Positions 1 to 64,000 of a DNA stretch of 64,000 nt are shown here, in pieces. The DNA is from Microbacterium sp. Gd 4-13 (GTDB taxonomy: Bacteria; Actinomycetota; Actinomycetes; Actinomycetales; Microbacteriaceae): NCBI RefSeq assembly GCF_003095395.1, contig NZ_QEIJ01000005.1:62001-126000 (forward strand), read 5' to 3'. The translations under genes and the position numbers were made by a program. Positions within the stretch are counted from its first letter, which is position 1, and each line of letters begins with the position of its first letter. A model generated the notes under the pieces. It saw only the letters and a list, made by a program, of their open reading frames with translations, was not told the DNA's origin and did not search any database.

Positions 1-281
1 AAGGCGATCCGCATGCGCAGATCGAACCCGCTCGTCACAGTGTCGAAGTTCAAGACGGCGAAGTCATCGCCCCGCGATGCCGCGACGACGCGGATCGGTT
101 CGGTGATGAGGTGGATCACGGCGTCGGTGAAGATGAAGGCGCCGACCATCCCGAGCACGAGGGCGAACGCGGCGATCATGAGCCGCTTGCGCAGTTCGAC
201 CAGGTGGCCGCCCAGCGACATGCGCCGATCGCGGCGGTGCGCCTTCTTCTCGGCGGCCGACGCCCGCAGGGGCGCGGACAC
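1..281 (-). CDS. tatC: Sec-independent protein translocase TatC (3' part missing)
   Basis: TatC is the multi-spanning membrane receptor that binds twin-arginine signal peptides. The visible 93 residues contain the family's N-terminal signature: a cytoplasmic lead with GGHLVELRKRL, a first membrane helix (MIAAFALVLGMVGAFIF), and a periplasmic segment ending in FDLRMRIA. I chose the GTG at 281, which lies 8 bases after the tatA stop; an internal ATG at 221 is also possible but would leave almost no lead. The gene runs out of the window at position 1. It is co-transcribed with tatA. Twin-arginine substrates are present nearby, for example the protein at 4568-5590. Confidence 0.93.
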   Translation of the reverse strand, partial: MSAPLRASAAEKKAHRRDRRMSLGGHLVELRKRLMIAAFALVLGMVGAFIFTDAVIHLITEPIRVVAASRGDDFAVLNFDTVTSGFDLRMRIA

Positions 282-289
282 CTCTTATC

Positions 290-535
290 TCAGCGCGTCG
301 ACGCGCGGTCGCCGGCGTCGGAGGCGGCGTGCGGGGCCGCCGCCACTCCAGGCGCAGGCGCAGGTGCGGCCGCGACGCTCTCATCCTCCGACTTCATCGC
401 CTTCATCTCACCCTTGAAGACGCGGGCGGACTGCCCGACGCTCTTCGCGAGCGCCGGCAGTTTGGCCGCGCCGAAGAGGAGAAGGATGACGGCGAGAACG
501 ATGAGCAGATGCCATCCGGTCAGTCCGTGAAGCAT
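290..535 (-). CDS. tatA: Sec-independent protein translocase TatA
   Basis: TatA forms the pore part of the twin-arginine export system. The 81-aa protein has the standard layout: a short N-terminus, one membrane helix at about residues 7-22 (HLLIVLAVILLLFGAAKLP), the FGAAKLP hinge, an amphipathic helix (VGQSARVFKGEMKAMK) and a disordered Ala/Pro tail. A strong ribosome site (AAGGAGGG) stands 7 bases before the ATG at 535. It precedes tatC in the same operon. TatA and TatB cannot be told apart with certainty by eye, but the FG-hinge and short tail favour TatA. Confidence 0.93.
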   Translation of the reverse strand: MLHGLTGWHLLIVLAVILLLFGAAKLPALAKSVGQSARVFKGEMKAMKSEDESVAAAPAPAPGVAAAPHAASDAGDRASTR

Positions 536-963
536 GGGGCCCTCCTTTGGGCTGCGGGCGACATCGCCCGAAAGATCGAGACGGCGACGGAGCGTTGGGA
601 GGCTCCGACGGCAACGGGGCCGATGCTATGCGCGACGACGGACATTTACAAGATACGAGTAGATGAGAGTCTTGTTACCGGTTATTCGTCACCTTTTGAT
701 TGACCGCTGTTGGAACATCCGTCATGATGACGACTGAGCAGCTCGCTCATAGACGGACCGAGCGCTCGACCCCCCGCAGGCCCCACGGTTCGTTTCGCTG
801 CGTCCCGCGGCCCGGCCTGCCCCAACTCGACGAGGAGTGGAGGACATGGCGCGCGGAGGACTCCGCGCGGGCTTAGGCCCGGGTCGCCACGCGAAGCCGT
901 TGGACCGGCTGGTGACGACCCGGTGAAAACAACTCGAACTCGCAAAACAGGAGCTGTTTCACG
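536..963. other. Intergenic region upstream of tatA and of the sugar dehydrogenase gene
   Basis: This 428-base spacer separates the divergent tatA and 964-4476 genes and should hold both promoters. The stretch 640-720 is clearly AT-richer than its surroundings (for example TTGTTACCGGTTATTCG at 671-687) and is the likeliest promoter zone. A perfect 9-bp inverted repeat (CGCGCGGAG / CTCCGCGCG) lies at 850-869. I see no coding sequence that I would support here. Confidence 0.5.
945..959 (+). promoter_or_regulatory. Hairpin overlapping the Shine-Dalgarno site of the sugar dehydrogenase gene
   Basis: AAACAG-GAG-CTGTTT is a 6-bp inverted repeat whose three-base loop and left arm contain the AGGAG ribosome site of the gene starting at 964. 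A stem here would partly hide the site. The stem is short and a three-base loop is tight, so a regulatory role is only a suggestion. Confidence 0.3.
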
Positions 964-3900
964 ATGAATCTTATTTCCCGGCGGCAGAGCCGGCGCCAGC
1001 GCGCCGTAGCCTCTTTCGCCATCGGCGCCCTCGCGCTGACGGCCCTGGGTGCGGGCGCTCTGCCCGCGTACGCCCACGAGGGCGATGACCACCCGCCCGT
1101 CACGGAAGAACCAGGCACCACTCCCCCCGTCACGACCCCCGATGACACCGCAGCAGCGCTCGACTGGTCGAACTACGAGAAGGTGCTGCTGACGAAGAAC
1201 GTCGGCGAGCCCATCGACCTCGCGGTGATGCCCGACAAGAAGGTGCTCCACACCGCTCGTAACGGCGATCTGCGTCTGACAGACCCCGCCACCGGTGTCA
1301 CGAAGACGGTCAACACGATCCCCGTCTACATCAACTCCGAGGACGGCCTTCAGACCGTCGCACTCGACCCCGACTTCGAGAACAACAACTGGGTCTACCT
1401 GGTCTACTCGCCCATCGACGCCGACGGCGACGGAGTCGCCGACACCCCGGTGGGCAACGCGCCCAACAGCCTGCCCGCAGGAGCCGACGAGTCGTACTGG
1501 GATCGGTGGGTGGGCGTGAACCGCCTCTCCCGCTTCACCTGGAACGGCTCCAGTCTCGACATCGCCAGCGAGCAGAAGATCCTCGACGTCGAGGTGCAGC
1601 GCGGCCAGTGCTGCCACGTCGGGGCCGATATCGACTTCGACGCCGACGGCAACCTCTACCTCTCCACGGGTGACAACACCCCGGCGAGCACCCCGGGTTC
1701 GAACGGCTTCGCGCCGAACAACGACGCGCCCGGAATGAACCCCGGGTTCGACTCCCGTCGCGGCGCCGGCAACACCAACGACCTGCGCGGCAAGATCCTC
1801 CGCATCCACGTGGAGCCCGACGGCACGTACACGATCCCCGAGGGCAACCTGTTCGCCCCGGGAACCGAGCTGACCCGTCCCGAGATCTTCGTGATGGGTG
1901 TGCGCAACCCGTTCCGCATCGAGGTCGACCCCGAGACGAACTCCCTCAGCTGGGGCGACTACGGCCCCGACGCCTCCAAGGCCGTCGCGGCCGGCGCCGG
2001 CCGCGGCCCCATGGGTTACGTCGAGTGGAACGTCGTCGGTCTCGACGAGCCGCACAACGCCGGGTGGCCCTACGTCCACGCCGACAACTTCGCCTACAAC
2101 GACTGGGACTTCGCCACCGCGACCCCCGGGGCGTTCTTCGACCCCGAGAACCTGGTCAACGACTCCCGATGGAACACCGGTCTCACCGAGCTCCCCGCCG
2201 CACGGGCGGCAACGCTCTACTACGGCGACAACCCGGGTGACCAGCCGCGCGACGAGCTCGTGAACTTCGGCACCGGCTCGGGCCAGGCGCCGATGGGCGG
2301 ACCCGTCTACCACTACGACGAGTCGAACCCCTCGACCACCAAGCTGCCGCAGCACTGGGACGGCAAGGCGTTCATGGGCGAGTGGTCTCAGGATTACATC
2401 GCGGCGTTCTCCGTGAACTGGGACGACTTCACGGTCGGGGCCATCGAGGACTTCCTCCCCAATGCCGCGCTGAGCTCCAACGGTCAGCCGATCCACGACA
2501 ACCCCACCGACATGGAGATCGGTCCCGACGGATCGATGTACGTGCTCGAGTACGGAGACGGCTACTTCCGGGCGAACCCGGATGCCGGCCTGTACCGGAT
2601 CGACTACGTCGCGGGCAACAAGTCGCCCCAGGCGCGCTACACGGCGACCCCGCGTTCGTCGTCGTCCGCTCCGCTCACGGTGCAGTTCGACGCATCGGGA
2701 TCCACCGACCCCGAGGGTGAAGCACTCACCTACGAGTGGGACTTCGACGGCGACGGCACGTTCGACGCCACCGGCGTGACCACGTCGTACACCTACACGA
2801 CCATCGCGAACTACACCGCACGTCTGCGCGTCTCCGACCCGCAGGGCAAGTTCAGCCTCACGTCGCAGACGATCTCCGTCGGCAACCAGGCACCCGAGGT
2901 CACCATCGAGTTCCCCGGCAACGGCGCGTTCTTCGACTGGGGCCAGGCGGTTCCGTTCAAGATCACGACGGCGGATGCTGAGGACGGCACCGCGACCGAC
3001 TGCACCAAGGTCGCGTGGACGTACGGTCTCGGACACGACGAGCACGCCCACCCCGAGTCCTCGGGCACGGGATGCACGGGATCGTTCCGCACCGACCCGA
3101 ACTCGCCCGAGCACGGGCCCGGCGCGCTGCTGTACGGCGCCGTCGTGGTGACGTACACCGACAAGGGCGCGAACGGCCTCCCGCCGGCGACGGGCGAGGC
3201 ATCGATCCGCCTCAACCCGAAGACGCAGCAGGCCGAGCACGCCATCCAGCGCCAGGGCGTCGTCACCTACGCCGACTCGGGGGCCTCGGGCGGCAACGCC
3301 ATCCGCGGCCTGGGTTCGGGCGACTTCCTCAAGTACGATCCCGTGAACTTCTCGGGCATCGACGGGGCAGTCGTGCGCGCCAACGGCGGCGGCGAGGTCC
3401 AGCTGCGCTGGGGCGCGGCCGATACGGCACCGTTCGCGACCGCGACGATCCCCGGCGGCTCCGGCTGGCAGGACGTCTCGATCACGTTCGACGCTCCCGA
3501 AGGATCGGGCGCCCTGTTCGTCACCTCGGCGGACGAGCTCGCGGTCGACTCGGTGAAGATGGTCGGCGCCGGCGCTGCCGACGTGACGCCTCCCACGGTG
3601 ACGCACACCCTCGCCCCGGCAGCACCTGCCGGTGTCGGCGGCGTGTACAACGTGCCGGTGCGTTTCTCGCTCCGGCCGGTCGACAACGGCGCCCTCCAGA
3701 GCGTGCAGTACTCGCGCGACAACGGTGCGACGTGGACCACCCTCAGCGCGAACCAGCAGTACGGTGCGACGTTCTCGGCGAACGGTGTCTACGACCTCCG
3801 CTACCGGGCGACCGACGCCGGCGGCAACGTGTCGCAGGTGGGCTCGGTGTCGTTCACGATCGATCTCGACGCTCCGAACGAGCCGACGGTCGACTCCCGG

Positions 3901-4476
3901 ACGCTGGTGACGCTCGGCTCGCCGCGCGCCACCTACGGCGCCCCGGGCGACGTGGTCGTGGCGGTCACCGGCGAAGGCGGCGTTCCCACCGGTGAGGTCG
4001 TGCTCTCCGTGGGCACGACCGAGGTCGGACGCGGAACGCTCGATGCCGAGGGCAAGGCGACCATCACGCTCCCGCAGGATCTCCCGGTCGGCACGCACAC
4101 CCTGCGTGCCACCTACGGAGCCGACGAGGTCTTCAAGACCTCCGCGGGGACGGGCCGCCTCATCGTGTCGCAGGCACGCTCGACGACCGAGGTCGTCGTC
4201 GCGCCGAACCCGGTGAAGCCCGCCGTGGCAGCCACCGCGACCATCTCGGTGGAGTCGTCGACGGGCATCGTCCCGTCGGGAACCGCCACGGTCACGGTGC
4301 GTCGAAACGGCGCGGTCGTCGCGACGGTCACCGGCACGCTGAACGCGGAAGGTGACGTCGCCGTGACGCTGCCGAAGCTCAGCACGGCCGGCACCTACCA
4401 GGTGCAGGCGGCGTACGACGGCTCGACCGGCATCGCCAAGAGCACGGCGACAGCCAGCCTGACCGTCAAGAAGTAA
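964..4476 (+). CDS. Secreted PQQ-type sugar dehydrogenase with PKD, CBM-like and Ig-like domains
   Basis: The 1170-aa protein starts with a signal peptide (about residues 1-37, ending AYA). Residues about 60-545 form a glucose/sorbosone dehydrogenase beta-propeller, with HVGADIDFDADGNLYLSTGD, DLRGKILRI and GVRNPFRIEVDP as family landmarks. A PKD domain follows at about 558-643 (PLTVQFDASGSTDPEG, YEWDFDGDG), then a carbohydrate-binding-like beta-sandwich at about 763-870, an OmpL47-like segment at about 877-975, and two bacterial Ig-like repeats to the C-terminus. There is no LPXTG or membrane anchor, so it is probably released or held non-covalently. Family members oxidise aldoses with PQQ; the substrate here is unknown. 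It is followed by a strong hairpin, then a Tat-exported sugar isomerase-like gene on the same strand. Confidence 0.88.
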   Translation: MNLISRRQSRRQRAVASFAIGALALTALGAGALPAYAHEGDDHPPVTEEPGTTPPVTTPDDTAAALDWSNYEKVLLTKNVGEPIDLAVMPDKKVLHTARNGDLRLTDPATGVTKTVNTIPVYINSEDGLQTVALDPDFENNNWVYLVYSPIDADGDGVADTPVGNAPNSLPAGADESYWDRWVGVNRLSRFTWNGSSLDIASEQKILDVEVQRGQCCHVGADIDFDADGNLYLSTGDNTPASTPGSNGFAPNNDAPGMNPGFDSRRGAGNTNDLRGKILRIHVEPDGTYTIPEGNLFAPGTELTRPEIFVMGVRNPFRIEVDPETNSLSWGDYGPDASKAVAAGAGRGPMGYVEWNVVGLDEPHNAGWPYVHADNFAYNDWDFATATPGAFFDPENLVNDSRWNTGLTELPAARAATLYYGDNPGDQPRDELVNFGTGSGQAPMGGPVYHYDESNPSTTKLPQHWDGKAFMGEWSQDYIAAFSVNWDDFTVGAIEDFLPNAALSSNGQPIHDNPTDMEIGPDGSMYVLEYGDGYFRANPDAGLYRIDYVAGNKSPQARYTATPRSSSSAPLTVQFDASGSTDPEGEALTYEWDFDGDGTFDATGVTTSYTYTTIANYTARLRVSDPQGKFSLTSQTISVGNQAPEVTIEFPGNGAFFDWGQAVPFKITTADAEDGTATDCTKVAWTYGLGHDEHAHPESSGTGCTGSFRTDPNSPEHGPGALLYGAVVVTYTDKGANGLPPATGEASIRLNPKTQQAEHAIQRQGVVTYADSGASGGNAIRGLGSGDFLKYDPVNFSGIDGAVVRANGGGEVQLRWGAADTAPFATATIPGGSGWQDVSITFDAPEGSGALFVTSADELAVDSVKMVGAGAADVTPPTVTHTLAPAAPAGVGGVYNVPVRFSLRPVDNGALQSVQYSRDNGATWTTLSANQQYGATFSANGVYDLRYRATDAGGNVSQVGSVSFTIDLDAPNEPTVDSRTLVTLGSPRATYGAPGDVVVAVTGEGGVPTGEVVLSVGTTEVGRGTLDAEGKATITLPQDLPVGTHTLRATYGADEVFKTSAGTGRLIVSQARSTTEVVVAPNPVKPAVAATATISVESSTGIVPSGTATVTVRRNGAVVATVTGTLNAEGDVAVTLPKLSTAGTYQVQAAYDGSTGIAKSTATASLTVKK

Positions 4477-4482
4477 CAACTC

Positions 4483-4517
4483 GGTGAGGGGTCGCACTCC
4501 CGGTGCGACCCCTCACC
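4483..4517 (+). terminator. Strong hairpin after the sugar dehydrogenase gene
   Basis: A perfect 15-bp stem (GGTGAGGGGTCGCAC and its complement) with a 5-base loop starts 6 bases after the stop codon. There is no U-tract, so it may act as an attenuating terminator or mRNA-end stabiliser before the isomerase gene. Confidence 0.6.
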
Positions 4518-4567
4518 ACCCCGGCCGCCCCCGGGCCCACCGGGCGGACCCACCTCGAAGGAGAGTC

Positions 4568-5590
4568 ATGAGTCACCACCACGATCACGCGCACCCGACG
4601 GTGTCGGCCCAGCCGATGAGCCGTCGGACCCTGCTGAAGGCACTGGCCGCATCGTCGGTCGCCGTCGGCATCGGTGCCGCGGCCGCACCGGCCGCCTCCG
4701 CAGCATCCGCCTTCGGCACGAAGGCCGCCCTCCCGACCGTCACCGCCGGCAAGCGCCTCGTGCCCGTCAACCGCATCGGCATCCAGCTCTACACGATCCG
4801 CGACAAGGTCAGCTCGCTGGGCTTCCGTGCCGTGTTCGAGGAGCTCGCCAACATCGGCTACTCGGAAGTCGAGTTCGCCGGGTACACCCAGGGCCAGAAC
4901 GGCGCCATCACGCCGGCTCAGATCCGTCAGCTGCTCGACGACAACGGCCTGCGCGCCGTCGGCGCCCACGTCAACCTGAACGCGGGCAACATCGACGCGC
5001 AGCTGGAGATCGCGAACGTGATCGGCATGCCGCACCTCGGCCAGGGCGGACCCATCGCCGGAGGATACGGCGGGCCGCTCCCGAAGGAGCAGTGGACCAC
5101 CGCGATCGCAGCATGGAACGCGATGGGCGCCAAGGCGAAGGCCGCCGGTATCAAGCTCTACGCCCACAACCACGCCCAGGAGTGGAACTTCACGACCGAC
5201 ACGAACGAGCGCGTCTACGACCTGCTCTGGGACGGCTTCGACCCCGACCTGGTGTTCTTCGAGATGGACGTCTACTGGGCGCACGTGGGCAAGTACCTCT
5301 ACCCCGGCGTCGAGCCGATCGACTACATCAAGCGCGACCCGCGGCGCTTCCCGATCCTCCACCTCAAGGACGGCAAGACCAACACGGCCAGCACCAACGG
5401 CTACGACATCGTCGAGTTCGGCGCCGGGAACATCGACTACACGGCGTTCCTGTCGGTGCTCCGCGACCGCGGTCAGCGCTACGGCGTGTTCGAGCAGGAC
5501 AACGCCTCCACCGTCCCGCTGAACCCGGGAGGCAACTCGCTCGCCAACGCCGACCGCAGCTACGACAAGATCGCCGCGCTGCGCGGCTGA
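4568..5590 (+). CDS. Tat-exported sugar phosphate isomerase/epimerase-like TIM-barrel protein
   Basis: The 340-aa protein begins at the ATG at 4568, preceded by GAAGGAGAG; the open frame extends further upstream without a ribosome site. The N-terminus has a twin-arginine signal (SRRTLLK, then a hydrophobic stretch ending ASA), so it is exported folded. The rest is an AP-endonuclease-2/xylose-isomerase-like barrel: GIQLYTIRDKV, GYSEVEFAG, AHNHAQEW, FEMDVYWAHVGK and FPILHLKDGK carry likely metal ligands. Such proteins isomerise or epimerise sugars or keto-sugars. Its export is consistent with acting on the product of the neighbouring secreted sugar dehydrogenase. The exact reaction cannot be read from the sequence. 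Confidence 0.85.
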   Translation: MSHHHDHAHPTVSAQPMSRRTLLKALAASSVAVGIGAAAAPAASAASAFGTKAALPTVTAGKRLVPVNRIGIQLYTIRDKVSSLGFRAVFEELANIGYSEVEFAGYTQGQNGAITPAQIRQLLDDNGLRAVGAHVNLNAGNIDAQLEIANVIGMPHLGQGGPIAGGYGGPLPKEQWTTAIAAWNAMGAKAKAAGIKLYAHNHAQEWNFTTDTNERVYDLLWDGFDPDLVFFEMDVYWAHVGKYLYPGVEPIDYIKRDPRRFPILHLKDGKTNTASTNGYDIVEFGAGNIDYTAFLSVLRDRGQRYGVFEQDNASTVPLNPGGNSLANADRSYDKIAALRG

Positions 5591-5607
5591 GAGACCAAGG
5601 ACATCAC

Positions 5608-6876
5608 ATGAGAAACCTGATCAAAGCGTCCACGGTCGCGCTCGTCGTCGTCGGGGGCAGCCTCGTCGCCGTCCCCGCCTACGCGGCCGACCTGACCTGC
5701 TCCGGCGACCTGGGCAGCCAGACCGTCGCGGGCACCCTGACCGTCCCGGCCGGCGTCGACTGCGTCATCGGCGGTGGCACGGTCGAGGGCGACATCATCG
5801 TCGAGGAGGACGGCTGGCTCGACGCCACGTCGGTCACCGTGACCGGTGACGTCATCGCCACCGACGCCTACGGCGTGTCGATCGACGGCACCAGCGTCGC
5901 CGGCGACATCGTCGCCTATTCGGCCGACACCCGCGGCGGCTTCCTCTACCTCAACGACCTCGCGGTCGGCGGGTCGGTCGAAGCCGGCGGCATCGACGTC
6001 GAGGTCACCGACAGCACCGTCACCGGTTCGCTGAACACCCTGGCGGCCACGTACGTCGACCTCCTCCGCACCTCGGTGGACGGCGACGTCTCGATCGACG
6101 GCTCCGACTTCGGCGTCTCGGTCTTCGGCGCCATCGTCAAGGGCGGTGTCTCGGTGAGCGGCAGCTCGCGCGACGTGCTCATCGGTGCCGACGCCGACGG
6201 CGTGGCCGACTCGTTCGGCAACACCATCGGAGGCGGCCTCTCGCTCACCGGCAACACGGCGAACCTCCGGGTCGCCTCGACGACGGTGTACGGCGGCATC
6301 GCCCTCGACGGCAACACCCCCGCAGCGGCCTTCGGCACCGGCGTCCTCGCCGGTTCGGTCACCGGCGACTACACGGGCGAGGCGCCCGGGCAGGCCGACG
6401 GCGACCAGTCGATCGCGGTCACCGTTCCCGAGCAGGGCGACGGCGAGCTGACCTGGTCGCTCGAGGGCACGTCCAACCTGGTCGACCTCGGTGTGGCCGA
6501 GGAGCGTCTCGACCACTACTTCGCCGACGGCGAGATCGTGCCGATCCGCATCCAGGACACGCGTCGCGACAACCCGGCGTGGTCGATCACCGCGCAGGTC
6601 TCGGACTTCACCGCGGGCGGCGCGGCCGTCTCGAGCAAGTACCTCGGCTGGATGCCCGAGGTCTTCGAATCCGAGGGTGGAGCCGTTGCCGGCCCCGCTG
6701 TCCCCTCGGGCTTCGACAGCGGCGACGGACTGTCCGCGGCACGCACGCTGGCACAGGCGGACGCAGGTCACACCCGCGGCTCGTCGCTCGTCGGCGCCGA
6801 CCTCGAGCTCAAGCTTCCGCTCGACACCCCCCGCGGCACCTACACCGCAACGGTCACGCTGACTGTCCTCGGCTGA
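5608..6876 (+). CDS. WxL-like cell-surface protein with beta-helix-like N-terminal region
   Basis: The 422-aa protein starts at 5608, 17 bases after the preceding stop. It has a signal peptide (about 1-27, VPAYAA). Residues about 30-270 are repetitive, with recurring GDI/GSV/GGV turns (VEGDIIVEE, VTGDVIATD, VAGDIVAYS), suggesting a bactofilin- or parallel-beta-helix-like fold. The C-terminal part, about 275-422, resembles WxL surface domains: LTWSLEG, then DNPAWSITAQVSDF and a final TATVTLTVLG strand. In Firmicutes WxL domains bind peptidoglycan without covalent attachment. The next gene encodes the partner usually found with WxL proteins, which supports the call. The role of the repeat region is unknown. 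Confidence 0.68.
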   Translation: MRNLIKASTVALVVVGGSLVAVPAYAADLTCSGDLGSQTVAGTLTVPAGVDCVIGGGTVEGDIIVEEDGWLDATSVTVTGDVIATDAYGVSIDGTSVAGDIVAYSADTRGGFLYLNDLAVGGSVEAGGIDVEVTDSTVTGSLNTLAATYVDLLRTSVDGDVSIDGSDFGVSVFGAIVKGGVSVSGSSRDVLIGADADGVADSFGNTIGGGLSLTGNTANLRVASTTVYGGIALDGNTPAAAFGTGVLAGSVTGDYTGEAPGQADGDQSIAVTVPEQGDGELTWSLEGTSNLVDLGVAEERLDHYFADGEIVPIRIQDTRRDNPAWSITAQVSDFTAGGAAVSSKYLGWMPEVFESEGGAVAGPAVPSGFDSGDGLSAARTLAQADAGHTRGSSLVGADLELKLPLDTPRGTYTATVTLTVLG

Positions 6877-6885
6877 TCACCCCCT

Positions 6886-6936
6886 CCCGCCCCGGTCGGC
6901 GACGTCGAGTCGTCGGCCGGGGCGGGATCCCTTTTT
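6886..6936 (+). terminator. Intrinsic terminator between the WxL-like gene and its DUF916-like partner
   Basis: A GC-rich hairpin (CCCGCCCCGG ... CCGGGGCGGG) is followed by CCCTTTTT, the closest thing to a classical rho-independent terminator in this part of the window. It ends 18 bases before the next start codon, so it may lower rather than abolish expression of the downstream gene. Confidence 0.65.
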
Positions 6937-6954
6937 CGAAAGCGAGCCCCCGCC

Positions 6955-8097
6955 ATGTCCCAGGCGACCCTGTCCCCCTCCCCCCTCCCTCGACGGCACC
7001 GCGGCTTCCTCGCGGTCGTCTTCGGCCTCCTCCTGGCCCTGACCGCCCCCGGCGCCGCCGCCTTCGCGCAGACCACCGCCGACCCGTCGTACGAGACGAC
7101 CGTGTCGTGGAGCGTCCGCCCGGCCGATACCGCACAGGGCACCGGCCGCCCCAACTTCGCCTACGAACTCACCCCCGGCGGCACCGTCGGCGACGCCCTC
7201 ATCGTCACGAATCGCAGCGTCGATCCGATCGACCTCGGCGTCTACGCGGCCGACGGATTCCTCACCGCCGACGGAACCCTCGACATCCTCGCCGGCGGCG
7301 AGCCCTCCACAGAGCTCGGCAGCTGGGTCGACATCGACGTCCCCCAGCTGGCGCTCGCCAGCGGCGAAACGGTCGAAATCCCCTTCACCGTCGCCGTTCC
7401 CGCCGACGCCTCACCGGGCGACTACGCCGCCGGGGTCGTCGCCTCCATGCTCGTGACGGGCGACGACGGCACGATCACCGAGCGGCGCCTCGGCTCCCGC
7501 ATCCACCTCCGCGTCCTGGGCGACCTCGCGCCCGCACTGTCCGTGACGAACGTCGCGGTCGATTACCACGGCACTGCGAACCCCATCGCCGGCGGAGCAG
7601 CCACGGTCACCTACACGCTCGTCAACGACGGCAACACCCGCCTCTCGCCCGACGTGAACGTATCTGTCGCCGGCCCGTTCGGGTGGGCCCCTGTCACCGC
7701 CGCCGAAGAGGTCCCCGACCTGCTCCCCCGCAGCTCCATCGAGCGCACCGTCGAACTCGCCTCCGTGCCGCCGCTGGCGCTGCTCACCGCGGAGGTCACC
7801 GCGACGTCGACGGTCGTCTCCCCCGGCATCACGACCGACGCGGTCCTCCCGGAGCCCCTCGTCTCGAACGGATCGGCCGCCACCGCCGCGGTCCCCTGGA
7901 CGGTGCTGGCGATCCTCCTGGTCATCGCCGCACTCGTCTACTGGCGGATCCGCGCGCACAAGAGCGCCAAGGCGCAGCACCAGCGCGCGATCGACGAGGC
8001 CGTCGCCGCCGCGAAGGCCGAGCTCGCCACGCCCGAGACGACCGACGGCACGGCCCCCGTGCCCGCCGGCAGCGGCGCGACGCCCGGCTCGCCCTGA
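6955..8097 (+). CDS. Membrane-anchored DUF916/WxL-interacting-type protein
   Basis: The 380-aa protein has a signal peptide (about 15-37, ending AFA), an extracellular beta-sandwich of about 270 residues, one membrane helix at about 305-323 (PWTVLAILLVIAALVYW) and a basic, Ala/Lys-rich cytoplasmic tail. Features of the WxL-interacting family include FAYELTPGGTVGDALIVTNRS near the N-terminus and PADASPGDYAAGVVAS in the middle. Family members (DUF916/DUF3324) bind WxL proteins and peptidoglycan at the cell surface. It directly follows the WxL-like gene, so the two probably form a surface complex. A GC-rich hairpin at 8114-8152 ends the block. Confidence 0.75.
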   Translation: MSQATLSPSPLPRRHRGFLAVVFGLLLALTAPGAAAFAQTTADPSYETTVSWSVRPADTAQGTGRPNFAYELTPGGTVGDALIVTNRSVDPIDLGVYAADGFLTADGTLDILAGGEPSTELGSWVDIDVPQLALASGETVEIPFTVAVPADASPGDYAAGVVASMLVTGDDGTITERRLGSRIHLRVLGDLAPALSVTNVAVDYHGTANPIAGGAATVTYTLVNDGNTRLSPDVNVSVAGPFGWAPVTAAEEVPDLLPRSSIERTVELASVPPLALLTAEVTATSTVVSPGITTDAVLPEPLVSNGSAATAAVPWTVLAILLVIAALVYWRIRAHKSAKAQHQRAIDEAVAAAKAELATPETTDGTAPVPAGSGATPGSP

Positions 8098-8113
8098 GCG
8101 AGTCCCCCAGACA

Positions 8114-8152
8114 CACCTGCGGCGCGGGGAGGGACACTCCGCGCCGCAGGTG
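8114..8152 (+). terminator. Hairpin after the DUF916-like gene
   Basis: A perfect 14-bp stem (CACCTGCGGCGCGG and its complement) with an 11-base loop begins 17 bases after the stop codon, with no U-tract. The rest of the spacer to 8362 shows nothing I can support as coding. Confidence 0.55.
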
Positions 8153-8362
8153 CACCATGTCTACGGCGCGTCGCCCGGCGCGCGCCCGCTCCTCAGCTCG
8201 CCGCTTCGGAGGAGATATCCACCTCTGAGGACGAGGGTCGCCGGTCGTCTCACCCCAGCACACGACGGTGCTGCGCTGACCGATGGAGAGGACCGCGAGC
8301 GCGCCCCTCAGAAACCGCGATCTCCTCCGATGACGAAGACCGACGGATGCGGCGCTGCCGCC

Positions 8363-9550
8363 TCAGGACGAGATGAAACCGCTGCTGAGGGCCTCGGGCG
8401 AGAGCGCGTGCTCCACCGCGAGCATGCTGGCGCCGAGCACGGCGGCCCGCTCGGCGGCGATCGACTGAACGATCGAGAGGTATTCGGTGGCCAGCGGGGT
8501 GGAACGCGTGTAGACGACTTCCCGCACGCCGGCGATGAGGTGCTCGCCCACCCGCGCCATGGATCCGCCGATCGCGATGATCGAGGGGTTCATCAGGCTG
8601 ACGCAGGTCGTGAGCACCTCGCCGATGTCGCGCCCGGCCTGGCGCACCGCCTGGATGGCGTCGATATTGCCGCGCTTGACCAGGTCGACGACGTCGCTGC
8701 CGGTGTGGGCGTCGATGCCCTGCTCGCGCAGCGCGCGCGCGATCGCGGGACCGGAGGCCAGCGCCTCGAGGCAGCCGCGGTTGCCGCACTGACAGGGCAC
8801 GTTCGCGCCGCGGGCGACCTGAACGTGTCCGATGTCGCCGGCGATGCCCTGCGCGCCGCGCTGCAGCTCGCCGCCCGAGATGATGCCGGTGCCGATGCCG
8901 GTCGAGACCTTGACGAACATGATGTGGTCGACCCCGGGCCAGGCGACGGCGCGTTCGCCCAGAGCCATGATGTTCACGTCGTTGTCGACGAGCACGGGCA
9001 CGGGCATCGGCAGGTGCTGCTGGATCCAGCCGGGGATGTCGAAGCGGTCCCAGCCGGGCATGATCGGGGGGTTCACCGGCTGGCCGGTCGAGTGCTCGAC
9101 GGGGCCGGGCACACCGATGCCGATCGCGGCGACGTCGCCGACGGTACGGCCGGATGCGGAGAGGAGCGCGGTGGCGCTCTGGATGAGCCAGGTGAGAACG
9201 GGCTCGGGGCCGAGCGCGACGTCGAGCGCCTCGGAATGCTCGTCGAGCACGTGACCGGTGAGGTCGGTGATGGCGACGGTGGCGTGCGACGCGCCGATGT
9301 CGGCGGCGACGACGACCTTGGCCGCGGGGTTGATGGCGAACTGCGACGGCGGGCGTCCGCCGGTGGAGACACCGTCGGCGACGGGAGTGATCAGACCCAT
9401 GCGCATGAGCTCGTCCACCCGCACCGCGACCGTGGAGCGGGCGAGCCCGGTCGATTTCGCAAGTTCTGCGCGCGTGCGGGGAACCCCGTCGCGGAGCAGC
9501 TGGAACAGCTGGCTCACGCCTGTCACAGACTGTGTGGAGTCCGTCGTCAT
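8363..9550 (-). CDS. ROK-family transcriptional repressor
   Basis: The 395-aa protein has an N-terminal winged helix-turn-helix (about 20-60, RAELAKSTGLARSTVAVRVDELMRMGLI) and a ROK sugar-binding domain with an ATP-binding-like segment (AADIGASHATVAITDLTGHV), GIGVPGPVE and the zinc motif CQCGNRGCLEAL. Proteins of this layout (NagC/XylR type) repress sugar genes and release DNA when their sugar binds. I chose ATG at 9550, with GAGGG 10 bases upstream; a GTG at 9559 would add three residues but overlaps that ribosome site. It lies directly downstream of the ribose-type ABC genes, behind a terminator, and probably controls them. Confidence 0.87.
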   Translation of the reverse strand: MTTDSTQSVTGVSQLFQLLRDGVPRTRAELAKSTGLARSTVAVRVDELMRMGLITPVADGVSTGGRPPSQFAINPAAKVVVAADIGASHATVAITDLTGHVLDEHSEALDVALGPEPVLTWLIQSATALLSASGRTVGDVAAIGIGVPGPVEHSTGQPVNPPIMPGWDRFDIPGWIQQHLPMPVPVLVDNDVNIMALGERAVAWPGVDHIMFVKVSTGIGTGIISGGELQRGAQGIAGDIGHVQVARGANVPCQCGNRGCLEALASGPAIARALREQGIDAHTGSDVVDLVKRGNIDAIQAVRQAGRDIGEVLTTCVSLMNPSIIAIGGSMARVGEHLIAGVREVVYTRSTPLATEYLSIVQSIAAERAAVLGASMLAVEHALSPEALSSGFISS

Positions 9551-9601
9551 TCTTGCCACGCCCTCAGTAGATCACTAGATGCTATCGCTCAGCCGTTAAG
9601 T

Positions 9602-9635
9602 CGACGGCGGCCACGCAGAAGCGTGGCCGCCGTCG
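9602..9635 (-). terminator. Terminator of the sugar ABC transporter operon
   Basis: A perfect 15-bp stem (CGACGGCGGCCACGC and its complement) around AGAA lies 13 bases past the permease stop. It separates the ABC genes from the ROK repressor, which probably has its own promoter in the AT-richer stretch 9560-9600. Confidence 0.7.
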
Positions 9636-9648
9636 CTACATGTTCGCC

Positions 9649-10701
9649 TCAGCTCGACTTTCCGGACGGCCGTGCGAAGCGCTGCTGCAGGAGCACCGCG
9701 ACCACGATGATGATGCCCTTCGCCACGGCCTGCACCGACGAGGTGAGGTTGTTCTGCACGAACACGTTCGTCAGCGTCGCGAAGATGAGCACGCCGAAGA
9801 CCGTGCCGGTGATCGTTCCTCGGCCACCGATCAGCAGAGTTCCGCCGACGACCACCGCGGCGATCGCGTCGAGCTCGTACAGGGTGCCGTTCGTCGAGCT
9901 TCCCGCGGTGGTGCGAGCGAGAATCATGACGCCGGCGATGCCCGCGCAGAGACCGGCGATCGCGTAGAGCCACATCGTGTGCCGCCGGACGTTGATACCG
10001 GCGAGGCGCGCCGCCTCGCGGTTACCGCCGATGGCGACCGTGCGGCGGCCGAAGGTGGTGCGGTTGAGGAGGATCCACCCGAGCACTGCGACCAGAGCAA
10101 AGATCCAGATCAGCATGTCGACGCCGAGGATGTCGGCGTTGAAGAAGTCGAGGAAGCCGCGGTCGCCGACGACGAGCGTGCGACGATCGGCGAGAATCTC
10201 CGCGAGACCGCGCGCAGCAACGAGCATGGCGAGCGTCGCCATGAACGCCACGACGTTTCCATACGCGATCACGATGCCGTTGATGAGGCCTGCGCCGACG
10301 CCGACCAGCAGCGCGATGACGACGATCACCACCCAGTGGAGGCTGTCGGCGAGATCCTGCACCACAGCCAGGGCCGCGACGACCGACGCGAGGCCCATCA
10401 CCGATCCGACCGACAGGTCGATGCCGCCGGCGATGATGACGAGCGTCATGCCGACGCTGATCACACCGATGATCGACGCCTGGCGGAGGATGACGAGGAT
10501 GTTGTCGACGCCGACGAAGTTGCTGCCCGCCGTCACCGCTCCGACGATCACGATGACCAGGAGCGCGACGACGAGGCCGAGGTTGCGGCCGACGGGTCCG
10601 GAGAGGGCGCGACGCCATGCGGGCTGAGGGGAGTCCACGGGCGTTGCCGCGGTCTCAGGAGGGGCGCTTCGCAACCCGGTGGGGGACATCTGCTCGCTCA
10701 C
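9649..10701 (-). CDS. Ribose-type sugar ABC transporter permease (RbsC-like)
   Basis: The 350-aa membrane protein has a cytoplasmic lead of about 38 residues, then around ten hydrophobic segments. The landmark TLVIIAGGIDLSVGSV near residue 105 is typical of BPD_transp_2 sugar permeases, and REAARLAGINVRRHT is the ATPase-contacting loop. It starts with GTG at 10701, which shares GTGA with the stop of the ATPase gene, so the two are translationally coupled. It imports the ligand of the divergent binding protein at 12488-13537; the sugar is unknown. Confidence 0.9.
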   Translation of the reverse strand: MSEQMSPTGLRSAPPETAATPVDSPQPAWRRALSGPVGRNLGLVVALLVIVIVGAVTAGSNFVGVDNILVILRQASIIGVISVGMTLVIIAGGIDLSVGSVMGLASVVAALAVVQDLADSLHWVVIVVIALLVGVGAGLINGIVIAYGNVVAFMATLAMLVAARGLAEILADRRTLVVGDRGFLDFFNADILGVDMLIWIFALVAVLGWILLNRTTFGRRTVAIGGNREAARLAGINVRRHTMWLYAIAGLCAGIAGVMILARTTAGSSTNGTLYELDAIAAVVVGGTLLIGGRGTITGTVFGVLIFATLTNVFVQNNLTSSVQAVAKGIIIVVAVLLQQRFARPSGKSS

Positions 10702-12218
10702 GCGGCGGATCCTTTCATGACGAGGTCGAGCACTCCGTGCTCGTCGATCTGGTCGGACGGGAGGGTGCGGAGGATGCGACCGTCGGCGACGACGAGAACG
10801 ACGTCGGCGAGTCCGAGCACCTCCTCGATCTCACTGGAGACGACGACGACGGCGTTGCCGGCGGCGGCGAGATCACGGATGAGGGTATAGATCTCGGCAC
10901 GAGCGCCGACGTCGACGCCGCGGGTGGGTTCGTCCAGGAGCAGCACACGGGTTCCGTGCACCAGCCACCGGGCGAGCAGGATCTTCTGCTGGTTGCCGCC
11001 CGACAGCGTGCGCGCAGCCCGGTCGGGGTCGGCCGGACGCAGCTCGAACGCTTCGATCTGCTCGAGTGCCGTCTTCCGAGCGGAGCGGTCGTCGGTGAAC
11101 CCGGCCTTGGTGAACTTCTTCATCGATGCCAGCGTGATGTTCACGAAGATCGGCTCGTCGAGCACGAGGCCCTGACTCTTCCGCTCTTCGGGCGACAGCC
11201 CGATGCCTGCGTTGACCGCGGAGACGACCGACCCCTTCTTCAGGGTCTTGTCTCCGACCTTGACCGAGCCGCGTGTCGCCTTGCGGGCCCCGTAGACCGT
11301 CTCGAGGATCTCCGACCGGCCGGAGCCGACGAGGCCGGCGAGTCCGACGACCTCACCTGCCCGCACCGTGAACGAGACGTCGTCGAAGACGCCGTCGAGC
11401 GCGAGGTCCTTCACATCGAGCACGGTGGCCGCGTCTGCAGCGATCGGCGTGCGCTCGGGGAAGACGTTGGCCACCTCGCGGCCCGTCATGAGGCGGATGA
11501 GTTCGGGAGTCGGAGTGTCGGCCGCCGAGAGGCCCACGGCGGTCGTGCGGCCGTCCTTCAGGACGGTGATGCGATCGCCGATCTGACGGATCTCCTCGAG
11601 GCGGTGGGTGATGTAGACCACCGCAATGCCCTCGGACGTCAGCTCGTGCACCACGTGGAAGAGGTTCTTGACCTCTTCGGTGTCGAGCACGGCGGAGGGC
11701 TCATCCATGATGATGAGCTTGATGTCGTGCGAGAGGGCACGCGCCATACTCACGATCTGCTTGTTCGCCGCGCTCAGCGACCCCACCTCGGTATGGGGCG
11801 AAAGGTTCGCGTGCCCGAGGCGCTTCAGGATCGCCGTGGTCTGCTTTGCGGCCTCCGACCTCTTGGTGAAGCCCCCGCGTGCGAGTTCATGGCCCAGGAA
11901 GATGTTCTCCGCGATGGTGAGGCCGTCGACGACGTCGAGTTCCTGGTACATCGTGGCGATGCCCAGCTCGATGGCGGACTCGGGCGACGGGATCTCGACG
12001 ACCTCGCCGCGCCAGCGGATCTCACCTCCGTCGGGACGGTGAACACCGGCCAGGGTCTTGATGAGGGTGGATTTGCCCGCACCGTTCTGCCCCAGCACAC
12101 AGTGGACCTCGCCCGGCGCTATATCGAGATCGACGCCGCGCAAGGCCCGGACGCCGGCGAAGGACTTCGTTACACCCCGCACCTGGAGTAATGACGACTG
12201 ATGGTCAACTTTGATCAC
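10698..12218 (-). CDS. Sugar ABC transporter ATP-binding protein (RbsA-like, two nucleotide-binding domains)
   Basis: The roughly 506-aa protein contains two ABC domains. The first has Walker A GQNGAGKST, signature LSAANKQ and Walker B LIIMDEP. The second has a degenerate Walker A (GLAGLVGSGRSE), the signature LSGGNQQ and LLLDEPTRGVD. This arrangement is standard for RbsA/MglA. I place the start at GTG 12218 (VIKVDHQSSLLQV) because the first ABC domain begins just after; the open frame extends upstream without homology. There is no clear Shine-Dalgarno site, so a leaderless or slightly longer form is possible. The promoter should lie in the 269-base divergent region shared with the binding protein gene. 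Confidence 0.88.
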   Translation of the reverse strand: MIKVDHQSSLLQVRGVTKSFAGVRALRGVDLDIAPGEVHCVLGQNGAGKSTLIKTLAGVHRPDGGEIRWRGEVVEIPSPESAIELGIATMYQELDVVDGLTIAENIFLGHELARGGFTKRSEAAKQTTAILKRLGHANLSPHTEVGSLSAANKQIVSMARALSHDIKLIIMDEPSAVLDTEEVKNLFHVVHELTSEGIAVVYITHRLEEIRQIGDRITVLKDGRTTAVGLSAADTPTPELIRLMTGREVANVFPERTPIAADAATVLDVKDLALDGVFDDVSFTVRAGEVVGLAGLVGSGRSEILETVYGARKATRGSVKVGDKTLKKGSVVSAVNAGIGLSPEERKSQGLVLDEPIFVNITLASMKKFTKAGFTDDRSARKTALEQIEAFELRPADPDRAARTLSGGNQQKILLARWLVHGTRVLLLDEPTRGVDVGARAEIYTLIRDLAAAGNAVVVVSSEIEEVLGLADVVLVVADGRILRTLPSDQIDEHGVLDLVMKGSAA

Positions 12219-12487
12219 CGGGCGAACATAACACGACACCGCACCAGCGCGCGACCCTTTCCCGCGAGCCGATGCGGTGAGCGCGCAGACACCACCCGCG
12301 CACGCGCGAGCGGGCGTTTGCGCGCCCGTGGACAGGTCACCCGAACTTATAACCGTCGGATAACAAAAGTTGCCCAATCGACCATCACTTCTGTTACGGT
12401 GATGCTCGTCAGCGTGGACCTCTCCTTCGTATGGAACTCCCGAGAGCACGCCGGCCCAAGCTGCATCACATTCAAGGAGGAAAGAAC
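12219..12487. promoter_or_regulatory. Divergent promoter/operator region of the sugar ABC locus
   Basis: This spacer is AT-rich at 12345-12400. An outer inverted repeat AACTT ... AAGTT (about 12345-12371) encloses TTATAAC and ATAACAAA, a plausible ROK-type operator. For the binding protein gene, TACGGT at 12395-12400 fits an actinobacterial -10 element, with TTGCCC at 12370-12375 as a possible -35 at a rather long spacing. The leftward promoter for the ATPase gene is not clear. Confidence 0.4.
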
Positions 12488-13537
12488 ATGCGCACAATCC
12501 TGAAGTCGCGCTCTCGCCTGGTTCTCACCGGCGTTGCGCTTCTCGCCAGCGTCGGACTTCTCGCGGGTTGCACCGGCGGTGCCACCGAGGGTGAGAACGT
12601 CGTCGACCAGGGCACCACGACCGAAGAGAACGCCGAAGCCGGCGACACGGTCGTCATCGGCTTCTCCGGCCCCGCGGCCGACCACGGTTGGCTCGGCGCC
12701 ATCAACTCCGGCGCCCTCGCGGCCGCCGAGAGCTTCTCCGACGTCGAACTCCGCCAGGCCGAGGGAACCAACGACGTCACCGCGCAGATCGCGGCCGTCG
12801 AGACGTTCATCAACGACGGCGTCGACGCCATCGTGCTGCTCCCCAGCGACGGCGCGGCCCTGACCGAGGTCGCGATCAAGGCGATGGAGGCCGGCATCCC
12901 GGTCATCAACGTCGACCGCGAGTTCTCGAGCCCGTTCGCCGCGCGCTCCACCGTTCTCGGTGACAACTACGGCATGGGCGTCAGCGCCGGTACCTACATC
13001 TGCGAGCAGCTCGGGGACAACCCCGACGCGATCGTCGGCGAGATCGCCGGCATCGACTCGCTGCCGCTGACCCAGGACCGCTCCGCGGGCTTCGCCGACG
13101 CGCTGTCGGACTGCGGCCTCGAGGTCGGACCCCGCGTCGCCGCGGACTTCACGGTGCAGGGCGGCGAATCGGCCACCTCGCAGATGCTCTCGGCCAACCC
13201 GCAGATCGACGCCATCTGGAACCACGACGACGACCAGGGCATCGGCGTCCTCGCGGCGATCTCGGCTGCCGGTCGCGACGAGTTCTTCATGGTCGGCGGC
13301 GCCGGTAGCCGCAACGCCATGGAAGAGATCGAGTCCGACACCGGCGTGCTGAAGGCCACCGTCATCTACCCGTCGACCCAGGCCGCGGACGGCATCGCCC
13401 TCGCTCGCCTCATCGCACAGGGCAAGACCGCGGGCGACCTGATCACCCCGAGCGTTCCGAACCGCATCGTCCTCGACGCACCCGTCGTGACGAAGGACAA
13501 CGTCGCGCAGTTCATCGACCTCGCGTTCGAGTCCTGA
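12488..13537 (+). CDS. Sugar ABC transporter substrate-binding lipoprotein (RbsB-like)
   Basis: The 349-aa protein starts at ATG 12488 behind AAGGAGGAAAG. Its signal peptide ends in the lipobox LLAGC with Cys28 as the lipidation site. After an acidic linker, the periplasmic-binding fold begins with VVIGFSGPAADHGWLGAINSGA, followed by DGVDAIVLLPSDGAAL and GIPVINVDREF, all typical of the Peripla_BP_4 family. The ligand is a sugar or sugar-like compound. It is divergent from its permease and ATPase and is followed by two sugar-metabolism genes, suggesting that import and the first catabolic steps are expressed together. Confidence 0.9.
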   Translation: MRTILKSRSRLVLTGVALLASVGLLAGCTGGATEGENVVDQGTTTEENAEAGDTVVIGFSGPAADHGWLGAINSGALAAAESFSDVELRQAEGTNDVTAQIAAVETFINDGVDAIVLLPSDGAALTEVAIKAMEAGIPVINVDREFSSPFAARSTVLGDNYGMGVSAGTYICEQLGDNPDAIVGEIAGIDSLPLTQDRSAGFADALSDCGLEVGPRVAADFTVQGGESATSQMLSANPQIDAIWNHDDDQGIGVLAAISAAGRDEFFMVGGAGSRNAMEEIESDTGVLKATVIYPSTQAADGIALARLIAQGKTAGDLITPSVPNRIVLDAPVVTKDNVAQFIDLAFES

Positions 13538-13546
13538 TCTGATCGT

Positions 13547-13577
13547 GTGGGGGCACCCGTCATCCGGGTGCCCCCAC
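13547..13577 (+). terminator. Hairpin terminator after the binding protein gene
   Basis: A perfect 13-bp stem (GTGGGGGCACCCG and its complement) with a 4-5-base loop is followed by CTTTCA. It lies 34 bases before the next start and probably keeps binding-protein mRNA above the level of the downstream genes, a common arrangement. Confidence 0.65.
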
Positions 13578-13610
13578 CTTTCACCCACTGTCTAGAGAAA
13601 GACCTTTGCC

Positions 13611-14777
13611 TTGACCAAGCCCCTCCGCGTCGCAATGATCGGCGCCGGTTTCATGGGTGTCGCTCATTCCCAGGGATGGCGCGTCGCTCCTCGCTTCTTC
13701 GAACTCCCCCTGCAACCCGAGATGTCGGTGCTCGTCGGCCGCGATCTCGAACGCACGCGGACGTCCGCCGAATGCTGGGGCTGGTCGGAGGCTGCCACCG
13801 ACTGGCGCGAGGTCATCGCCCGCCCCGACATCGACGTGGTCGACATCGTCACCCCCGGTGACACCCACGCGGAGATCGCCATCGCCGCGCTCGACGCCGG
13901 CAAGCACGTGCTCTGCGAGAAGCCGCTGGCCAACACCGTCGCCGAGGCCGAGGCCATGACGGATGCTGCCGAACGCGCCGCCGCGCGCGGGGTGCGCTCC
14001 ATGGTCGGCTTCACCTACCGCCGCGTCCCCGCGGCCACCTTCGCCCGCGACCTCGTCGCCGCCGGCCGCATCGGCGACATCCGCCAGGTGCGCGCCGAGT
14101 ACCTGCAGGACTGGCTCAGCGACGCCGAGGCGCCGCTCACCTGGCGCCTGCAGAAGGACCGCGCCGGGTCGGGAGCTCTGGGCGACATCGGCGCCCACGC
14201 CGTCGACCTCACCGAGTTCATCACCGGCCAGACCCTCTCGCGCGTCTCGGGCATCCTCGAGACGATCGTCGCCGAGCGCCCTCTCCTCGGAGAGTCGTCG
14301 GGGCTGTCGGGCACCGCGACCACCGAGCGCGGCGCGGTCACGGTCGATGACCTCGCCCTCTTCACGGGGCGCCTGTCCTCGGGCGCTCTCGCCTCCTTCG
14401 AGGCCACCCGCTTCCGCACCGGGCGCAAGAACGCCCTGCGCATCGAGATCGCCGGCTCCACCGGCGCGCTCTCGTTCGACCTCGAACGCCTCAACGAGCT
14501 CGAGTACTACGACGCCACGGCTCCGGCCGAGGAGCAGGGGTTCCGCCGCATCCTCGTCACCGAGCCCGGCCACCCGTACGTCGGCAACTGGTGGCCCGCC
14601 GGCCACATGCTCGGTTACGAGCACGGCTTCTCCCACCAGGCGAAGGACTTCGTCGAAGCGATCGCCGAGGGCTCCGCCCCCACGCCGTCCTTCGCGGACG
14701 GCCTGCACGTGCAGCGCGTCCTCGACGCCGTGGAGCGCAGCTCGAACGACGACAGCGCCTGGACGGCCGTCGACTGA
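13611..14777 (+). CDS. Gfo/Idh/MocA-family oxidoreductase
   Basis: The 388-aa protein starts with TTG at 13611, needed to include the first strand of the Rossmann fold ([19 protein letters not shown]). Further family marks are [20 protein letters not shown], the [16 protein letters not shown] motif (the EKP Lys is catalytic) and a [10 protein letters not shown] segment that supplies the substrate-binding His. These enzymes oxidise or reduce sugars or inositols with NAD(P). It lies between the binding protein and a TIM-barrel isomerase and is probably the first catabolic step for the imported sugar. The substrate cannot be assigned from sequence. Confidence 0.88.
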
Positions 14778-14836
14778 CCGACTTCTCCTCCCCCGCCTCC
14801 TCAGGCGATTCCGAGTACCGACGAAAGGACACCGCG

Positions 14837-15841
14837 ATGGCGCGACCGATCACGCTTTTCACCGGCCAGTGGGCAGACCTGCCCTTCGAGGAAGTCGCCC
14901 GCCTCGCGGGCGAATGGGGCTACGACGGCCTGGAGATCGCCTGCTGGGGCGACCACCTCGACCCGTGGCGCTGGGACGACGACGCCTACGTGCAGGGCAA
15001 GCTCGACGTGCTCGAGCGCAACGGCCTGAAGGTGTGGACGATCTCGAACCACCTCAAGGGCCAGGTCGTCTGCGACGACCCGATCGACCAGCGTCACCGC
15101 GATATCGTCTCGGATCGCGTGTGGGGCGACGGCGACCCGGAGGGCGTGCGCCAGCGCGCCGCCGAAGAGCTCAAGAACACCGCGCGCCTGGCCGCGAAGC
15201 TCGGCGTGAAGACCGTCACCGGCTTCACCGGCTCGTCGATCTGGAAGTACGTCGCGATGTTCCCGCCCGCCAGCGCCGAGATGGTCGCCGCCGGCTACCA
15301 GGACTTCGCCGACCGCTGGAACCCGATCCTCGACGTCTTCGACGAGGTCGGCGTGCGGTTCGCCCACGAGGTGCACCCGTCGGAGATCGCGTACGACTAC
15401 TGGACCACGAAGGCCGCCCTCGAGGCGATCGGTCACCGCGAGGCGTTCGGGCTCAACTGGGACCCGTCGCACATGGTGTGGCAGGACATCGACCCGGTCG
15501 GCTTCCTGTGGGACTTCCAGGACCGCATCTACCACGTGCACTGCAAGGACACGAAGAAGCGCCTCGTCGACGGTCGCAGCGGTCGCCTCGGGTCGCACCT
15601 GCCGTGGGCCGACCCGCGCCGCGGCTGGGACTTCATCTCGACCGGCCACGGCGACGTGCCGTGGGAAGACGCCTTCCGCATGCTGAACGCCATCGGCTAC
15701 CAGGGGCCGCTGTCGGTGGAGTGGGAGGACGCCGGCATGGACCGCCTCGTCGGCGCCCCCGAGGCGCTCGGCTTCGTCCGTCGCCTCTCGAGCTACGAAC
15801 CGTCGGCCGCGGCCTTCGACTCGGCCTTCAGCACGAAGTAG
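14837..15841 (+). CDS. Sugar phosphate isomerase/epimerase (TIM barrel)
   Basis: The 334-aa protein starts at ATG 14837, 59 bases after the oxidoreductase stop, with GAAAGGA upstream. It is a cytoplasmic AP-endonuclease-2/xylose-isomerase-like barrel. Likely metal ligands sit in [33 protein letters not shown] and the C-terminal LSVEWED. Close homologues often pair with Gfo/Idh/MocA enzymes and ROK-regulated ABC importers, as here. It is unlike the exported barrel protein at 4568-5590, which has a Tat signal and a different ligand pattern. A terminator follows at 15852-15887. Confidence 0.87.
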
Positions 15842-15851
15842 CCTCGACGAC

Positions 15852-15887
15852 AAGGGCCCGACTCCCCAGCCCGGGGGTCGGGCCCTT
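15852..15887 (+). terminator. Terminator of the sugar catabolic genes
   Basis: A GC-rich stem (AAGGGCCCGAC...CCCC pairing with GGGG-GTCGGGCCCTT, one bulge) begins 10 bases past the stop codon and ends in TTGCTCT. Confidence 0.65.
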
Positions 15888-16016
15888 GCTCTGTGCCGGC
15901 CAGCTCCCGCGCGCAGCATCCAATCCACCTTCCGCTGCGCGAATCAACACTCCGCCGCTGCGCGGGAGTGTGGACTCGACCACGGATGCGTTGATCGGAT
16001 GCTGCGCAGACCCGCG

Positions 16017-16862
16017 TCAGGTGCGGGAGGGGAAGCGCGGGGCGAGCCACGCGAGCAGATCGGCGCGCACCTCGGCCTGGTTGAGCTCGTTGAAGATCTC
16101 GTGCCGGGCGTCGGGGTACACGAGCGTCGTGACGTCGGTGAGACCGGAACGCGCGCGGTAGGCATCGGCGAGCTTGTGCACGCTGCGGGGACCGCCGACC
16201 GAGTCCTCCCGCCCGACCATCAGCAGCGCCGGGATGTTCCGCAGGTCGCGGGCGGGGCGCCCGAACAGCCGTACGGCGTCGAGCGGGCCGAAGAGCTTCA
16301 GCAGCGGTACCGAGGTCGTCAGCGGATCATCGAGGAAGGCCTGTCCGACGTCGGGGTCGGACGAGAGCCACTCGGTTCCGGTGGCGCCCTCGGCCTTCCA
16401 CGCCGCGTTGAGGTTTCCGGCGTTCAGCGAGCCGGGCCAGCGCAACGCTGATCCGCTCAGGACGAGGGCGTCGTAGAGGTCAGGATGCTGGTTCACCAGG
16501 ATCTGCGCGAGGAACGATCCCCACGAGTGGCCGACCAGCACGAGAGGCAGACCGGGGTTCTCGTCGCGGATGCGCTCGGTCAGCTCCCGCACCGCGTCCA
16601 CCGCCGCGCGGTGTCCGCCGCGCCCCAGCCGTCCGAGCTTCGCGGGATCGCCGCCGTGCTGGCGCATGCCGGTGCGCCCGTGGCCGCGGTGGTCGTCGGC
16701 ATAGACGGTGTAGCCCTCGGCGACGAGCGAGTCGACGAGCGCGCCGTAGCGACCGGCGTGTTCACCCACGCCGTGCAGCAGCTGCACCACGGCGCGGGGT
16801 CGATCGGCGGGATGGACGTCGTAGACGATCGCGACACCGTGCGCATCGGCGAACTCGGGCAT
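16017..16862 (-). CDS. Alpha/beta hydrolase (monoacylglycerol lipase-like)
   Basis: The 281-aa protein starts at ATG 16862 (MPEFADAHG). It is a cytoplasmic serine hydrolase of the lysophospholipase/MGL type: oxyanion motif LLHGVGEHAGRY, DDHRGHGRTG, nucleophile elbow GHSWGS, catalytic Asp in VGREDSVGG and catalytic His in YPDARHEIFNE. The likely activity is hydrolysis of monoacylglycerols or similar esters. It is divergent from the marR gene, and the two starts are only 82 bases apart. A weak hairpin (ACACTCC/GGAGTGT) lies about 60 bases beyond its stop. Confidence 0.87.
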   Translation of the reverse strand: MPEFADAHGVAIVYDVHPADRPRAVVQLLHGVGEHAGRYGALVDSLVAEGYTVYADDHRGHGRTGMRQHGGDPAKLGRLGRGGHRAAVDAVRELTERIRDENPGLPLVLVGHSWGSFLAQILVNQHPDLYDALVLSGSALRWPGSLNAGNLNAAWKAEGATGTEWLSSDPDVGQAFLDDPLTTSVPLLKLFGPLDAVRLFGRPARDLRNIPALLMVGREDSVGGPRSVHKLADAYRARSGLTDVTTLVYPDARHEIFNELNQAEVRADLLAWLAPRFPSRT

Positions 16863-16911
16863 GTCGCCGAGCCTAGCGGGGCAGTGGCGTGAACCCTCTT
16901 CCACCCTGCCC

Positions 16912-16937
16912 TTAGCTCGACTAATGAGTTATGCTAA
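16912..16937. promoter_or_regulatory. Putative MarR operator overlapping the marR promoter
   Basis: TTAGC (16912) and GCTAA (ending 16937) form an inverted repeat around ACTAATGAGT, itself nearly symmetric. TATGCT at 16930-16935 is a good -10 element, so a bound repressor would block it. The predicted transcript would start only a few bases before the ATG at 16945. The site is also close enough to affect the divergent hydrolase gene. Confidence 0.45.
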
Positions 16938-16944
16938 ACACTGC

Positions 16945-17397
16945 ATGAACGACTCGACGACGCCCCCAGAACCACCGAGCGACCTCGGCACCGCAGCATC
17001 CGATTTTCGGATGGCGACCTTCCGACTCGCCCGCCGCCTCCGCGCCCAGCGCGCGGTCGACACGATGAGCGATGGCCAGTTCGCCGTGCTCGCTGCCCTC
17101 AAGGTCTTCGGACCGCACACGCTCGCCGAGCTCGCCACCCGCGAGCGGGTGACCGCGCCGTCGATGAACCGCACCGTCAACAGCCTCGAGGAGTCGGGGC
17201 TGCTCAGCCGCACGCCCTCGCTCGACGACCGCCGCAAGATCACGCTCGATCTGACCGACGAAGGACGCTCCGTCGTGGTCGAGACGGCCCGCCGCCGCGA
17301 CGCATGGCTCGAGGGGGCGCTGGCCGAGATCACCGACGACGACCGCGCCACTCTCGCCCGCGCCGCGCAGATCATGCAGAGGCTGGCAGACCGATGA
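16945..17397 (+). CDS. MarR-family transcriptional regulator
   Basis: The 150-aa protein has the MarR winged-helix fold: a helical lead (DFRMATFRLARRLRAQRAVD), the recognition region TLAELATRERVTAPSMNRTVNSLEESGLL, and the wing TPSLDDRRKITLDLTDEG, which is nearly diagnostic for the family. I chose ATG 16945; an ATG at 16924 would lie inside the predicted promoter. Its stop overlaps the start of the MFS gene by ATGA, so it almost certainly represses that exporter until an inducer binds. Confidence 0.92.
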   Translation: MNDSTTPPEPPSDLGTAASDFRMATFRLARRLRAQRAVDTMSDGQFAVLAALKVFGPHTLAELATRERVTAPSMNRTVNSLEESGLLSRTPSLDDRRKITLDLTDEGRSVVVETARRRDAWLEGALAEITDDDRATLARAAQIMQRLADR

Positions 17398-18806
17398 TCC
17401 CCACGACCCCTCCCCGCGCCGCTCGCGCGTCGCGCGGAGCCTCTGGCCGCGTGGGCCCAGCGATGTTCCGATCGTTCGCGGTGTTCAACTACCGCGTGTG
17501 GTTCGTCGGCGCTGTCGTGTCGAACGTCGGGGCGTGGATGCAGTCGACGGCCCAGAGCTGGGTCGTGCTCACCCAACTCACCGACGGCGACGCCGGCGCG
17601 ATGGGCGTGACGATGGCGCTCCAGTTCGCGCCACCCCTGCTGCTGGTGGGAGTGACCGGGTGGGTGGCCGACCGCTTCGACCGCCGGCGGCTGATCATGG
17701 TGACGCAGACGGTCATGCTGCTGCTGGCCGTCGCCCTCGGTGTGCTCGTGCTCACCGGCGTCATGACCCTGCCGCTCATGTACGGCTTCGCCCTCGCCCT
17801 CGGCGTGGTCACGGCGTTCGACAACCCGGCTCGCCAGGCGTTCGTCTCCGACCTCGTCGCGCGAGAGAACGCGTCGAACGCCGTAGCGCTCAACGCGGCG
17901 TCGTTCAACACCGCACGCCTCATCGGACCCGCCGTCGCCGGCGTGCTCATCGTGCTGATCGGCAGCGGTTGGGTGTTCCTCGTCAACGCCTTCACCTTCG
18001 TCGCCATGCTCGCAGCCCTCGCCATCATGCGCCCGCACGAGCTCGTGCCGCGCCCGAAGATGCGGGGCAGCTCACGCCTGGCCGACGGATTCCGCTACGT
18101 CGGAAAGCGCGGCGACCTGGCGGTCATCTTCGTGATGGTGTTCCTCCTCGGGGCCTTCGGCATGAACTTCCCGATCTTCGCGTCGACCATGGCTCTCGAG
18201 TTCGGACAGGGGGCCGACGGATTCGGTCTCCTCAGCTCGATCCTGGCGATCGGCTCGCTCACCGGCGCGCTCCTCGCCGCCCGTCGAGAACGCGCGCGAC
18301 TGCGGCTGGTGGTGGTCGCCGCCGGCGGTTTCGGAATCGCCATGCTCGCCTCCTCGATCGCCCCGAGCTACCTCCTGTACGCCGTGACCCTCGTCTTCGT
18401 CGGTTTCTCGGTCGTCACGATGCTCACCACGGCGAACGGCTACGTGCAGACCACGACCGACCCCGCCCTGCGCGGTCGGGTACTGGCCCTCTACATGGCG
18501 ATCCTTCTCGGCGGCACGCCCGTCGGCGCTCCCGTGGTCGGCTGGATCGCCTCGGAGTGGGGCCCGCGCGCGGCCATCCTCGTCGCCGCGATCGCGGCGC
18601 TCGTCGCCTGCGCGGTCGGCGTCACCTGGACCCTCCTCTCGGGCCGCGTGCATCGCCACGAGAGCCGGCGCTTCGCCCTCACGCTCGACGAGACGCGTCC
18701 GATCGATGTCGTGCCCGAACCGGTTCCGGAGGAGTTCAGCGACGAGGTCGCGGGCACCACCGCCATCCCCCTTCCGCGTCCGAACGAGTCCGCCCCCCAC
18801 CGCTGA
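17394..18806 (+). CDS. MFS exporter (DHA3/EntS-like)
   Basis: The 470-aa membrane protein has about 12 hydrophobic segments and belongs to the MFS_3 group that exports siderophores, macrolides and other small molecules. Landmarks are FRSFAVFNYRVWFVGAVVSNVGAWMQ near the N-terminus, GWVADRFDRRRLI in loop 2-3, and NPARQAFVSDLV. The C-terminal tail of about 45 residues is polar and Pro/Glu-rich. It overlaps marR by 4 bases and is under its likely control. A 60-bp inverted-repeat element begins 12 bases after its stop. Confidence 0.9.
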   Translation: MIPTTPPRAARASRGASGRVGPAMFRSFAVFNYRVWFVGAVVSNVGAWMQSTAQSWVVLTQLTDGDAGAMGVTMALQFAPPLLLVGVTGWVADRFDRRRLIMVTQTVMLLLAVALGVLVLTGVMTLPLMYGFALALGVVTAFDNPARQAFVSDLVARENASNAVALNAASFNTARLIGPAVAGVLIVLIGSGWVFLVNAFTFVAMLAALAIMRPHELVPRPKMRGSSRLADGFRYVGKRGDLAVIFVMVFLLGAFGMNFPIFASTMALEFGQGADGFGLLSSILAIGSLTGALLAARRERARLRLVVVAAGGFGIAMLASSIAPSYLLYAVTLVFVGFSVVTMLTTANGYVQTTTDPALRGRVLALYMAILLGGTPVGAPVVGWIASEWGPRAAILVAAIAALVACAVGVTWTLLSGRVHRHESRRFALTLDETRPIDVVPEPVPEEFSDEVAGTTAIPLPRPNESAPHR

Positions 18807-18818
18807 CGCATCGCCGAA

Positions 18819-18878
18819 AGTGCCCGTTTTCGCCGAGAGAGGCCGAGCAAACGCGCACCTTCGGCGAAAACGGGCACT
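18819..18878. repeat. 60-bp inverted-repeat element, copy 1
   Basis: The element has perfect 18-bp arms, AGTGCCCGTTTTCGCCGA and its complement, around a 24-base centre. A second element of exactly the same length with near-identical arms lies at 35912-35971. Flanks are also shared (CGAA before, CTCGSCG after). Placed after the MFS gene, it could also serve as a terminator. Confidence 0.75.
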
Positions 18879-19046
18879 CTCGCCGCTTTCCGGCGCCGCG
18901 GGAACGCCTTCCGCTGAGTGGAAAGGAGGGGCGGATGCTGCGGCCCCTCCGACGTACGTTGGATGCGGCGATCGGCACTCCCCGCGATCGCTGACAACGA
19001 CCGCGCCGACGCGGTGCGGTCGGCACGGCTGAGATCGAGGACGACG

Positions 19047-20777
19047 ATGCCCGAACTGCGCAGCAACCTGCCTCCCACCTCCGCTCTGGGAATCGCCCGG
19101 CGCGCCCATTGGGTCTCGCTCGGGATCCCCGTGTCCGACCTGCGCAAGCCGAAGGTCGCGATCGTCAACACCTCGTCGGAGCTCGCCGCCTGCTACGCCC
19201 ACCTCGACGAGATCGTCCCGGTGCTCAAGGAGGAGCTCCGCGCGCAGGGGATGCTGCCGTTCGAGATCCGCACGACCGCTCCGAGCGACTTCGTCACCAG
19301 CGCCGGTCGGGCCGGGCGCTACATCCTGCCCAGCCGCGACCTCATCGTCAACGACATCGAGGCGGCCGTCGAGGGCGCGAAGCTCGACGCGATGATCTGC
19401 CTCAGCTCGTGCGACAAGACCACGCCCGCGCACCTGATGGCCGCCGGGCGCCTGAACATCCCGACCGTCGTCGTGGCGTGCGGCTACCAGCACTCGGGCC
19501 GCGCCGAGGGGCGCGAGGCCGACGTCGAGGAGGTCTTCCTCCTCGCGGCGAAGTCTGCCGTCACCGGCGAACCCGTCGACGACCTCGAAGAACTCGCCGA
19601 CGACGCGATCCTCGGCCCCGGCGTCTGCGCCGGGATGGCCACCGCCAACTCGATGCACGTCGTGGCCGAGGCCCTCGGTATGGCCGTGCCGGGATCGACG
19701 CCGGTGCGCGCGAACAGCGAACGCATGTGGGATGCCGTGCGTCGCTCGGCCGCGGCGCTGGCCGACCTGGTCGAGCGCGATGTGCGCCCGCGCGACATCA
19801 TCACGGCCGGGTCGATCCAGAACGCCGTGCGGGCCATGCTCGCCGTCGGAGGCTCGATGAACACGATCAAGCACCTCCAGGCGATCGCGGTGGAGTCGGG
19901 GATCGACGTCGACGTGTGGGAGGCGTTCCGGGTGCTCGGACGCCAGACCCCCCTCCTCGCCTCGGTGCGCCCCAACGGCCCCGCGCTCGTGGAGGACTAC
20001 GAAGACGCCGGCGGCGCGGCGACGATGCTCCGCGAGCTCCGCCCCCTGCTCGACCTCGGTCGGCTCACCGTGACCGGACAGACGATGGGCGAGGCGCTGG
20101 AGTCCGCGGCCCCCGCGGACGGCATCGTCATCCGCTCCCTCGACCACCCCTTCGGCACCGACCCGGCGATCTCGGTGCTGCGCGGCACGCTCGCCCCCGG
20201 CGGCGCGGTCGCCAAGCGTCCGGTCCCCGACCCCGGCCCCCACCGCTTCACCGGTCCCGCTCGCGTCTTCGCCAACCGCGAGGAGGCGATCGACGGGATA
20301 TCCAGCGGGCGTCTGCGCGAGGGCGACGTCGCCGTCATCCGGGGCATCGGCGTCTCCGGAGCGCCCGGGATGGGACTCACCTCCGCCTTCATCTTCGCCC
20401 TGCACGCACGCGGTCTCGCCGACAGCGTCGCGCTCGTCACCGACGGTCAGTTCAGCGGCCTGGTGAACCAGGGCGTCTCCGTCGGCGAGGTCTCCCCCGA
20501 GGCCGCGGCCCCCGGCGCTCCGCTCGGTCTGGTCAGAGACGACGACGTGATCGACATCGATCTCGCCGAGGGCCGGGTCGACCTGCTCGTCGATCCCGCC
20601 GAGCTGGCGGCGCGCCCGCCGTACTCGCCCCCCGTCGAGCGCGACTCCGGCGGCGGGATGCTCGACCAGTACGAGCAGCTGGTGCAGCCCCTCTCGTGCG
20701 GCGCCGTCCTGTGCGCCCGCCCGGGGCGCAGCACCTGCGAGAAGACCCCCGAACAGCGAACGAAGGAAACGGTATGA
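19047..20777 (+). CDS. IlvD/Edd-family dehydratase (catabolic type)
   Basis: The 576-aa protein starts at ATG 19047. It has the iron-sulphur cysteines of the dihydroxyacid/6-phosphogluconate dehydratase family: AACYAHLDE, SSCDKTTPAH and GPGVCAGMATANSM, with GGSMNTIKHLQAIA and, near the C-terminus, DGQFSGLVNQGVSVGEVSPEAA. The family dehydrates vicinal diols of sugar acids or of branched-chain precursors. This copy is paired with an FAD oxidoreductase rather than with ilv genes, so a sugar-acid or other catabolic role is likelier than isoleucine-valine synthesis. An unusual C-terminal extension of about 35 residues contains two more cysteines. Confidence 0.85.
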   Translation: MPELRSNLPPTSALGIARRAHWVSLGIPVSDLRKPKVAIVNTSSELAACYAHLDEIVPVLKEELRAQGMLPFEIRTTAPSDFVTSAGRAGRYILPSRDLIVNDIEAAVEGAKLDAMICLSSCDKTTPAHLMAAGRLNIPTVVVACGYQHSGRAEGREADVEEVFLLAAKSAVTGEPVDDLEELADDAILGPGVCAGMATANSMHVVAEALGMAVPGSTPVRANSERMWDAVRRSAAALADLVERDVRPRDIITAGSIQNAVRAMLAVGGSMNTIKHLQAIAVESGIDVDVWEAFRVLGRQTPLLASVRPNGPALVEDYEDAGGAATMLRELRPLLDLGRLTVTGQTMGEALESAAPADGIVIRSLDHPFGTDPAISVLRGTLAPGGAVAKRPVPDPGPHRFTGPARVFANREEAIDGISSGRLREGDVAVIRGIGVSGAPGMGLTSAFIFALHARGLADSVALVTDGQFSGLVNQGVSVGEVSPEAAAPGAPLGLVRDDDVIDIDLAEGRVDLLVDPAELAARPPYSPPVERDSGGGMLDQYEQLVQPLSCGAVLCARPGRSTCEKTPEQRTKETV

Positions 20778-22126
20778 CCTCTTCCACCATCCACCTTCCC
20801 GCGCGCGCGGTCCCGGTGATCGGCGAGTACGACGTGGTCGTGATCGGGGGCGGGCCCGCGGGGCTCCTCGCGGCGACCGCCGCTGCCCGAGCGGGCATGT
20901 CGACACTGCTCGTCGAGCGGTACGGATTCCTCGGCGGCGCGGGCACGATGGGTGGGCTCAGCACGTTCTGCGGTCTACACGCCAGGGTCTTCGGCGAAGA
21001 CAAGCTCGTCATCCACGGGTTCGCCGACGAGCTCCTCGACCGCCTCACCGCGCTGGATGGCTTGAACACCCCTCACCTGACGATCGAGAACCGCATCATG
21101 GCGGTGTCGTTCGACATCTCGGCGTACAAGATCGCGGCCGACGAGCTCGTTCTCGCCGCCGGCGCCGAGCTGCTCTTCCACGCGACGGCGGTCGATGTGG
21201 TGATGTCCGACGAGAAGACGATCGACGCCGTCGTGCTGGAGTCGAAGTCGGGCCGCAGCGCCGTCCGCGCCCGGTTCTTCATCGACGGATCGGGCGACGC
21301 CGACATCGCCGCCTGGTCGGGGGCACCCTTCGAGCGCTCCCCCGAGTTGCTCTTCCCGTCGCTGATGTTCCGCATCAACGGCGTGCACCCCGAGGAGGCC
21401 GGCGAGGCGTGGAAGACCATCCGGCGCCTCATGGAAGACGCCGAGGCCGCGGGCACGCACTCGTTCCCCCGCAAGAAGCCGATCGTGCGTCCGCAGCGCA
21501 ACCCGCTCGAGTGGCGTTCGAACCTTACCCAGCTCCACAACGACGACGGCACCGCCGTCGACGGCACCGATGTGCGCCAGCTCACCCACGGCGAGATCCA
21601 GGGGCGCCAGCAGGTCAAGGAGACGTTCGCCTTCATCCGCGAGCGCACCCCCGGTTTCCAGGACTCGTACGTCGTCGACATCGCGCCCCAGATCGGCATC
21701 CGCGAGACGCGTCGCATCGTCGGCGGCTACCAGCTGACCCAGGACGACGTGCTCGGCAACGCCGACTTCGACGACACGATCGGGGTCAACGGGTGGCCCG
21801 TCGAGGCGCATGTCGCCGGTGACGTCGAGTTCCGCTTCGCCCCCGAGGGCAGCCGCGGCTTCCACCAGCTGCCGTACCGCATGATCGTTCCCCAGCAGGT
21901 CGGCAACCTCCTCGTCGTCGGCCGATCGGCATCGATGACGCAGGGCGGTCAGTCGTCGGGCCGGGTGACGGGCCCCTGCTTCGCGATGGGCCAGGCCGCC
22001 GGCACGGCCGCCGCGCTCGCGCTCTCGGGCGGCACGGATGCTGCGGACATCGACGTCTCCGCGCTGCAAGCGCAGCTCGCGACAGACGGCGCCTACCTCG
22101 GCACCGACCTCACCGTCGCCGTGTAG
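20774..22126 (+). CDS. FAD-dependent oxidoreductase (FAD_oxidored family)
   Basis: The 450-aa protein overlaps the dehydratase gene by ATGA. It has an N-terminal dinucleotide-binding fold (YDVVVIGGGPAGLLAATAAARAG, then LLVERYGFLGGAGTMGGL) and the C-terminal FAD contacts NLLVVGRSASMTQGGQSSGRV and CFAMGQAAGTAAAL typical of the FAD_oxidored group. FIDGSGDADIAAWSGAPFE is another family segment. Homologues are often annotated as FAD-dependent oxidoreductases of unknown substrate. The tight coupling implies it acts on the same compound as the dehydratase. I see no signal peptide. Confidence 0.85.
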   Translation: MTSSTIHLPARAVPVIGEYDVVVIGGGPAGLLAATAAARAGMSTLLVERYGFLGGAGTMGGLSTFCGLHARVFGEDKLVIHGFADELLDRLTALDGLNTPHLTIENRIMAVSFDISAYKIAADELVLAAGAELLFHATAVDVVMSDEKTIDAVVLESKSGRSAVRARFFIDGSGDADIAAWSGAPFERSPELLFPSLMFRINGVHPEEAGEAWKTIRRLMEDAEAAGTHSFPRKKPIVRPQRNPLEWRSNLTQLHNDDGTAVDGTDVRQLTHGEIQGRQQVKETFAFIRERTPGFQDSYVVDIAPQIGIRETRRIVGGYQLTQDDVLGNADFDDTIGVNGWPVEAHVAGDVEFRFAPEGSRGFHQLPYRMIVPQQVGNLLVVGRSASMTQGGQSSGRVTGPCFAMGQAAGTAAALALSGGTDAADIDVSALQAQLATDGAYLGTDLTVAV

Positions 22127-22242
22127 GCCGCCGCCGCCGCAACTGCGAAGCGGGCAACGCCTGCGCCCGTCGCACAACGTGGGCATTCGAAGCCGGCTTC
22201 TCACGAGACAGCTGACACCCGGGGCTCGATACATTGACTCCC

Positions 22243-23055
22243 GTGATCATGAATCTCGAGATTGATCAGGACTGGTTCTTGGAGGGGGCCTTCCCCGCAG
22301 TGGTCCTCGGCGCCGAGCCCGGTCCGCAGTGGTGTCAGGCATATGCGCCACTCGCTGAGCAAGGGGTCGGGATTGCGTACGGCGACCTCACTGAGACCAC
22401 CCTGCGCAAGGAAGTTTCGCTGTCATTCCTCGAGCCGGTCATAGAGATCGTCCCTCGGCTGAGCGTCGTGACGATCGACCGCGTGTTGGACGTGGAGGTG
22501 CTGGAGCGAGCATCAGCACTGACCAATCTCGTCCTCCAGTGCAACGGTCCGTTGCGTGTCGACCTCAGCCGACTCCCCCTGCTTCGCGAGTACCAAGGTC
22601 GCGTGACCGCCGGCACCGCCTCGGTGCTGGCGAATCCGCACCTCGAACGCCTTGAGCTGACAGGGAGAACACCGAAGAAGCTACCGGCGATCGCGGCGCC
22701 CCTGACGACCTACCGACAGATTGGCGGCACGCCCGAACTACCAGAATTCCTTCACCCCGAGCGCCTCACGGAAGTAGAGAGGGCTGGAAGTAGGACTTTT
22801 GATCTGACGATCCTCCGCCAGTTCGAACAGCTGCAGCGGTTCAGACTGGAGAGATGCCCAGACGTGACAAATGTGCGGGAGATCGACTCATTACGTCATC
22901 TCGACAGCATCGTCCTGCAGAACTGCACGACCTCGGAGTCATGGGCGAACTTCACACCCCCGCGACATGGCTACCTCACGGGCTTGCGTCCCCCTCTTCC
23001 GAAGGAATTCGCGGCCAGACTTCACCAGCTGGGGTGGGCCACTGACACCGCCTGA
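22243..23055 (+). CDS. Leucine-rich-repeat-like protein of unknown function
   Basis: I do not recognise this about 270-aa protein. Its middle holds irregular leucine-rich stretches (LERASALTNLVLQCN, NPHLERLELTG, FEQLQRFRLERCPDV, LRHLDSIVLQNC) that suggest a short LRR-type solenoid, probably cytoplasmic since there is no signal peptide or membrane segment. Base composition and codon choice are clearly less GC-rich than in neighbours, with many codons ending in A or T, which points to horizontal acquisition. The start is uncertain: GTG 22243 would suit a leaderless transcript from TACATT at 22230; TTG 22234 and ATG 22249 are alternatives. It stands alone between unrelated genes. Confidence 0.6.
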   Translation: MIMNLEIDQDWFLEGAFPAVVLGAEPGPQWCQAYAPLAEQGVGIAYGDLTETTLRKEVSLSFLEPVIEIVPRLSVVTIDRVLDVEVLERASALTNLVLQCNGPLRVDLSRLPLLREYQGRVTAGTASVLANPHLERLELTGRTPKKLPAIAAPLTTYRQIGGTPELPEFLHPERLTEVERAGSRTFDLTILRQFEQLQRFRLERCPDVTNVREIDSLRHLDSIVLQNCTTSESWANFTPPRHGYLTGLRPPLPKEFAARLHQLGWATDTA

Positions 23056-23113
23056 CCCCGCGTCGCGTGGCACACCACCACGGCCGCAGCATCCGCCCCT
23101 CGCCGTCACGACG

Positions 23114-23199
23114 GGAGGAGGTCTCACGAAGGGAGGACCCTGAGCACCCGGGGCGTCCTCCGCTCGTGAGAACTCCTCCGTGCGTCCTGCGCGCAGGAC
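23114..23199. repeat. Large imperfect inverted repeat plus perfect 16-bp palindrome
   Basis: Two 25-base arms at 23114-23138 and 23155-23179 match as complements at 22 positions, forming a long GC-rich hairpin. Directly after, GTCCTGCGCGCAGGAC at 23184-23199 is a perfect palindrome. They lie between the converging LRR-like gene and aconitase X genes and probably terminate one or both transcripts. Confidence 0.6.
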
Positions 23200-23211
23200 G
23201 GCCGCGCGGGT

Positions 23212-23637
23212 CTACGCGGCTCGACGCAGGATCGTCACCACGCCGTGGTCGCCGTCCACGCGCACCCAGTCGCCGGTGCGGATCGCGGCCACGGGGTCAG
23301 GGCTGCACTCGACCACGCTGGGAACGCGGGTGACGATGGCTCCGAGCACGGCCTTCGTCGTCATGACGTTGAACACCATCGCGCGCGGGGCCGTGCCCAT
23401 GAGGCGAGTGCTCTGGAAGAAGCCCGACCAGCCCGACGAACCCTTCGCGCCGGGGAAGACGAGGATCTTGTCGGTGAAGCACACGCCGAACAGCTCGTGG
23501 CGCGGCTCGATCACCGTGCCCTTCGACGGGTCGATACCCCCGAACCCCGAGATCGTCTCCGTCGAGACGAGGGCCTCACCCTCGACGACGCCGGCGACGA
23601 TCGGTCGACCGGTGAACGTCTCCACGACGGTGGTCAT
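23212..23637 (-). CDS. Aconitase X small (swivel) subunit
   Basis: The 141-aa protein is the DUF126 swivel domain of aconitase X. It contains the conserved serine loop (ISGFGGIDPSKGTVIEP), the GKSSGWS-like core as FPGAKGSSGWSGFF, and VDGDHGVVTI near the end. In two-subunit AcnX enzymes this domain closes over the active site of the large subunit. It starts at ATG 23637, overlapping the large-subunit stop by 4 bases, so the two are made together. Characterised AcnX enzymes dehydrate cis-3-hydroxyproline or mevalonate 5-phosphate; which, if either, applies here is unknown. Confidence 0.88.
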   Translation of the reverse strand: MTTVVETFTGRPIVAGVVEGEALVSTETISGFGGIDPSKGTVIEPRHELFGVCFTDKILVFPGAKGSSGWSGFFQSTRLMGTAPRAMVFNVMTTKAVLGAIVTRVPSVVECSPDPVAAIRTGDWVRVDGDHGVVTILRRAA

Positions 23638-24917
23638 CGCGAGAGCTCGCCGCGCCAGGTGCCCGTGACCGCAGCATCCACGCACTCCTCGAGAGTGCCG
23701 AACCAGCCCTCGATGCCCAGGATGGCCGGCAGGTAGTGCACCTGCTTGGCCGAGTCGGTCGCCATCACGCGGGTCCCGTCGGGGGCGGCCTTCGACATCG
23801 CGGGACACGAGTCGGTCAGAACGCGCCCGCCGGCCCGTTCGATCGCGCGGGTGTAGCCGCTGCGATCGGCCATGGTGCGGATCGCCGCCGGCGTCATCAC
23901 CCAGAGCTCGGTGTCGGAATGGATGCGGCGTCCCTCGAGGCGTCGGGCGACGCGCTCGAGCTGGTCGAGCGAGGCGTGCGGACAACCGAGGATGATGAAG
24001 TCGACGTCCGTCGATTCGCCCTGGTCGTTGAGGGTCTCGTAGACCAGGCGGCGTTCGGCCTCGCCGTACACGAGCGGCTCCGGGACGGCGGCACCGCCGA
24101 ACGCGGCCTCGAGCGACGTCGCCTCGGGCGTCACGCCCGGGATGTGGTAGATCTCGACGCCGCCGGCGGTGGCCGTCGCGGCACCGAAGTGCTTGAGGTC
24201 GGCCAGATCGGGGTTCACGAGCTCGCCCGTGATCACGGGCCGCCCCTCCTGGACGGCGTCGCCGACGAAGTACCCCAGCATCCCCCACTCCTGGAAGTCG
24301 TCGACGGGTACGCCCGCGACGAGATGGTGCGTGCCGAAGCGGTTCTCGGGGAGATGGTTTCCCCAGTAGGGGATGCGGCCGGTCAGCCCGGCGGCCCCGG
24401 TGGAGGCGCCCCCTTCGCAGTTCGTCCGCGCCCCGAGCACGGAGTTGCAGTAGACGACCGCCGACGACTCCATCCACGCGCAGTGCTCGCCCCGCACCGG
24501 GATGTTGCCCACCTGGTAGGGGGTGCAGGTGGCGAGGATGTTCACGCCGCGTTCGCTGAAATACGACTCGGCATCGCCCTGCAGCACGATCGACTGCTCG
24601 GGATAGGACGTGAGTCCCGACGCATCCTTGCCGAAGCCGTGCTGCAGTTGGCACGTCGGCACCTTCATGCGAGGAATCTCGATGTCGTCGTCGCAGTCGA
24701 GGTTGATGACCGCGAACGACTTCGCCCAGCCGCCCTCCTCGACGAGTTTCGCCTTGGCCGGCGAGGGCTGGGTCATGGTGCCCGCGACGTTGCGCGTCTC
24801 GCACAGCCGCTCCGCACCGAGGGCCTCGCCGTAGCGGATCAGCAGATCCATCGCGGCGGCCACCGCTCCGCCCTCGGCGCCGTCGCGCATGCCCTTCTCC
24901 TCGTCGGTGAGCAACAC
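23634..24917 (-). CDS. Aconitase X catalytic (large) subunit
   Basis: The 427-aa protein is the AcnX catalytic domain (DUF521). Recognisable segments are LTDEEKGMRDG at the N-terminus, YSERGVNILATCTPYQVGNIPVRGEHCAW-type residues around 165-190, NSVLGARTNCEGG and GCPHASLDQLERVARRL. The cysteines in these motifs are candidates for the iron-sulphur site. I place the start at GTG 24917, 5 bases past the permease stop; a TTG at 24914 is possible. It follows an SsuA-type ABC transporter in one operon, which implies that the imported compound, or a product of it, is dehydrated here. Confidence 0.88.
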   Translation of the reverse strand: MLLTDEEKGMRDGAEGGAVAAAMDLLIRYGEALGAERLCETRNVAGTMTQPSPAKAKLVEEGGWAKSFAVINLDCDDDIEIPRMKVPTCQLQHGFGKDASGLTSYPEQSIVLQGDAESYFSERGVNILATCTPYQVGNIPVRGEHCAWMESSAVVYCNSVLGARTNCEGGASTGAAGLTGRIPYWGNHLPENRFGTHHLVAGVPVDDFQEWGMLGYFVGDAVQEGRPVITGELVNPDLADLKHFGAATATAGGVEIYHIPGVTPEATSLEAAFGGAAVPEPLVYGEAERRLVYETLNDQGESTDVDFIILGCPHASLDQLERVARRLEGRRIHSDTELWVMTPAAIRTMADRSGYTRAIERAGGRVLTDSCPAMSKAAPDGTRVMATDSAKQVHYLPAILGIEGWFGTLEECVDAAVTGTWRGELSR

Positions 24918-24922
24918 GGGCG

Positions 24923-25720
24923 TCAGGCCGTCGCTTCGCGCAGGCCGTAGACCGACTCGTGCCAGGGGATCACGAAGCGCTTGGCCTCGTTGACGATCAG
25001 GTAGAGCACGAGCCCGATGAGCGAGAGCAGGATGATGAGTGCGAACGTCCTCGCGGCATCCAGAGAACTCATCGCCCTCACCACCATCGCCCCGAGCCCC
25101 ACGCTGCCGCCGAGGTACTCTCCGACGATCGCGCCGATCGTCGCGAGCACGATCGCGACCTCCATCCCGGCGAAGAGGTAGGGCTGAAGGCTCCGCATCT
25201 CGAGCTGGAGGAAGGTCTGCGCGCGGCTCGCGCTGATGCTGCGCATCACCTCGCGCTGCCCCTGCTCCACCGAGCGGACGCCGAGCAACACGTTGAGCAT
25301 GACGGGGAAGAAGGCCAGGAGCGCGGCGAGCAGCACCTTCGACGTGATGCCGAAGCCGAACCAGATCACGAAGAGCGGGATGAAGGCGACCTTCGGTGCG
25401 ACCTGGGCCGCGACGATCAGGGGACGGATGCTGACCTCGAGCCACGGGAGCTTGCCCAGCACCACACCGACGACGATCCCGCTGACGACGGCGATCGCGA
25501 ACCCGACGATGATCTCGAGGACGGTCACCCCGACCTCTTCCCAGGTGCCGCCGTCACCGAGGAGCACGACGAGGGCCTCGCCGACGGCGAGCGGCGGCGG
25601 GAAGACCAGCGGATTCACCTCGAGCGAGGTCACGAGGATCTGCCAGACGGCGATGATGACGATGATGAGGGCGGGCGTGACGATCCACGGCAGCAGCTTC
25701 ATGATCCGGGGCTTGGGCAT
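24923..25720 (-). CDS. ABC transporter permease (SsuC/TauC/ThiX type)
   Basis: The 265-aa membrane protein has about six hydrophobic helices and the BPD_transp_1 coupling loop (EVMRSISASRAQTFLQLEMRSLQPYLFAG). NPLVFPPPLAVGEALVVLL and APKVAFIPLFVIWFGFG are typical of permeases that import sulfonates, nitrate, pyrimidine-like or other small acids. It sits 1 base after the ATPase gene and 5 bases before the aconitase X large subunit. Confidence 0.88.
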   Translation of the reverse strand: MPKPRIMKLLPWIVTPALIIVIIAVWQILVTSLEVNPLVFPPPLAVGEALVVLLGDGGTWEEVGVTVLEIIVGFAIAVVSGIVVGVVLGKLPWLEVSIRPLIVAAQVAPKVAFIPLFVIWFGFGITSKVLLAALLAFFPVMLNVLLGVRSVEQGQREVMRSISASRAQTFLQLEMRSLQPYLFAGMEVAIVLATIGAIVGEYLGGSVGLGAMVVRAMSSLDAARTFALIILLSLIGLVLYLIVNEAKRFVIPWHESVYGLREATA

Positions 25721-25721
25721 G

Positions 25722-26555
25722 TCAGTGCTCCTCGTCGAGGTCGTGGCGGAGGGCCCGCACGATGTCGTTGAACTCGGGCATGGTCTGCAGATCCACCGAA
25801 CGGGGCTTGGGGAAGTCCGCGGGAAGGATCTGACGGATGCGTCCGGGGCGCGGCGTCATGTGCACGACCCGGTCGGCGAGGAAGACCGCCTCGGGGATGT
25901 CGTGGGTGACGAACACCACCGTCGAGTTCGTCTCCAGGACGATGCGCTGCAGCTCGAGGTTCATGCGCTCGCGCGTCAGCGCGTCGAGGGCCCCGAACGG
26001 CTCGTCCATCAACAGCAGGTCGGGCTTCGTGCTCAACGCTCGCGCGATGGCCGCGCGCTGGCGCATGCCTCCTGAGAGCTCGCGCGGGTACGACTTCTCG
26101 AACCCGGCGAGACCGACCAGCTCGGCCAGCTCGCTCGCGCGGCGCCGCCGCTCCGTCTTGCCGACGCCGCGGATCTTCAGCGGCAGCGCGATGTTGTCGA
26201 GCACCGAGAACCACGGGAAGAGGTTGCTCTCCTGGAAGACGAAACCCAGCTTCGTCACCGCGGAGCTGTCGACGCGTCCGTCGCGCCACAGCTCCTTTCC
26301 GTCGACGGCGATGGTGCCCGCCGTCGGCGGCAGGAGCCCCCCGATCATGCGCAGCAGCGTGGTCTTGCCGCATCCGGAACGCCCGATGAGGGCGACGAAC
26401 TCCCCTCTCTGGATCGACAGGTCGACCCCCGACACGGCGTGGGTCGTGCCGTTCTTGGTGTGGAAGTCGCGTCCGACGCCCTGGATGTGCAGGCTGGGGA
26501 CGGCGGTGGCTCCGCCCGTGGGGGCCGTGGTGGTGTCGAGCGTGTCGTTTCTCAT
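25722..26555 (-). CDS. ABC transporter ATP-binding protein (SsuB/TauB type)
   Basis: The 277-aa protein has one ABC domain: Walker A GRSGCGKTT, Q-loop FVFQESNLFPW, signature ELSGGMRQRAAIARAL, Walker B LLLMDEPFGALD and the H-loop VVFVTHDIPEAVFLADRV. The FPW and EPFGALD features mark the SsuB/TauB/NrtD group. I prefer the ATG at 26555 because GAGAGG lies 7 bases upstream; ATGs at 26561 and 26570 are alternatives. It energises the permease next to it. Confidence 0.88.
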   Translation of the reverse strand: MRNDTLDTTTAPTGGATAVPSLHIQGVGRDFHTKNGTTHAVSGVDLSIQRGEFVALIGRSGCGKTTLLRMIGGLLPPTAGTIAVDGKELWRDGRVDSSAVTKLGFVFQESNLFPWFSVLDNIALPLKIRGVGKTERRRRASELAELVGLAGFEKSYPRELSGGMRQRAAIARALSTKPDLLLMDEPFGALDALTRERMNLELQRIVLETNSTVVFVTHDIPEAVFLADRVVHMTPRPGRIRQILPADFPKPRSVDLQTMPEFNDIVRALRHDLDEEH

Positions 26556-26610
26556 CGGCATGCCTCTCATTCGTCGAGTGCCGCGGGGGTCGGCGTGGAC
26601 TGCGGGCGGA

Positions 26611-27699
26611 TCAGCCGGCGGGGAGGTAGTCGTTCGTGATCCACTGGAGCGGGTCCTGCCCGCCCTCGACGAAACCGGCCTTCGTGTAGACCTCGTAGGT
26701 GTCCGACCAGGCGTCCATGTCGTTCTCGAGCAGCGAGACGCTTCCGTCGGGGTCGACCCAGGTGCCGGTCACGTACTCGGCGAGCGCCGCCCGCGCGACG
26801 GTGTCGTCCTGAAGCGCGGGGAAGTTCCAGTCGCCGCTGTCGCGCATGATCTGCAGCACGTTGTCGAAGTTGTTCTCCGCGTCGTCGATGACGAACTGGG
26901 TGGCTTCCTTGATCGCGGTGAGGAACAGCTCGATCTCCTCGACCCGTTCCGGGTTGTCGAGGTTGGACTGCGTGGTGATCCACGTCTGGATGTCGGGCTG
27001 GTCGACGAGTCCGACCTGCTCGATGACCGCGTCGTCGTTCTGCTGCTCGATCGCGAGCGAGGTGTCGAGGCTGACGATGTAGCCCGCGAGCTGTTTCTGG
27101 CGCACGACCTCGAGGGTGGCGGCCGTGACGGGGACGGCCTGGCGGGTGACCGAGTCCTGGTCCACGCCCGCCTCGTCGAGGGCGAGGTTCAGCATCTTCT
27201 CGCTCGTCCCGCCGATCGAGCCCATGCCGATGGTCTTCCCCGACATGTCTGCGGGATCGACGATCGGGTCCTCCGTCGTCGAGACGACCCGCAGATTCGA
27301 CCGATAGGCCATCGTGCCCACCGCGGTGATCGGCTGACCGCTCTCCATGGCGGGGAAGACGTCGACCGTGCTGGCGCGGGTGATGGTCGTCGCCCCGCCC
27401 ACGAGCGACTGGATCGCGGCGGCCGTGCCCTGCACGGGCTGAAGGTCGACGTCGAGCCCGTTCTTCTCGAAGTAGCCGCCCGAGGAGGCGAACATCTCGG
27501 GCGTGAAGCTGAACGACTCCAGCGGCAGGAAGGTGACGACCGTCATCTCTTTGAGCTCGCCGTCGGAACCGGAGGGGCTCTGCCCTCCTCCGCCCGAGCA
27601 ACCGGCGAGGGCGAGGGCTCCGGCAGCGATCAGGGCCGCCGTGGCACGGATGCCGCGCCGTGCGCGCGAGGGGGCCGTCGAGGTCTGTGCGGTGATCAT
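26611..27699 (-). CDS. ABC transporter substrate-binding lipoprotein (NMT1/SsuA-like)
   Basis: The 362-aa protein starts at ATG 27699 behind ACAGGAG. It has a lipobox ALAGC with Cys34 as lipid anchor. The mature part is an NMT1/OMP-like binding protein: FTPEMFASSGGYFEKNGLDVDL, VGGATTITRASTVDVFPAMESGQPITAVG and DMSGKTIGMGSIGGTSEKML are characteristic. Relatives bind sulfonates, thiamine precursors, nitrate or small carboxylates. It begins the ABC-aconitase X operon. The region upstream has an inverted repeat TTTTCAC/GTGAAA that may be an operator. Confidence 0.87.
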   Translation of the reverse strand: MITAQTSTAPSRARRGIRATAALIAAGALALAGCSGGGGQSPSGSDGELKEMTVVTFLPLESFSFTPEMFASSGGYFEKNGLDVDLQPVQGTAAAIQSLVGGATTITRASTVDVFPAMESGQPITAVGTMAYRSNLRVVSTTEDPIVDPADMSGKTIGMGSIGGTSEKMLNLALDEAGVDQDSVTRQAVPVTAATLEVVRQKQLAGYIVSLDTSLAIEQQNDDAVIEQVGLVDQPDIQTWITTQSNLDNPERVEEIELFLTAIKEATQFVIDDAENNFDNVLQIMRDSGDWNFPALQDDTVARAALAEYVTGTWVDPDGSVSLLENDMDAWSDTYEVYTKAGFVEGGQDPLQWITNDYLPAG

Positions 27700-27788
27700 G
27701 TCTGACTCCTGTGTCGGAACGATCCGCCCGCAGCGTTGCGGTCGGCCTGCCCGAGTCTGCCGACCGCTCTCGCCGACTCCAACCCGAG

Positions 27789-27825
27789 TTTTCACTCAGC
27801 GAAAGGATAGTTGCTGGCTGTGAAA
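27789..27825. promoter_or_regulatory. Candidate operator upstream of the ABC-aconitase X operon
   Basis: TTTTCAC at 27789-27795 and GTGAAA at 27820-27825 form an inverted repeat about 90 bases before the binding-protein start. On the minus strand TATCCT inside it could be a -10 element. A GTGAAAA-containing palindrome also lies in front of the divergent CoA operon at 29863, so both may bind the same regulator, perhaps the IclR protein at 35084-35872. Confidence 0.3.
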
Positions 27826-27840
27826 GCCCTCCACGAACGA

Positions 27841-27868
27841 TGACCCCCGGCCGTCTGGCCGAGGGTCA
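27841..27868 (-). terminator. Hairpin between the UGSC gene set and the ABC-aconitase X operon
   Basis: A 12-bp stem with one mismatch (TGACCCCCGGCC / GGCCGAGGGTCA) and a 4-base loop lies 14 bases past the stop of the 84-aa gene. It suggests that the UGSC set and the ABC-aconitase X genes are separate transcripts, with some readthrough possible. Confidence 0.55.
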
Positions 27869-27882
27869 CTGTTCGCGCGACC

Positions 27883-28137
27883 TCAGTGGGCGTCGGCGGG
27901 CAGCACGACGTGGTCGAGGCTGTAGGGCGTCGGCTCGAGGGCCGCGGCCATGATCGCCTCCATCACCGGCTGCGGCACGAGGCAGTCGGCGCACGCGCCC
28001 TCCGTGGCGTCGATGCGAACGACGATCTTCTCGTCGTCGGCCGGCGTCCACGACAGCACGTAGCCGTCGGTCGCCATCATGTCGGTGAACTGCTTCAGCG
28101 CAGCATCCACCGATGCCGCTTCGGTCGGGTCTGTCAT
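27883..28137 (-). CDS. Small CxxC protein (NifU-C-like) of unknown function
   Basis: The 84-aa protein is cytoplasmic, with no signal or membrane segment. Its centre reads VVRIDATEGACADCLVPQPVMEAIM, where CADC and the following helix resemble the C-terminal NifU scaffold fold, though the match is short. A redox or metal-binding role is plausible. The ATG at 28137 lies one base after the stop of the 368-aa gene (28139), so the two are coupled. It belongs with the 368-aa and UGSC genes and may be a third subunit or electron carrier for them. Confidence 0.65.
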   Translation of the reverse strand: MTDPTEAASVDAALKQFTDMMATDGYVLSWTPADDEKIVVRIDATEGACADCLVPQPVMEAIMAAALEPTPYSLDHVVLPADAH

Positions 28138-28138
28138 G

Positions 28139-29245
28139 TCACTCTCCGATCCTGCTGTACGAGTACGGGAACTCCCGGGGCGGGTTGAGCGTGAACACCT
28201 CGACGATCGCCGAGACGCCCGCGTTGTTCGCGCCGGCGACCATGATCTGCACCGAGGTGCGATGGCTGAGCGAGGGCACGACATCGGGCTCGTCGGTGGA
28301 GCTGGCCGAGTCGGGCATCGAGTCGGGATGATCGGATGCGAGGCGCCACCGGGTCTTGTGCGACAGGGCGTCCTTGCCCACCGCGACGAGCTCGTCGCGG
28401 GTGCGGTGCGCGTTGTCGAAGATGAAGTCGCGCAGGTCGTCCTTGCTCCAGCCGGCCGAGGCGAACACCTCGGCGTGCTCGGGAGTGAGCACGAGAAGGG
28501 CGCTGGTGTACTCGTGGATGAGCGCACCCGTGCGCCGGATGGTGTCGACGTAGTCCAGGGCGAGCTGCTCGGGAACCATCGTGTGCCGCGCCTCGATGTG
28601 CACGACCGAGCGGATCACGTAGGCCGTGACCACGCTGTCGGACGCGTCGAAACCGTACTCGGTGTGCAGCGGGGGCCAGGGGCTCTGCTCCTCGTTCTCG
28701 CCGATGCACGAGGAGTACTTCGACGGGTTGCCCTGCGTGGCCTGGTCGAGCTTGTGCGGGTGCAACCCGAAGACGTTGATGCAGCCGAGCCGGATCGCAC
28801 GACCGATCGTGGCGTTCGAGCGGGTTCCCGATCCGAAGATGTTCCCCTCGCTGTTCAGCCCGATCTCGTGACGGATCGGTCCGTTGACCACGAGGAAGGG
28901 GGCGGTACCCGTCGTCGACTGCCAGATGCCGCGCGCCGGGTGCGGCTCCTTCGCGATCGCCTCCCATGCGGCGACGACGACGGGGAAGTACTCGGGCTTG
29001 CACCCGGCGAGCGCCGCATTGATGGCGGCCAGCTTGATGGTGAGGTGCCGGTTCAGGTGGGTGATCGTGAAGATCACCTCGGCGGGATCGCGGTCGACCG
29101 CCGCGAGGAAGGGAGCCAGCGACGACTCGGTCACCGGAACGACCGGCAGCCCGTCGGTCCACTCCTGGTCCCAGTAGTAGTCGAGGATCTCGTGGATGCG
29201 GTCGATGTCGACGTCGGGGATGTTCCCGAGGATCTGCGCGGTCAT
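28139..29245 (-). CDS. Uncharacterised partner protein of the UGSC family gene
   Basis: I recognise the pattern of this 368-aa protein from an uncharacterised family but can give no function. Visible conserved segments are WTDGLPVVPVTE near residue 30, NAALAGCKPEYFPVVVAAWEA around Cys82, PFLVVNGPIRHEIGLNS, and FGSGTRSNATIGRAIRLGCINVFG around residues 137-160. The Gly/Asn-rich middle suggests a phosphate- or cofactor-binding site. There is no signal or membrane segment. It sits 1 base from both the UGSC gene upstream and the 84-aa gene downstream, so all three are probably made in fixed proportion and work together. Confidence 0.75.
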   Translation of the reverse strand: MTAQILGNIPDVDIDRIHEILDYYWDQEWTDGLPVVPVTESSLAPFLAAVDRDPAEVIFTITHLNRHLTIKLAAINAALAGCKPEYFPVVVAAWEAIAKEPHPARGIWQSTTGTAPFLVVNGPIRHEIGLNSEGNIFGSGTRSNATIGRAIRLGCINVFGLHPHKLDQATQGNPSKYSSCIGENEEQSPWPPLHTEYGFDASDSVVTAYVIRSVVHIEARHTMVPEQLALDYVDTIRRTGALIHEYTSALLVLTPEHAEVFASAGWSKDDLRDFIFDNAHRTRDELVAVGKDALSHKTRWRLASDHPDSMPDSASSTDEPDVVPSLSHRTSVQIMVAGANNAGVSAIVEVFTLNPPREFPYSYSRIGE

Positions 29246-29246
29246 C

Positions 29247-29786
29247 TCACCCCTCCAGACCGAGGATGCGGACGACCTCGGGCACGGCGACGAGAGCGCG
29301 CTCGCGCACCTCCGGCGCCGACAGGCTGGCCATCGGGTGCTGCACCGCGTGGAAGTCGAACCCGGGGAACCCCTGGACGGAGGCCATCGCCCGCCCCGAC
29401 ATCAGGAACGAGTCGGAGGTGATCGCCACGGTGGGGATGCCGGCCCGCTCGAAGAGGATGCCGTCGGCGACGGTCGCGGCGCTGCACGAACCGCAGTCGC
29501 CCACAGCGGTGATCACGACGTCGCACTCGGCCACGATCCGGTCGAGGAGCTCCTTCTTCACGGGGGTGCCGAAGTAGTCCTTCGTGTACAGCCGGGATTC
29601 CCCCGCACCGTAGTGCTCGCGGAGCTCGGTGACGATGTTCTCCAGCAGCATGGTGGAGTTCGGCTTGGTGTTGTCGAGCAGGCCGATCGTCAGGCCTTTG
29701 AGGCTCACCGGTCTGGGCGACAGGGTGTCGTCCTGCGTGTTCTCGGCCGTTCCCGTGGGGTCCAGCAGAAGTTCCATGTTCGCCAT
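29247..29786 (-). CDS. UGSC-family protein, cysteine form
   Basis: The 179-aa protein carries the CGSC motif (Cys98 and Cys101, in VGDCGSCSAATVADGILFERAG) at the place where UGSC-family members have selenocysteine. Both codons are TGC, so no recoding is needed. LKGLTIGLLDNTKPNSTMLLE at residues about 30-49 is the other conserved region. The UGSC family is known from selenoproteome surveys, and its reaction has not been settled; the CxxC form suggests thiol redox chemistry or a thiol-bound intermediate. It is the first gene of the minus-strand set and diverges from the CoA operon across a 179-base spacer. Confidence 0.8.
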   Translation of the reverse strand: MANMELLLDPTGTAENTQDDTLSPRPVSLKGLTIGLLDNTKPNSTMLLENIVTELREHYGAGESRLYTKDYFGTPVKKELLDRIVAECDVVITAVGDCGSCSAATVADGILFERAGIPTVAITSDSFLMSGRAMASVQGFPGFDFHAVQHPMASLSAPEVRERALVAVPEVVRILGLEG

Positions 29787-29862
29787 CGCGGCTCGCCCTT
29801 CGTCGTCATCGGTCGTCGGCGACCCGACTATGACACGGCGCCTGATCGACCCCGCGGGGCAC

Positions 29863-29877
29863 TTCCACCAGGTGAAA
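29863..29877. promoter_or_regulatory. Candidate operator between the UGSC set and the CoA operon
   Basis: TTCCACCAGGTGAAA is a near-perfect palindrome around a central A, in the middle of the 179-base divergent spacer. Its location and its GTGAAA half, shared with 27820-27825, make it a candidate site for the IclR regulator that closes the cluster. Confidence 0.35.
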
Positions 29878-29965
29878 AACCGCTGTCGTCCGCACGCGGA
29901 CTACCGAGAGGATCGCCAGGGACGAGCCGCCGCGACGGCGCGCGACACGCAGCGAAGGAGCTGGC

Positions 29966-30433
29966 ATGACAGAGACACGCACGGCGACCCCCACGACGAT
30001 GGCGGAGTTGCCCGCGCTGGCCGGAGCAGAGCTCGGCCCGTCATCGTGGCGGGAGGTGCCGCAGGCCGACATCGACACCTATGCGGTGCTGACCGGAGAC
30101 GACAACCCGATCCACGTCGACGAGGTGCGCGCCGCATCCTCTCCCTACGGCGGTCGGATCGCTCACGGCATGCTGACGCTCAGCATGGTCGTCCTCCACC
30201 TCCGCGAGATCTACCGCGTCACCGACGCCGGCATGGGCATCGTGTACGGGTTCAACCGCATCCGCTTCCCGAACGCGGTGCGCTCGGGCGCCCGCATCCG
30301 CGTCGGCGGCACCGTGTCGCAGGTGGAGGAGATCACGGGCGGATACCAGGTGACCCTCGAGCTGGTCTTCGAAACGGAGGGCGAGACGAAACCCGTCTGC
30401 GTCGCCGAACTCGTCCTGAGGCACTACCGGTGA
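29966..30433 (+). CDS. MaoC-like (R)-specific enoyl-CoA hydratase
   Basis: The 155-aa protein starts at ATG 29966 behind CGAAGGAG. It is a single hot-dog domain with the hydratase motif DDNPIHVD (Asp and His as catalytic pair) and GGRIAHGMLTLSMV. Such enzymes add water to enoyl-CoA double bonds. It is the first gene of a five-gene overlapping operon with an SDR, an acyl-CoA ligase, an amidohydrolase and an acyl-CoA dehydrogenase, which together read as a beta-oxidation-like route for a small organic acid. Confidence 0.87.
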   Translation: MTETRTATPTTMAELPALAGAELGPSSWREVPQADIDTYAVLTGDDNPIHVDEVRAASSPYGGRIAHGMLTLSMVVLHLREIYRVTDAGMGIVYGFNRIRFPNAVRSGARIRVGGTVSQVEEITGGYQVTLELVFETEGETKPVCVAELVLRHYR

Positions 30434-31347
30434 GCGCCGTCCGCCTGGACGGGCGCGTCACCATCGTCACCGGCGCGGGACGCAGCCTCGGCCGCGCCTA
30501 CGCGATCGCCCTCGCCGACGCCGGATCGGCCGTGGTCGTGAACGACGTCGACGCCGAGAGCGCCGAGTCGACCGTCGCGCAGATCGTGGAGCGGGGCGGT
30601 CGCGCGGTCAGCTCGATCGGAGCGGTCGGACCCGCCGAGACCGCCGACGCCCTCGTCGCTGCGGCCGTCGACACCTACGGCCGTCTCGACGCGCTCGTCG
30701 CCAACGCCGGAGTGCTCCGCGACCGCGTGCTGTGGAAGATGTCGGATGCGGAGTTCGACGCGGTGGTCTCGAGCCACCTGCGCGGAACCTTCACCTGCGG
30801 GCGGGCCGCCGCGACGTACCTGCGCGAGCAGGGCGAGGGCGGTCGGCTCGTGCTCATCGGGTCGCCCGCCGGCCAGTTCGGCAGCTTCGGCCAGACGAAC
30901 TACGCGGCGGTCAAAGCCGGACTGGTCGCGATGGCCCGCACCTGGTCGCTCGAGCTCGCTCGAGCCGGGATCACGGCCAACGCCGTGGTGCCGACGGCGC
31001 TCTCGCCGATGACGGCGACCATCCCGGCGTACGCCGAGCTCTACGAGCGCTACCTCGCGGGCGAGCCCATCCCGGCCTCGTTCCGGCACGACAACGCGCT
31101 CGGGACTCCGGAGGACGTCGCCCCGCTGATCGTCTGGCTGGCCTCGGCCGACGCCGGCGACGTCACCGGTCAGGCGATCGGCATCGGCGGCGACAAGCTC
31201 ACCCTGTACTCGCACCCCGCCGAGCTCGACGCCGCATACTCCGACGGCGGATGGGATGCGGCGGGGATCGCCGACACCTGGCGGTCGACCTTCTCCTCGC
31301 AGGCGCAGCACTCCGGCCCGCCCGTGCGGAAGGCGGTGGGCGCATGA
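30430..31347 (+). CDS. Short-chain dehydrogenase/reductase
   Basis: The 305-aa protein starts with GTG 30430, sharing GTGA with the MaoC stop. It is a classical SDR: cofactor loop TGAGRSLGRAYA, LVANAGVLRD, catalytic Ser in VLIGSPAG and the Tyr-Lys pair in TNYAAVKAG. A C-terminal extension of about 50 residues after GGDKLTLYS resembles the SDR domain of peroxisomal multifunctional enzymes. It probably oxidises the 3-hydroxyacyl-CoA made by the preceding MaoC hydratase. Confidence 0.88.
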   Translation: MSAVRLDGRVTIVTGAGRSLGRAYAIALADAGSAVVVNDVDAESAESTVAQIVERGGRAVSSIGAVGPAETADALVAAAVDTYGRLDALVANAGVLRDRVLWKMSDAEFDAVVSSHLRGTFTCGRAAATYLREQGEGGRLVLIGSPAGQFGSFGQTNYAAVKAGLVAMARTWSLELARAGITANAVVPTALSPMTATIPAYAELYERYLAGEPIPASFRHDNALGTPEDVAPLIVWLASADAGDVTGQAIGIGGDKLTLYSHPAELDAAYSDGGWDAAGIADTWRSTFSSQAQHSGPPVRKAVGA

Positions 31348-32948
31348 CGTCGGCTCCGCACTACAGCGACCTCTGGCAGGGAATCGCCCGCGCCGCCCCC
31401 GACCGCCCCGCCGTCATCAGCCGCGACGGCACGGTGACGTGGTCGCAGCTCGCCGCCGAAGCGGGCGCGCTCGCGACGCATCTGGTCGATCGTGGCCTGA
31501 AGGTCGGAGACGCGGCAGCGCTCCTGCTCTACAACCGCACCGAGTACCTCGCCTTCACCTGGGCGTGCCTCGCCGTCGGGGTCTCGCCCGTGGCGATCAA
31601 CTACCGCTACCGTGCCGGCGAGGTGCGCGAGCTCGTGCTCGACTCGGAGGCGCGGGTTCTGCTCACCACCCGCAGCCTGGGCGAGCTGGCCCGCGAGGCC
31701 GTCACAGGACTCGACGTCGAGATCATCGAGGTCGACGACGGCTCGCCCGCCACGGCCGGCGCGCTCGATTACGCCGATGTCGTCGCCACGGGCGGGGCGC
31801 TCCCCGAGAGCGCACCGCGGGGGGCCGAGTTGCGGCTCTACACGGGCGGCACGACGGGGTCGCCGAAAGCCGTCGTGTGGGATCTCGATACGCTGCTCGT
31901 CGCGCGACGGCAGTCGACGTGGGGCCTGCTCGGAATCACCCCTCCGGAGGATCTCGCCGAGGCGGTTCAGATCGCGGTCGACCCCGCCACTCCCCGGATC
32001 GTGACCCTCCCCCTGACGCCGCTCCTGCACGGCACGGCGCAGTCGACGACGATGGGAACGATGGCGCTCGGCGGCACCGTGGTGCTGCATGCCGCTGCGC
32101 GCATGGACATGGAGGAAGCCGCCGACCTCATCGCGGAGTTCGACGTCTCGCGCCTCATCGTGGCCGGAGACGCCCTCGCCCTGCCCCTGGCCGAGACCGT
32201 CGAACGTCGCGGCACGGGCCTGCCCGGAGTGCGGTGGATCCTGAGCTCGGGAATGCGCTTCAGCGACGACGTGAAACGGCGACTGCACGCCCTGGGCGAC
32301 CTGGCCATCGTCGACATGCTCGCCTCGAGCGAGGGCGGCCCGTTCGCGTTCGGAGTGACGCACGGGGAGGACGAACTGCCCGCCCGGCTCGTGCTCACCC
32401 CCGGCGCGGTGCTCCTCGACGACGACCTCGCCGAGATCCAGGCCGATGCGGGGGCTCTCGGCATCCTGGCCTTCCGCGGCATCCTTCCGAAGGGCTACTA
32501 CCGCGATCCCGCGAAGACGGCCGAGACGTTCCCCACCATCCGCGGCAACCGCTACATCATGCCCGGAGACTGGGCACGCGCGAGGGGCGACGGCTCGGTC
32601 GAGCTGCTCGGGCGCCTCAGCGCGGTCGTGAACACCGGCGGCGAGAAGGTCTTCCCCGCCGAGGTCGAGGAGGCCCTCCTGTCGCACCCGACCGTCGACG
32701 ACGCCGTCGTCTTCGGCCTGCCCGATCGCCGCTTCGGCGAAGTCGTGAGCGCGATGGTCTCCCCGGTGCCCGGGCGCGAGATCGACGTCGAGGAGCTGCG
32801 GACCTACCTCGACGAACGTCTCGCCGGCTACAAGAAGCCCCGGCACGTCTTCGTGCGGGCGAGCCTCGAACGGTCGATGACCGGGAAGGTCGAGCTCGCC
32901 CGCGTCAAACAGGACGCGGAGCGCGAGCTGGCGGAGGCGGTGCGATGA
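31344..32948 (+). CDS. AMP-dependent acyl-CoA synthetase/ligase
   Basis: The 534-aa protein overlaps the SDR gene by ATGA. It is an ANL-family adenylating enzyme: phosphate-binding loop RLYTGGTTGSPKAVVWD, core region LASSEGGPFAF (where most relatives have YGxTE), hinge GRLSAVVNTGGEKVFPAEVEE and the C-terminal lysine in SMTGKVELARV. It should convert an organic acid to its CoA thioester and start the CoA part of the pathway. The substrate is unknown. It is distinct from the ligase at 41062-42660. Confidence 0.88.
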   Translation: MTSAPHYSDLWQGIARAAPDRPAVISRDGTVTWSQLAAEAGALATHLVDRGLKVGDAAALLLYNRTEYLAFTWACLAVGVSPVAINYRYRAGEVRELVLDSEARVLLTTRSLGELAREAVTGLDVEIIEVDDGSPATAGALDYADVVATGGALPESAPRGAELRLYTGGTTGSPKAVVWDLDTLLVARRQSTWGLLGITPPEDLAEAVQIAVDPATPRIVTLPLTPLLHGTAQSTTMGTMALGGTVVLHAAARMDMEEAADLIAEFDVSRLIVAGDALALPLAETVERRGTGLPGVRWILSSGMRFSDDVKRRLHALGDLAIVDMLASSEGGPFAFGVTHGEDELPARLVLTPGAVLLDDDLAEIQADAGALGILAFRGILPKGYYRDPAKTAETFPTIRGNRYIMPGDWARARGDGSVELLGRLSAVVNTGGEKVFPAEVEEALLSHPTVDDAVVFGLPDRRFGEVVSAMVSPVPGREIDVEELRTYLDERLAGYKKPRHVFVRASLERSMTGKVELARVKQDAERELAEAVR

Positions 32949-33835
32949 GCGCGGGCTGGCCGGGGTTCGACCCCGCGAAGGTGTCGATGATCGACGTGCA
33001 CGTGCACGTGTCGATCGACGAATCGGGACGCACGGCCTCGCCGCCCGCGCTCACCGAGGCGATGGCGGCCTACTTCAAGAGCAGCGAGAAGCCGCGCACC
33101 GTCGATCAGACCGCGGAGTACTACCGCGCCCGCAACACCGGCGCCGTCGTGTTCACCGTCGATGCGACCACCAACCTCGATCATCGCCCGAACAGCGTCG
33201 ACGACCTGGTCGCGGGTGCGCGAAGGAACTCCGACGTGCTGATCCCCTTCGGAAGCGTCGATCCGCTGCAGGGCGAAGCCGCCGTCGAAGAGGCGAGACG
33301 CCAGGCGATAGAACTCGGCGTGCGCGGGTTCAAGTTCCACCCGTCGGTGCAGGCGTTCGACCCGTCCGACCCCGCCTACATCCCGCTCTTCGCCGCGATC
33401 GAAGAGCTCGGGCTGCCGATCCTCGTCCACACGGGCCAGACCGGCGCGGGAGCGGGGCTCCCGGGCGGATGGGGCTTCCGGCTCAGCCTGTCGAACCCGA
33501 TGCTGCTCGACGACGTCGCGGCGCGGCATCCTCACCTCCCCGTGATCATGGCGCACCCGAGCGTCCCCTGGCAGGACGAGGCGATCTCGATCGCGACGCA
33601 CAAAGCGAACGCGTGGATCGATCTGTCGGGATGGTCGCCGAAGTACTTCCCGCCCGCGCTGGTGCGCGCGGCGCGCACGTACCTGAAGCACAAGGTGCTC
33701 TTCGGATCCGACATGCCTGCGCTCACCCCCGAGCGGTGGCTGACCGACTTCGCGCTGCTGGAGTACCCCGACGACGTGCGCGCGATGATCCTGAAGGACA
33801 ACGCGGTGCGACTCCTGGGCCTCGCGGGTGAGTGA
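32945..33835 (+). CDS. Amidohydrolase-2 family metal-dependent hydrolase/decarboxylase
   Basis: The 296-aa protein overlaps the ligase gene by ATGA. It has the ACMSD-like metal site: MIDVHVHV (HxH), GFKFHPSVQAF, LVHTGQTGAG, MAHPSVPW and FGSDMPALTPERW with the metal Asp. Members hydrolyse C-C or C-N bonds or decarboxylate aromatic and unsaturated acids. Its place inside a CoA operon suggests ring opening, decarboxylation or hydrolysis of a pathway intermediate. It overlaps the acyl-CoA dehydrogenase gene by 8 bases. Confidence 0.86.
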   Translation: MSAGWPGFDPAKVSMIDVHVHVSIDESGRTASPPALTEAMAAYFKSSEKPRTVDQTAEYYRARNTGAVVFTVDATTNLDHRPNSVDDLVAGARRNSDVLIPFGSVDPLQGEAAVEEARRQAIELGVRGFKFHPSVQAFDPSDPAYIPLFAAIEELGLPILVHTGQTGAGAGLPGGWGFRLSLSNPMLLDDVAARHPHLPVIMAHPSVPWQDEAISIATHKANAWIDLSGWSPKYFPPALVRAARTYLKHKVLFGSDMPALTPERWLTDFALLEYPDDVRAMILKDNAVRLLGLAGE

Positions 33836-35003
33836 CGCGGCGACCGACCTGTTCGGCTTCTCCGACCGGCTCTCCCCCGCCGCGCGGGCCAAGCTCGCGG
33901 CGCTGCGGGCGCTCCTCGACGAGCGCGCGCGGCCTCACCTGGCGCAGTGGTGGGAGGACGCCCACTGCCCCGCGCATCTGCGCCGGGAGCTCGCCGCGCT
34001 CGACCTGGAGGACGACCCGGCCGTCGCAGGACCCGACGGAACCCCCGACCCCCTCTACGTCGGTTTCAAGCACTTCGAGTTCGCCCGGTGCGACATGTCG
34101 ATTGGCACGATCTACGGCGGCCAGGTGGGCATGTTCCGCACCGTGGTGCGTGAAGGCGGCTCGCCGGAGCAGGTCGCCCGGTGGGACCCGGGGATCGCCT
34201 CGTTCTCGGTGACCGGATGCTTCGCCCTGACCGAGCCGGAGCACGGCTCGGATGTCGCCGGCGGCATGCAGACCACGGCGACCCGCGACGGCGAGGGGTG
34301 GCGTATCAGCGGTCGCAAGCGATGGATCGGGAACGCGGCCATCTCGGACGTCATCCTCGTCGTCGCCCGCGATGCGTCCGACGGGCGGGCGAAGGTCTTC
34401 CTCGTACCCCGGGAGGCACCGGGGGTCTCGCTCACCGACATCTCGGGCAAGATCAGCCTGCGGATGGTGCGCAACGCCGACATCGAGCTGACAGACGTCG
34501 TGGTTCCGGAGTCGGACCGCCTGCAGCGCATCGACGACTTCGGCGACCTGTCGGCGATCCTCGCGAAGCTCCGGCACGTGGTCGCCTGGAACGCGGCCGG
34601 CCTCCAGGTGGGCGCCTACGAGGCGGCGCTCGCCTACGCCCTCCGGCGCGAGCAGTTCGGCCGGCCGATCGCCGGCTTCCAACTCGTGCAGGAGAAGCTG
34701 GCACGGATGCTGGGAAACGCCACCGCCTCGCTCGCGATGGCGGTGGGCCTCACCGACCTGCGAGAGGCGGGACGCCTGGGTGAGGAGCACGCGGCACTGG
34801 TGAAGATGTGGACGGCGGATCGCGCGCGCGAGACCGTCGCACTCGCGCGGGAGGTGTGCGGGGCGGAGGGCATTCGCGTCGACACCGACGTGGCGCGGAT
34901 GTTCGCCGACGCCGAGGCGCTCTACACGTTCGAGGGCACCCGCGAGATCAACGCCCTCATCGTGGGCCGAGCGGTCACCGGTCTCAGCGCATTCACCCGC
35001 TGA
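33828..35003 (+). CDS. Acyl-CoA dehydrogenase
   Basis: The 391-aa protein starts with GTG 33828 inside the end of the amidohydrolase gene. It is a three-domain flavoprotein: GCFALTEPEHGSDVAGG and the WIGNAAISDVILVVARD strand bind FAD and substrate, RREQFGRPIAGFQLVQEKLARM is the C-terminal FAD contact, and YTFEGTREINALIVGRA carries the likely catalytic Glu, as in the glutaryl-CoA dehydrogenase subgroup. It oxidises an acyl-CoA to the enoyl-CoA. Its stop codon lies within a large inverted repeat that ends the operon. Confidence 0.9.
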   Translation: MSDAATDLFGFSDRLSPAARAKLAALRALLDERARPHLAQWWEDAHCPAHLRRELAALDLEDDPAVAGPDGTPDPLYVGFKHFEFARCDMSIGTIYGGQVGMFRTVVREGGSPEQVARWDPGIASFSVTGCFALTEPEHGSDVAGGMQTTATRDGEGWRISGRKRWIGNAAISDVILVVARDASDGRAKVFLVPREAPGVSLTDISGKISLRMVRNADIELTDVVVPESDRLQRIDDFGDLSAILAKLRHVVAWNAAGLQVGAYEAALAYALRREQFGRPIAGFQLVQEKLARMLGNATASLAMAVGLTDLREAGRLGEEHAALVKMWTADRARETVALAREVCGAEGIRVDTDVARMFADAEALYTFEGTREINALIVGRAVTGLSAFTR

Positions 35004-35059
35004 GAGTCCAGGACACCCGGACGCCGGGGGCGAAGTGTCCGGGTGTTCTGGACTCTCAG
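35000..35059. terminator. Bidirectional terminator between the CoA operon and the IclR gene
   Basis: Two 23-base arms (35000-35022 and 35037-35059, beginning CTGAGAGTCCAGGACACC) are complementary except for one position that can form a G-U pair, around a 14-base loop. Both converging genes, ending at 35003 and 35084, would be terminated by it. Confidence 0.75.
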
Positions 35060-35083
35060 CGGTGCGGTGCGGGTCGGCGCGGG

Positions 35084-35872
35084 TCAGGGGGTCTCGCCGA
35101 AGCCCGCCGCCCCGAGCGCGCGAGAGATCGACGTCGCCGTCAGACGCACCAGGTGGATCATGTTCTTGCCGTCGACGTCTTGCTCGGTGAGCGCGAGCGA
35201 GACCGCGGCGATCACCGTTGCGTCGGCGCCGAAGACAGGGGCGGCGACGCTCACGTGGATGTTGTCCACCTGGCGGTCGCTCACGGCGTAGCCGCTGCGG
35301 CGGATGTCGTCGAGGACGCGGGTGAGCGTCTCGCGGTCGGTGTACGTGCGCGGCGTGAACTGCTCGAGGTCGCCCTCGACGACCTCGGCCCTGATCTCCT
35401 CGGGCGCGTGGGCGAGCAGCACCTGCCCGATCGCCGTCGCGTGCATCGGGTAGCGGTTGCCCACCAGCGGACGGCGTGCCGGGCGGCGCGGGCTCTGGAA
35501 GCGCTCGATCGAGATGAGCTCCCTGCCCTCGCGGATGGCGAGATGGGTGGCGTAGCCCGTCGTCTCGTACAGGTCCTGCATGTACGGGCGCGCCAGGCGC
35601 TGCAGGCCCACGGCACGCGGCGCGAGCGAGGCGACCTCCCACAGGCGCAGGCCGATGCGGTAGCGCCCCTCCGTCTCACGCTCCAGGGCCCCCCACTCGG
35701 TGAGGCGCTGGACGATGCGATGGCAGGTCGCGATCGGCAGCTCCGTGCGGCGGCTGATCTCCGAGAGCGTCTGACGCACCCGGCCGCCCTGGAAGGTTCC
35801 GAGGATCGTGAAGGCCCGGTCGATGACCGAACGCGCCGATGCGTCCTGAGGCCCCGCGTGCTCCGTCGTCAC
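35084..35872 (-). CDS. IclR-family transcriptional regulator
   Basis: The 262-aa protein has an N-terminal winged helix (ARSVIDRAFTILGTFQ, LSEISRRTELPIATCHRIVQRL) and a C-terminal GAF-like effector domain (PMHATAIGQVLLAHAP, SGYAVSDRQVDNIHVSVAAPVFG), both typical of IclR. I chose GTG 35872; GGAGG directly abuts it and CATACT lies 6-7 bases upstream, so the message may be nearly leaderless. It converges with the CoA operon and is the only regulator in the 23-36 kb block, so it probably senses the pathway's substrate or a metabolite. Confidence 0.88.
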   Translation of the reverse strand: MTTEHAGPQDASARSVIDRAFTILGTFQGGRVRQTLSEISRRTELPIATCHRIVQRLTEWGALERETEGRYRIGLRLWEVASLAPRAVGLQRLARPYMQDLYETTGYATHLAIREGRELISIERFQSPRRPARRPLVGNRYPMHATAIGQVLLAHAPEEIRAEVVEGDLEQFTPRTYTDRETLTRVLDDIRRSGYAVSDRQVDNIHVSVAAPVFGADATVIAAVSLALTEQDVDGKNMIHLVRLTATSISRALGAAGFGETP

Positions 35873-35911
35873 CCTCCCAGTATGGCGGCGCGCGGCTTTC
35901 CGCACAGCGAA

Positions 35912-35971
35912 AGTGCCCGTTCTCGCCATCCGTGCCCGAAAAAGCGGCCACTCTCGGCGGGAACGGGCACT
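35912..35971. repeat. 60-bp inverted-repeat element, copy 2
   Basis: The 16-bp arms AGTGCCCGTTCTCGCC and GGCGGGAACGGGCACT are complementary except for one A/G position that allows a wobble pair. Total length equals copy 1 (18819-18878), while the centres differ. It lies between the alditol oxidase stop and the iclR start. Confidence 0.75.
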
Positions 35972-35981
35972 CTCGGCGCGA

Positions 35982-37262
35982 TCAGCGCGGCAGGCGCGCT
36001 CCGACCCGCTCGAGATGCGCGTTGACGAAACGACCCTCGGGGTCGAGGCGCTCGAAGACCGCGCGGGCGTCGGCGATGCGGGGGTGCACCGCCGCGATCC
36101 GCTCGGCATCGAAGGCGTGCTGCTTGCCCCAGTGCGGGCGCGCGGCGAAGGGAGCGAGCGCGGCCTCGATGTGCGGGATGACCTCGGCGACCTCGGCGGC
36201 ACGATCGTGCCACGTGAAGTGGATGGCGAGCACGTCGCGCTCGTACGCCGGGCTCAGCCAGAGCCCGTCGCGCGCCGCGGTGCGCAGCTCGCTCACGGCG
36301 AGGTGCGGGCGGATCATCGGGGCGAGGGCGCGCACCGCGCGCAGGGCGTCGGGTGCGGCCGATCGGTCGACGAAGTACTCCGTCTGGATCTCGGCGCCGA
36401 ACGACGGCTCGCGGTCGAGGCGGAAGTGCGGCAGTCGCAGCATCCAGGGCCCCGGGATCCCGCCGAGCTCCGTCACGTTGTCGTGACTGCCGAGCGGCGA
36501 ATCGTCGTGCACGATCACTCCGTCGAGGAGCGCGGCGGCAACATCGTCGTCGTCGGAGACCAGGCGCGTCTTCACCCAGACGTAACCGATCTCGTCGTCG
36601 TCCCAGTGCGTGAAGACCGACACGCTGTAGCCGGCGCCCGTGACCGCGTCGAGGTCGGCGAGCGCGGCCTCCCACGTGACACCGCCGTAGATGTCTTGGC
36701 GCACCCGGTAGGTCGGAACGATGTCGAGCTCGACCTGCGTCACGATGCCGTACGCGCCGAGGCCCACGACCAGCGCCTCGAAGTCGGGGTCGCCGCGGCG
36801 CACGTCGCGGACCTCGCCGTCGGCGCCGACGTAGCGCAGCGCGCGCACGCCGGTCGACAGAACCGCGTTGCCGTTGCCCGATCCGTGGGTGCCGGTCGCC
36901 GTGGCACCGGCGACGCTGATGTGAGGGAGCGAGCCCAGGTTGCGCAGCGCCCATCCCTCGGCCTCGAGCGCCTGCGCCAGCACGCCGTAACGCGTACCTC
37001 CGGGCACCCGCACCACGTGCGCGGCACCGTCGATCTCGATGCCGCCGTCGAGCGAAGTCAGATCGATCAGCGTGCCGCCGGTGTCGGGCAGATCGGTGAA
37101 CGAGTGCCTCGTGCCGAGGGCATGGATGCGGTCGCCTCGACCGCGCACGAGCGCCACCAGTTCGTCGAGGTCGCGGGGTCGCGCCCGGTTCGCGGCGCGG
37201 TACGCGTAGGTGCCGGCCCAGTTCTTCGCGGGTTCGGCCTGGTCGTGCGTGCCTTTGTCCAT
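35982..37262 (-). CDS. FAD-linked alditol/lactone oxidase (AldO-like)
   Basis: The 426-aa protein belongs to the VAO family with an N-terminal FAD-binding domain and a C-terminal ALO domain. His53 in LGTRHSFTD is in the place of the histidine that binds FAD covalently in alditol oxidase, and SVAGATATGTHGSGNGN is the second FAD contact. The C-terminal HWGKQHAF is characteristic of the ALO domain. Streptomyces AldO oxidises xylitol and sorbitol at C1; a similar alditol or aldonolactone substrate is likely. No signal peptide is visible. It diverges from the DHA2 exporter gene. Confidence 0.87.
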   Translation of the reverse strand: MDKGTHDQAEPAKNWAGTYAYRAANRARPRDLDELVALVRGRGDRIHALGTRHSFTDLPDTGGTLIDLTSLDGGIEIDGAAHVVRVPGGTRYGVLAQALEAEGWALRNLGSLPHISVAGATATGTHGSGNGNAVLSTGVRALRYVGADGEVRDVRRGDPDFEALVVGLGAYGIVTQVELDIVPTYRVRQDIYGGVTWEAALADLDAVTGAGYSVSVFTHWDDDEIGYVWVKTRLVSDDDDVAAALLDGVIVHDDSPLGSHDNVTELGGIPGPWMLRLPHFRLDREPSFGAEIQTEYFVDRSAAPDALRAVRALAPMIRPHLAVSELRTAARDGLWLSPAYERDVLAIHFTWHDRAAEVAEVIPHIEAALAPFAARPHWGKQHAFDAERIAAVHPRIADARAVFERLDPEGRFVNAHLERVGARLPR

Positions 37263-37350
37263 GCGAACAACCTATCCGCGCGACGTGGGAGCCGAGGTCG
37301 CCCCGAGCAGAATGATCTCGCGGCGGTCGCCACTCGCCTCCGGCGATATA

Positions 37351-37365
37351 GCTAGATAATCTAGC
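37351..37365 (+). promoter_or_regulatory. Palindromic operator over the -10 element of the DHA2 exporter gene
   Basis: GCTAGATAATCTAGC is a perfect 7-bp inverted repeat around a central A, only 3 bases before the ATG at 37369. It contains GATAAT, a near-consensus -10, so transcription would begin at or beside the start codon (leaderless) and a bound repressor would block it. No TetR or MarR gene is adjacent. Confidence 0.55.
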
Positions 37366-37368
37366 GAC

Positions 37369-38988
37369 ATGTCGCATTCGTCGAAGCTCCGCTGGGTGGG
37401 GCTCGTCTTCATCAGCATCGCCGTCTCGCTGATCATCGTGGACTCCACGATCGTCAACGTCGCCATCCCGTCGATCGTCGACGACCTCGGCATCTCGTCG
37501 ACCGAGGTGCAGTGGGTGCAGGAGGCCTACACCCTCGTCTTCGCTTCGCTCCTCCTCGTCTTCGGCAGCCTCGCCGACCGCTTCGGACGACGACGGATGC
37601 TGCTGATCGGCGTCGTGATCTTCGTGATCGCCTCCGTGGCCGCCGCCCTGGCCCCCACCGGCGGGCTGCTCATCCTCTCCCGCCTCGTGCAGGGCGTGGG
37701 CGGGTCGATGATCCTCCCGACGACGCTGTCGCTGATCAACGCGACCTTCCGCGGCCGCGAAAGGGGTATCGCGTTCGCGGTCTGGGGTTCGACCATCGGC
37801 GGCATGGCCGCCGTGGGCCCGCTCCTGGGCGGATGGCTGACGACCGCCTTCTCGTGGCGGTGGGCCTTCGGCATCAACATCCCGCTCGGCATCATCATCG
37901 TGGTCGGCGTGCTGCTCACTGTCGCGGAATCGCCCAGCGACCGCGCCGAGCGGATCGACGGTGTCGGCGCGGTGCTGTCGGTCGTCACCATGAGCACCCT
38001 GGTGTTCGGCCTCATCGAGGGGCGCACCTACGGCTGGTGGCTCGTCGACACCGTGCCGACCCTCGGCGACGCGACCTGGCCGTGGGAGCTCTCCCCGGTG
38101 CCGATCGCGTTCGCCGTCGCGCTGCTCGGGCTCGCGTCGTTCATCGCCTGGGGCCTTCACCGCAGGCGCCGCGGCCGTTCGACGCTTCTCGCCTTCGGGT
38201 TGTTCGGCATCACCTCGTTCCGCAACGGCAACATCGCGGCGATGGTCGTCTCGCTCGGCGAGTTCGGCATCATCCTCGCCCTTCCCCTGTGGCTGCAGTT
38301 CGTCATCGGGTTCGACGCGCTCCAGACCGGCCTCATCCTGCTCGCCCTCGCGATCGGCTCGTTCGTGGCGAGCGGCATCGCCGGGGCGCTCTCGGGTCGC
38401 GTCGCCCCCGTGTGGGTGGTGCGGGCGGGCCTCGCCGCCGAGATCGTCGGCGTCGCCGGGATCGCCCTCGTCATCGGCCCGAACGCGTCGTGGGTTCCGC
38501 TGCTGCCGTTCCTCTTCGTCTACGGCCTCGGCGTCGGGCTCGCCACCGCCCAGCTGACCGGCGTCGTTCTCGCCGACGTGCCCGCCTCCGAGGGCGGCCA
38601 GGCGTCGGGCACGCAGTCGACCTCTCGGCAGCTCGGCGCGGCGCTCGGGGTCGCTGTGCTCGGAACGGTGCTGTACTCCAGCACGGCCGGGATCCTCGGC
38701 GCTTCCCTCGCCGACCAGGGGATCCCCCAGGCCCAGAGCGACCAGATCGTCTCGTCGGTGGTCGACAGCGCCGGCGCCGCCATCGCCGGGCTCGAGGCGT
38801 CGGGCCAGAGCGCCGCCGTCGCGGATGCGGCGAAGGAGGCCTTCTCCGACGGAACGCGGGCCGCCGCGTTCACGGCAGCCGGCTTCCTCACGCTCGGACT
38901 GCTGGCGACGATCTCGCTCGGGTCCGCAGCATCCGCCCCCGCCCGCCGCCGCGAGGACGAGCCCACCGAGGTCTCCGACCGCCCGTGA
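37369..38988 (+). CDS. DHA2-family MFS drug exporter (EmrB/QacA-like)
   Basis: The 539-aa protein has about 14 hydrophobic segments. The DHA2 signature VDSTIVNVAIPSIVDDL is at the first helix, followed by FGSLADRFGRRRMLL in loop 2-3 and the motif-C region IGGMAAVGPLLGGWL. A polar Ala/Ser-rich extracellular segment of about 45 residues lies before the last helix. Such pumps use proton flow to export lipophilic drugs or antiseptics. It is probably expressed from a leaderless message under the palindrome at 37351-37365. Confidence 0.9.
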   Translation: MSHSSKLRWVGLVFISIAVSLIIVDSTIVNVAIPSIVDDLGISSTEVQWVQEAYTLVFASLLLVFGSLADRFGRRRMLLIGVVIFVIASVAAALAPTGGLLILSRLVQGVGGSMILPTTLSLINATFRGRERGIAFAVWGSTIGGMAAVGPLLGGWLTTAFSWRWAFGINIPLGIIIVVGVLLTVAESPSDRAERIDGVGAVLSVVTMSTLVFGLIEGRTYGWWLVDTVPTLGDATWPWELSPVPIAFAVALLGLASFIAWGLHRRRRGRSTLLAFGLFGITSFRNGNIAAMVVSLGEFGIILALPLWLQFVIGFDALQTGLILLALAIGSFVASGIAGALSGRVAPVWVVRAGLAAEIVGVAGIALVIGPNASWVPLLPFLFVYGLGVGLATAQLTGVVLADVPASEGGQASGTQSTSRQLGAALGVAVLGTVLYSSTAGILGASLADQGIPQAQSDQIVSSVVDSAGAAIAGLEASGQSAAVADAAKEAFSDGTRAAAFTAAGFLTLGLLATISLGSAASAPARRREDEPTEVSDRP

Positions 38989-39118
38989 GCTGCCGCATCG
39001 GATCCCGGCCCGCACCTCGAGGCGGCGTCATTCTACGAGGCGCCGTCCGATCCGGAAGAAGGGTCGACGCGCCACGAGGAATGGCGCACGCTGGGCAGTC
39101 CCAACGAAGGAGTTCGAC

Positions 39119-39280
39119 ATGAGCGACAACGACCACTCGAAGAACGACCCCGACGGCGACGTCAAGCCCGACGGCCTGGGCACGGACGGCACCATTCCGA
39201 ACGAGCTCGGCGGCGTGGCGGCCGGACACACCGGCACGGCCTCGACGTTCGAACCGGAAGAGGACGAACAGGCCGACTAG
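39119..39280 (+). CDS. Small acidic hydrophilic protein of unknown function
   Basis: The 53-aa protein begins at ATG 39119 behind CGAAGGAG. It is rich in Asp, Glu, Gly and Asn with no hydrophobic segment, so it is probably disordered and cytoplasmic. The spacing from a good ribosome site and the end 5 bases before the convergent gene support it as real. Its role is unknown; hydrophilic proteins of this sort are sometimes stress-linked, but nothing here shows it. Confidence 0.6.
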   Translation: MSDNDHSKNDPDGDVKPDGLGTDGTIPNELGGVAAGHTGTASTFEPEEDEQAD

Positions 39281-39285
39281 CGGCC

Positions 39286-40209
39286 TCAGCCTGCCGACGG
39301 AGAGTGGTCGTCGACGTCGGGTTCGGCGCGAGCCACGTCGGCGATCTCTTCCTCCGGGCGGGGCGCGACCGTCTCGTCGACCTCGATCTCGGGAACGCTC
39401 GGCTCGCCCGGCTCGGGGATACGGTGCGGTTCGACGTGCTCGGCACCTGTTGACACGGTGACCCCTTCGTTCGACGATCCGTCCAGCGTATGTCCGCCCG
39501 CACCAGGCCGCCGGGCGGCGACGTACACGGTGTTCGACGACGTGCCGCCGGTGAGCCGGTTGGCGAAGTCCACGACGTGCGCGGTGGCGTCGTCGAAGAC
39601 CGACGACAGCGTCGACAGGAAGTCGGCGTCGGGCGGGTCGTCCGACCAGAGGGCGAAGATGCCGCTGTCGGCGAGGTGGCGAGCCAACGAGGCGAGCCCC
39701 GCGGCCGTGTAGAGATCGGCGTGGGTCGGATCGAGCGTGTGACGCGGCGAATGGTCGACGTCGAGGAGGATCGCGTCGTAGAGCTCGTCGTCGGCACCCG
39801 GCGCGCGCCGCACGACCGCGAAGAAGTCGTTGTGCACCAGCGAGACCCGCTCGTCGCGCACCAGCTGCGCCGACACGGGCAGCAGCTCCCGCTCGTGCCA
39901 GCCGATCACGGCGGCAAGAGCGTCGATGACGGTGAGACTGCCGACCCGCTCATCGGCCAGCGCGGTCGCGGCGGTGCACCCGAGCCCGAGCCCGCCGACG
40001 AGCACGCGCAGGTCGTCGCCCGCCGCGGCGACCAGCCCCAGGGTGGCGAGCTCCTCCTCGGCCACGGTGAACAGACTCGACATGAGGTACTCGTCCTTGA
40101 GCTTGACCTCGTAGATCTGCTCGCCCGTCGCCGGGTCGGCGCGCCGCCGGAGGGTCAGCTCACCCATCCGGGTGTCCTGCCAGTCGAGCTCTTCGAATCG
40201 CGCGCTCAT
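39286..40209 (-). CDS. Spermidine-synthase-like Rossmann protein
   Basis: The 307-aa protein has a spermidine-synthase/methyltransferase fold: VLVGGLGLGCTAATAL is the SAM-type nucleotide loop, LTVIDALAAVIGWHERELLP the acidic strand end, and YDAILLDVDHSPRHTL the active-site strand with the conserved Asp. Unlike biosynthetic SpeE, it has a C-terminal acidic extension of about 75 residues. No polyamine gene is nearby, so true spermidine synthase activity is doubtful and it may be a methyltransferase or relative. Confidence 0.72.
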   Translation of the reverse strand: MSARFEELDWQDTRMGELTLRRRADPATGEQIYEVKLKDEYLMSSLFTVAEEELATLGLVAAAGDDLRVLVGGLGLGCTAATALADERVGSLTVIDALAAVIGWHERELLPVSAQLVRDERVSLVHNDFFAVVRRAPGADDELYDAILLDVDHSPRHTLDPTHADLYTAAGLASLARHLADSGIFALWSDDPPDADFLSTLSSVFDDATAHVVDFANRLTGGTSSNTVYVAARRPGAGGHTLDGSSNEGVTVSTGAEHVEPHRIPEPGEPSVPEIEVDETVAPRPEEEIADVARAEPDVDDHSPSAG

Positions 40210-40304
40210 GGGTGTCTCGATCTCCGGCGCGCAAGAGGGCGCGCCTTCGCCCGAGGCTACCGGGCGATGCCGGGGTCGGTTGCCGCGACCGAGGTGGCGC
40301 GCGG

Positions 40305-40982
40305 TCAGAGGTGGGTGACCCCGCGCACGCGATGCCCGACCGCGATCGACTCGCCCGAGACGGCGGCGGCGAGAGGCGAGGCGAGGAAGGCGATGAGGTC
40401 GGCGATCTGCGCGGGCGACGACTCGCCGCCCCGCCCCGGCTGCACGTCTGTGCTGGGCTCGTCGGTCACGCGGCCCGGGTTCACGACGTTCACCGTCACC
40501 CCGGTTCCCGCGCACGCGTCGGCGAGGTTCTCGGCGGCGATGATCAGCGCCGCGTTGCGGATCGATCCGCGCACGTCGCCCGTGACGAGAGCGTTCTGCC
40601 CGGCGACCCCGATGATGCGGCCGTAGCCGGCCTCGCGCATGAGCGGGAGCGCGGCGTTCGCCGCCCGGAGGAATGTCATCGCCTTGCCGTCGACGGCGGC
40701 CAGCACATCGGCGGGATCGGCGGAGAGGGCCGGGTCGAGGGTCTGCGCCGCCGGCGCCGCCGTGACGACCAGCGCATCGAGGCGGCCGTGCTCGGCGAGC
40801 ACGCCGGCGATCGCGGAGGCGACCGAGCCGTCGTCCGCAGCATCCATCACCACGTCTCCGGAGCTGCGCCCCGCGCTCAGCACGGTCGCGCCCTCGGCGC
40901 GGAGGCGCTCGACAACCGCGCTGCCGATGTAGCCGGTGCCGCCCACGACGAGGGCGACGTGTCCGTTCAGGGCCAGATCCAT
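40305..40982 (-). CDS. SDR-like protein lacking the usual catalytic Tyr/Lys
   Basis: The 225-aa protein has an SDR Rossmann fold: VALVVGGTGYIGSAVVERL and LDALVVTAAPAAQ. In the place of the catalytic YxxxK it reads GSIRNAALIIAAENLA, so no Tyr or Lys is present, although the SDR C-terminal FLASPLAAAVSGESIAVGH is kept. It may be an atypical reductase or a non-catalytic binding protein. It lies in the same direction as the acyl-CoA ligase upstream of it (41062-42660), 79 bases away. Confidence 0.72.
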   Translation of the reverse strand: MDLALNGHVALVVGGTGYIGSAVVERLRAEGATVLSAGRSSGDVVMDAADDGSVASAIAGVLAEHGRLDALVVTAAPAAQTLDPALSADPADVLAAVDGKAMTFLRAANAALPLMREAGYGRIIGVAGQNALVTGDVRGSIRNAALIIAAENLADACAGTGVTVNVVNPGRVTDEPSTDVQPGRGGESSPAQIADLIAFLASPLAAAVSGESIAVGHRVRGVTHL

Positions 40983-41061
40983 GGTTCCTCCGAGGTTCGG
41001 TCGACCCGTCGAGGCTACGCCGTCACGCCCGCCGTCGACCCTCGGCCGATCGGGGGTGTCG

Positions 41062-42660
41062 TCAGCCGGCCGCAGCCGCCTTCTCGCGGGCGCGCAGGTC
41101 TTTCCGGAGGATCTTGCCCGAGGCCGACTTCGGGATCGCGTCGATGAACTCCACGCGACGCACCTTCTTGTGCGGCGCGACCTGCTCGGCGACGAAGCCT
41201 GCCACGTCTTCCTCGGTGAGGTCGGTGCCCGCGACCGCGACGACGAAGGCCTTCGGCACCTCCTGGCCGTCGTCGTCCGAGACACCGATCACCGCGGCAT
41301 CCGCGACCTTCGGATGCGACAGCAGCAGCGCCTCGAGCTCCGCGGGTGCGATCTGGTAGCCCTTGTACTTGATCAGCTCCTTCAGCCGGTCGACGATCGC
41401 GAAGTAGCCGTCGACGTGGTGCACGCCGATGTCGCCGGTGTGGAGGAAACCGTCGGCGTCGATCGTCTCGGCCGTGGCGTCGGGGCGGTTGAGGTATCCG
41501 AGCATGACGTTCGGCCCCCGCACCCAGATCTCGCCGGGAGAGGTGAGTCCGTCGGCGCCGTGCTCGTCGATCTCGGCACCCGAGTCGACGTCGACGAGCT
41601 TCGCCTCGACGTTCGGCAGCAGCACCCCGACCGCGCTCTCGGGCACGTCGTCGCGGTCGAACGGCGTGGCGTGCGAGACGGGGCTCAGCTCGCTCATGCC
41701 GTACCCCTGCAGCACGTGGGCGTTCAGGCGCCGCGCGGTGGCACGCGCCGTCTCGCCGTCGAGCGGGGCGGCGCCCGAGAAGACGGTGTGCACGCTCGAG
41801 GTGTCGAAGTCGTCGACGACCGGGAGCTTGGCGAGCGCGACGGCCACGGGCGGAGCGATGAAGAGGAACGTGCAGCGGTGGTCCTGGATGCTGCGGAGAA
41901 ACTCGACGAGGTCGAACCGGGGCATCGTCACCAGGCTCGCCCGCTGGCGCAACGCGAGGTTCAGCAGAACCGTCATGCCGTAGATGTGGAAGAAGGGCAG
42001 AACCGCCAGCACGCGATCGTCGCGCCCGAGGTTGATCGCGATGCGGCACTGCTCGACGTTCGCGACGAGATTGCGGTGCGAGAGCATGACGCCCTTGGCC
42101 ATCCCGGTCGTCCCCGAGGAGTAGGGGAGAACGGCGACGTGGGTCGCCGGATCGAACGACACGGCCGGCGCTGCCCGCCCCTCGGCCAGCAGCGCACGCA
42201 GATGGGGATGCCCGTCGGCGCCGTCGAGCACGATGATCCGCTCGTCGGGGATGCCCACCGCCCGCGCCGCCTCGGCCGCGTGCTCGAGGAGGGGCGAGAT
42301 CGTGACGACCCAGGTGGCAGCGGAGTCTCGCAGCTGCTCCTCGATCTCGTGCGCCGTGTAGAGCGAGTTGACGGTCGTGGCGACGGCTCCCAGGCGCAGC
42401 ACCCCGTGGAACACCGTCGCGAACGCCGGCACGTTCGGGCACAGCATCGCCACGACGGTGCCGACCTCGACACCGCGGTGGGCGAGAGCACCCGCGAACG
42501 CCTCGATCTGGCTGCGCAGTGCTCCGTAGGTCGTCTCGGAGCCGGTCTGCGGGTCGATCAGCGCCACGCGGTCGAGGTCGGAGTCTTCGAGCGATGCGAA
42601 GAGGTACTCGTAGACGCCGACATCGGGGATGTCGAGGGCCTCGTAAGGGCTGGTGAACAT
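41062..42660 (-). CDS. AMP-dependent acyl-CoA ligase (4-coumarate:CoA ligase-like)
   Basis: The 532-aa protein starts at ATG 42660. It is a full ANL enzyme: AMP-binding loop LPYSSGTTGMAKGVMLSHRN, VLQGYGMSELSPVSH, GEIWVRGPNVMLGY, hinge VDRLKELIKYKGYQIAPAELE and the C-terminal catalytic lysine in SASGKILRKDL. It is close in pattern to 4-coumarate:CoA ligase and medium- or long-chain acyl-CoA ligases; the substrate is not certain. The 267 bases upstream contain a GC-rich palindromic repeat. Confidence 0.88.
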   Translation of the reverse strand: MFTSPYEALDIPDVGVYEYLFASLEDSDLDRVALIDPQTGSETTYGALRSQIEAFAGALAHRGVEVGTVVAMLCPNVPAFATVFHGVLRLGAVATTVNSLYTAHEIEEQLRDSAATWVVTISPLLEHAAEAARAVGIPDERIIVLDGADGHPHLRALLAEGRAAPAVSFDPATHVAVLPYSSGTTGMAKGVMLSHRNLVANVEQCRIAINLGRDDRVLAVLPFFHIYGMTVLLNLALRQRASLVTMPRFDLVEFLRSIQDHRCTFLFIAPPVAVALAKLPVVDDFDTSSVHTVFSGAAPLDGETARATARRLNAHVLQGYGMSELSPVSHATPFDRDDVPESAVGVLLPNVEAKLVDVDSGAEIDEHGADGLTSPGEIWVRGPNVMLGYLNRPDATAETIDADGFLHTGDIGVHHVDGYFAIVDRLKELIKYKGYQIAPAELEALLLSHPKVADAAVIGVSDDDGQEVPKAFVVAVAGTDLTEEDVAGFVAEQVAPHKKVRRVEFIDAIPKSASGKILRKDLRAREKAAAAG

Positions 42661-42793
42661 GCGGAGCACCTCTCGCTTCGTCGCGAACTCGTCGCCGCCC
42701 GCGGGCAGCGACTGGATGCTCCACTCTCGCCTGATGAGCCTCTCCAGGGAACCCCTTGCGCCCAGGCCTGCCGATCCCCCCGCGCCGAGCGTT

Positions 42794-42860
42794 CGCCCGA
42801 GCGCACGGCATGCGCCCGAGCGCACGGGTTGAGCACGCACGCACGCCGTGTTCTCGGGCG
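42794..42860. repeat. GC-rich palindromic element, family B copy 1
   Basis: CGCCCGAGCGCACGG occurs twice in tandem (42794 and 42813) and pairs with GCCGTGTTCTCGGGCG (42845-42860). A closely similar element lies at 62997-63051; they share AGCGCACGGG, CGCACGCAC and CCGTG-TCTCG in the same order. It sits in a 267-base spacer that holds no other feature I can support. Confidence 0.6.
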
Positions 42861-42927
42861 GACGTCGTGCCCTCGGGGTGCATGCTCGCACTGGCACTTG
42901 CGCGGTAGGGCCCGTAACGTCGGCGGG

Positions 42928-43236
42928 ATGACCGCCCCGACGACCCGTCGCATCGAGCTGACCCTGCGCAAGCCCTGGTTCGCGCTCTACGCCGGCGTGC
43001 GCCCGACCCTCGTGCTCGACGGGCGCGGCCAGCCGACCCAGTGGGGCCTCGGCACGTGGCAGGTGCCGAGCGACGGCGCGACCGTCGCGATCTTCCTCTT
43101 CACCCGCGTCTGGCGGTTCGGGCAGGCGGAGCTCACGCTCTCGCCGGACGACCGCTCGCTCGTGTACCGGGCTCCGTGGCTGCCGTTCCTCCGCGGCAGC
43201 ATCCGCCCGGCACCTCCCGCGAACGCGCAGGCCTGA
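42928..43236 (+). CDS. Hypothetical protein, 102 aa
   Basis: I do not recognise this protein. It starts at ATG 42928, without a clear ribosome site apart from GGCGGG. It is soluble or peripheral, with beta-strand-like text (RRIELTLRKPWFALYAGVRPTLVLDGRG, ATVAIFLFTRVWRFGQAELTL). The codon pattern fits a real gene of this genome. It stands alone between divergent and convergent neighbours, so the context gives no function. Confidence 0.6.
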   Translation: MTAPTTRRIELTLRKPWFALYAGVRPTLVLDGRGQPTQWGLGTWQVPSDGATVAIFLFTRVWRFGQAELTLSPDDRSLVYRAPWLPFLRGSIRPAPPANAQA

Positions 43237-43303
43237 CCCGCGCACCGACGGGCCGGAGACCGCCGCGCCCGAACGCGGGCAATGAGCGACCGCCTCCGCA
43301 CGC

Positions 43304-44149
43304 TCACATCTCGCGGGTGATCGTCACCTTCACGTTCAGCGCCGACTTGAACGGACCGGCGTACACGCCGCGCAGCGGCGGAACGTCGTTGTAGTCGCGC
43401 CCTCGACCGACGAGCACGTGACGGTCGCCGATCTCGATGTTGTTCGTGGGGTCGAAGCCCTGCCAGTCACCGGCGAACCATTCCACCCACGCGTGCGACT
43501 CGCCCGTGACGGCCACGCCCACCTCGGCGTTCGGACGCGGGTGCAGATAGCCCGAGACGTACCGGGCGGGGATCCCCACCTCGCGGAGGGCACCGAGGGT
43601 GATGTGCGCGATGTCCTGGCACACGCCCTTGCGCGCGACCCACGCCTCGTGAGCCGTGGAGAGCACGCTGGTCACGCCGTGCATGTACTCGACCGCGTCA
43701 CCGAGCGCCTCGGCGATCGCGTGCGCCGCGGCACCCGGGTGGTCGTGCTGACCGGCGATGGATCGGGCGATCTCGGCGACCTCGGGGTGGGGCCGCGTGC
43801 GCGCCGTCTGCGTGAGCTGCTCCACCGTCGCGATGGAGCGTTCGGCCTCGGCCGCCAGCGACTCCCACGACACGTCGAGGTGCTGGATCGGCCGCGGTCG
43901 CACCTCGACGAGCGAGCGAGCGGTGATGCTCAGATCGTCGTGGGGCGAGAGCACGTCGAACGCGCTAACGCGGGTGCCGAAGTAGTCGATGTACTGGTTC
44001 ACCGACGTCGAGGGGTCGATGTCGAGCGACGAACTCAGCACGAACTGGCTGTCGGTCGAGACCGGCAGCATCCTCGCCTCGTTGTACGAGGCCGACACGT
44101 CGCCCTGGTACGAGAAGCCGGTCGAGTGCTCGATGCGCAATCTCTTCAT
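43304..44149 (-). CDS. Transglutaminase-like cysteine protease-family protein
   Basis: The 281-aa protein has the N-terminal bacterial transglutaminase-like domain (RIEHSTGFSYQGDVSASYNEARM) and the transglutaminase core with Cys in ARKGVCQDIAHITLGALR, His in GESHAWVEWF and Asp in WQGFDPTNN. It ends the minus-strand operon with an alpha-E protein and a circularly permuted ATP-grasp protein. This trio is widespread and thought to make or process a small peptide, with the transglutaminase-like enzyme acting as peptidase or ligase; the product is not known. Confidence 0.88.
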   Translation of the reverse strand: MKRLRIEHSTGFSYQGDVSASYNEARMLPVSTDSQFVLSSSLDIDPSTSVNQYIDYFGTRVSAFDVLSPHDDLSITARSLVEVRPRPIQHLDVSWESLAAEAERSIATVEQLTQTARTRPHPEVAEIARSIAGQHDHPGAAAHAIAEALGDAVEYMHGVTSVLSTAHEAWVARKGVCQDIAHITLGALREVGIPARYVSGYLHPRPNAEVGVAVTGESHAWVEWFAGDWQGFDPTNNIEIGDRHVLVGRGRDYNDVPPLRGVYAGPFKSALNVKVTITREM

Positions 44150-44179
44150 GCCTGCCCCCGCCCGCGGGGGCACAGCCCC

Positions 44180-44203
44180 GGTTGGTGAGCCCGTCGAACC
44201 ATC
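44180..44203. repeat. GTCGAA-type short repeat, degenerate copy
   Basis: GGTTGGTGAGCCCGTCGAAC lies between the transglutaminase-like and alpha-E genes and reaches the alpha-E stop codon. It shares the TGAGC-GTCGAA core with the copies at 45149, 45205 and 50347. Confidence 0.5.
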
Positions 44204-45134
44204 ACGAGATCTCTCCGATCCAGCTCGGCTCCGCCTGCGTCGGGAAGAAGCGCTGGCGAATGGCCTCGGATGCTTCGCGCGTCACCTTCTGCACTCGCTT
44301 CATGTGGTGCGGCAACTCCGAGAGCACGTCGCTGATGGGGCTGTATTCGAGGTCGTTGCGGATCTGCCCGAGCGCCCGCAGCACCGTGTTCGAATGCCCG
44401 ACACGATCGGCGCGCGGGTCGATGAGGCTCATGCACTCCTCCGCGCGCTGGATCGAGTAGATGATCGAGCGGGGGAAGAGCCGGTCGAGCAGCAAGAACT
44501 CGGCGGCGTTGTGGGCGCTGGGCATGCCGCGGTAGGTGCGCAGGTACGGCTCGTACGCCCCGCACGAGCGCAGGATGGTCGTCCACGACGGGCCGGATGC
44601 TTCGGTGAGCGATCGCGTCGCCAGGAGCCGCGCCGTCATGTCGGCCCGCTCGATGCTGCGACCGAGGGTGAAGAACTGCCAGGCCTCGTCACGGCTGGTC
44701 GAGGAGTCGACGATGCCGACCGCGAGGGCGGCGCGTTCGCGCACCCAGCCGAAGAACTCCGACACCTTCTCGGTCTGCAGGCGCCGGGGCATGCGCGAGT
44801 TCGAGGTGTTCAGGGTCTCCCACAGCTCGGTGGAGACGATCTCTCGCGCCCGCCGGGCGTTCTCGCGCGCGGCAGTGAGGGCGTACGAGATGCTCGCCGG
44901 ATTCATGCGGTCGATCGCCAGGCGCTGCAGCACGTCCTCGCGCCGCACGTGCTCGAGGCCCTCGGGCTGGGCCGAGCCCATCACGCTCAGCAGCGACCGG
45001 CAGGCGGTGTCTTCATCGATCCAAGGGTCTTCGAGAAGCAGCTGCAGGTGCACGTCGAGGATGCGCGCCGTTCCGTCGCTGCGCTCGATGTAGCGCCCGA
45101 TCCAGAACAAACTCTCTGCGATGCGGCTCAGCAT
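44202..45134 (-). CDS. Alpha-E domain protein
   Basis: The 310-aa protein is all-helical and matches the alpha-E (DUF403) family from its first residues (MLSRIAESLFWIGRYIERSDGTARILDVH), with FFTLGRSIERADMTARLLATRS, EFLLLDRLFPRSIIYSI and LGQIRNDLEYSPISDVL further on. It works with the ATP-grasp and transglutaminase-like proteins of the operon, probably in peptide synthesis. Its start region is unusual: a 56-base unit containing the start codon is repeated, so two further copies of the first codons lie just upstream. Confidence 0.87.
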   Translation of the reverse strand: MLSRIAESLFWIGRYIERSDGTARILDVHLQLLLEDPWIDEDTACRSLLSVMGSAQPEGLEHVRREDVLQRLAIDRMNPASISYALTAARENARRAREIVSTELWETLNTSNSRMPRRLQTEKVSEFFGWVRERAALAVGIVDSSTSRDEAWQFFTLGRSIERADMTARLLATRSLTEASGPSWTTILRSCGAYEPYLRTYRGMPSAHNAAEFLLLDRLFPRSIIYSIQRAEECMSLIDPRADRVGHSNTVLRALGQIRNDLEYSPISDVLSELPHHMKRVQKVTREASEAIRQRFFPTQAEPSWIGEIS

Positions 45135-45246
45135 GAGCCGTCCTTCCTGGTCCCTGAGCGTGTCGAAGGGTCTGCGATGCGGCTCAGCATGAGCCGTCCT
45201 TCCTGGTCCCTGAGCGTGTCGAAGGGTCGGCGATGCGGCTCAGCAT
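45115..45246. repeat. Tandem 56-bp duplication across the ATP-grasp/alpha-E junction
   Basis: Two complete 56-base units (45115-45170 and 45171-45226) are identical and are followed by a partial third copy to 45246. On the minus strand each unit contains a start ATGCTGAGCCGCATCGC, the TTCGACACGCTCAGGGACC repeat and AGGAAGGA, a ribosome site for the next ATG. The ATP-grasp stop codon lies in the partial copy and the alpha-E start in the leftmost one. Confidence 0.9.
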
Positions 45247-46961
45247 CCGGCACCGTCCTGGGCCTGCTGCTGCTGTTGTTCGGCCTGCGGCCCGTGCTCG
45301 GGGTCGGACTGCTGCTGCTGCTCCTGCTGCTCGCTGCGCGAGAGGGGACGGTCGTGGGGCGACACGACCGGCGCCGGCTGCCCGTCGTAGATGATCGGGA
45401 TCGCCTCGGTCACCGTCGCCGCCTGATCGGCGACGAGGCCGGCGAGTCCGACGCCCTGCCCGTACTCGACGTGGCCGGGGGCCGAGCCGCCGACGATCCA
45501 GGTGTCTTTCGATCCGCCGCCCTGGCTCGAGTTCACCACGAGCTGCCCCTCGGGAAGCGCGACGCGAGTGAGCCCGCCCGGCAACACCCAGACATCTTCG
45601 CCGTCGTTGACCGCGAACGGCCGCAGGTCGGCGTGACGCGGACGCATGCCGTCCTCGACGAGGGTGGGGATCGTCGACAGCATGACCACCGGCTGCGCGA
45701 TCCAGCCGCGCGGATCGGCGAGCAGGCGCGTGCGCAGCTTCTCGAGTTCGGAGGGCGATGCGTCCGGCCCGACGACCAATCCCTTGCCGCCCGACCCGTC
45801 GACGGGCTTGACCACGAGCTCGTCGAGGCGGTCGAGTACTTCCTCGAGCGCGTTCGGGTCTTCGAGGCGCCAGGTGTCGACGTTCTTGAGGATCGGCTCC
45901 TCGGCCAGGTAGTACCGGATGAGGTCGGGCACGTAGGTGTAGACGAGCTTGTCATCGGCGACGCCGTTGCCGACCGCGTTGGCGATCGTGACGTTGCCCA
46001 GCCGCGCGGCCAGCATCAGTCCGGGGGCGCCCAGCATCGAGTCGGCGCGGAACTGCAGGGGGTCGAGGAACTCGTCGTCGACACGACGGTAGATGACGTC
46101 GACGCGCTGCGGACCGCGGGTGGTACGCATGAACACCTTGCCGCCGGCGGTGAGCAAGTCGCGCCCCTCGACGAGCTCCACGCCCATGAGGCGGGCGAGC
46201 AGGGTGTGCTCGAAGTACGCGGAGTTGTAGACGCCGGGGGTCAGCACCACGACGTTCGGGTCTTCGATCCCCGGCGGGGCCGAGGCGCGGAGGGCGGCGA
46301 GGAGCTTGTTCGGGTAGTCGCCGACGGGGCGCACGCGCATCGAGACGAAGAGCTCGGGAAGCGTCTGCGCCATCACGCGGCGGTTCGAGATCACGTAGCT
46401 CACGCCCGAGGGCACGCGCACGTTGTCTTCGAGCACCCGCATCTCACCGTTCTCGTCGCGGATGAGGTCGATGCCCGAGACCTGGATGCGTACGCCGTTG
46501 GCGCTGCGGATGCCCGCGGCCTGGCGGTAGAAGTACTGCGACGACGAGATCAGACGCGCGGGGATGACCCCGTCGCGCACCGCGTGCTGGTGGCCGTAGG
46601 CATCGTCGAGGAACGCCTCGAGCGCCTTGACGCGCTGCTTGACGCCGGCTTCGACCTTCGACCACTCGTCGTAGGTGATCACGCGCGGCACCGCGTCGAG
46701 CGGGAAGGGGCGCTCCTCGCCGGCGAAGTCGAACGTGACGCCCTGCGCGAGGTACGAGCTCGCGAGCGAGTCGGTGCGCCCGCGCAGCTCTTCCTGCGTC
46801 ATCTTCGCGAGCGCCTGATAGAGCTCGCGGTATGCGGTGCGCGACTCGGCCGCCTCACCGGGATGAGCGGGGTGACCGAACATCTCGTCGAAGGCGGGTA
46901 CCCCCGACGCCGTCTTGCGCGGCGCCAGCGTGGAGCCGTATCCGTCGAACAGGTCGCCCAT
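45240..46961 (-). CDS. Circularly permuted ATP-grasp protein (DUF404/DUF407)
   Basis: The 573-aa protein is the first gene of the ATP-grasp/alpha-E/transglutaminase operon. Family marks are GVTFDFAGEERPFPLDAVPRVI, VLEDNVRVPSGVSYVISNRR, and VVKPVDGSGGKGLVVGPDA, the ATP-binding lysine region. Such enzymes probably join amino acids with ATP; their product is unknown. The last 40 residues are unusual, a low-complexity tail of glutamines (two runs) ending DGAGC, encoded by CTG/TTG-rich DNA on the plus strand. The original stop-start overlap with the alpha-E gene has been separated by a tandem duplication. Confidence 0.88.
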   Translation of the reverse strand: MGDLFDGYGSTLAPRKTASGVPAFDEMFGHPAHPGEAAESRTAYRELYQALAKMTQEELRGRTDSLASSYLAQGVTFDFAGEERPFPLDAVPRVITYDEWSKVEAGVKQRVKALEAFLDDAYGHQHAVRDGVIPARLISSSQYFYRQAAGIRSANGVRIQVSGIDLIRDENGEMRVLEDNVRVPSGVSYVISNRRVMAQTLPELFVSMRVRPVGDYPNKLLAALRASAPPGIEDPNVVVLTPGVYNSAYFEHTLLARLMGVELVEGRDLLTAGGKVFMRTTRGPQRVDVIYRRVDDEFLDPLQFRADSMLGAPGLMLAARLGNVTIANAVGNGVADDKLVYTYVPDLIRYYLAEEPILKNVDTWRLEDPNALEEVLDRLDELVVKPVDGSGGKGLVVGPDASPSELEKLRTRLLADPRGWIAQPVVMLSTIPTLVEDGMRPRHADLRPFAVNDGEDVWVLPGGLTRVALPEGQLVVNSSQGGGSKDTWIVGGSAPGHVEYGQGVGLAGLVADQAATVTEAIPIIYDGQPAPVVSPHDRPLSRSEQQEQQQQSDPEHGPQAEQQQQQAQDGAGC

Positions 46962-47090
46962 CCCCTGAGCCTATCCCCGCCCGTGTTGCGGCATTGTTTC
47001 GCCCCGCAGCATCCGTCTCCCTCTTCTTCGCTCCCCTCCCCGCGAGAGGATGCGGCTTCGTCGAGGCCGTGCGGTCTCGACGGCGCAGGA

Positions 47091-47185
47091 GGGCGGATGC
47101 TGCGGGGGCGCGCCGCGGCCGCGGAGATCAGCTGCGCTGCGCCCGCCTGAGAAGCCGCCGGGGGCTCTCGTCGCAGCATCCGCCC
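47091..47185. repeat. Inverted pair of GGGCGGATGCTGCG in the spacer before the molybdenum oxidoreductase
   Basis: GGGCGGATGCTGCG (47091-47104) and its exact complement (47172-47185) flank 67 bases; a further CAGCATCC lies at about 47008. The 252-base spacer 46962-47213 holds these and no supported gene. Confidence 0.5.
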
Positions 47186-47213
47186 GCCCCTCGGGCGGAC
47201 GTACGCTGAGCGC

Positions 47214-48764
47214 ATGCCCGTCGCCTCCCGACCTTCACCGCTCCTACCCGCCATCGCCGGCGTGGGCTCGGTGGCGCTCGCCGCGGGCGCGGGAGAACTC
47301 GTCGCGGGGCTCGTCGCCCCCGCATCGAGCCCGTTCGCCGCCGTCGGCGGCGCGATGATCGACCTCGCGCCCTCGTGGGCGAAAGACACCGCCATCGCGC
47401 TCTTCGGCACGAGCGACAAGATCGCGCTCCTCGTCGGCATCGGCCTCGTGGCCGCGGTCCTGGCCGCCGGCGCCGGGGTTCTGGAGGCACGCCGCCCGCC
47501 CTGGGGCCGCTTGCTCGTGCTCGCCATCGGCATCGGCGGCGCGGTGGTGGCCGCCACCCGCCCCGACGCCTCCGTCGCCTCCTGGTTCCCCGCGGCACTG
47601 GCCGGTGCGATCGGCGCGATCGCGATCCGGTACCTGGCCCGTTCGGCGGTGCGGTCGCAGGAGGCCGCCGGGCGCACCGACGGCGGTCCCGCCGATCCCG
47701 GCCGCCGCGGATTCTTCGTCTGGGCGGGAGCCGTCACGGCGACCGGCGTCGTGCTCGCGATCGCCGGCAGCGCGGTGCGGGCGGGCGCACAGGTCGTGAC
47801 CGCGGCCCGCGACGCGATCCGCCTGCCGACGCCCGCCTCGCGCGCACCCGCGGTGGCCGCGGGGGCCGAGCTCGGGATCGACGGGCTCGCGCCGGTCATC
47901 ACCCCGAACGCGGACTTCTACCGCATCGACACCGCCCTGGTCGTTCCCCAGGTGTCGACCTCCGACTGGTCGCTGCGTATCCACGGCATGGTCGAGCAGG
48001 AAGTCACCATCACCTGGGACGAGCTCCTCGCCCTTCCGCTGGAGGAGAGCATCACCACGCTCACCTGCGTGTCGAACGAGGTCGGCGGCGACCTCATCGG
48101 CAACGCCGTGTGGCTGGGCTACCCGATCCGCGAACTGCTCGCTCGCGCCCGACCGAGCGCCGACGCCGACATGGTGCTCTCCCGCTCGATCGACGGGTTC
48201 ACGGCCTCCTCGCCGATCGAGGCCCTCACCGACGAGCGCGATGCGATCCTCGCCGTGGGCATGAACGGCGAACCCCTGCCGACCGAGCACGGCTTCCCCG
48301 TGCGAATGGTCGTGCCCGGTCTCTACGGCTACGTCTCGGCCACGAAGTGGGTGACCGAGTTGGAGGTCACCCGTTTCGACGCGGCGACGTCGTACTGGAC
48401 CGACCGCGGCTGGTCGGAGCGCGGACCGATCAAGCTCGAGTCGCGCATCGACGTGCCGCGCCGCAGCACCTCTCTCACCGCCGGCGAGACGGTCATCGCC
48501 GGAGTCGCCTGGCAGCAGCACGTGGGGGTCGCCGGCGTCGAGGTGCAGATCGACGAGGGCGAGTGGCAGCAGGCCACCCTGGCCTCGGCCATCAGCGACG
48601 ACACCTGGGTGCAGTGGAGCCTGCCGTGGCAGGCAGCATCCGGCACCCACCGGCTGACCGTGCGCGCGACGAACGCGGACGGCGAGACCCAGACCCCCGA
48701 CCGCGCCGACGTCGTGCCCGATGGCGCGACGGGCTGGCACTCGGTCGAGGTCACCGTGCGCTGA
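47214..48764 (+). CDS. Membrane-anchored molybdopterin-dependent (sulfite-oxidase-family) oxidoreductase
   Basis: The 516-aa protein has about five N-terminal membrane helices (residues about 10-190), then an extracellular sulfite-oxidase-type molybdopterin domain. Cys285 in TLTCVSNEVGG should bind the molybdenum. LVVPQVSTSDWSLRIHGMVEQEVTITWDEL and VPGLYGYVSATKWVTELE are family marks, and a C-terminal Mo-co dimerisation-like domain follows (GVAGVEVQIDEGEWQQA). Relatives in actinobacteria are called YuiH-type or membrane sulfite-oxidase-like enzymes; the substrate is uncertain. It is monocistronic. Confidence 0.87.
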   Translation: MPVASRPSPLLPAIAGVGSVALAAGAGELVAGLVAPASSPFAAVGGAMIDLAPSWAKDTAIALFGTSDKIALLVGIGLVAAVLAAGAGVLEARRPPWGRLLVLAIGIGGAVVAATRPDASVASWFPAALAGAIGAIAIRYLARSAVRSQEAAGRTDGGPADPGRRGFFVWAGAVTATGVVLAIAGSAVRAGAQVVTAARDAIRLPTPASRAPAVAAGAELGIDGLAPVITPNADFYRIDTALVVPQVSTSDWSLRIHGMVEQEVTITWDELLALPLEESITTLTCVSNEVGGDLIGNAVWLGYPIRELLARARPSADADMVLSRSIDGFTASSPIEALTDERDAILAVGMNGEPLPTEHGFPVRMVVPGLYGYVSATKWVTELEVTRFDAATSYWTDRGWSERGPIKLESRIDVPRRSTSLTAGETVIAGVAWQQHVGVAGVEVQIDEGEWQQATLASAISDDTWVQWSLPWQAASGTHRLTVRATNADGETQTPDRADVVPDGATGWHSVEVTVR

Positions 48765-48832
48765 CTGCACCGGCGAAACCGCACGCCTTCGTCGAGCGGT
48801 CTCGGCGGCCGGGGCGAGGCGGATGCTGCGCG

Positions 48833-50050
48833 TCAGACCGTGAGCACGTGGCGCAGCTGCTCGACGGCCCAGTCGAGCTCGGTGCCCCGAACGACCAGCG
48901 GCGGGGCGAGGCGGATCGTCTGCCCGTGGGTGTCTTTGACGAGGACGCCGCGTGCCAGCATCCGCTCGGCCACCTCGCGCCCGGTGCCGACGGCGGGATC
49001 GATGTCGACGCCCGCCCAGAGACCGGCCACGCGCACCGCGGTCACGCCGTGACCGACGAGCGCGTCGAGCCTGGCGGCGAGGTGCTCACCGAGAGCAGCC
49101 GCGCGCGTCTGGAACTCCCCCGACGCCAGCATCTCGACCACCTGCAGGCCGACGGCCGCGGCGAGCGGGTTGCCGCCGAAGGTCGAGCCGTGCTCGCCCG
49201 GGCGGATGACCCCCAGCACGTCACGGTTCGCGACGACGGCAGACACCGGCAGGATGCCGCCGCCCAGCGCCTTGCCCAGGAGGTAGACGTCGGGCACGAC
49301 ACCCTCGCGATCGCAGGCGAAGGTCGTGCCGACCCGGCCGAGCCCCGACTGGATCTCGTCGGCGATGAACAGCACGCCGCGCGCCGTGCAGAGCTCGCGC
49401 ACGGCCCGGAGATACCCCTCGGGCGGAATGACCACGCCCGCCTCACCCTGGATCGGCTCGATCAGCACGGCGGCGGTGCTCTCGTCGATCGCAGCCTCGA
49501 TCGCCGCGGCATCGCCGAACGGCACGTGCACGAAGCCCGGAGCGTAGGGACCGAAGCCCTCGTACGCGACGGGGTCGTCGCTGAAGCCGACGATCGTCGT
49601 CGTACGGCCGTGGAAGTTGCCGTTCGCGACGACGATCTTCGCCGCATCCGGTGCCACGCCCTTGACGCGATACGCCCATGCGCGGGCGACCTTGATGCCC
49701 GTCTCGACCGCCTCGGCCCCGGTGTTCATCGGCAGAACGAGGTCTTTGCCGCACAGCTCGGCGAGCGCCGCGGCGAACGGCCCGAGTCGGTCGTTGTGGT
49801 AGGCCCGGCTGGTCAACGTGAGCCGATCGAGCTGCTCGCGAGCCGCCGCGAGGATCGCGGGGTGTCCGTGCCCGAAGTTGAGCGCGGAGTAGGCGGAGAG
49901 CAGGTCGAGGTAGCGCTTGCCCTCGACATCGGTGACCCAGGCGCCCTCGCCGCGCGAGATGACCACCGGCAGGGGGTGGTAGTTGTGGGCGAGGTGGTCG
50001 TCCTCCGCCGTGATGATCCGCAGGGTTCCGGTGTCGGTCGAGGTGCTCAT
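48833..50050 (-). CDS. rocD: Ornithine aminotransferase
   Basis: The 405-aa protein is a class III PLP aminotransferase with the ornithine type pattern: HNYHPLPVVISRGEGAWVTD, LNFGHGHP, MNTGAEAVETGIKVARAW, NGNFHGRTTTIVGFS, DEIQSGLGRVG and the PLP lysine in LLGKALGGGILPVSAV. It converts ornithine and 2-oxoglutarate to glutamate semialdehyde and glutamate. It starts at ATG 50050 and overlaps the dimethylargininase gene by ATGA, so both serve arginine or methylarginine breakdown. Confidence 0.92.
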   Translation of the reverse strand: MSTSTDTGTLRIITAEDDHLAHNYHPLPVVISRGEGAWVTDVEGKRYLDLLSAYSALNFGHGHPAILAAAREQLDRLTLTSRAYHNDRLGPFAAALAELCGKDLVLPMNTGAEAVETGIKVARAWAYRVKGVAPDAAKIVVANGNFHGRTTTIVGFSDDPVAYEGFGPYAPGFVHVPFGDAAAIEAAIDESTAAVLIEPIQGEAGVVIPPEGYLRAVRELCTARGVLFIADEIQSGLGRVGTTFACDREGVVPDVYLLGKALGGGILPVSAVVANRDVLGVIRPGEHGSTFGGNPLAAAVGLQVVEMLASGEFQTRAAALGEHLAARLDALVGHGVTAVRVAGLWAGVDIDPAVGTGREVAERMLARGVLVKDTHGQTIRLAPPLVVRGTELDWAVEQLRHVLTV

Positions 50051-50943
50051 CGCGAGCCGCCGCGCAGTTCGAGGGTGCAGCACTTGATGCCGCCGCCGCC
50101 GAGCAGCAGCTCCGACAGATCGATCAGCACCGGGTTGTAGCCGCGCTCGCGCAGCTGCGCCTCGAAGCCCTTGGCCCGGGGCGAGATCAGCACGTTCCGG
50201 CCGTCGCTCGCGGAGTTGAGCCCGAAGACCGCGCCGTCGACGTCGTCGACCTGGATCGCGTCGGGGTAGCGCTCGGCGAGGATGCCGCGGCCTTCCTCAT
50301 CGAACGCGCTCGGCAGGTAGGCGATGTTCGCCCGCTCCACCCCTCCGGCCCCTGAGCCGGTCGAAGGGCCCTGAACGGGGTCGAGCACCGAGATCGCCGT
50401 GTCGAGGTGGTAGAAGCGCGGGTCGGTCAGCGTCAGCGACACGACCTCCTTGCCGAAGACCTCTCCCACCTCGCGGTGGCTGTCTCCGGTCGAGCGGAAC
50501 CCGGTGCCGGCGAGGATCGTGTCGCCGACGAGCAGGAAGTCGCCCTCGCCCTCGTTGACCTCGGCGGGCTCGGCGACGGTGTAGCCGTTGTCGCGGAACC
50601 ATTCCATGAACGCCGGCCCCTCGGCCGCGCGCTCGGGGAAGCGGAACTTCGCGCCGTAGGCGATGCCGTCGATGAGGAAGCCCCCGTTGGCGGTGTAGAC
50701 CATGTCGGGCAGGCCCTCGAGCGGTTCGATGAGCTCGACCTCGTGACCGAGCGCGAGGTAGGTGTCGTAGAGCGTCTGCCACTGGCGCAGCGCCACGTCG
50801 GTGTCGGTGGGCCGGCTCGGCTCCATCCACGGGTTGATGCTGTAGCTGACGGTGAAGTGCTGGGGCCGGCACATGAGGTAGCGACGGTGCTGCGCGATGC
50901 GCTCCGCCGGAACGGAGGGGGCGGCGGTTTCGTTCGTGGACAT
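50047..50943 (-). CDS. ddaH: Dimethylargininase (N,N-dimethylarginine dimethylaminohydrolase)
   Basis: The 298-aa protein has the amidinotransferase/DDAH fold: MCRPQHFTVSYSINPWME, MVYTANGGFLIDG, FYHLDTAISVLD with the catalytic His, and GGGGIKCCTLEL with the catalytic Cys near the C-terminus. It hydrolyses methylarginines to citrulline and methylamine. It starts at ATG 50943 with GAGGAG upstream and TATACG as a possible -10. At residues about 191-200 a GPSTGSGAGG stretch is encoded by a dispersed DNA repeat and is probably a surface loop insertion. It is coupled to rocD. Confidence 0.88.
   Translation of the reverse strand: MSTNETAAPSVPAERIAQHRRYLMCRPQHFTVSYSINPWMEPSRPTDTDVALRQWQTLYDTYLALGHEVELIEPLEGLPDMVYTANGGFLIDGIAYGAKFRFPERAAEGPAFMEWFRDNGYTVAEPAEVNEGEGDFLLVGDTILAGTGFRSTGDSHREVGEVFGKEVVSLTLTDPRFYHLDTAISVLDPVQGPSTGSGAGGVERANIAYLPSAFDEEGRGILAERYPDAIQVDDVDGAVFGLNSASDGRNVLISPRAKGFEAQLRERGYNPVLIDLSELLLGGGGIKCCTLELRGGSR
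50347..50370. repeat. GTCGAA-type short repeat inside the ddaH coding sequence
   Basis: CCCCTGAGCCGGTCGAAGGG, with GGCC at both edges, shares its core with the tandem copies at 45149 and 45205. It keeps the ddaH frame open and adds about ten Gly/Ser-rich residues. Confidence 0.7.
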
Positions 50944-51313
50944 GGGGCTCCTCGACTGTGCGTATAGCAAGGGGCGGCGGACGCTGTCCTGGGGCCCGGC
51001 GGCTCCCCACCTCTGCTCTCGACGAGAGCGAAGGGGACAGACAGACCCGGGCACGCCGCATCCATTCTGCACCCCGCACTCTCCGCGCGCGAGCACCGCC
51101 CCTCGCGCCGTACGGGCCGTGTTCGCGGGTCATTAAAAGCGTGTTACCAACCTGTTAATCGGCGCCGGTCGCGCGTCCTGGATCCATAGCCTCTGATCGG
51201 GGCCGACTCCCGGCACCCGCCCACCCGCACCCGTGCACGGACGGCGCCGTCTTCGTTCCTCGAGGATGGGCACCTGGCCGTTGTTCGTCGTGCCCTGCCG
51301 CACCCGGAGAACC
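50944..51313. other. Divergent promoter region between ddaH and the wall-anchored hydrolase gene
   Basis: No gene is visible in these 370 bases. For ddaH, TATACG (about 50961-50966, minus strand) is a possible -10. For the rightward gene the AT-rich stretch 51133-51160 (ATTAAAAGCGTGTTACC, GTTAATCGG) is the likely promoter or activator zone, and TAGCCT at about 51187 could be a -10. Confidence 0.45.
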
Positions 51314-54300
51314 GTGAGAACTCGCCTGTCCTCGCGCGCACGTCCGATCGTCGTCGCAACGGCCATCGTGCTGCCCGCACTCGTCCTGAGCCCCACCCCC
51401 GCATTCGCCGCACCCCAGAACGGAATCGTCGCTTCCGGCGACGAGTGGTCGATCACGACCGCCCCGGGCGGCTACCTCGTCACGTACGAACTCGACGAGG
51501 CACTGCCGATCGTCAGCGACGCCCCCACTCTCGTCGTCGACGGCAAGACCGTCGGTCTCGCGATCGAGTCCGCCGACGGCCTGTCGCTGTCGGCTCTGAC
51601 CACCGACCCCGCCGTGCGCTCCGCGCGCACCGTGGAGAAGGGCTGGGCGTCGAGTGACGGCGACAAGGCCGCCGAAGGAGGTCTCACCGAGGTGACCGAC
51701 GAGGAGGTCAACGACGCGCTGGAGAGCCAGCTGCGACGGTTGGCCGCTCCGGAAGCCACCGAAGATCCGAGCGATCTCGGCTCCTACGCCGTCACCGAGG
51801 CGGAGTACGACTTCGGCGACCGCTCCGTCGCGCTCGCCGGCATCAGCGGGATCCGCGGCGAGATGACCGGCAAGATGTACCTCACGGATGCGCCGGGCGA
51901 ACGGCCGACCGTGATCCTCCTGCACGGGCGCCACGGTTCGTGCGCGACCGGCACCGCCAACCCCCTGCGGTGGCCCTGCGGGCCGGATCAGGTCAACGTC
52001 CGCTCATACCAGGGCTACGAGGGCACCGGCCGCGCCCTCGCCTCGCACGGCTACAACGTGCTGTCGATCGCGGCGAACGCGGTCAACTCCAATGACAACC
52101 AGCTGGCACTCGACTACGGCGCGCAGGCCCGCGGACAGCTCATCCTCGACACGCTCGGGATGCTGGAGAAGGCGAACGACGGGAAGCCGGTCGTGTTCGA
52201 CGACATCAGCTGGCCCAACGCCGAGGGTTCTTCCACGAAGACCACCCGCACGCTCGACCAGGCGCTGACCTACGCCACCGCCCGGACCGACGCGCCGGCC
52301 ACGGCCGCGGGCGTCACCGCAGCGTCCCTCGCGGGTCGCTTCGACCTCGACCGCGTCGGGGTCATGGGCCACTCCCGAGGCGGCGAAGGGGCGACGTCGG
52401 CGGCGACGCTCAACCAGGGCCTCGAAGACCCCTACGGCATCATCTCCGTTCTGCCGTTGGCACCCGTCGACTTCGGCCGCATGACCGTTCCCGACGTGTC
52501 TCTGGGCGTCTTCCTCCCCTACTGCGACGGCGACGTGTCGAACCAGCAGGGGCAGCACATGATCGACGACTCCCGCCACGCCTTCGGCGACGACGTGATG
52601 CGGTCGGCCGTGTGGGTCATGGGCGCCAACCACAACTTCTTCAACACGGTGTGGACGCCCGGGCTCTACCCGTACTCGACGAGCGACGACTGGAACCGCA
52701 ACGACACCACCTCGAGCTGCTCCACCCGTGACGCGTCGCGCCTCACCCCCGCACAGCAGTACCAGGTCGGCGTGTCGTACATGACGGGCTTCTTCCGCCT
52801 CACGATGGGCGGCGAGACGCAGTTCCAGACACTCTTCGACGGATCGACGAAGCCCACCACCACGGCGACGACGTTCGCCGACGTACGGGTGATGGCCAGC
52901 CAGCCCACGACGGCCACGACCCTCGTGACCGACTTCGCCGAGAGGAGCACGCTCGTACGTACGGCGGGGAGCGCTTCCGCGCAGGTGTGCGCGAACGCGG
53001 AGACGGCCACCTCGATCGCCCCGACGGTTCCCTACTGCACCACCCGCGAGATCGGAACGGCTCGGGTTCCGCACTGGACTCCCGTGCGCTTCGGACTGAA
53101 CGTGCCGGCGACCCCGGTGACCCGGGTCACCTGGACCGGATCGGCGACCGACCCCGCAGCCGCCAGCACGGGCGAGCTGCGCGTATCGGTTCCCGCCGCC
53201 CAGCGCGATGTCTCGAGCCGGTCGCAGCTGACGGTGAAGACGGCCCCCGATCGGACGGTTCCCACCGGCACCGACTTCACGATCTCGGTGATCGACGGCG
53301 CCGGCAACACCTTCTCGCGCGCAGCATCCGCCATCGACCCTCTCGCGATCAACCGCATGCCCGGCGGCACCAACACGACCCTCAACAAGTTCGTGCTGCA
53401 GCAGCTGACGATCCCGACGGCGGAGATGACCGGCATCGACCTCACCGACGTCCGCGAGATCCGCTTCACGGCGGGTGTCGGCGCCGACGGAACGGGCGCG
53501 GGCGGGGTCTATCTCTCCGATCTCGCGTTCGACACCCCGACCCCGGGCAACGCCGTCGCGCAGCAGAGGACCACGGTGAACGTCGCCTCGACCAGTGTCG
53601 AGGAGGGCAATGGCCCGAGCACCGCCGACGTGGCGGTGTACCTCGACGCACCCGCCGAGACCTCCGTCTCGGGCTGGGTCAGCGTGGTGGGTGCGAGCAC
53701 GGTCGCCTCCGCGGTGCAGAAGGTGTCGTTCGCGCCGGGCGAGATCTGCCAGGCCATCACCGTTCCGGTGAACGGTGACACCTCCCCCTACCCCGCCGGC
53801 GCAATGGGCATCACGGTGAGCGTCACGAACACCACGAACGCCGTGATGGGGTCGGACGCCTTCGGCCGGCTCGTCGTCCGGGAGGACGACGGTCTGCGCC
53901 CGCTCGCCGACCGGGAGACGCTCCCCGTCGGGGCGATCAGCGCCGGCGCCGAGGTGCCGACGGTCGGCGTGCAGGGCGACGCGTGCGCCGAACTCGCCGC
54001 CGCGGGAGAGCCCGGAGAGCTGACCGCATCGAGCACCGAGGTGGCTCCGGGCGACAGCCTGACGCTCACCGCGACCGGGTACCGTTCGGGCGAATCGGTG
54101 GAGTTCGGCTTCGGCGACCTCGCCCTCGACCCGATCGTCGCGAACGCCGACGGGGTCGCGGTCGCGACGATCGAGGTCGACGAGGAGTCCGAGCTCGGGC
54201 CGCAGGACGCGTTCGCGGTCGGTGCAGGATCGGGTCGCGTGCAGGAGACCTCGGTGGCGGTTCTCGCACCCACCGAGACGACGCTCGCCGTCGATGCCGG

Positions 54301-54838
54301 CAGCGAGCTCGTCGCCGGTGCGCCGCTCACGCTGGTGGCCACCGTGACGGGGGCCGAGACCGAGGGCGTCGTCACCTTCACGGAAGGGGCCGCTCCCACG
54401 GCTCGCGCGGATGTCGCCGCGGGCACCGTGCTCGGCACCGCCGAGGTCGTGGACGGGGTCGCGACGCTGACGATCGAGGGTGGGCTGCCCGAGGGCGACC
54501 ACGCGATCGTCGCGACCTTCGGTCGCACCGACGTCGCGTCGGCGTCGAGTTCGGCGGCGCTCGTGGTGACGATCGCCGCGGCACCGGTCGACGGCGGGGG
54601 CGAGCCGACTCCGACTCCGACCCCGACCCCGACGTCGACCCCGACGTCGACGCCGACACCCGGCTCGACCACGACGCCGCTCCCGGCCGGCACGGGCACG
54701 ACGGGCGGACAGACCGGCGCCCTGGCAGCTACGGGCGTCGCGGGCATCGGCTCGCTCGCACTCCTCGCCGCAGGTGCGCTGGGTGTGGGTCTGGTGCTGG
54801 CGATCCGACGGAGGCGGGCGGTCGACTCCGAGTCCTGA
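51314..54838 (+). CDS. Very large cell-wall-anchored alpha/beta-hydrolase-like surface protein
   Basis: The 1174-aa protein starts with GTG 51314, preceded by GGAGAACC, and opens with a signal peptide (to about residue 33, AFA). A hydrolase core includes PTVILLHGRHGSCATG, nucleophile Ser354 in GVMGHSRGGEGA and a late MGANHNFFNTVW that may supply the His. A beta-sandwich and a Calx-beta-like repeat follow, then two Ig-like repeats, a Pro/Thr-rich spacer of PT dipeptides, and at residues 1137-1141 LAATG, a membrane helix and RRRR, which is an actinobacterial sorting signal variant. It should be linked to the wall by a sortase encoded elsewhere. The substrate is unknown. Confidence 0.8.
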   Translation: MRTRLSSRARPIVVATAIVLPALVLSPTPAFAAPQNGIVASGDEWSITTAPGGYLVTYELDEALPIVSDAPTLVVDGKTVGLAIESADGLSLSALTTDPAVRSARTVEKGWASSDGDKAAEGGLTEVTDEEVNDALESQLRRLAAPEATEDPSDLGSYAVTEAEYDFGDRSVALAGISGIRGEMTGKMYLTDAPGERPTVILLHGRHGSCATGTANPLRWPCGPDQVNVRSYQGYEGTGRALASHGYNVLSIAANAVNSNDNQLALDYGAQARGQLILDTLGMLEKANDGKPVVFDDISWPNAEGSSTKTTRTLDQALTYATARTDAPATAAGVTAASLAGRFDLDRVGVMGHSRGGEGATSAATLNQGLEDPYGIISVLPLAPVDFGRMTVPDVSLGVFLPYCDGDVSNQQGQHMIDDSRHAFGDDVMRSAVWVMGANHNFFNTVWTPGLYPYSTSDDWNRNDTTSSCSTRDASRLTPAQQYQVGVSYMTGFFRLTMGGETQFQTLFDGSTKPTTTATTFADVRVMASQPTTATTLVTDFAERSTLVRTAGSASAQVCANAETATSIAPTVPYCTTREIGTARVPHWTPVRFGLNVPATPVTRVTWTGSATDPAAASTGELRVSVPAAQRDVSSRSQLTVKTAPDRTVPTGTDFTISVIDGAGNTFSRAASAIDPLAINRMPGGTNTTLNKFVLQQLTIPTAEMTGIDLTDVREIRFTAGVGADGTGAGGVYLSDLAFDTPTPGNAVAQQRTTVNVASTSVEEGNGPSTADVAVYLDAPAETSVSGWVSVVGASTVASAVQKVSFAPGEICQAITVPVNGDTSPYPAGAMGITVSVTNTTNAVMGSDAFGRLVVREDDGLRPLADRETLPVGAISAGAEVPTVGVQGDACAELAAAGEPGELTASSTEVAPGDSLTLTATGYRSGESVEFGFGDLALDPIVANADGVAVATIEVDEESELGPQDAFAVGAGSGRVQETSVAVLAPTETTLAVDAGSELVAGAPLTLVATVTGAETEGVVTFTEGAAPTARADVAAGTVLGTAEVVDGVATLTIEGGLPEGDHAIVATFGRTDVASASSSAALVVTIAAAPVDGGGEPTPTPTPTPTSTPTSTPTPGSTTTPLPAGTGTTGGQTGALAATGVAGIGSLALLAAGALGVGLVLAIRRRRAVDSES

Positions 54839-54847
54839 TCGCTCCCC

Positions 54848-54877
54848 GGGGCGCCGTCTCTTCGGAGGCGGCGCCCC
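54848..54877 (+). terminator. Terminator of the wall-anchored hydrolase gene
   Basis: A 13-bp stem (GGGGCGCCGTCTC pairing with GAGGCGGCGCCCC, one wobble) around a TTCG tetraloop is followed by TTC. It lies 9 bases past the stop codon. Confidence 0.75.
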
Positions 54878-54978
54878 TTCGCGTGCCGTCCGTCAGATGC
54901 AGGTCTCATCACATGTCCCCGCGCTCGGTCAACGATCGACGAGGCCCGAGGTGGCGCTCTGCGACGATACTGTTATTG

Positions 54979-54990
54979 TGTATATATACA
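54979..54990 (+). promoter_or_regulatory. Palindromic GntR (YtrA-type) operator and promoter
   Basis: TGTATATATACA is a perfect 12-bp palindrome 11 bases before the GTG at 55002, in a strikingly AT-rich spot (CTGTTATTGTGTATATATAC). It probably includes the -10 element and serves as the autoregulatory site of the GntR protein encoded just after it. Confidence 0.6.
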
Positions 54991-55001
54991 GAAGGGAGCT
55001 C

Positions 55002-55379
55002 GTGAAGATCATCATCTCCACCGACACCGCGGCGCCGATCTACGAACAGATCAAGACGCAGGTGCGGACGGCCATTCTGTCCGGCGAGACAGCCTCTGGC
55101 ACGACCCTGCCCTCGCTCCGGCAACTGGCCGCCGACCTGCGCGTCAGCGTGATCACCATCACACGCGCCTACAACGACCTCGTCGCGGAGGGTTTGGTGA
55201 AGAACGAGCACGGGCGAGGGTTCGTCGTGCGCGAGGTCGATTCCGATCTCGCGGCGACCGCGCTACGACACCGCGTGGACGCTGCGCTCCGCGACCTCCG
55301 CCTCGCCGCCCACCACGCGCAGCTCGACATCGACGACATCCATCGACTCCTCGACGACGTCTGGAGAACACATGACTGA
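55002..55379 (+). CDS. GntR-family regulator, YtrA subfamily
   Basis: The 125-aa protein starts with GTG 55002 behind GAAGGGAG. It has the GntR winged helix (PIYEQIKTQVRTAILSGE, LPSLRQLAADLRVSVITITRAYNDLVAEGLV) and a short two-helix C-terminal part typical of the YtrA subfamily, which lacks a large effector domain. Such regulators repress their own ABC operon, often in response to cell-envelope-active compounds. It overlaps the ABC ATPase gene by 8 bases. Confidence 0.9.
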   Translation: MKIIISTDTAAPIYEQIKTQVRTAILSGETASGTTLPSLRQLAADLRVSVITITRAYNDLVAEGLVKNEHGRGFVVREVDSDLAATALRHRVDAALRDLRLAAHHAQLDIDDIHRLLDDVWRTHD

Positions 55380-56223
55380 CACCATGGCACGCCTCGATGA
55401 TGTGGCCATCCGCCGCCGCTCCTTCGCGCTCACCGACATCTCGCTCGACATTCCCCGCGGCGCGATCGTCGGTCTCGTCGGTCCGAACGGCGCCGGGAAG
55501 ACCACCCTCATCCGCACGCTTCTCGGCCTGGTGACGCCCGACTCCGGGATCGGCGAGGTCATGGGGCTCCCCGCAGGCTCGCCGGCGGCGCTGGCGCGCA
55601 CCGGAGTCGTGCTCGATCAGCCGGCCGCCTCCCCCGACTGGCGCGTCGCCAGCATCGGTCGCCGTCTGGCACCGTTCTACGACCGGTGGGACCAGCAGCG
55701 CATGGACGACCTGCTCGATCGCTTCGCCGTCCCGCGCAACAGACGCGTGGGGGAGCTGTCGCGGGGCCAGGGCATCACCCTCACCCTCGCCACAGCCCTG
55801 GCGCAACGCCCGGAGCTCCTGATCCTCGACGAGCCATCCAGCGGCCTCGACCCGGCCTCGCGTCGCGAGATCAGCGACGTCATCCGGGAGTTCATGATCG
55901 ATCCCGACCACGCGACCTTGTTCTCGACCCACATCACGACCGACCTCGACGACCTCGCCGACGACCTCGTCGTCCTGGTGGGCGGCCGCATCGCTCGTCG
56001 AGGCCCGCTGGCAGACGTGCGCGACGAGTACGCGGTCGCCCGCGGCTCCGGCCCGCATCCCGACCGGGGTCTGATCGGCGTGCAGCGCCTCGGGCCGCAA
56101 TGGTCGGCACTGATCAGCGCTTCCGAGACCAGCGCTTTCGGCCCCGACATCGTCATCGACGCAGCCAGCGTCGACGACATCATCATCCACCTGTCCATCG
56201 AGCACGAGCGGAGCGCAGCATGA
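55372..56223 (+). CDS. ABC transporter ATP-binding protein (YtrB/BcrA-like)
   Basis: The 283-aa protein has Walker A GPNGAGKTT, Walker B LLILDEPSSGLD, an H-loop STHITTDLDDLAD and a variant signature (ELSRGQGITLTLATAL instead of LSGGQ), which is common in YtrB-type exporters. A C-terminal domain of about 70 residues follows the ABC core. It overlaps the gntR gene by 8 bases and the permease gene by 4, so all three are one operon. Confidence 0.88.
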   Translation: MTDTMARLDDVAIRRRSFALTDISLDIPRGAIVGLVGPNGAGKTTLIRTLLGLVTPDSGIGEVMGLPAGSPAALARTGVVLDQPAASPDWRVASIGRRLAPFYDRWDQQRMDDLLDRFAVPRNRRVGELSRGQGITLTLATALAQRPELLILDEPSSGLDPASRREISDVIREFMIDPDHATLFSTHITTDLDDLADDLVVLVGGRIARRGPLADVRDEYAVARGSGPHPDRGLIGVQRLGPQWSALISASETSAFGPDIVIDAASVDDIIIHLSIEHERSAA

Positions 56224-56861
56224 CGATCCTGAAATTCGCCCGATTCGACCTGGCTTCGTGGCTCCCCCGCAAGCAGACGATCCTCCCCCTCGCGTTCATC
56301 GTGGTCGTTGCGGCGGTGCTGCCCGTTCCCGGCATGGCCGTGGTCGCGGCCGCCTTCGTCGCGTCGATCATGCTGTCCGCCCCCTTCTTGGGCGACGAGC
56401 GCGGTCGACTCGAGACCCTCTACGGCATCCTCCCGGTGTCGCGCGGCAGTGTGGTCTTCGGCCGTACTCTGGCGATCCTCGTCTTCACGGCGATCGCCGC
56501 GGCCATCGCCCTGGCCGCGACCGCGGTCGTCGCCCTCGTGAGGGGCGACACGGTCGCCGCCGAGCTCATGGGAGTAGCGCTGGCCGCCGGTTTCGCGTTC
56601 ATCGGCCTGGCTATGGCGCTGCAGCTGCCGGTGCTGTTCCGTATCGGCTATGCGCGCGGGCGGCTCGTCACCTACGCGCCGGCTCTCGCCATCGCCGCAT
56701 TCCTGTGGCTGAACCAGGCGCTGGGTCTCGTCGATCTCGCCGACGGCGTTTCGGCCTCTACGGCGCAACTGATCGGCGCGGGCGTCGGCCTGGGGCTGGC
56801 CGGTGTCGTCGTCGGCGCGCTGCTGGCGACCCGCCTCTACCGCACGCGCGAGCTGCGCTAG
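56220..56861 (+). CDS. ABC-2 type membrane permease
   Basis: The 213-aa protein has about six hydrophobic helices and an ABC2_membrane_5-like layout, with FLGDERGRLETLYGILPVSRGSVVFGR as the recognisable cytoplasmic segment (the ETLYxLPVSR motif). It overlaps the ATPase gene by ATGA and should be its membrane partner in an exporter under control of the GntR protein. The exported compound is unknown. Confidence 0.85.
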   Translation: MTILKFARFDLASWLPRKQTILPLAFIVVVAAVLPVPGMAVVAAAFVASIMLSAPFLGDERGRLETLYGILPVSRGSVVFGRTLAILVFTAIAAAIALAATAVVALVRGDTVAAELMGVALAAGFAFIGLAMALQLPVLFRIGYARGRLVTYAPALAIAAFLWLNQALGLVDLADGVSASTAQLIGAGVGLGLAGVVVGALLATRLYRTRELR

Positions 56862-56955
56862 CCGTCATCGCGCGCGGGCACGCCGGCCTCCCGCGCGGGC
56901 CGTGGGCGACGCATCCCCACGGTGCGCCGCCCGCGGCCTCACCTCTCCGGCACCG

Positions 56956-57420
56956 TCACCGACTCGTCGCCGCATCGGAACGCGCGGATGCTGCGGGCGT
57001 CGCGGGCGCACGACGAGCGCGACGCTGCCACCGCCGGAGGAACAGCACGCCCGTCGTGATCAGCACCAAGTGGAAAGCTGCGAAGGCGACGTAGCTTCCC
57101 GGCGAGTAGGCGCTCGCGATCATGTACACGTCGTGCCCGACACCTCGCACGACCGACAACGCCACGAGCAACCACACCAGCGACTCCCACCACCGCGGTC
57201 GGAACGAGGCGAAGACCAGGAACGCTCCGAGCACGATCTCCTCCAGTCCGAACATGAAGGTGAAGTCGACGAACCCGTTCCACGCCGGGCCTCCCCGTGC
57301 CGCGTCGAACCCGGGCACGAGGCCATCGACCCTGCCCGTGTTGAGGAGAGGGATGAACGTGACGCCGAGCGCCATGTAGACGAGTCCGACGATGCGGAAC
57401 CACCACGCGAGAAGTCTCAT
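56956..57420 (-). CDS. Small four-helix membrane protein (BphX-like)
   Basis: The 154-aa protein has four hydrophobic helices. The spacing RIVGLVYMALG, DGLVPGFDA, FVDFTFMFGLEEIVLGAFLV resembles the BphX family of uncharacterised membrane proteins. I chose ATG 57420; a GTG at 57429 is possible. A copy of the TetR operator lies 18 bases upstream (57438-57458), between this gene and the tetR stop, so it is probably part of the TetR regulon. Confidence 0.65.
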   Translation of the reverse strand: MRLLAWWFRIVGLVYMALGVTFIPLLNTGRVDGLVPGFDAARGGPAWNGFVDFTFMFGLEEIVLGAFLVFASFRPRWWESLVWLLVALSVVRGVGHDVYMIASAYSPGSYVAFAAFHLVLITTGVLFLRRWQRRARRAPATPAASARSDAATSR

Positions 57421-57437
57421 GGACCGCACGCTAGCAG

Positions 57438-57458
57438 TTCGTTAGATGCACCGTCTAG
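57438..57458. promoter_or_regulatory. TetR operator, copy 1
   Basis: On the minus strand it reads CTAGAcggTGCATCTAACGAA, with TAGA and TCTA half-sites 7 bases apart. A copy differing only in the three-base spacer and flanks stands at 58126-58146 in the tetR promoter region. It lies directly upstream of the small membrane protein gene. Confidence 0.6.
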
Positions 57459-58106
57459 TCAATTTGACGACCGCTCACCCCATCGTTCGATGAGGCTCAC
57501 GAGAGCCCGCTCCATCCACGCGCGGTACCGCTCGTCATCCCACCCCGACCTCCTCACGAAGAAGTCGTAGGTCTCGGGACCGACGAGGTGGTTGAGCTCA
57601 TCGGTGGCCTCTTCGATCGCTCCCGTCGACAGCATCCCGCGCTCCCGAGCCCACCGCGCGGCGAGACCGATGTCGGATCGGCGACGGGCATCCAGATCTG
57701 CGACGGCGGCGCGAGCGACAGGATCGGTCTCGGCAGCCACGGCCATCGCCTGCGTGAGCCCCGCGGTGCGGCGATTGGCCTCCGCCACGTAGTCGAGCCA
57801 GCCGCGCAGCGCATCGGCACTGTCGGCGCGCGCCATGATCTCGGCCATCGCCGGCCGTTCCGACAGGCTGTGCCGCCCCTCATCGCCGGCGAAGGTGCGC
57901 TCGAACGCGGCGATGAGCAGAGCGGCCTTGGTGCCCGCCAGGCGCACCGACTGCACCGAGACGCCGGCCTCGCGAGCGATCGAGGTCATCGTCGTCGCGG
58001 GATACCCGTCGCGGGAGAACAGGGCGGCCGCCGCATCGACGATGGCCGCGCGGGTGCGGGCGGCCTCCGCCTCACGCACCGGCGAGGAATACGTTCTCGG
58101 CGTCAC
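57459..58106 (-). CDS. TetR-family transcriptional regulator
   Basis: The 215-aa protein has the TetR DNA-binding domain near its N-terminus (ARTRAAIVDAAAALFSRDGYPATTMTSIAREAGVSVQSVRLAGTKAALL) and an all-helical ligand domain. The recognition helix reads SVQSVRLAGTK where many relatives have TLYxHFGSK. I chose GTG 58106 behind GGAAGG. It diverges from a glycosyltransferase gene, and matching operators lie before both the glycosyltransferase and the membrane protein at 56956-57420. Confidence 0.87.
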   Translation of the reverse strand: MTPRTYSSPVREAEAARTRAAIVDAAAALFSRDGYPATTMTSIAREAGVSVQSVRLAGTKAALLIAAFERTFAGDEGRHSLSERPAMAEIMARADSADALRGWLDYVAEANRRTAGLTQAMAVAAETDPVARAAVADLDARRRSDIGLAARWARERGMLSTGAIEEATDELNHLVGPETYDFFVRRSGWDDERYRAWMERALVSLIERWGERSSN

Positions 58107-58125
58107 AACGACCTTCCATTTATGG

Positions 58126-58146
58126 CTAGAGTCTGCATCTAACGAA
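58126..58146. promoter_or_regulatory. TetR operator, copy 2
   Basis: CTAGAgtcTGCATCTAACGAA lies in the 60-base spacer between tetR and the glycosyltransferase gene, and can control both. It matches the copy at 57438-57458 outside the three spacer bases. Confidence 0.65.
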
Positions 58147-58166
58147 ACTTTACGTGGGAGTGCGCG

Positions 58167-59450
58167 GTGGCCACCTATCTTCTCGCGGCGAATCCGATCC
58201 ACGGGCACGTCGGTCCGATCCTGAGCGTCGCCCGGCACCTCGTCGCACGAGGGCACCGGGTCGTCGTCCTGACCGGAACCCGGTTCTCGTCGCAGGTCGA
58301 GGGCGCCGGGGCGGAGCACCGGGCGCTGACCGGGACGGCAGACTACGACGATCGACGGCCCGACACATACCTGCCCGACGGTGCGCGCTACCGTGGCGTC
58401 CGACGAGCGGAGTACGACATCCGCACCATCTTCGTCGAGACGATCCCCGACCAGTACCGATCGATCCGTCCGCTGATCGACGACCTGCGTCCCGATGCGG
58501 TGTTGGTCGACGGAGCCTTCGCCGGAGTGCTGCCCCTCATCGCGCAGACCGATGACCGCCCGCCCATCCTGGCGCTGGGGGTGACGCCCCTCAGTCAGAC
58601 CTCGCGCGATGTCGCTCCCTACGGTCTGGCTCTTCCCCCTCCCCGCGGTCGGTTCGACCGGCTGAGGTACGCCGCCATGGGCGCCGCGGCGCGACGCGTC
58701 GTCTTCGCGCCGACGCAGCGGGCCGGCGCCCGCGCCTTCGCCGCCACCGGCGCCGAACTGCGCGAGTTCATCATGGACGCCTCCCGCCACTACGACCGGT
58801 TCCTGCAGACGGGCCCGGCGGCCCTCGAGTACCCCCGCACCGATCTCGCCACCAACACCCGCTTCGTCGGCGTCCTGCCGCAGGGTGCCACGATCTCCCG
58901 TCGCCCCTCGTGGTGGGAAGAGCTCGACGGCGAACGCCCGGTCGTGCACGTGACGCAGGGGACGATCGACAACCACGACTTCGGTCGGCTGGTGCGCCCC
59001 ACCCTCGACGCCCTCGCCGATCGCCACGCGGCCGTGGTGGTGACCGCGGGCGGACGCGAGGTCGAAGCCATCGGCCCCCTTCCGCGCAACGCCTACGCGG
59101 CGAGCTACCTCGACTACGACGCGCTCCTCCCCCGTGTCGACGTCGTCGTCACGAACGGCGGATACGGCGGGGTGCAGGCGACCCTCGCCGCCGGCGTCCC
59201 CCTCGTCGTCGCGGGCGGCACCGAGGACAAACCCGAGGTCGCGGCCCGCGTCGGCTGGACCGGGGCCGGAATCGACCTCCGCACCGGCACACCGGATGCT
59301 GCGTCCGTCGGTTCTGCGGTCGCATCGATCCTCAATGACCGCTCCTACCGCGCCGCGGCGCAGCGCATCGCCGCCGACGCGGCGACGCACGACGCCCTCG
59401 GCGAGATCGCACAGCATCTCGCCGAGGCCGCCGGTGGTGTTACCCCGTGA
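58167..59450 (+). CDS. GT1-family glycosyltransferase (UGT/MGT-like)
   Basis: The 427-aa protein starts with GTG 58167. It has the two-domain GT-B fold: ATYLLAANPIHGHVGPILSVARHLVARGHRVVVLTG at the N-terminus and, in the donor-binding half, HVTQGTIDNHDFGRLVRPTLDAL, LPRVDVVVTNGGYGGVQATLAAGVPLVVAGGTEDK and GAGIDL, similar to macrolide and sterol glycosyltransferases. NGGYGG replaces the usual HxGxGS. It probably transfers sugar from a nucleotide sugar to a small lipophilic acceptor. Repression by the neighbouring TetR suggests it is induced by such a compound, for example as detoxification. Confidence 0.85.
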   Translation: MATYLLAANPIHGHVGPILSVARHLVARGHRVVVLTGTRFSSQVEGAGAEHRALTGTADYDDRRPDTYLPDGARYRGVRRAEYDIRTIFVETIPDQYRSIRPLIDDLRPDAVLVDGAFAGVLPLIAQTDDRPPILALGVTPLSQTSRDVAPYGLALPPPRGRFDRLRYAAMGAAARRVVFAPTQRAGARAFAATGAELREFIMDASRHYDRFLQTGPAALEYPRTDLATNTRFVGVLPQGATISRRPSWWEELDGERPVVHVTQGTIDNHDFGRLVRPTLDALADRHAAVVVTAGGREVEAIGPLPRNAYAASYLDYDALLPRVDVVVTNGGYGGVQATLAAGVPLVVAGGTEDKPEVAARVGWTGAGIDLRTGTPDAASVGSAVASILNDRSYRAAAQRIAADAATHDALGEIAQHLAEAAGGVTP

Positions 59451-59463
59451 CGGGGCCCCGGCG

Positions 59464-60126
59464 TCAGTAGCCCGACCCGGCGGCACCGTCCTCGACGATC
59501 GTGCGCGTGCTCGAGAGGCCGAGGCGCGAAGCGCCCGCCGCGATCATCGCCTCCGCGTCGGCGCGCGTGCGGATACCGCCCGAGGCCTTCACCTCGAGGC
59601 GATCGCCGACGGTCTGCTTCATGAGCTCCACGGCGTGCACCGTGGCACCGCCACTGGGGTGGAACCCGGTCGATGTCTTGACGAAGTCAGCCCCGGCCGC
59701 CTCCGCGGCCCGGCAGGCGCCCACGATGGCCTCGTCGGGGAGCGCGGCCGACTCGATGATGACCTTCAACACCGTCGGCGACACGGCCGCTTCCCGCACC
59801 GCGCGGATGTCCGCCTCGACGTCGGCGAAGCGCCCCTCGAGAGCGGCACCCACGTCGATCACCATGTCGATCTCGTGGGCGCCCTGAGCGACGGCGAGTC
59901 GGGTTTCGGCGGCCTTGATCTCGGAATGATGCTTTCCGCTCGGGAAGCCCACGACGACGGCGAGCTTGAGCCCCTCCGGCAGATCGACGGGAAGGACAGA
60001 CGGAGACAGGCACACGCTGTACATGCCGAGCGCGGCGCCCTCCGCGATCAGCGCGGCGACGTCGTCGCGGGTCGCCTCGGGCTTGAGCAGGGTGTGGTCG
60101 ACGTAACGTGCGAGCGAGGTGGTCAT
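59464..60126 (-). CDS. deoC: Deoxyribose-phosphate aldolase
   Basis: The 220-aa protein is a complete class I aldolase: [16 protein letters not shown] at the start, [26 protein letters not shown], the Schiff-base lysine in [17 protein letters not shown] and [15 protein letters not shown]. It splits deoxyribose 5-phosphate into acetaldehyde and glyceraldehyde 3-phosphate. It starts at ATG 60126, 16 bases after the stop of a sugar-permease remnant, so it was once the last gene of a sugar or nucleoside uptake operon. Confidence 0.93.
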
Positions 60127-60142
60127 CGTTTCTCCGATCGAA

Positions 60143-60295
60143 TCAACGAGCCGCGGCGAGTGCGCGACTGTCCAGCAGTTTGTTCAGCACGAGTGCGAGC
60201 ACGAGGATGACGCCGGTGGCGATCATCTGCACGAACGACCCGATGCCCATGAGGTTGAAGAGGTTCTTCAGAACCGACAGCAGCAGTGCGTTCAA
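60143..60295 (-). pseudogene. C-terminal remnant of a ribose-type sugar ABC permease
   Basis: About 48 residues ([36 protein letters not shown]) match the last two membrane segments of RbsC-like permeases, whose full length is over 300 residues; compare the intact permease at 9649-10701. The frame stays open to about 60370 but the extra text has no family resemblance. Everything upstream has been lost, so the remainder is a relic, although a chimeric short membrane peptide could still be made. Confidence 0.75.
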
Positions 60296-60310
60296 CTTTT
60301 GAGCGGGTTC

Positions 60311-60357
60311 CTGCTCACATGAGCAATTCACCCCCGATGACGTGCGCATATGCGCAC
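60311..60357. promoter_or_regulatory. Two palindromes upstream of deoC and of mtnA
   Basis: TGCTCACATGAGCA (60311-60324) is a 6-bp inverted repeat with a 2-base centre, and GTGCGCATATGCGCAC (60342-60357) is a perfect 16-bp palindrome followed by another half, GCGCACAT. They lie between the deoC relic operon and the divergent mtnA gene and look like operators for one or both; no regulator is adjacent. Confidence 0.45.
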
Positions 60358-60444
60358 AGATTGCGCACATGGGGCCCCGCCGAGACGACCCGGTGGGACT
60401 CTCGCGCCGAGCGCCCGGCCGCCGCCGCGTGGAAGGATGGGCGG

Positions 60445-61623
60445 GTGACCGCGACCCTGGAGAACTCCGTCGTCCTGGACGAAAACGCGGGCGTCGTCCG
60501 CATCCTCGACCGCCGGGTCTTCCCGGCTCGCATCGAGTGGGTGACCGCCGAGACGCCGGATGCTGTCGCCGCGGCGATCCGCGACATGGTGACCCAGAGC
60601 TCGGGCCCGCTCTACGCCGCCACCGCCGGCATGACCCTCGCCGCGTTGCAGGCGCGCGACCTGCCCCTGCGTGACGCCCGCACCGCGCTCGGTGTCGCCG
60701 GGCGCACCCTCGCGACGGCGCGCCCGACGAACGCGCACCCGCGTGACGCGGTCGCGACGATCCTCGCCGCGGGGCGCGACGCCGACACGACGACCGAGCT
60801 CGTGACCGCCACCCTCGACTCCGCCCGGACGGTCGACCGCGACTACCGGGAAGCCGCCCTCCGTCTCGGCCGCGCCACCCTGTCGCTGCTCCCCGCGGCG
60901 CCGCGCATCCTCACGCACTGCTGGGCGGACGCCTACCTGTTCGGCCTCGTCGCCGCCGCCGCCGAGGCCGGCCGGGAGATCGAATGGATCGCGACCGAGA
61001 CCCGCCCCTACCTGCAGGGCGCGCGACTGACCGCGCACTCGCTGCGCGAGCTCGGCCAGCAGGTCACGCTCATCACCGACGGCATGGGGGCCGCCGCGCT
61101 GTCGTCGCCCCGCGGCGTGGGCACCGGCCCGATCGATGCCGTCGTCACCGCCGCCGACCGGGTCTCGCTCGACGGCTCGGTCGTGAACAAGGTGGGCACG
61201 CTCGCCCTCGCGGCCGCAGCATCCGCCTTCGACGTTCCGTATTACGCCATGGTGGAGGCGCCCGACCGCGCCGCCCCGACCGGCGCCGACGTGGTGATCG
61301 AAGACCGCGACCCCGCCGAGGTGCTCGACGTGCTCGGGCACCGGTCGGCCAGCCCGCTCGTGACCGACGCGTGGTACCCCGCGTTCGACGTCACACCGGC
61401 GCGCCTGGTGACCCGCATCGCCACGAGCCGGGGCACGTTCGAGCCCGCGCGTGTCGCCGACCACTTCGCCGCCGACCCCGAGGCGCTCGCAGAGATCCCC
61501 AGCGCTCCGCCGCTCCGGCGACGTCGCACGCCGGCCGTGCCGGTGCCCGTGAACGCCTCGACACAGCCCGACACCGTCGCCTTCCACCCCTTCTCGAACG
61601 ACTCCTCCGGAGGACCCGAATGA
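60445..61623 (+). CDS. mtnA: Methylthioribose-1-phosphate isomerase (MtnA, eIF2B-related)
   Basis: The 392-aa protein starts with GTG 60445 behind GGAAGGA. It has the aldose-1-phosphate isomerase pattern: LYAATAGMTLAAL, ARPTNAHPRDAV, Cys159 in ILTHCWADAY, ETRPYLQGARLTAHSLRELG, and Asp238 in VVTAADRVSLDGSVVNKVGTL. Cys159 and Asp238 match the catalytic pair of characterised MtnA enzymes, although the loop around the Cys reads HCWADAY rather than the common CNTGxLA. It should isomerise methylthioribose 1-phosphate or, in relatives, 5-deoxyribose 1-phosphate. It is coupled to mtnC and mtnB. Confidence 0.83.
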   Translation: MTATLENSVVLDENAGVVRILDRRVFPARIEWVTAETPDAVAAAIRDMVTQSSGPLYAATAGMTLAALQARDLPLRDARTALGVAGRTLATARPTNAHPRDAVATILAAGRDADTTTELVTATLDSARTVDRDYREAALRLGRATLSLLPAAPRILTHCWADAYLFGLVAAAAEAGREIEWIATETRPYLQGARLTAHSLRELGQQVTLITDGMGAAALSSPRGVGTGPIDAVVTAADRVSLDGSVVNKVGTLALAAAASAFDVPYYAMVEAPDRAAPTGADVVIEDRDPAEVLDVLGHRSASPLVTDAWYPAFDVTPARLVTRIATSRGTFEPARVADHFAADPEALAEIPSAPPLRRRRTPAVPVPVNASTQPDTVAFHPFSNDSSGGPE

Positions 61624-62318
61624 CCGTCACCCCCTCCGCCGACGTCGTCGTGCTCGACATCGAGGGCACCACGAGCGAGGCCGGCTTCATCCTCGGCGAC
61701 CTGTACGACTACGCGCGCCCCCGTCTCGAAGAGGCTCTCGGACGCGAATCGCTGCGGGCGGCGCGAGCCGACGCGATCGCGGAGACGGGACTGCCTGCCG
61801 GAGCGAGCGACAGCGAGATCGCCGATGCGTTGCGCGCCCTGATGGCGACCGACGTGAAGTCCACTCCGCTGAAAACGATCCAGGGCGTCATCTGGGCCGA
61901 GGGCTTCGCCGCCGGGGAGATCACGTCGCAGTTCTTCGACGACGTACCGCCGCGCGTGCGCGCGTGGGCCGACCAGGGTCTGCGGATCGCCGTGTACTCG
62001 TCGGGCTCGGTCGCCTCGCAGCAGCCGTGGTTCCGCCACGCTCCGCAGGGCGATCTGTCGACCCTCGTCGAGGCCTGGTTCGACACCGTCAACGCGGGCG
62101 GCAAGAAGGACGCGTCGTCGTACGCCACGATCGCCGAGGCGCTGGGCGTCGCCCCGGCCCGCGCCCTGTTCCTCACCGACCACCCCGAAGAAGTCGCCGC
62201 CGCCCGCGCCGCCGGCTGGCAGACCGTGGCGCTCGACCGCGCCGGCGAGCCGTGGGCCGGCGCCGCGTTCGACGGCCCCGTGGCGCATACCTTCGACGAG
62301 ATCGAGATCGCCCGATGA
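61620..62318 (+). CDS. mtnC: Enolase-phosphatase (acireductone synthase, MtnC)
   Basis: The 232-aa protein overlaps mtnA by ATGA. It is a HAD phosphatase with the MtnC-specific first motif VVLDIEGTTSEAGFI, the cap region TPLKTIQGVIWAEGF, motif II VYSSGSVASQQ and KKDASSYATIAEALG with the motif III lysine, then FLTDHPEEVAAARAAG. The enzyme turns 2,3-diketo-5-methylthiopentyl 1-phosphate into acireductone. Its presence favours methionine salvage over the 5-deoxysugar variant of the pathway. Confidence 0.88.
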   Translation: MTVTPSADVVVLDIEGTTSEAGFILGDLYDYARPRLEEALGRESLRAARADAIAETGLPAGASDSEIADALRALMATDVKSTPLKTIQGVIWAEGFAAGEITSQFFDDVPPRVRAWADQGLRIAVYSSGSVASQQPWFRHAPQGDLSTLVEAWFDTVNAGGKKDASSYATIAEALGVAPARALFLTDHPEEVAAARAAGWQTVALDRAGEPWAGAAFDGPVAHTFDEIEIAR

Positions 62319-62947
62319 GCGCCCTGTCGACCGCGCGCACGCTCGAAGCCGGCGCGATCCTCGCCGCCGAGGCCGCCCGCTTCTCCGGCTACGGCTGGAT
62401 GCGCGGCACCTCCGGAAACCTCTCGCTCGTGATCGACCGCGATCCGCTCGTGCTGGCGGTCACCGCCTCGGGCCTGGACAAGTCGGAGCTCACCGAGGCC
62501 GATGTCGTACTCGTCGGCCCCGACGGTGGGGGCCTCGACGCCGACGATCCGCGCCCGCCGTCGGCCGAGGCCGGCCTCCACGCCCACATCGCCGCGCGCA
62601 CCGGTGCCGGCGCGGTGTTCCACGTGCACGCGCTCGACGCGGTCATCGCCGCGCACCGCTGGCCCGACGGCGTCGAGATCAGCGGCATGGAGATGCTCAA
62701 GGGCATCGGACACCGCGCCCACGACGAGACCGTCGTCATCCCCGTGATCGCGAACGACCAGGACATGGCGGTCGAGGCCGCCCGCTTCGACGAGGCCTAC
62801 GTGCCCGCGACCGCCGACGTCCCCGAGGTGCCGGTCATGATCGTGGCAACCCACGGCATGTACGCCTGGGGCGAGGATGCGGCGGCCGCCCGCCGCCACC
62901 TCGAGATCGCCGAGTGGCTCCTGCGCTTCACCGTCGCCACGCGCTGA
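62315..62947 (+). CDS. mtnB: Methylthioribulose-1-phosphate dehydratase (class II aldolase family)
   Basis: The 210-aa protein overlaps mtnC by ATGA. It has the class II aldolase/MtnB zinc site: RGTSGNLSLVIDRD, the catalytic Glu in SAEAGLHAHIAAR, HxH in VFHVHALDAV and a third His in ATHGMYAWG. It dehydrates methylthioribulose 1-phosphate. The order mtnA-mtnC-mtnB with convergent mtnK gives four consecutive salvage steps; no acireductone dioxygenase (mtnD) gene is visible here. Confidence 0.87.
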   Translation: MSALSTARTLEAGAILAAEAARFSGYGWMRGTSGNLSLVIDRDPLVLAVTASGLDKSELTEADVVLVGPDGGGLDADDPRPPSAEAGLHAHIAARTGAGAVFHVHALDAVIAAHRWPDGVEISGMEMLKGIGHRAHDETVVIPVIANDQDMAVEAARFDEAYVPATADVPEVPVMIVATHGMYAWGEDAAAARRHLEIAEWLLRFTVATR

Positions 62948-62996
62948 CCGCGCAGCATCCGCTCTCTGACGCCCTCCGGCACACGGCTCCGGCCCC

Positions 62997-63051
62997 AGCG
63001 CACGGGCTACGCACGCACCCACCCCGTGCTCTCGAGCGCAACCCGTGCGCT
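62997..63051. repeat. GC-rich palindromic element, family B copy 2
   Basis: AGCGCACGGG (62997-63006) pairs exactly with CCCGTGCGCT (63042-63051), and CCCGTG-CTCGAG occurs twice on the right side. It resembles the element at 42794-42860 and lies between the converging mtnB and mtnK genes, where it could act as a terminator. Confidence 0.6.
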
Positions 63052-63070
63052 CGAGCTGACTCTCGCCGCG

Positions 63071-64000
63071 CTACGTCAGGAGCGGCTCGCGCGTCAGCTG
63101 CGTCAGGCGGCGCGGATCGGGATCGATCAGGCGCGCGACGCCCAGCGTGCGGGCCGTGAGCAGTACCCGGCGAGCGGCGATCGCGCGCTCGTGCTCGGGC
63201 AGGGTCTGGATATCGGCGACCTTCGAGAACCCGACGATGCGGCGCACGGCCTTCGCCGCGGCGTAGATCGCGGCATCCGAGCGGATGCGGCGCAGCGTCA
63301 CCGCGAGCACGTCGTCGCCGTACACCCGCGGGTCGACGCGGTCGGGCCAGCGGCGGGTGAACTCTTCCTCGAAGGCGGCGATCAGCTCGACCGGCAGCGC
63401 GAGCAGCGCCTCGGCGTCGGCCTCGCGGCCGAGCACCGACGCCCGCGCCGCGGCGATGATGAGGTTCGCCCACACCGCGCCCAGGTCGAAGCCCGTGGGC
63501 GCGTAGGTGCCGAACTCCGAGTCGAACGCGCGGACCGAGCCGCCGTCGGCACGCACGAACACCGACCCGGTGTGCAGGTCGCCGTGCACGAGGCTCTGGT
63601 GGTCCTCCTGGAACTTCTGCTTCGCGAGCCCGATCTCGCGCACGAACACGCGGTCGGCCCGCAGCTCGCGCACGTCGTCCTCGTTCGCGGGCAGCCACCC
63701 GTTGTGCTCGTGGTCGACGTAGGGCTCGGTGAAGACGAGGTCTTCGGTGATCTCCGACAGTTCGGGGTTCGCGGCCTCGGCGATCCGTCGGCGCCGCTCG
63801 GGCCCGGGGGTGCCGAAGACGCTCGTGGCGAAGCCGATCGCGCCGACGTAGGTGCCGAGCTCTGCGGCGGCGTAGGTGTGCAGGCGCCCCGCGTTCAGCT
63901 CGTTGCGCCACACGGCGTGATCGCTGAGGTCTTCGATCGAGAGGGCGAGGGATGCCTCGTCGAAGCCGTAGAACGCGGGGACGTGCGCCGCATCCACCGC
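63071..64000 (-). CDS. mtnK: S-methyl-5-thioribose kinase (5' part missing)
   Basis: The visible 309 residues are the middle and C-terminal parts of MtnK, a kinase with an APH-like fold. VPAFYGFDEASLALSIEDLSDH corresponds to the hinge region, LVHGDLHTGSVFV is the catalytic loop, and RAFDSEFGTYAPTGFDLGAVWANL the metal-binding segment. It phosphorylates methylthioribose, feeding MtnA. The frame continues past the window edge; family members have about 90 more residues at the N-terminus. It converges with mtnB. Confidence 0.88.
   Translation of the reverse strand, partial: AVDAAHVPAFYGFDEASLALSIEDLSDHAVWRNELNAGRLHTYAAAELGTYVGAIGFATSVFGTPGPERRRRIAEAANPELSEITEDLVFTEPYVDHEHNGWLPANEDDVRELRADRVFVREIGLAKQKFQEDHQSLVHGDLHTGSVFVRADGGSVRAFDSEFGTYAPTGFDLGAVWANLIIAAARASVLGREADAEALLALPVELIAAFEEEFTRRWPDRVDPRVYGDDVLAVTLRRIRSDAAIYAAAKAVRRIVGFSKVADIQTLPEHERAIAARRVLLTARTLGVARLIDPDPRRLTQLTREPLLT

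Follow-up and report, generated by a model that had tools for sequence, protein, structure and literature searches.

We report that three consecutive genes of Microbacterium sp. Gd 4-13 appear to encode the components of a single thiol-driven enzyme, distantly related to the amino-acid-reducing selenoenzymes. The first gene encodes the cysteine form of the selenoprotein family UGSC, the second encodes a 368-aa protein (D368) that accompanies UGSC across bacteria and haloarchaea, and the third encodes an 84-aa protein (S84) that, by profile comparison, is a divergent NifU C-terminal domain. The window, which is the whole stretch of DNA that we analysed, comprises 64,000 nt (GCF_003095395.1, NZ_QEIJ01000005.1, positions 62,001-126,000) and contains the following features around these genes.

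18918-20777, plus strand: ILVD/EDD-type dehydratase (Pfam)
20807-22123, plus strand: PF12831 FAD-dependent oxidoreductase (Pfam)
23212..23640, minus strand: aconitase X swivel subunit (PF01989, E 2e-22, 79.3 bits)
23634..24926, start approximate, minus strand: aconitase X catalytic (separate large) subunit (PF04412, E 1.4e-106, 357 bits)
24923..25720, minus strand: ABC transporter permease (PF00528; best NCBIfam model SaoP, below cut-off)
25722..26570, minus strand: ABC transporter ATP-binding protein (PF00005; best models ProV and SaoA, both below cut-off)
26611..27699, minus strand: ABC solute-binding lipoprotein of the NMT1/SsuA type (PF09084, E 1.6e-24; start placed by eye at 27699)
28137-27883, minus strand: S84, 84 aa, ATG at 28137, CADC at Cys49-Cys52
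29245-28139, minus strand: D368, 368 aa, GCKPEYFP with Cys82
29786-29247, minus strand: UGSC, 179 aa, CGSC at Cys98-Cys101
29966..30433, plus strand: MaoC-like dehydratase, first gene of a divergent operon (PF01575, E 6e-23)
30433..35003, plus strand: SDR dehydrogenase, AMP-forming CoA ligase, amidohydrolase and acyl-CoA dehydrogenase of the divergent operon (Pfam)

Gene association and fusions

The coordinates agree with the initial annotation that the three genes follow one another with 1-base gaps (bases 29246 and 28138). The same annotation took this spacing to mean production in a fixed ratio, which the sequence does not show. Among relatives the gap between UGSC and D368 ranges from an overlap (L024) up to 108 bases (L016), as measured with script-chosen start codons, and the 1-base spacing is therefore ordinary operon packing.

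The spacing is ordinary but the association of the genes is not. Among 296 genomes of the window's phylum, D368 adjoins UGSC at 31 of the 36 UGSC places and is present in all 22 genomes with UGSC above cut-off; on plasmids the two are linked at 12 of the 13 loci opened, out of 24 records. Two D368 loci without an adjoining UGSC gene (L011, L012) have one elsewhere in the genome. Within the window's genus, D368 occurs in 18 of 149 genomes and S84 in 17, all of which also have D368; the sole D368 genome without S84 (G440) carries a UGSC gene that lacks CGSC. The initial annotation had said that frequent separation of the genes would refute its proposal. UGSC and D368 are rarely separated; S84 is often unlinked to the other two, yet in the same genome.

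A search for fused versions, as had been proposed, was productive. UGSC is fused to D368 in L174 (545 aa, CGSC intact) and in L100 (573 aa, cysteines lost), and to an S84-type NifU domain in L169 (271 aa). Tandem D368 proteins without UGSC occur in L101 and G183, and together with L100 and G440 they show that some relatives do without CGSC chemistry, a point against the reaction proposed below. These arrangements bear on whether the trio are three separate enzymes of an ordinary catabolic operon that merely share a pathway. The dehydratase and transporter genes of the operon clearly have separate functions, as that explanation would expect, but both UGSC-D368 and UGSC-S84 fusions exist and the UGSC-D368 pair persists across bacteria and haloarchaea amid quite different neighbours, and we regard this explanation as very unlikely.

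The UGSC protein

The first protein is a full member of its family, scoring above both curated cut-offs (PF24696, E 4.7e-66, 222.6 bits against 25; NF041046, 146.3 bits against 125). It carries the (U/C)GSC motif as CGSC at positions 98-101, where relatives align U or C. In 64 distinct UGSC rows the first position of the motif is cysteine in 30 and an in-frame TGA in 31, one row being aberrant (GXDGCA) and two lacking the motif. Counted as distinct loci (2 kb flank), 27 of 58 are Sec forms and 28 are Cys forms. Judged from this alignment, the UGSC of the window is the Cys form of a selenoprotein family. SelB above cut-off was absent from three Sec-form genomes (G297, G036, G300). Conservation of cysteines extends to the other two proteins: Cys82 of D368, which the initial annotation had called conserved (number 81 in the numbering of the row count; AGC...PEY here), is cysteine in 70 of 73 rows, and all 12 S84 sequences keep both of their cysteines.

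UGSC had been named by 2008, when a fusion with a domain called 'Unknown_1' was noted and a thioredoxin-like fold and redox role were guessed; with 255 Sec sequences it stands fifth in the printed table for the Global Ocean Sampling data, as one of the most abundant selenoprotein families there (PMC2398784). A 2026 review lists it among selenoproteins with largely uncharacterised functions (PMC13188914). In the portions of these two papers available to us, the Sec motif, counts and the fusion with an unnamed domain are given, with no mention found of a partner gene, a NifU-like protein or a thioredoxin link, and the literature searched for UGSC and selenoproteins yielded no functional study of UGSC. 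The suggestion that the system is undescribed thus fails for UGSC itself, already PF24696/NF041046 and named with a fusion, and for S84, which is NifU-like; the partner D368 and the reductant appear to be undescribed so far.

In the AlphaFold model of UGSC (pLDDT 89.5), helices alternate with five strands. No thioredoxin was present among the 50 matches listed in either PDB list of the fold search, and a thioredoxin-like fold seems less likely on this basis. Against PDB sequences, UGSC had nothing under E 2 and, by profile, nothing under 0.07.

These data also weigh on a reading in which UGSC is a thioredoxin-dependent thiol oxidoreductase whose targets are peroxides or the thiols of proteins, in which D368 serves as a scaffold and no catabolic substrate is involved. 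The CxxC/UxxC motif, the use of Sec and the thioredoxin linkage are in keeping with such a role, as is the 2008 guess (PMC2398784). We nevertheless consider it quite unlikely, given the predicted five-stranded alternating sheet and the fold search, the presence of D368 in so small a part of the genus, and the recurrence of UGSC and D368 amid genes annotated as transporters, CoA transferases, CoA ester lyases and dehydrogenases.

Comparison with glycine and D-proline reductases

Of the six NCBIfam matches of UGSC, four are to models of glycine, sarcosine or proline reductase; their E values span 0.01 to 0.09 and none reaches its cut-off (TIGR01917, 14.8 of 602.2 bits; TIGR01918, 11.7 of 65.45; TIGR04483, 12.2 of 300). 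In the phylum survey, TIGR01918 matched only one of the 36 UGSC places, the UGSC gene of G294 (E 5.3e-6, below the model cut-off), and had no match in the window's own genome. Profile comparisons of UGSC with GrdB/PrdB gave E 2.7e-4 (probability 41) and 2e-4 (probability 47) with the Sec positions aligned, compared with E 0.2 and 0.27 for unrelated-pair controls; a comparison of UGSC with NifU, which we regard as spurious, gave E 8e-4 over 26 columns around the CxxC. We lean towards real homology behind this weak similarity of UGSC to the GrdB/PrdB Sec domain. The GrdB profile had no match among PDB sequences, so no solved GrdB relative could serve for a fold comparison.

The resemblance to these reductases (TIGR01917, TIGR01918, TIGR04483) includes a UxxC/CxxC placed alike within a similar stretch that ends in (E)(R/K).GIPT, the exchange of Sec and Cys, and a separate partner subunit. 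Some UGSC/D368 lineages may share a further trait with the Grd and Prd operons, a thioredoxin system encoded alongside. The differences are that UGSC is a 179-aa single domain, that its partner D368 has no detectable relation to GrdE-like proteins, and that the UGSC module has the NifU-like S84 instead. UGSC-bearing actinobacteria and haloarchaea also grow with oxygen, which sets them apart in a comparison with the Grd and Prd systems.

For D368 (21 members searched) we found no convincing Pfam or NCBIfam family. Its comparison with five proteins encoded beside GrdB, which we take to be GrdE-like from their position, gave E 0.42, and that with GrdB gave E 0.27; neither was accepted as a relative. 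D368 had no sequence match in the PDB, and a profile search gave none better than E 0.4. Its weak best fold matches were class I fumarases (Foldseek E 2e-3), with Z 5.7 over 174 residues and rmsd 5.6 for VIA, and all fold matches, to these and to other proteins, are at Z 5.7 or less and lie within the tool's noise (Z below 8). We propose that D368 may be a substrate-binding or cofactor-bearing subunit.

S84, NifU and a possible Fe-S function

S84 is not a new kind of protein but resembles NifU. A profile of 19 sequences matched NifU at E 2e-6 (probability 89) with the CxxC in register over 57 columns, compared with E 0.25 for an unrelated pair; an earlier comparison with three sequences only had given E 0.018 (probability 2.5). 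Two of the four S84 relatives beside UGSC/D368 that were tested pass the NifU Pfam cut-off of 27 (L098, 35.8 bits; L093, 30.9), while L076 (23.4 bits) and L096 (no match) fall below. S84 itself differs from the NifU C-terminal domain (PF01106) in giving no NifU match in Pfam at E 1, in having DGY where DGG or HGG is usual, and in a distribution that tracks UGSC/D368. The S84 profile had no match among PDB sequences. The NifU C-terminal domain binds Fe-S clusters, and we propose S84 as a thiol or Fe-S partner.

S84 lies within 8.5 kb of 18 of 28 Cys loci and 2 of 27 Sec loci (Fisher 1.3e-5), by a profile built mostly from Cys lineages. The idea that S84 was gained upon loss of Sec was not upheld by a tree test (median p 0.625), which, with only five independent pairs on starred branches, cannot support it.

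The NifU relation would suit an Fe-S device, in which S84 carries or assembles a cluster that UGSC and D368 hold or use, for example in maturing or repairing aconitase X and ILVD, or in which D368 is an Fe-S hydro-lyase with a class I fumarase-like fold. Both aconitase X and an ILVD-type dehydratase are encoded in the window, and the D368 fold matches class I fumarases best, though weakly. These enzymes have three cysteines in use, however, whereas D368 has a single near-invariant one, and the structural match is at noise level. In addition, S84 occurs with UGSC/D368 in L010, L016, L017 and L020, where tblastn with the window's query found no aconitase X (L016 and L020 being short contigs), and the first UGSC cysteine is Sec in many relatives, an unusual Fe-S ligand. 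We therefore consider an Fe-S device unlikely.

Thioredoxin linkage and a proposed reaction

Of 71 distinct D368 loci, 6 have a thioredoxin reductase gene no more than 2.5 kb away, where about 0.2 would be expected assuming two such genes per 4 Mb genome. In L161, the order is S84, UGSC, D368 and then a 439-aa frame with thioredoxin reductase and thioredoxin domains; in L169, it is trxB, trxA, D368 and UGSC-NifU. Counting against such a link, the other 65 loci, with L001 (a close relative of the window) among them, lack a thioredoxin reductase in that range, and tblastn found no thioredoxin system in the 64-kb window when three reductases and a thioredoxin served as queries.

The initial annotation proposed a multi-subunit thiol or redox enzyme. 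The shared phyletic pattern, the pairwise fusions and the nearby thioredoxin reductase in several lineages favour this proposal; the complex, the electron path, reductive cleavage and all that concerns the substrate are our inferences. We give nearly even chances to UGSC and D368 being the two subunits of a thiol/selenol reductase that belongs to a catabolic operon and is returned to its reduced state by thioredoxin, S84 or both. UGSC would be the small alpha/beta thiol catalytic subunit of this one enzyme. Its Cys98 (Sec in many relatives) would attack a carbon atom in a small imported molecule that is bound together with D368, displacing an amine, oxygen, sulfur or halide. Cys101 would then resolve the adduct, and the oxidised Cys98-Cys101 (or Se-S) bond that results would be reduced by thioredoxin and thioredoxin reductase, encoded alongside in some lineages; in the window's genome the reductant would be S84, as a NifU-like CxxC protein, and/or a thioredoxin system.

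More tentatively, at somewhat less than even chances, UGSC and D368 may represent a new class of thioredoxin-linked selenol/thiol reductases in bacteria and haloarchaea, parallel to glycine and D-proline reductase, with an unrelated partner and often a dedicated NifU-like thiol protein. Their reaction would be the reductive cleavage of a bond between carbon and a heteroatom in carboxylates or sulfonates that the cell imports. In the glycine and D-proline reductase complexes, a pyruvoyl group arises from a cysteine of the partner. In the boldest form of our proposal, D368 would make its own electrophile, with cleavage before Cys82 (G-C) producing a pyruvoyl group. Should the proposal hold, a partner, a likely reductant and a type of reaction could be assigned to the UGSC family, and Cys forms from bacteria that are easy to grow would allow tests of the proposal without selenocysteine expression.

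Genomic neighbourhood and substrate

In the window, the substrate of the proposed reductase would be imported by the NMT1/SsuA-type ABC transporter, and the substrate or product would be handled by the aconitase X dehydratase. Both domains of the latter meet their Pfam cut-offs; it consists of two separate chains, as does the type II enzyme of archaea (PMC8184944). With the cis-3-hydroxyproline dehydratase model its catalytic subunit reaches 211 of the 700 bits required.

The transporter also raises the question of metal or organometal handling, in which the cysteines would bind a soft metal that a Sao-like ABC transporter brings in, by analogy with the selenocysteine-assisted organometal system. 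Among NCBIfam models, SaoP comes closest to the permease, and SaoA is second-best for the ATPase after ProV, but all Sao matches are below cut-off and the solute-binding protein scores higher with the SsuA and NMT1 models. With no metal gene among the Pfam-named neighbours, and with tripartite tricarboxylate, TRAP or other ABC carriers at other UGSC/D368 loci, we consider metal handling extremely doubtful. Neighbourhoods differ between lineages and so imply no single substrate. The ILVD/EDD-type dehydratase and the FAD-dependent oxidoreductase possibly belong to the same catabolic region as the trio. By eye, the oxidoreductase recurs in 9 and the dehydratase in 3 of 58 clustered loci.

Organization and conservation of the three genes

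UGSC, D368 and S84 lie consecutively in this order on the minus strand, with a single base between each neighbouring pair, as the initial annotation had correctly stated:

29786-29247, minus strand, UGSC (CGSC protein of 179 aa)
29245-28139, minus strand, D368 (368-aa partner protein)
28137-27883, minus strand, S84 (84-aa CADC protein)

The annotation had taken this spacing as its reason for proposing a multi-subunit thiol enzyme. The 1-base gaps vary in relatives and are not conserved; the proposal itself is better supported than the spacing implied, by gene co-occurrence, fusions and a thioredoxin linkage rather than by the spacing.

Among 296 genomes of the phylum, UGSC was found in 24 (22 over the cut-off), D368 in 23 and both in 22. 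At 31 of 36 UGSC places D368 is a direct neighbour in the same orientation, before or after UGSC and no more than 294 bases away; the other five comprise two below-cut-off matches and three for which no D368 was found on that contig. D368 adjoins every one of the 58 distinct UGSC loci that have 2 kb of flanking sequence, but many of these loci had been retrieved via D368. The 24 D368 loci of the first search include 20 with adjacent UGSC and two that run off their contigs (L009, L022); in the remaining two (L011, L012) UGSC is not adjacent but is encoded elsewhere in the genome. Plasmids show the same association, in 12 of 13 records examined out of 24 that bear D368; the sole exception is a Haladaptatus plasmid (L176). 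Within the window's genus (149 genomes), D368 occurs in 18 genomes and S84 in 17, all of which also have D368. The lone D368 genome without S84 (G440) has a UGSC gene that reads GPGATS in place of CGSC. Where S84 was not next to D368 in six other genomes checked (those of loci L002, L008, L011, L012, L013 and L015), it was found elsewhere.

Fusions and thioredoxin linkage

UGSC is fused to D368 in Variovorax boronicumulans (L174; 545 aa, ACGSC intact) and in genome G136 (L100; 573 aa, cysteines lost). A UGSC-NifU fusion of 271 aa in Arthrobacter ERGS1:01 (L169) exceeds both Pfam cut-offs, its NifU part barely (27.2 against 27). Thioredoxin reductase genes (at least 35 percent identity, E 1e-20) lie within 2.5 kb of six of 71 distinct D368 loci (L010, L161, L167, L169, L173, L175), against a chance expectation of about 0.2, assuming two such genes per 4 Mb genome. 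The D368 of L175 is split between frames, so this copy may be decayed. At L161, from another genome of the window's genus, S84, UGSC and D368 are followed directly by a further frame:

L161 1399-2718, minus strand, 439-aa frame with thioredoxin reductase and thioredoxin domains

The window itself contained no match to the thioredoxin or thioredoxin reductase queries at E 1e-3.

The three proteins

By sequence, UGSC clearly belongs to PF24696 and NF041046, a known family of unknown function. The excerpts of published UGSC accounts examined (PMC2398784, PMC13188914) mention no partner gene, NifU-like companion or thioredoxin link. Among the papers listed by literature searches on UGSC, none was a functional study. 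An in-frame TGA replaces the Cys98 codon in 6 of 20 relatives of the first search; a wider de-duplicated set of 64 rows shows Cys there in 30 and TGA in 31, besides one aberrant row and two in which the position is lost. SelB passes its cut-off in 10 of 23 genomes searched but not in the window's genome, consistent with the Cys form there. The correspondence is imperfect, as three Sec-form genomes fail (G297, G036, G300) and one Cys-form genome passes (G303). On a Paracoccus plasmid (L168 12359-14134), only a few genes separate SelB from D368 and from UGSC, which is annotated in two pieces there, and the region also contains cysteine desulfurase, TusA and DsrE-like genes.

The AlphaFold model of UGSC (pLDDT 89.5) has a five-stranded alternating sheet, with CGSC opening a helix. 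Its best VIA matches, which reach at most Z 10.7 with an rmsd of about 3 or higher, are varied alpha/beta chains; one of them, at Z 10.2, belongs to the methyl-coenzyme M reductase activation complex. The thioredoxin-like fold proposed in 2008 (PMC2398784) is unsupported among the matches listed.

Six NCBIfam models match UGSC: its own family, an unrelated binding protein, and the glycine, sarcosine, mixed and D-proline reductase models (E 0.01 to 0.09, residues 53-124). Its profile aligns with those of 12 Sec-containing GrdB-like proteins (E 2.7e-4, probability 41) and 12 PrdB-like proteins (E 2e-4, probability 47), Sec positions in register in both, but these E-values are insufficient by themselves, since a NifU versus UGSC control reached E 8e-4 over 26 columns around the CxxC; other pairs gave E 0.2 to 0.42. 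TIGR01918 matches only one of the 36 UGSC places (G294:C8) over the Sec region, below cut-off (E 5.3e-6, 26.2 bits). Of the 296 genomes, 13 carry full-length GrdB-like genes that contain Sec. Five aligned GrdE-like neighbours (L150-L154) share no invariant cysteine, which makes pyruvoyl formation there doubtful.

No two of the 21 D368 members searched share a family model: the matches, to four models of Pfam and two of NCBIfam, each come from a single member and have E-values no better than 0.03. Cys82 is retained in 70 of 73 rows. The predicted model (pLDDT 77, pTM 0.80) does not clearly resemble any PDB entry; class I fumarases top both structure lists, but weakly. In two haloarchaea (L166, L172) UGSC lies between two D368 genes, and G183 encodes two proteins that each comprise two D368 repeats (L101 157-2148 and 6867-9134), hinting at D368 dimers; G183 has no UGSC match.

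The S84 profile matches three NifU domains poorly (E 0.018) and nineteen at E 2e-6 (probability 89), with the CxxC in register. Among four small proteins adjoining UGSC/D368, those of L098 and L093 exceed the Pfam NifU cut-off, that of L076 scores 23.4 bits against 27, and that of L096 has no Pfam NifU match.

Possible mechanism, substrates and neighbourhood

By analogy with glycine and D-proline reductases, we infer a mechanism in which the nucleophilic thiol or selenol would come from UGSC, the pocket for the substrate from D368, and the electrons from thioredoxin or S84. GrdB binds glycine and releases ammonia, and D-proline reductase opens the ring (PMC13188914); carbon-fluorine cleavage of fluoroacetate is proposed for an operon with GrdB-like genes (PMC10838667), suggesting that such proteins may cleave bonds besides C-N.

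Neighbours of UGSC/D368 vary by lineage. Microbacterium has aconitase X together with an NMT1/SsuA-type ABC carrier, Halorientalis has CoA transferase and CoA ester lyase genes, and in Variovorax and Acidovorax the neighbours include binding proteins of the tripartite tricarboxylate type. ComA-type phosphosulfolactate synthase in Arthrobacter (L169 5701-6489) and the haloarchaeon Natrinema zhouii (L171 4856-5323) hints at sulfonate chemistry. This variation makes several different small organic acids or sulfonates more likely as substrates than a single compound.

In the 3.43 Mb genome containing the window, 183 bases separate S84 from the next minus-strand genes, which by Pfam encode an NMT1/SsuA-type solute-binding lipoprotein, an ATPase, a permease and two aconitase X chains. 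Aconitase X lies directly 3' of S84 in several relatives (L003-L006), which makes it part of the unit. Divergent genes encode MaoC, SDR, CoA ligase, amidohydrolase and acyl-CoA dehydrogenase proteins, and an ILVD-type dehydratase and FAD oxidoreductase lie farther away (Pfam). The window's proteins in this stretch are 97 to 99 percent identical to those of Microbacterium sp. AG1240 (L001), from which its genus is taken as Microbacterium. In Microbacterium elymi (L003 9339-13878), the matches to aconitase X, swivel subunit, binding protein and permease all fall into two pieces, through sequencing error or decay. The window's ABC transporter (24923-26570) has among its nearest NCBIfam models SaoA and SaoP from the Sec-assisted organometal system, below cut-off.
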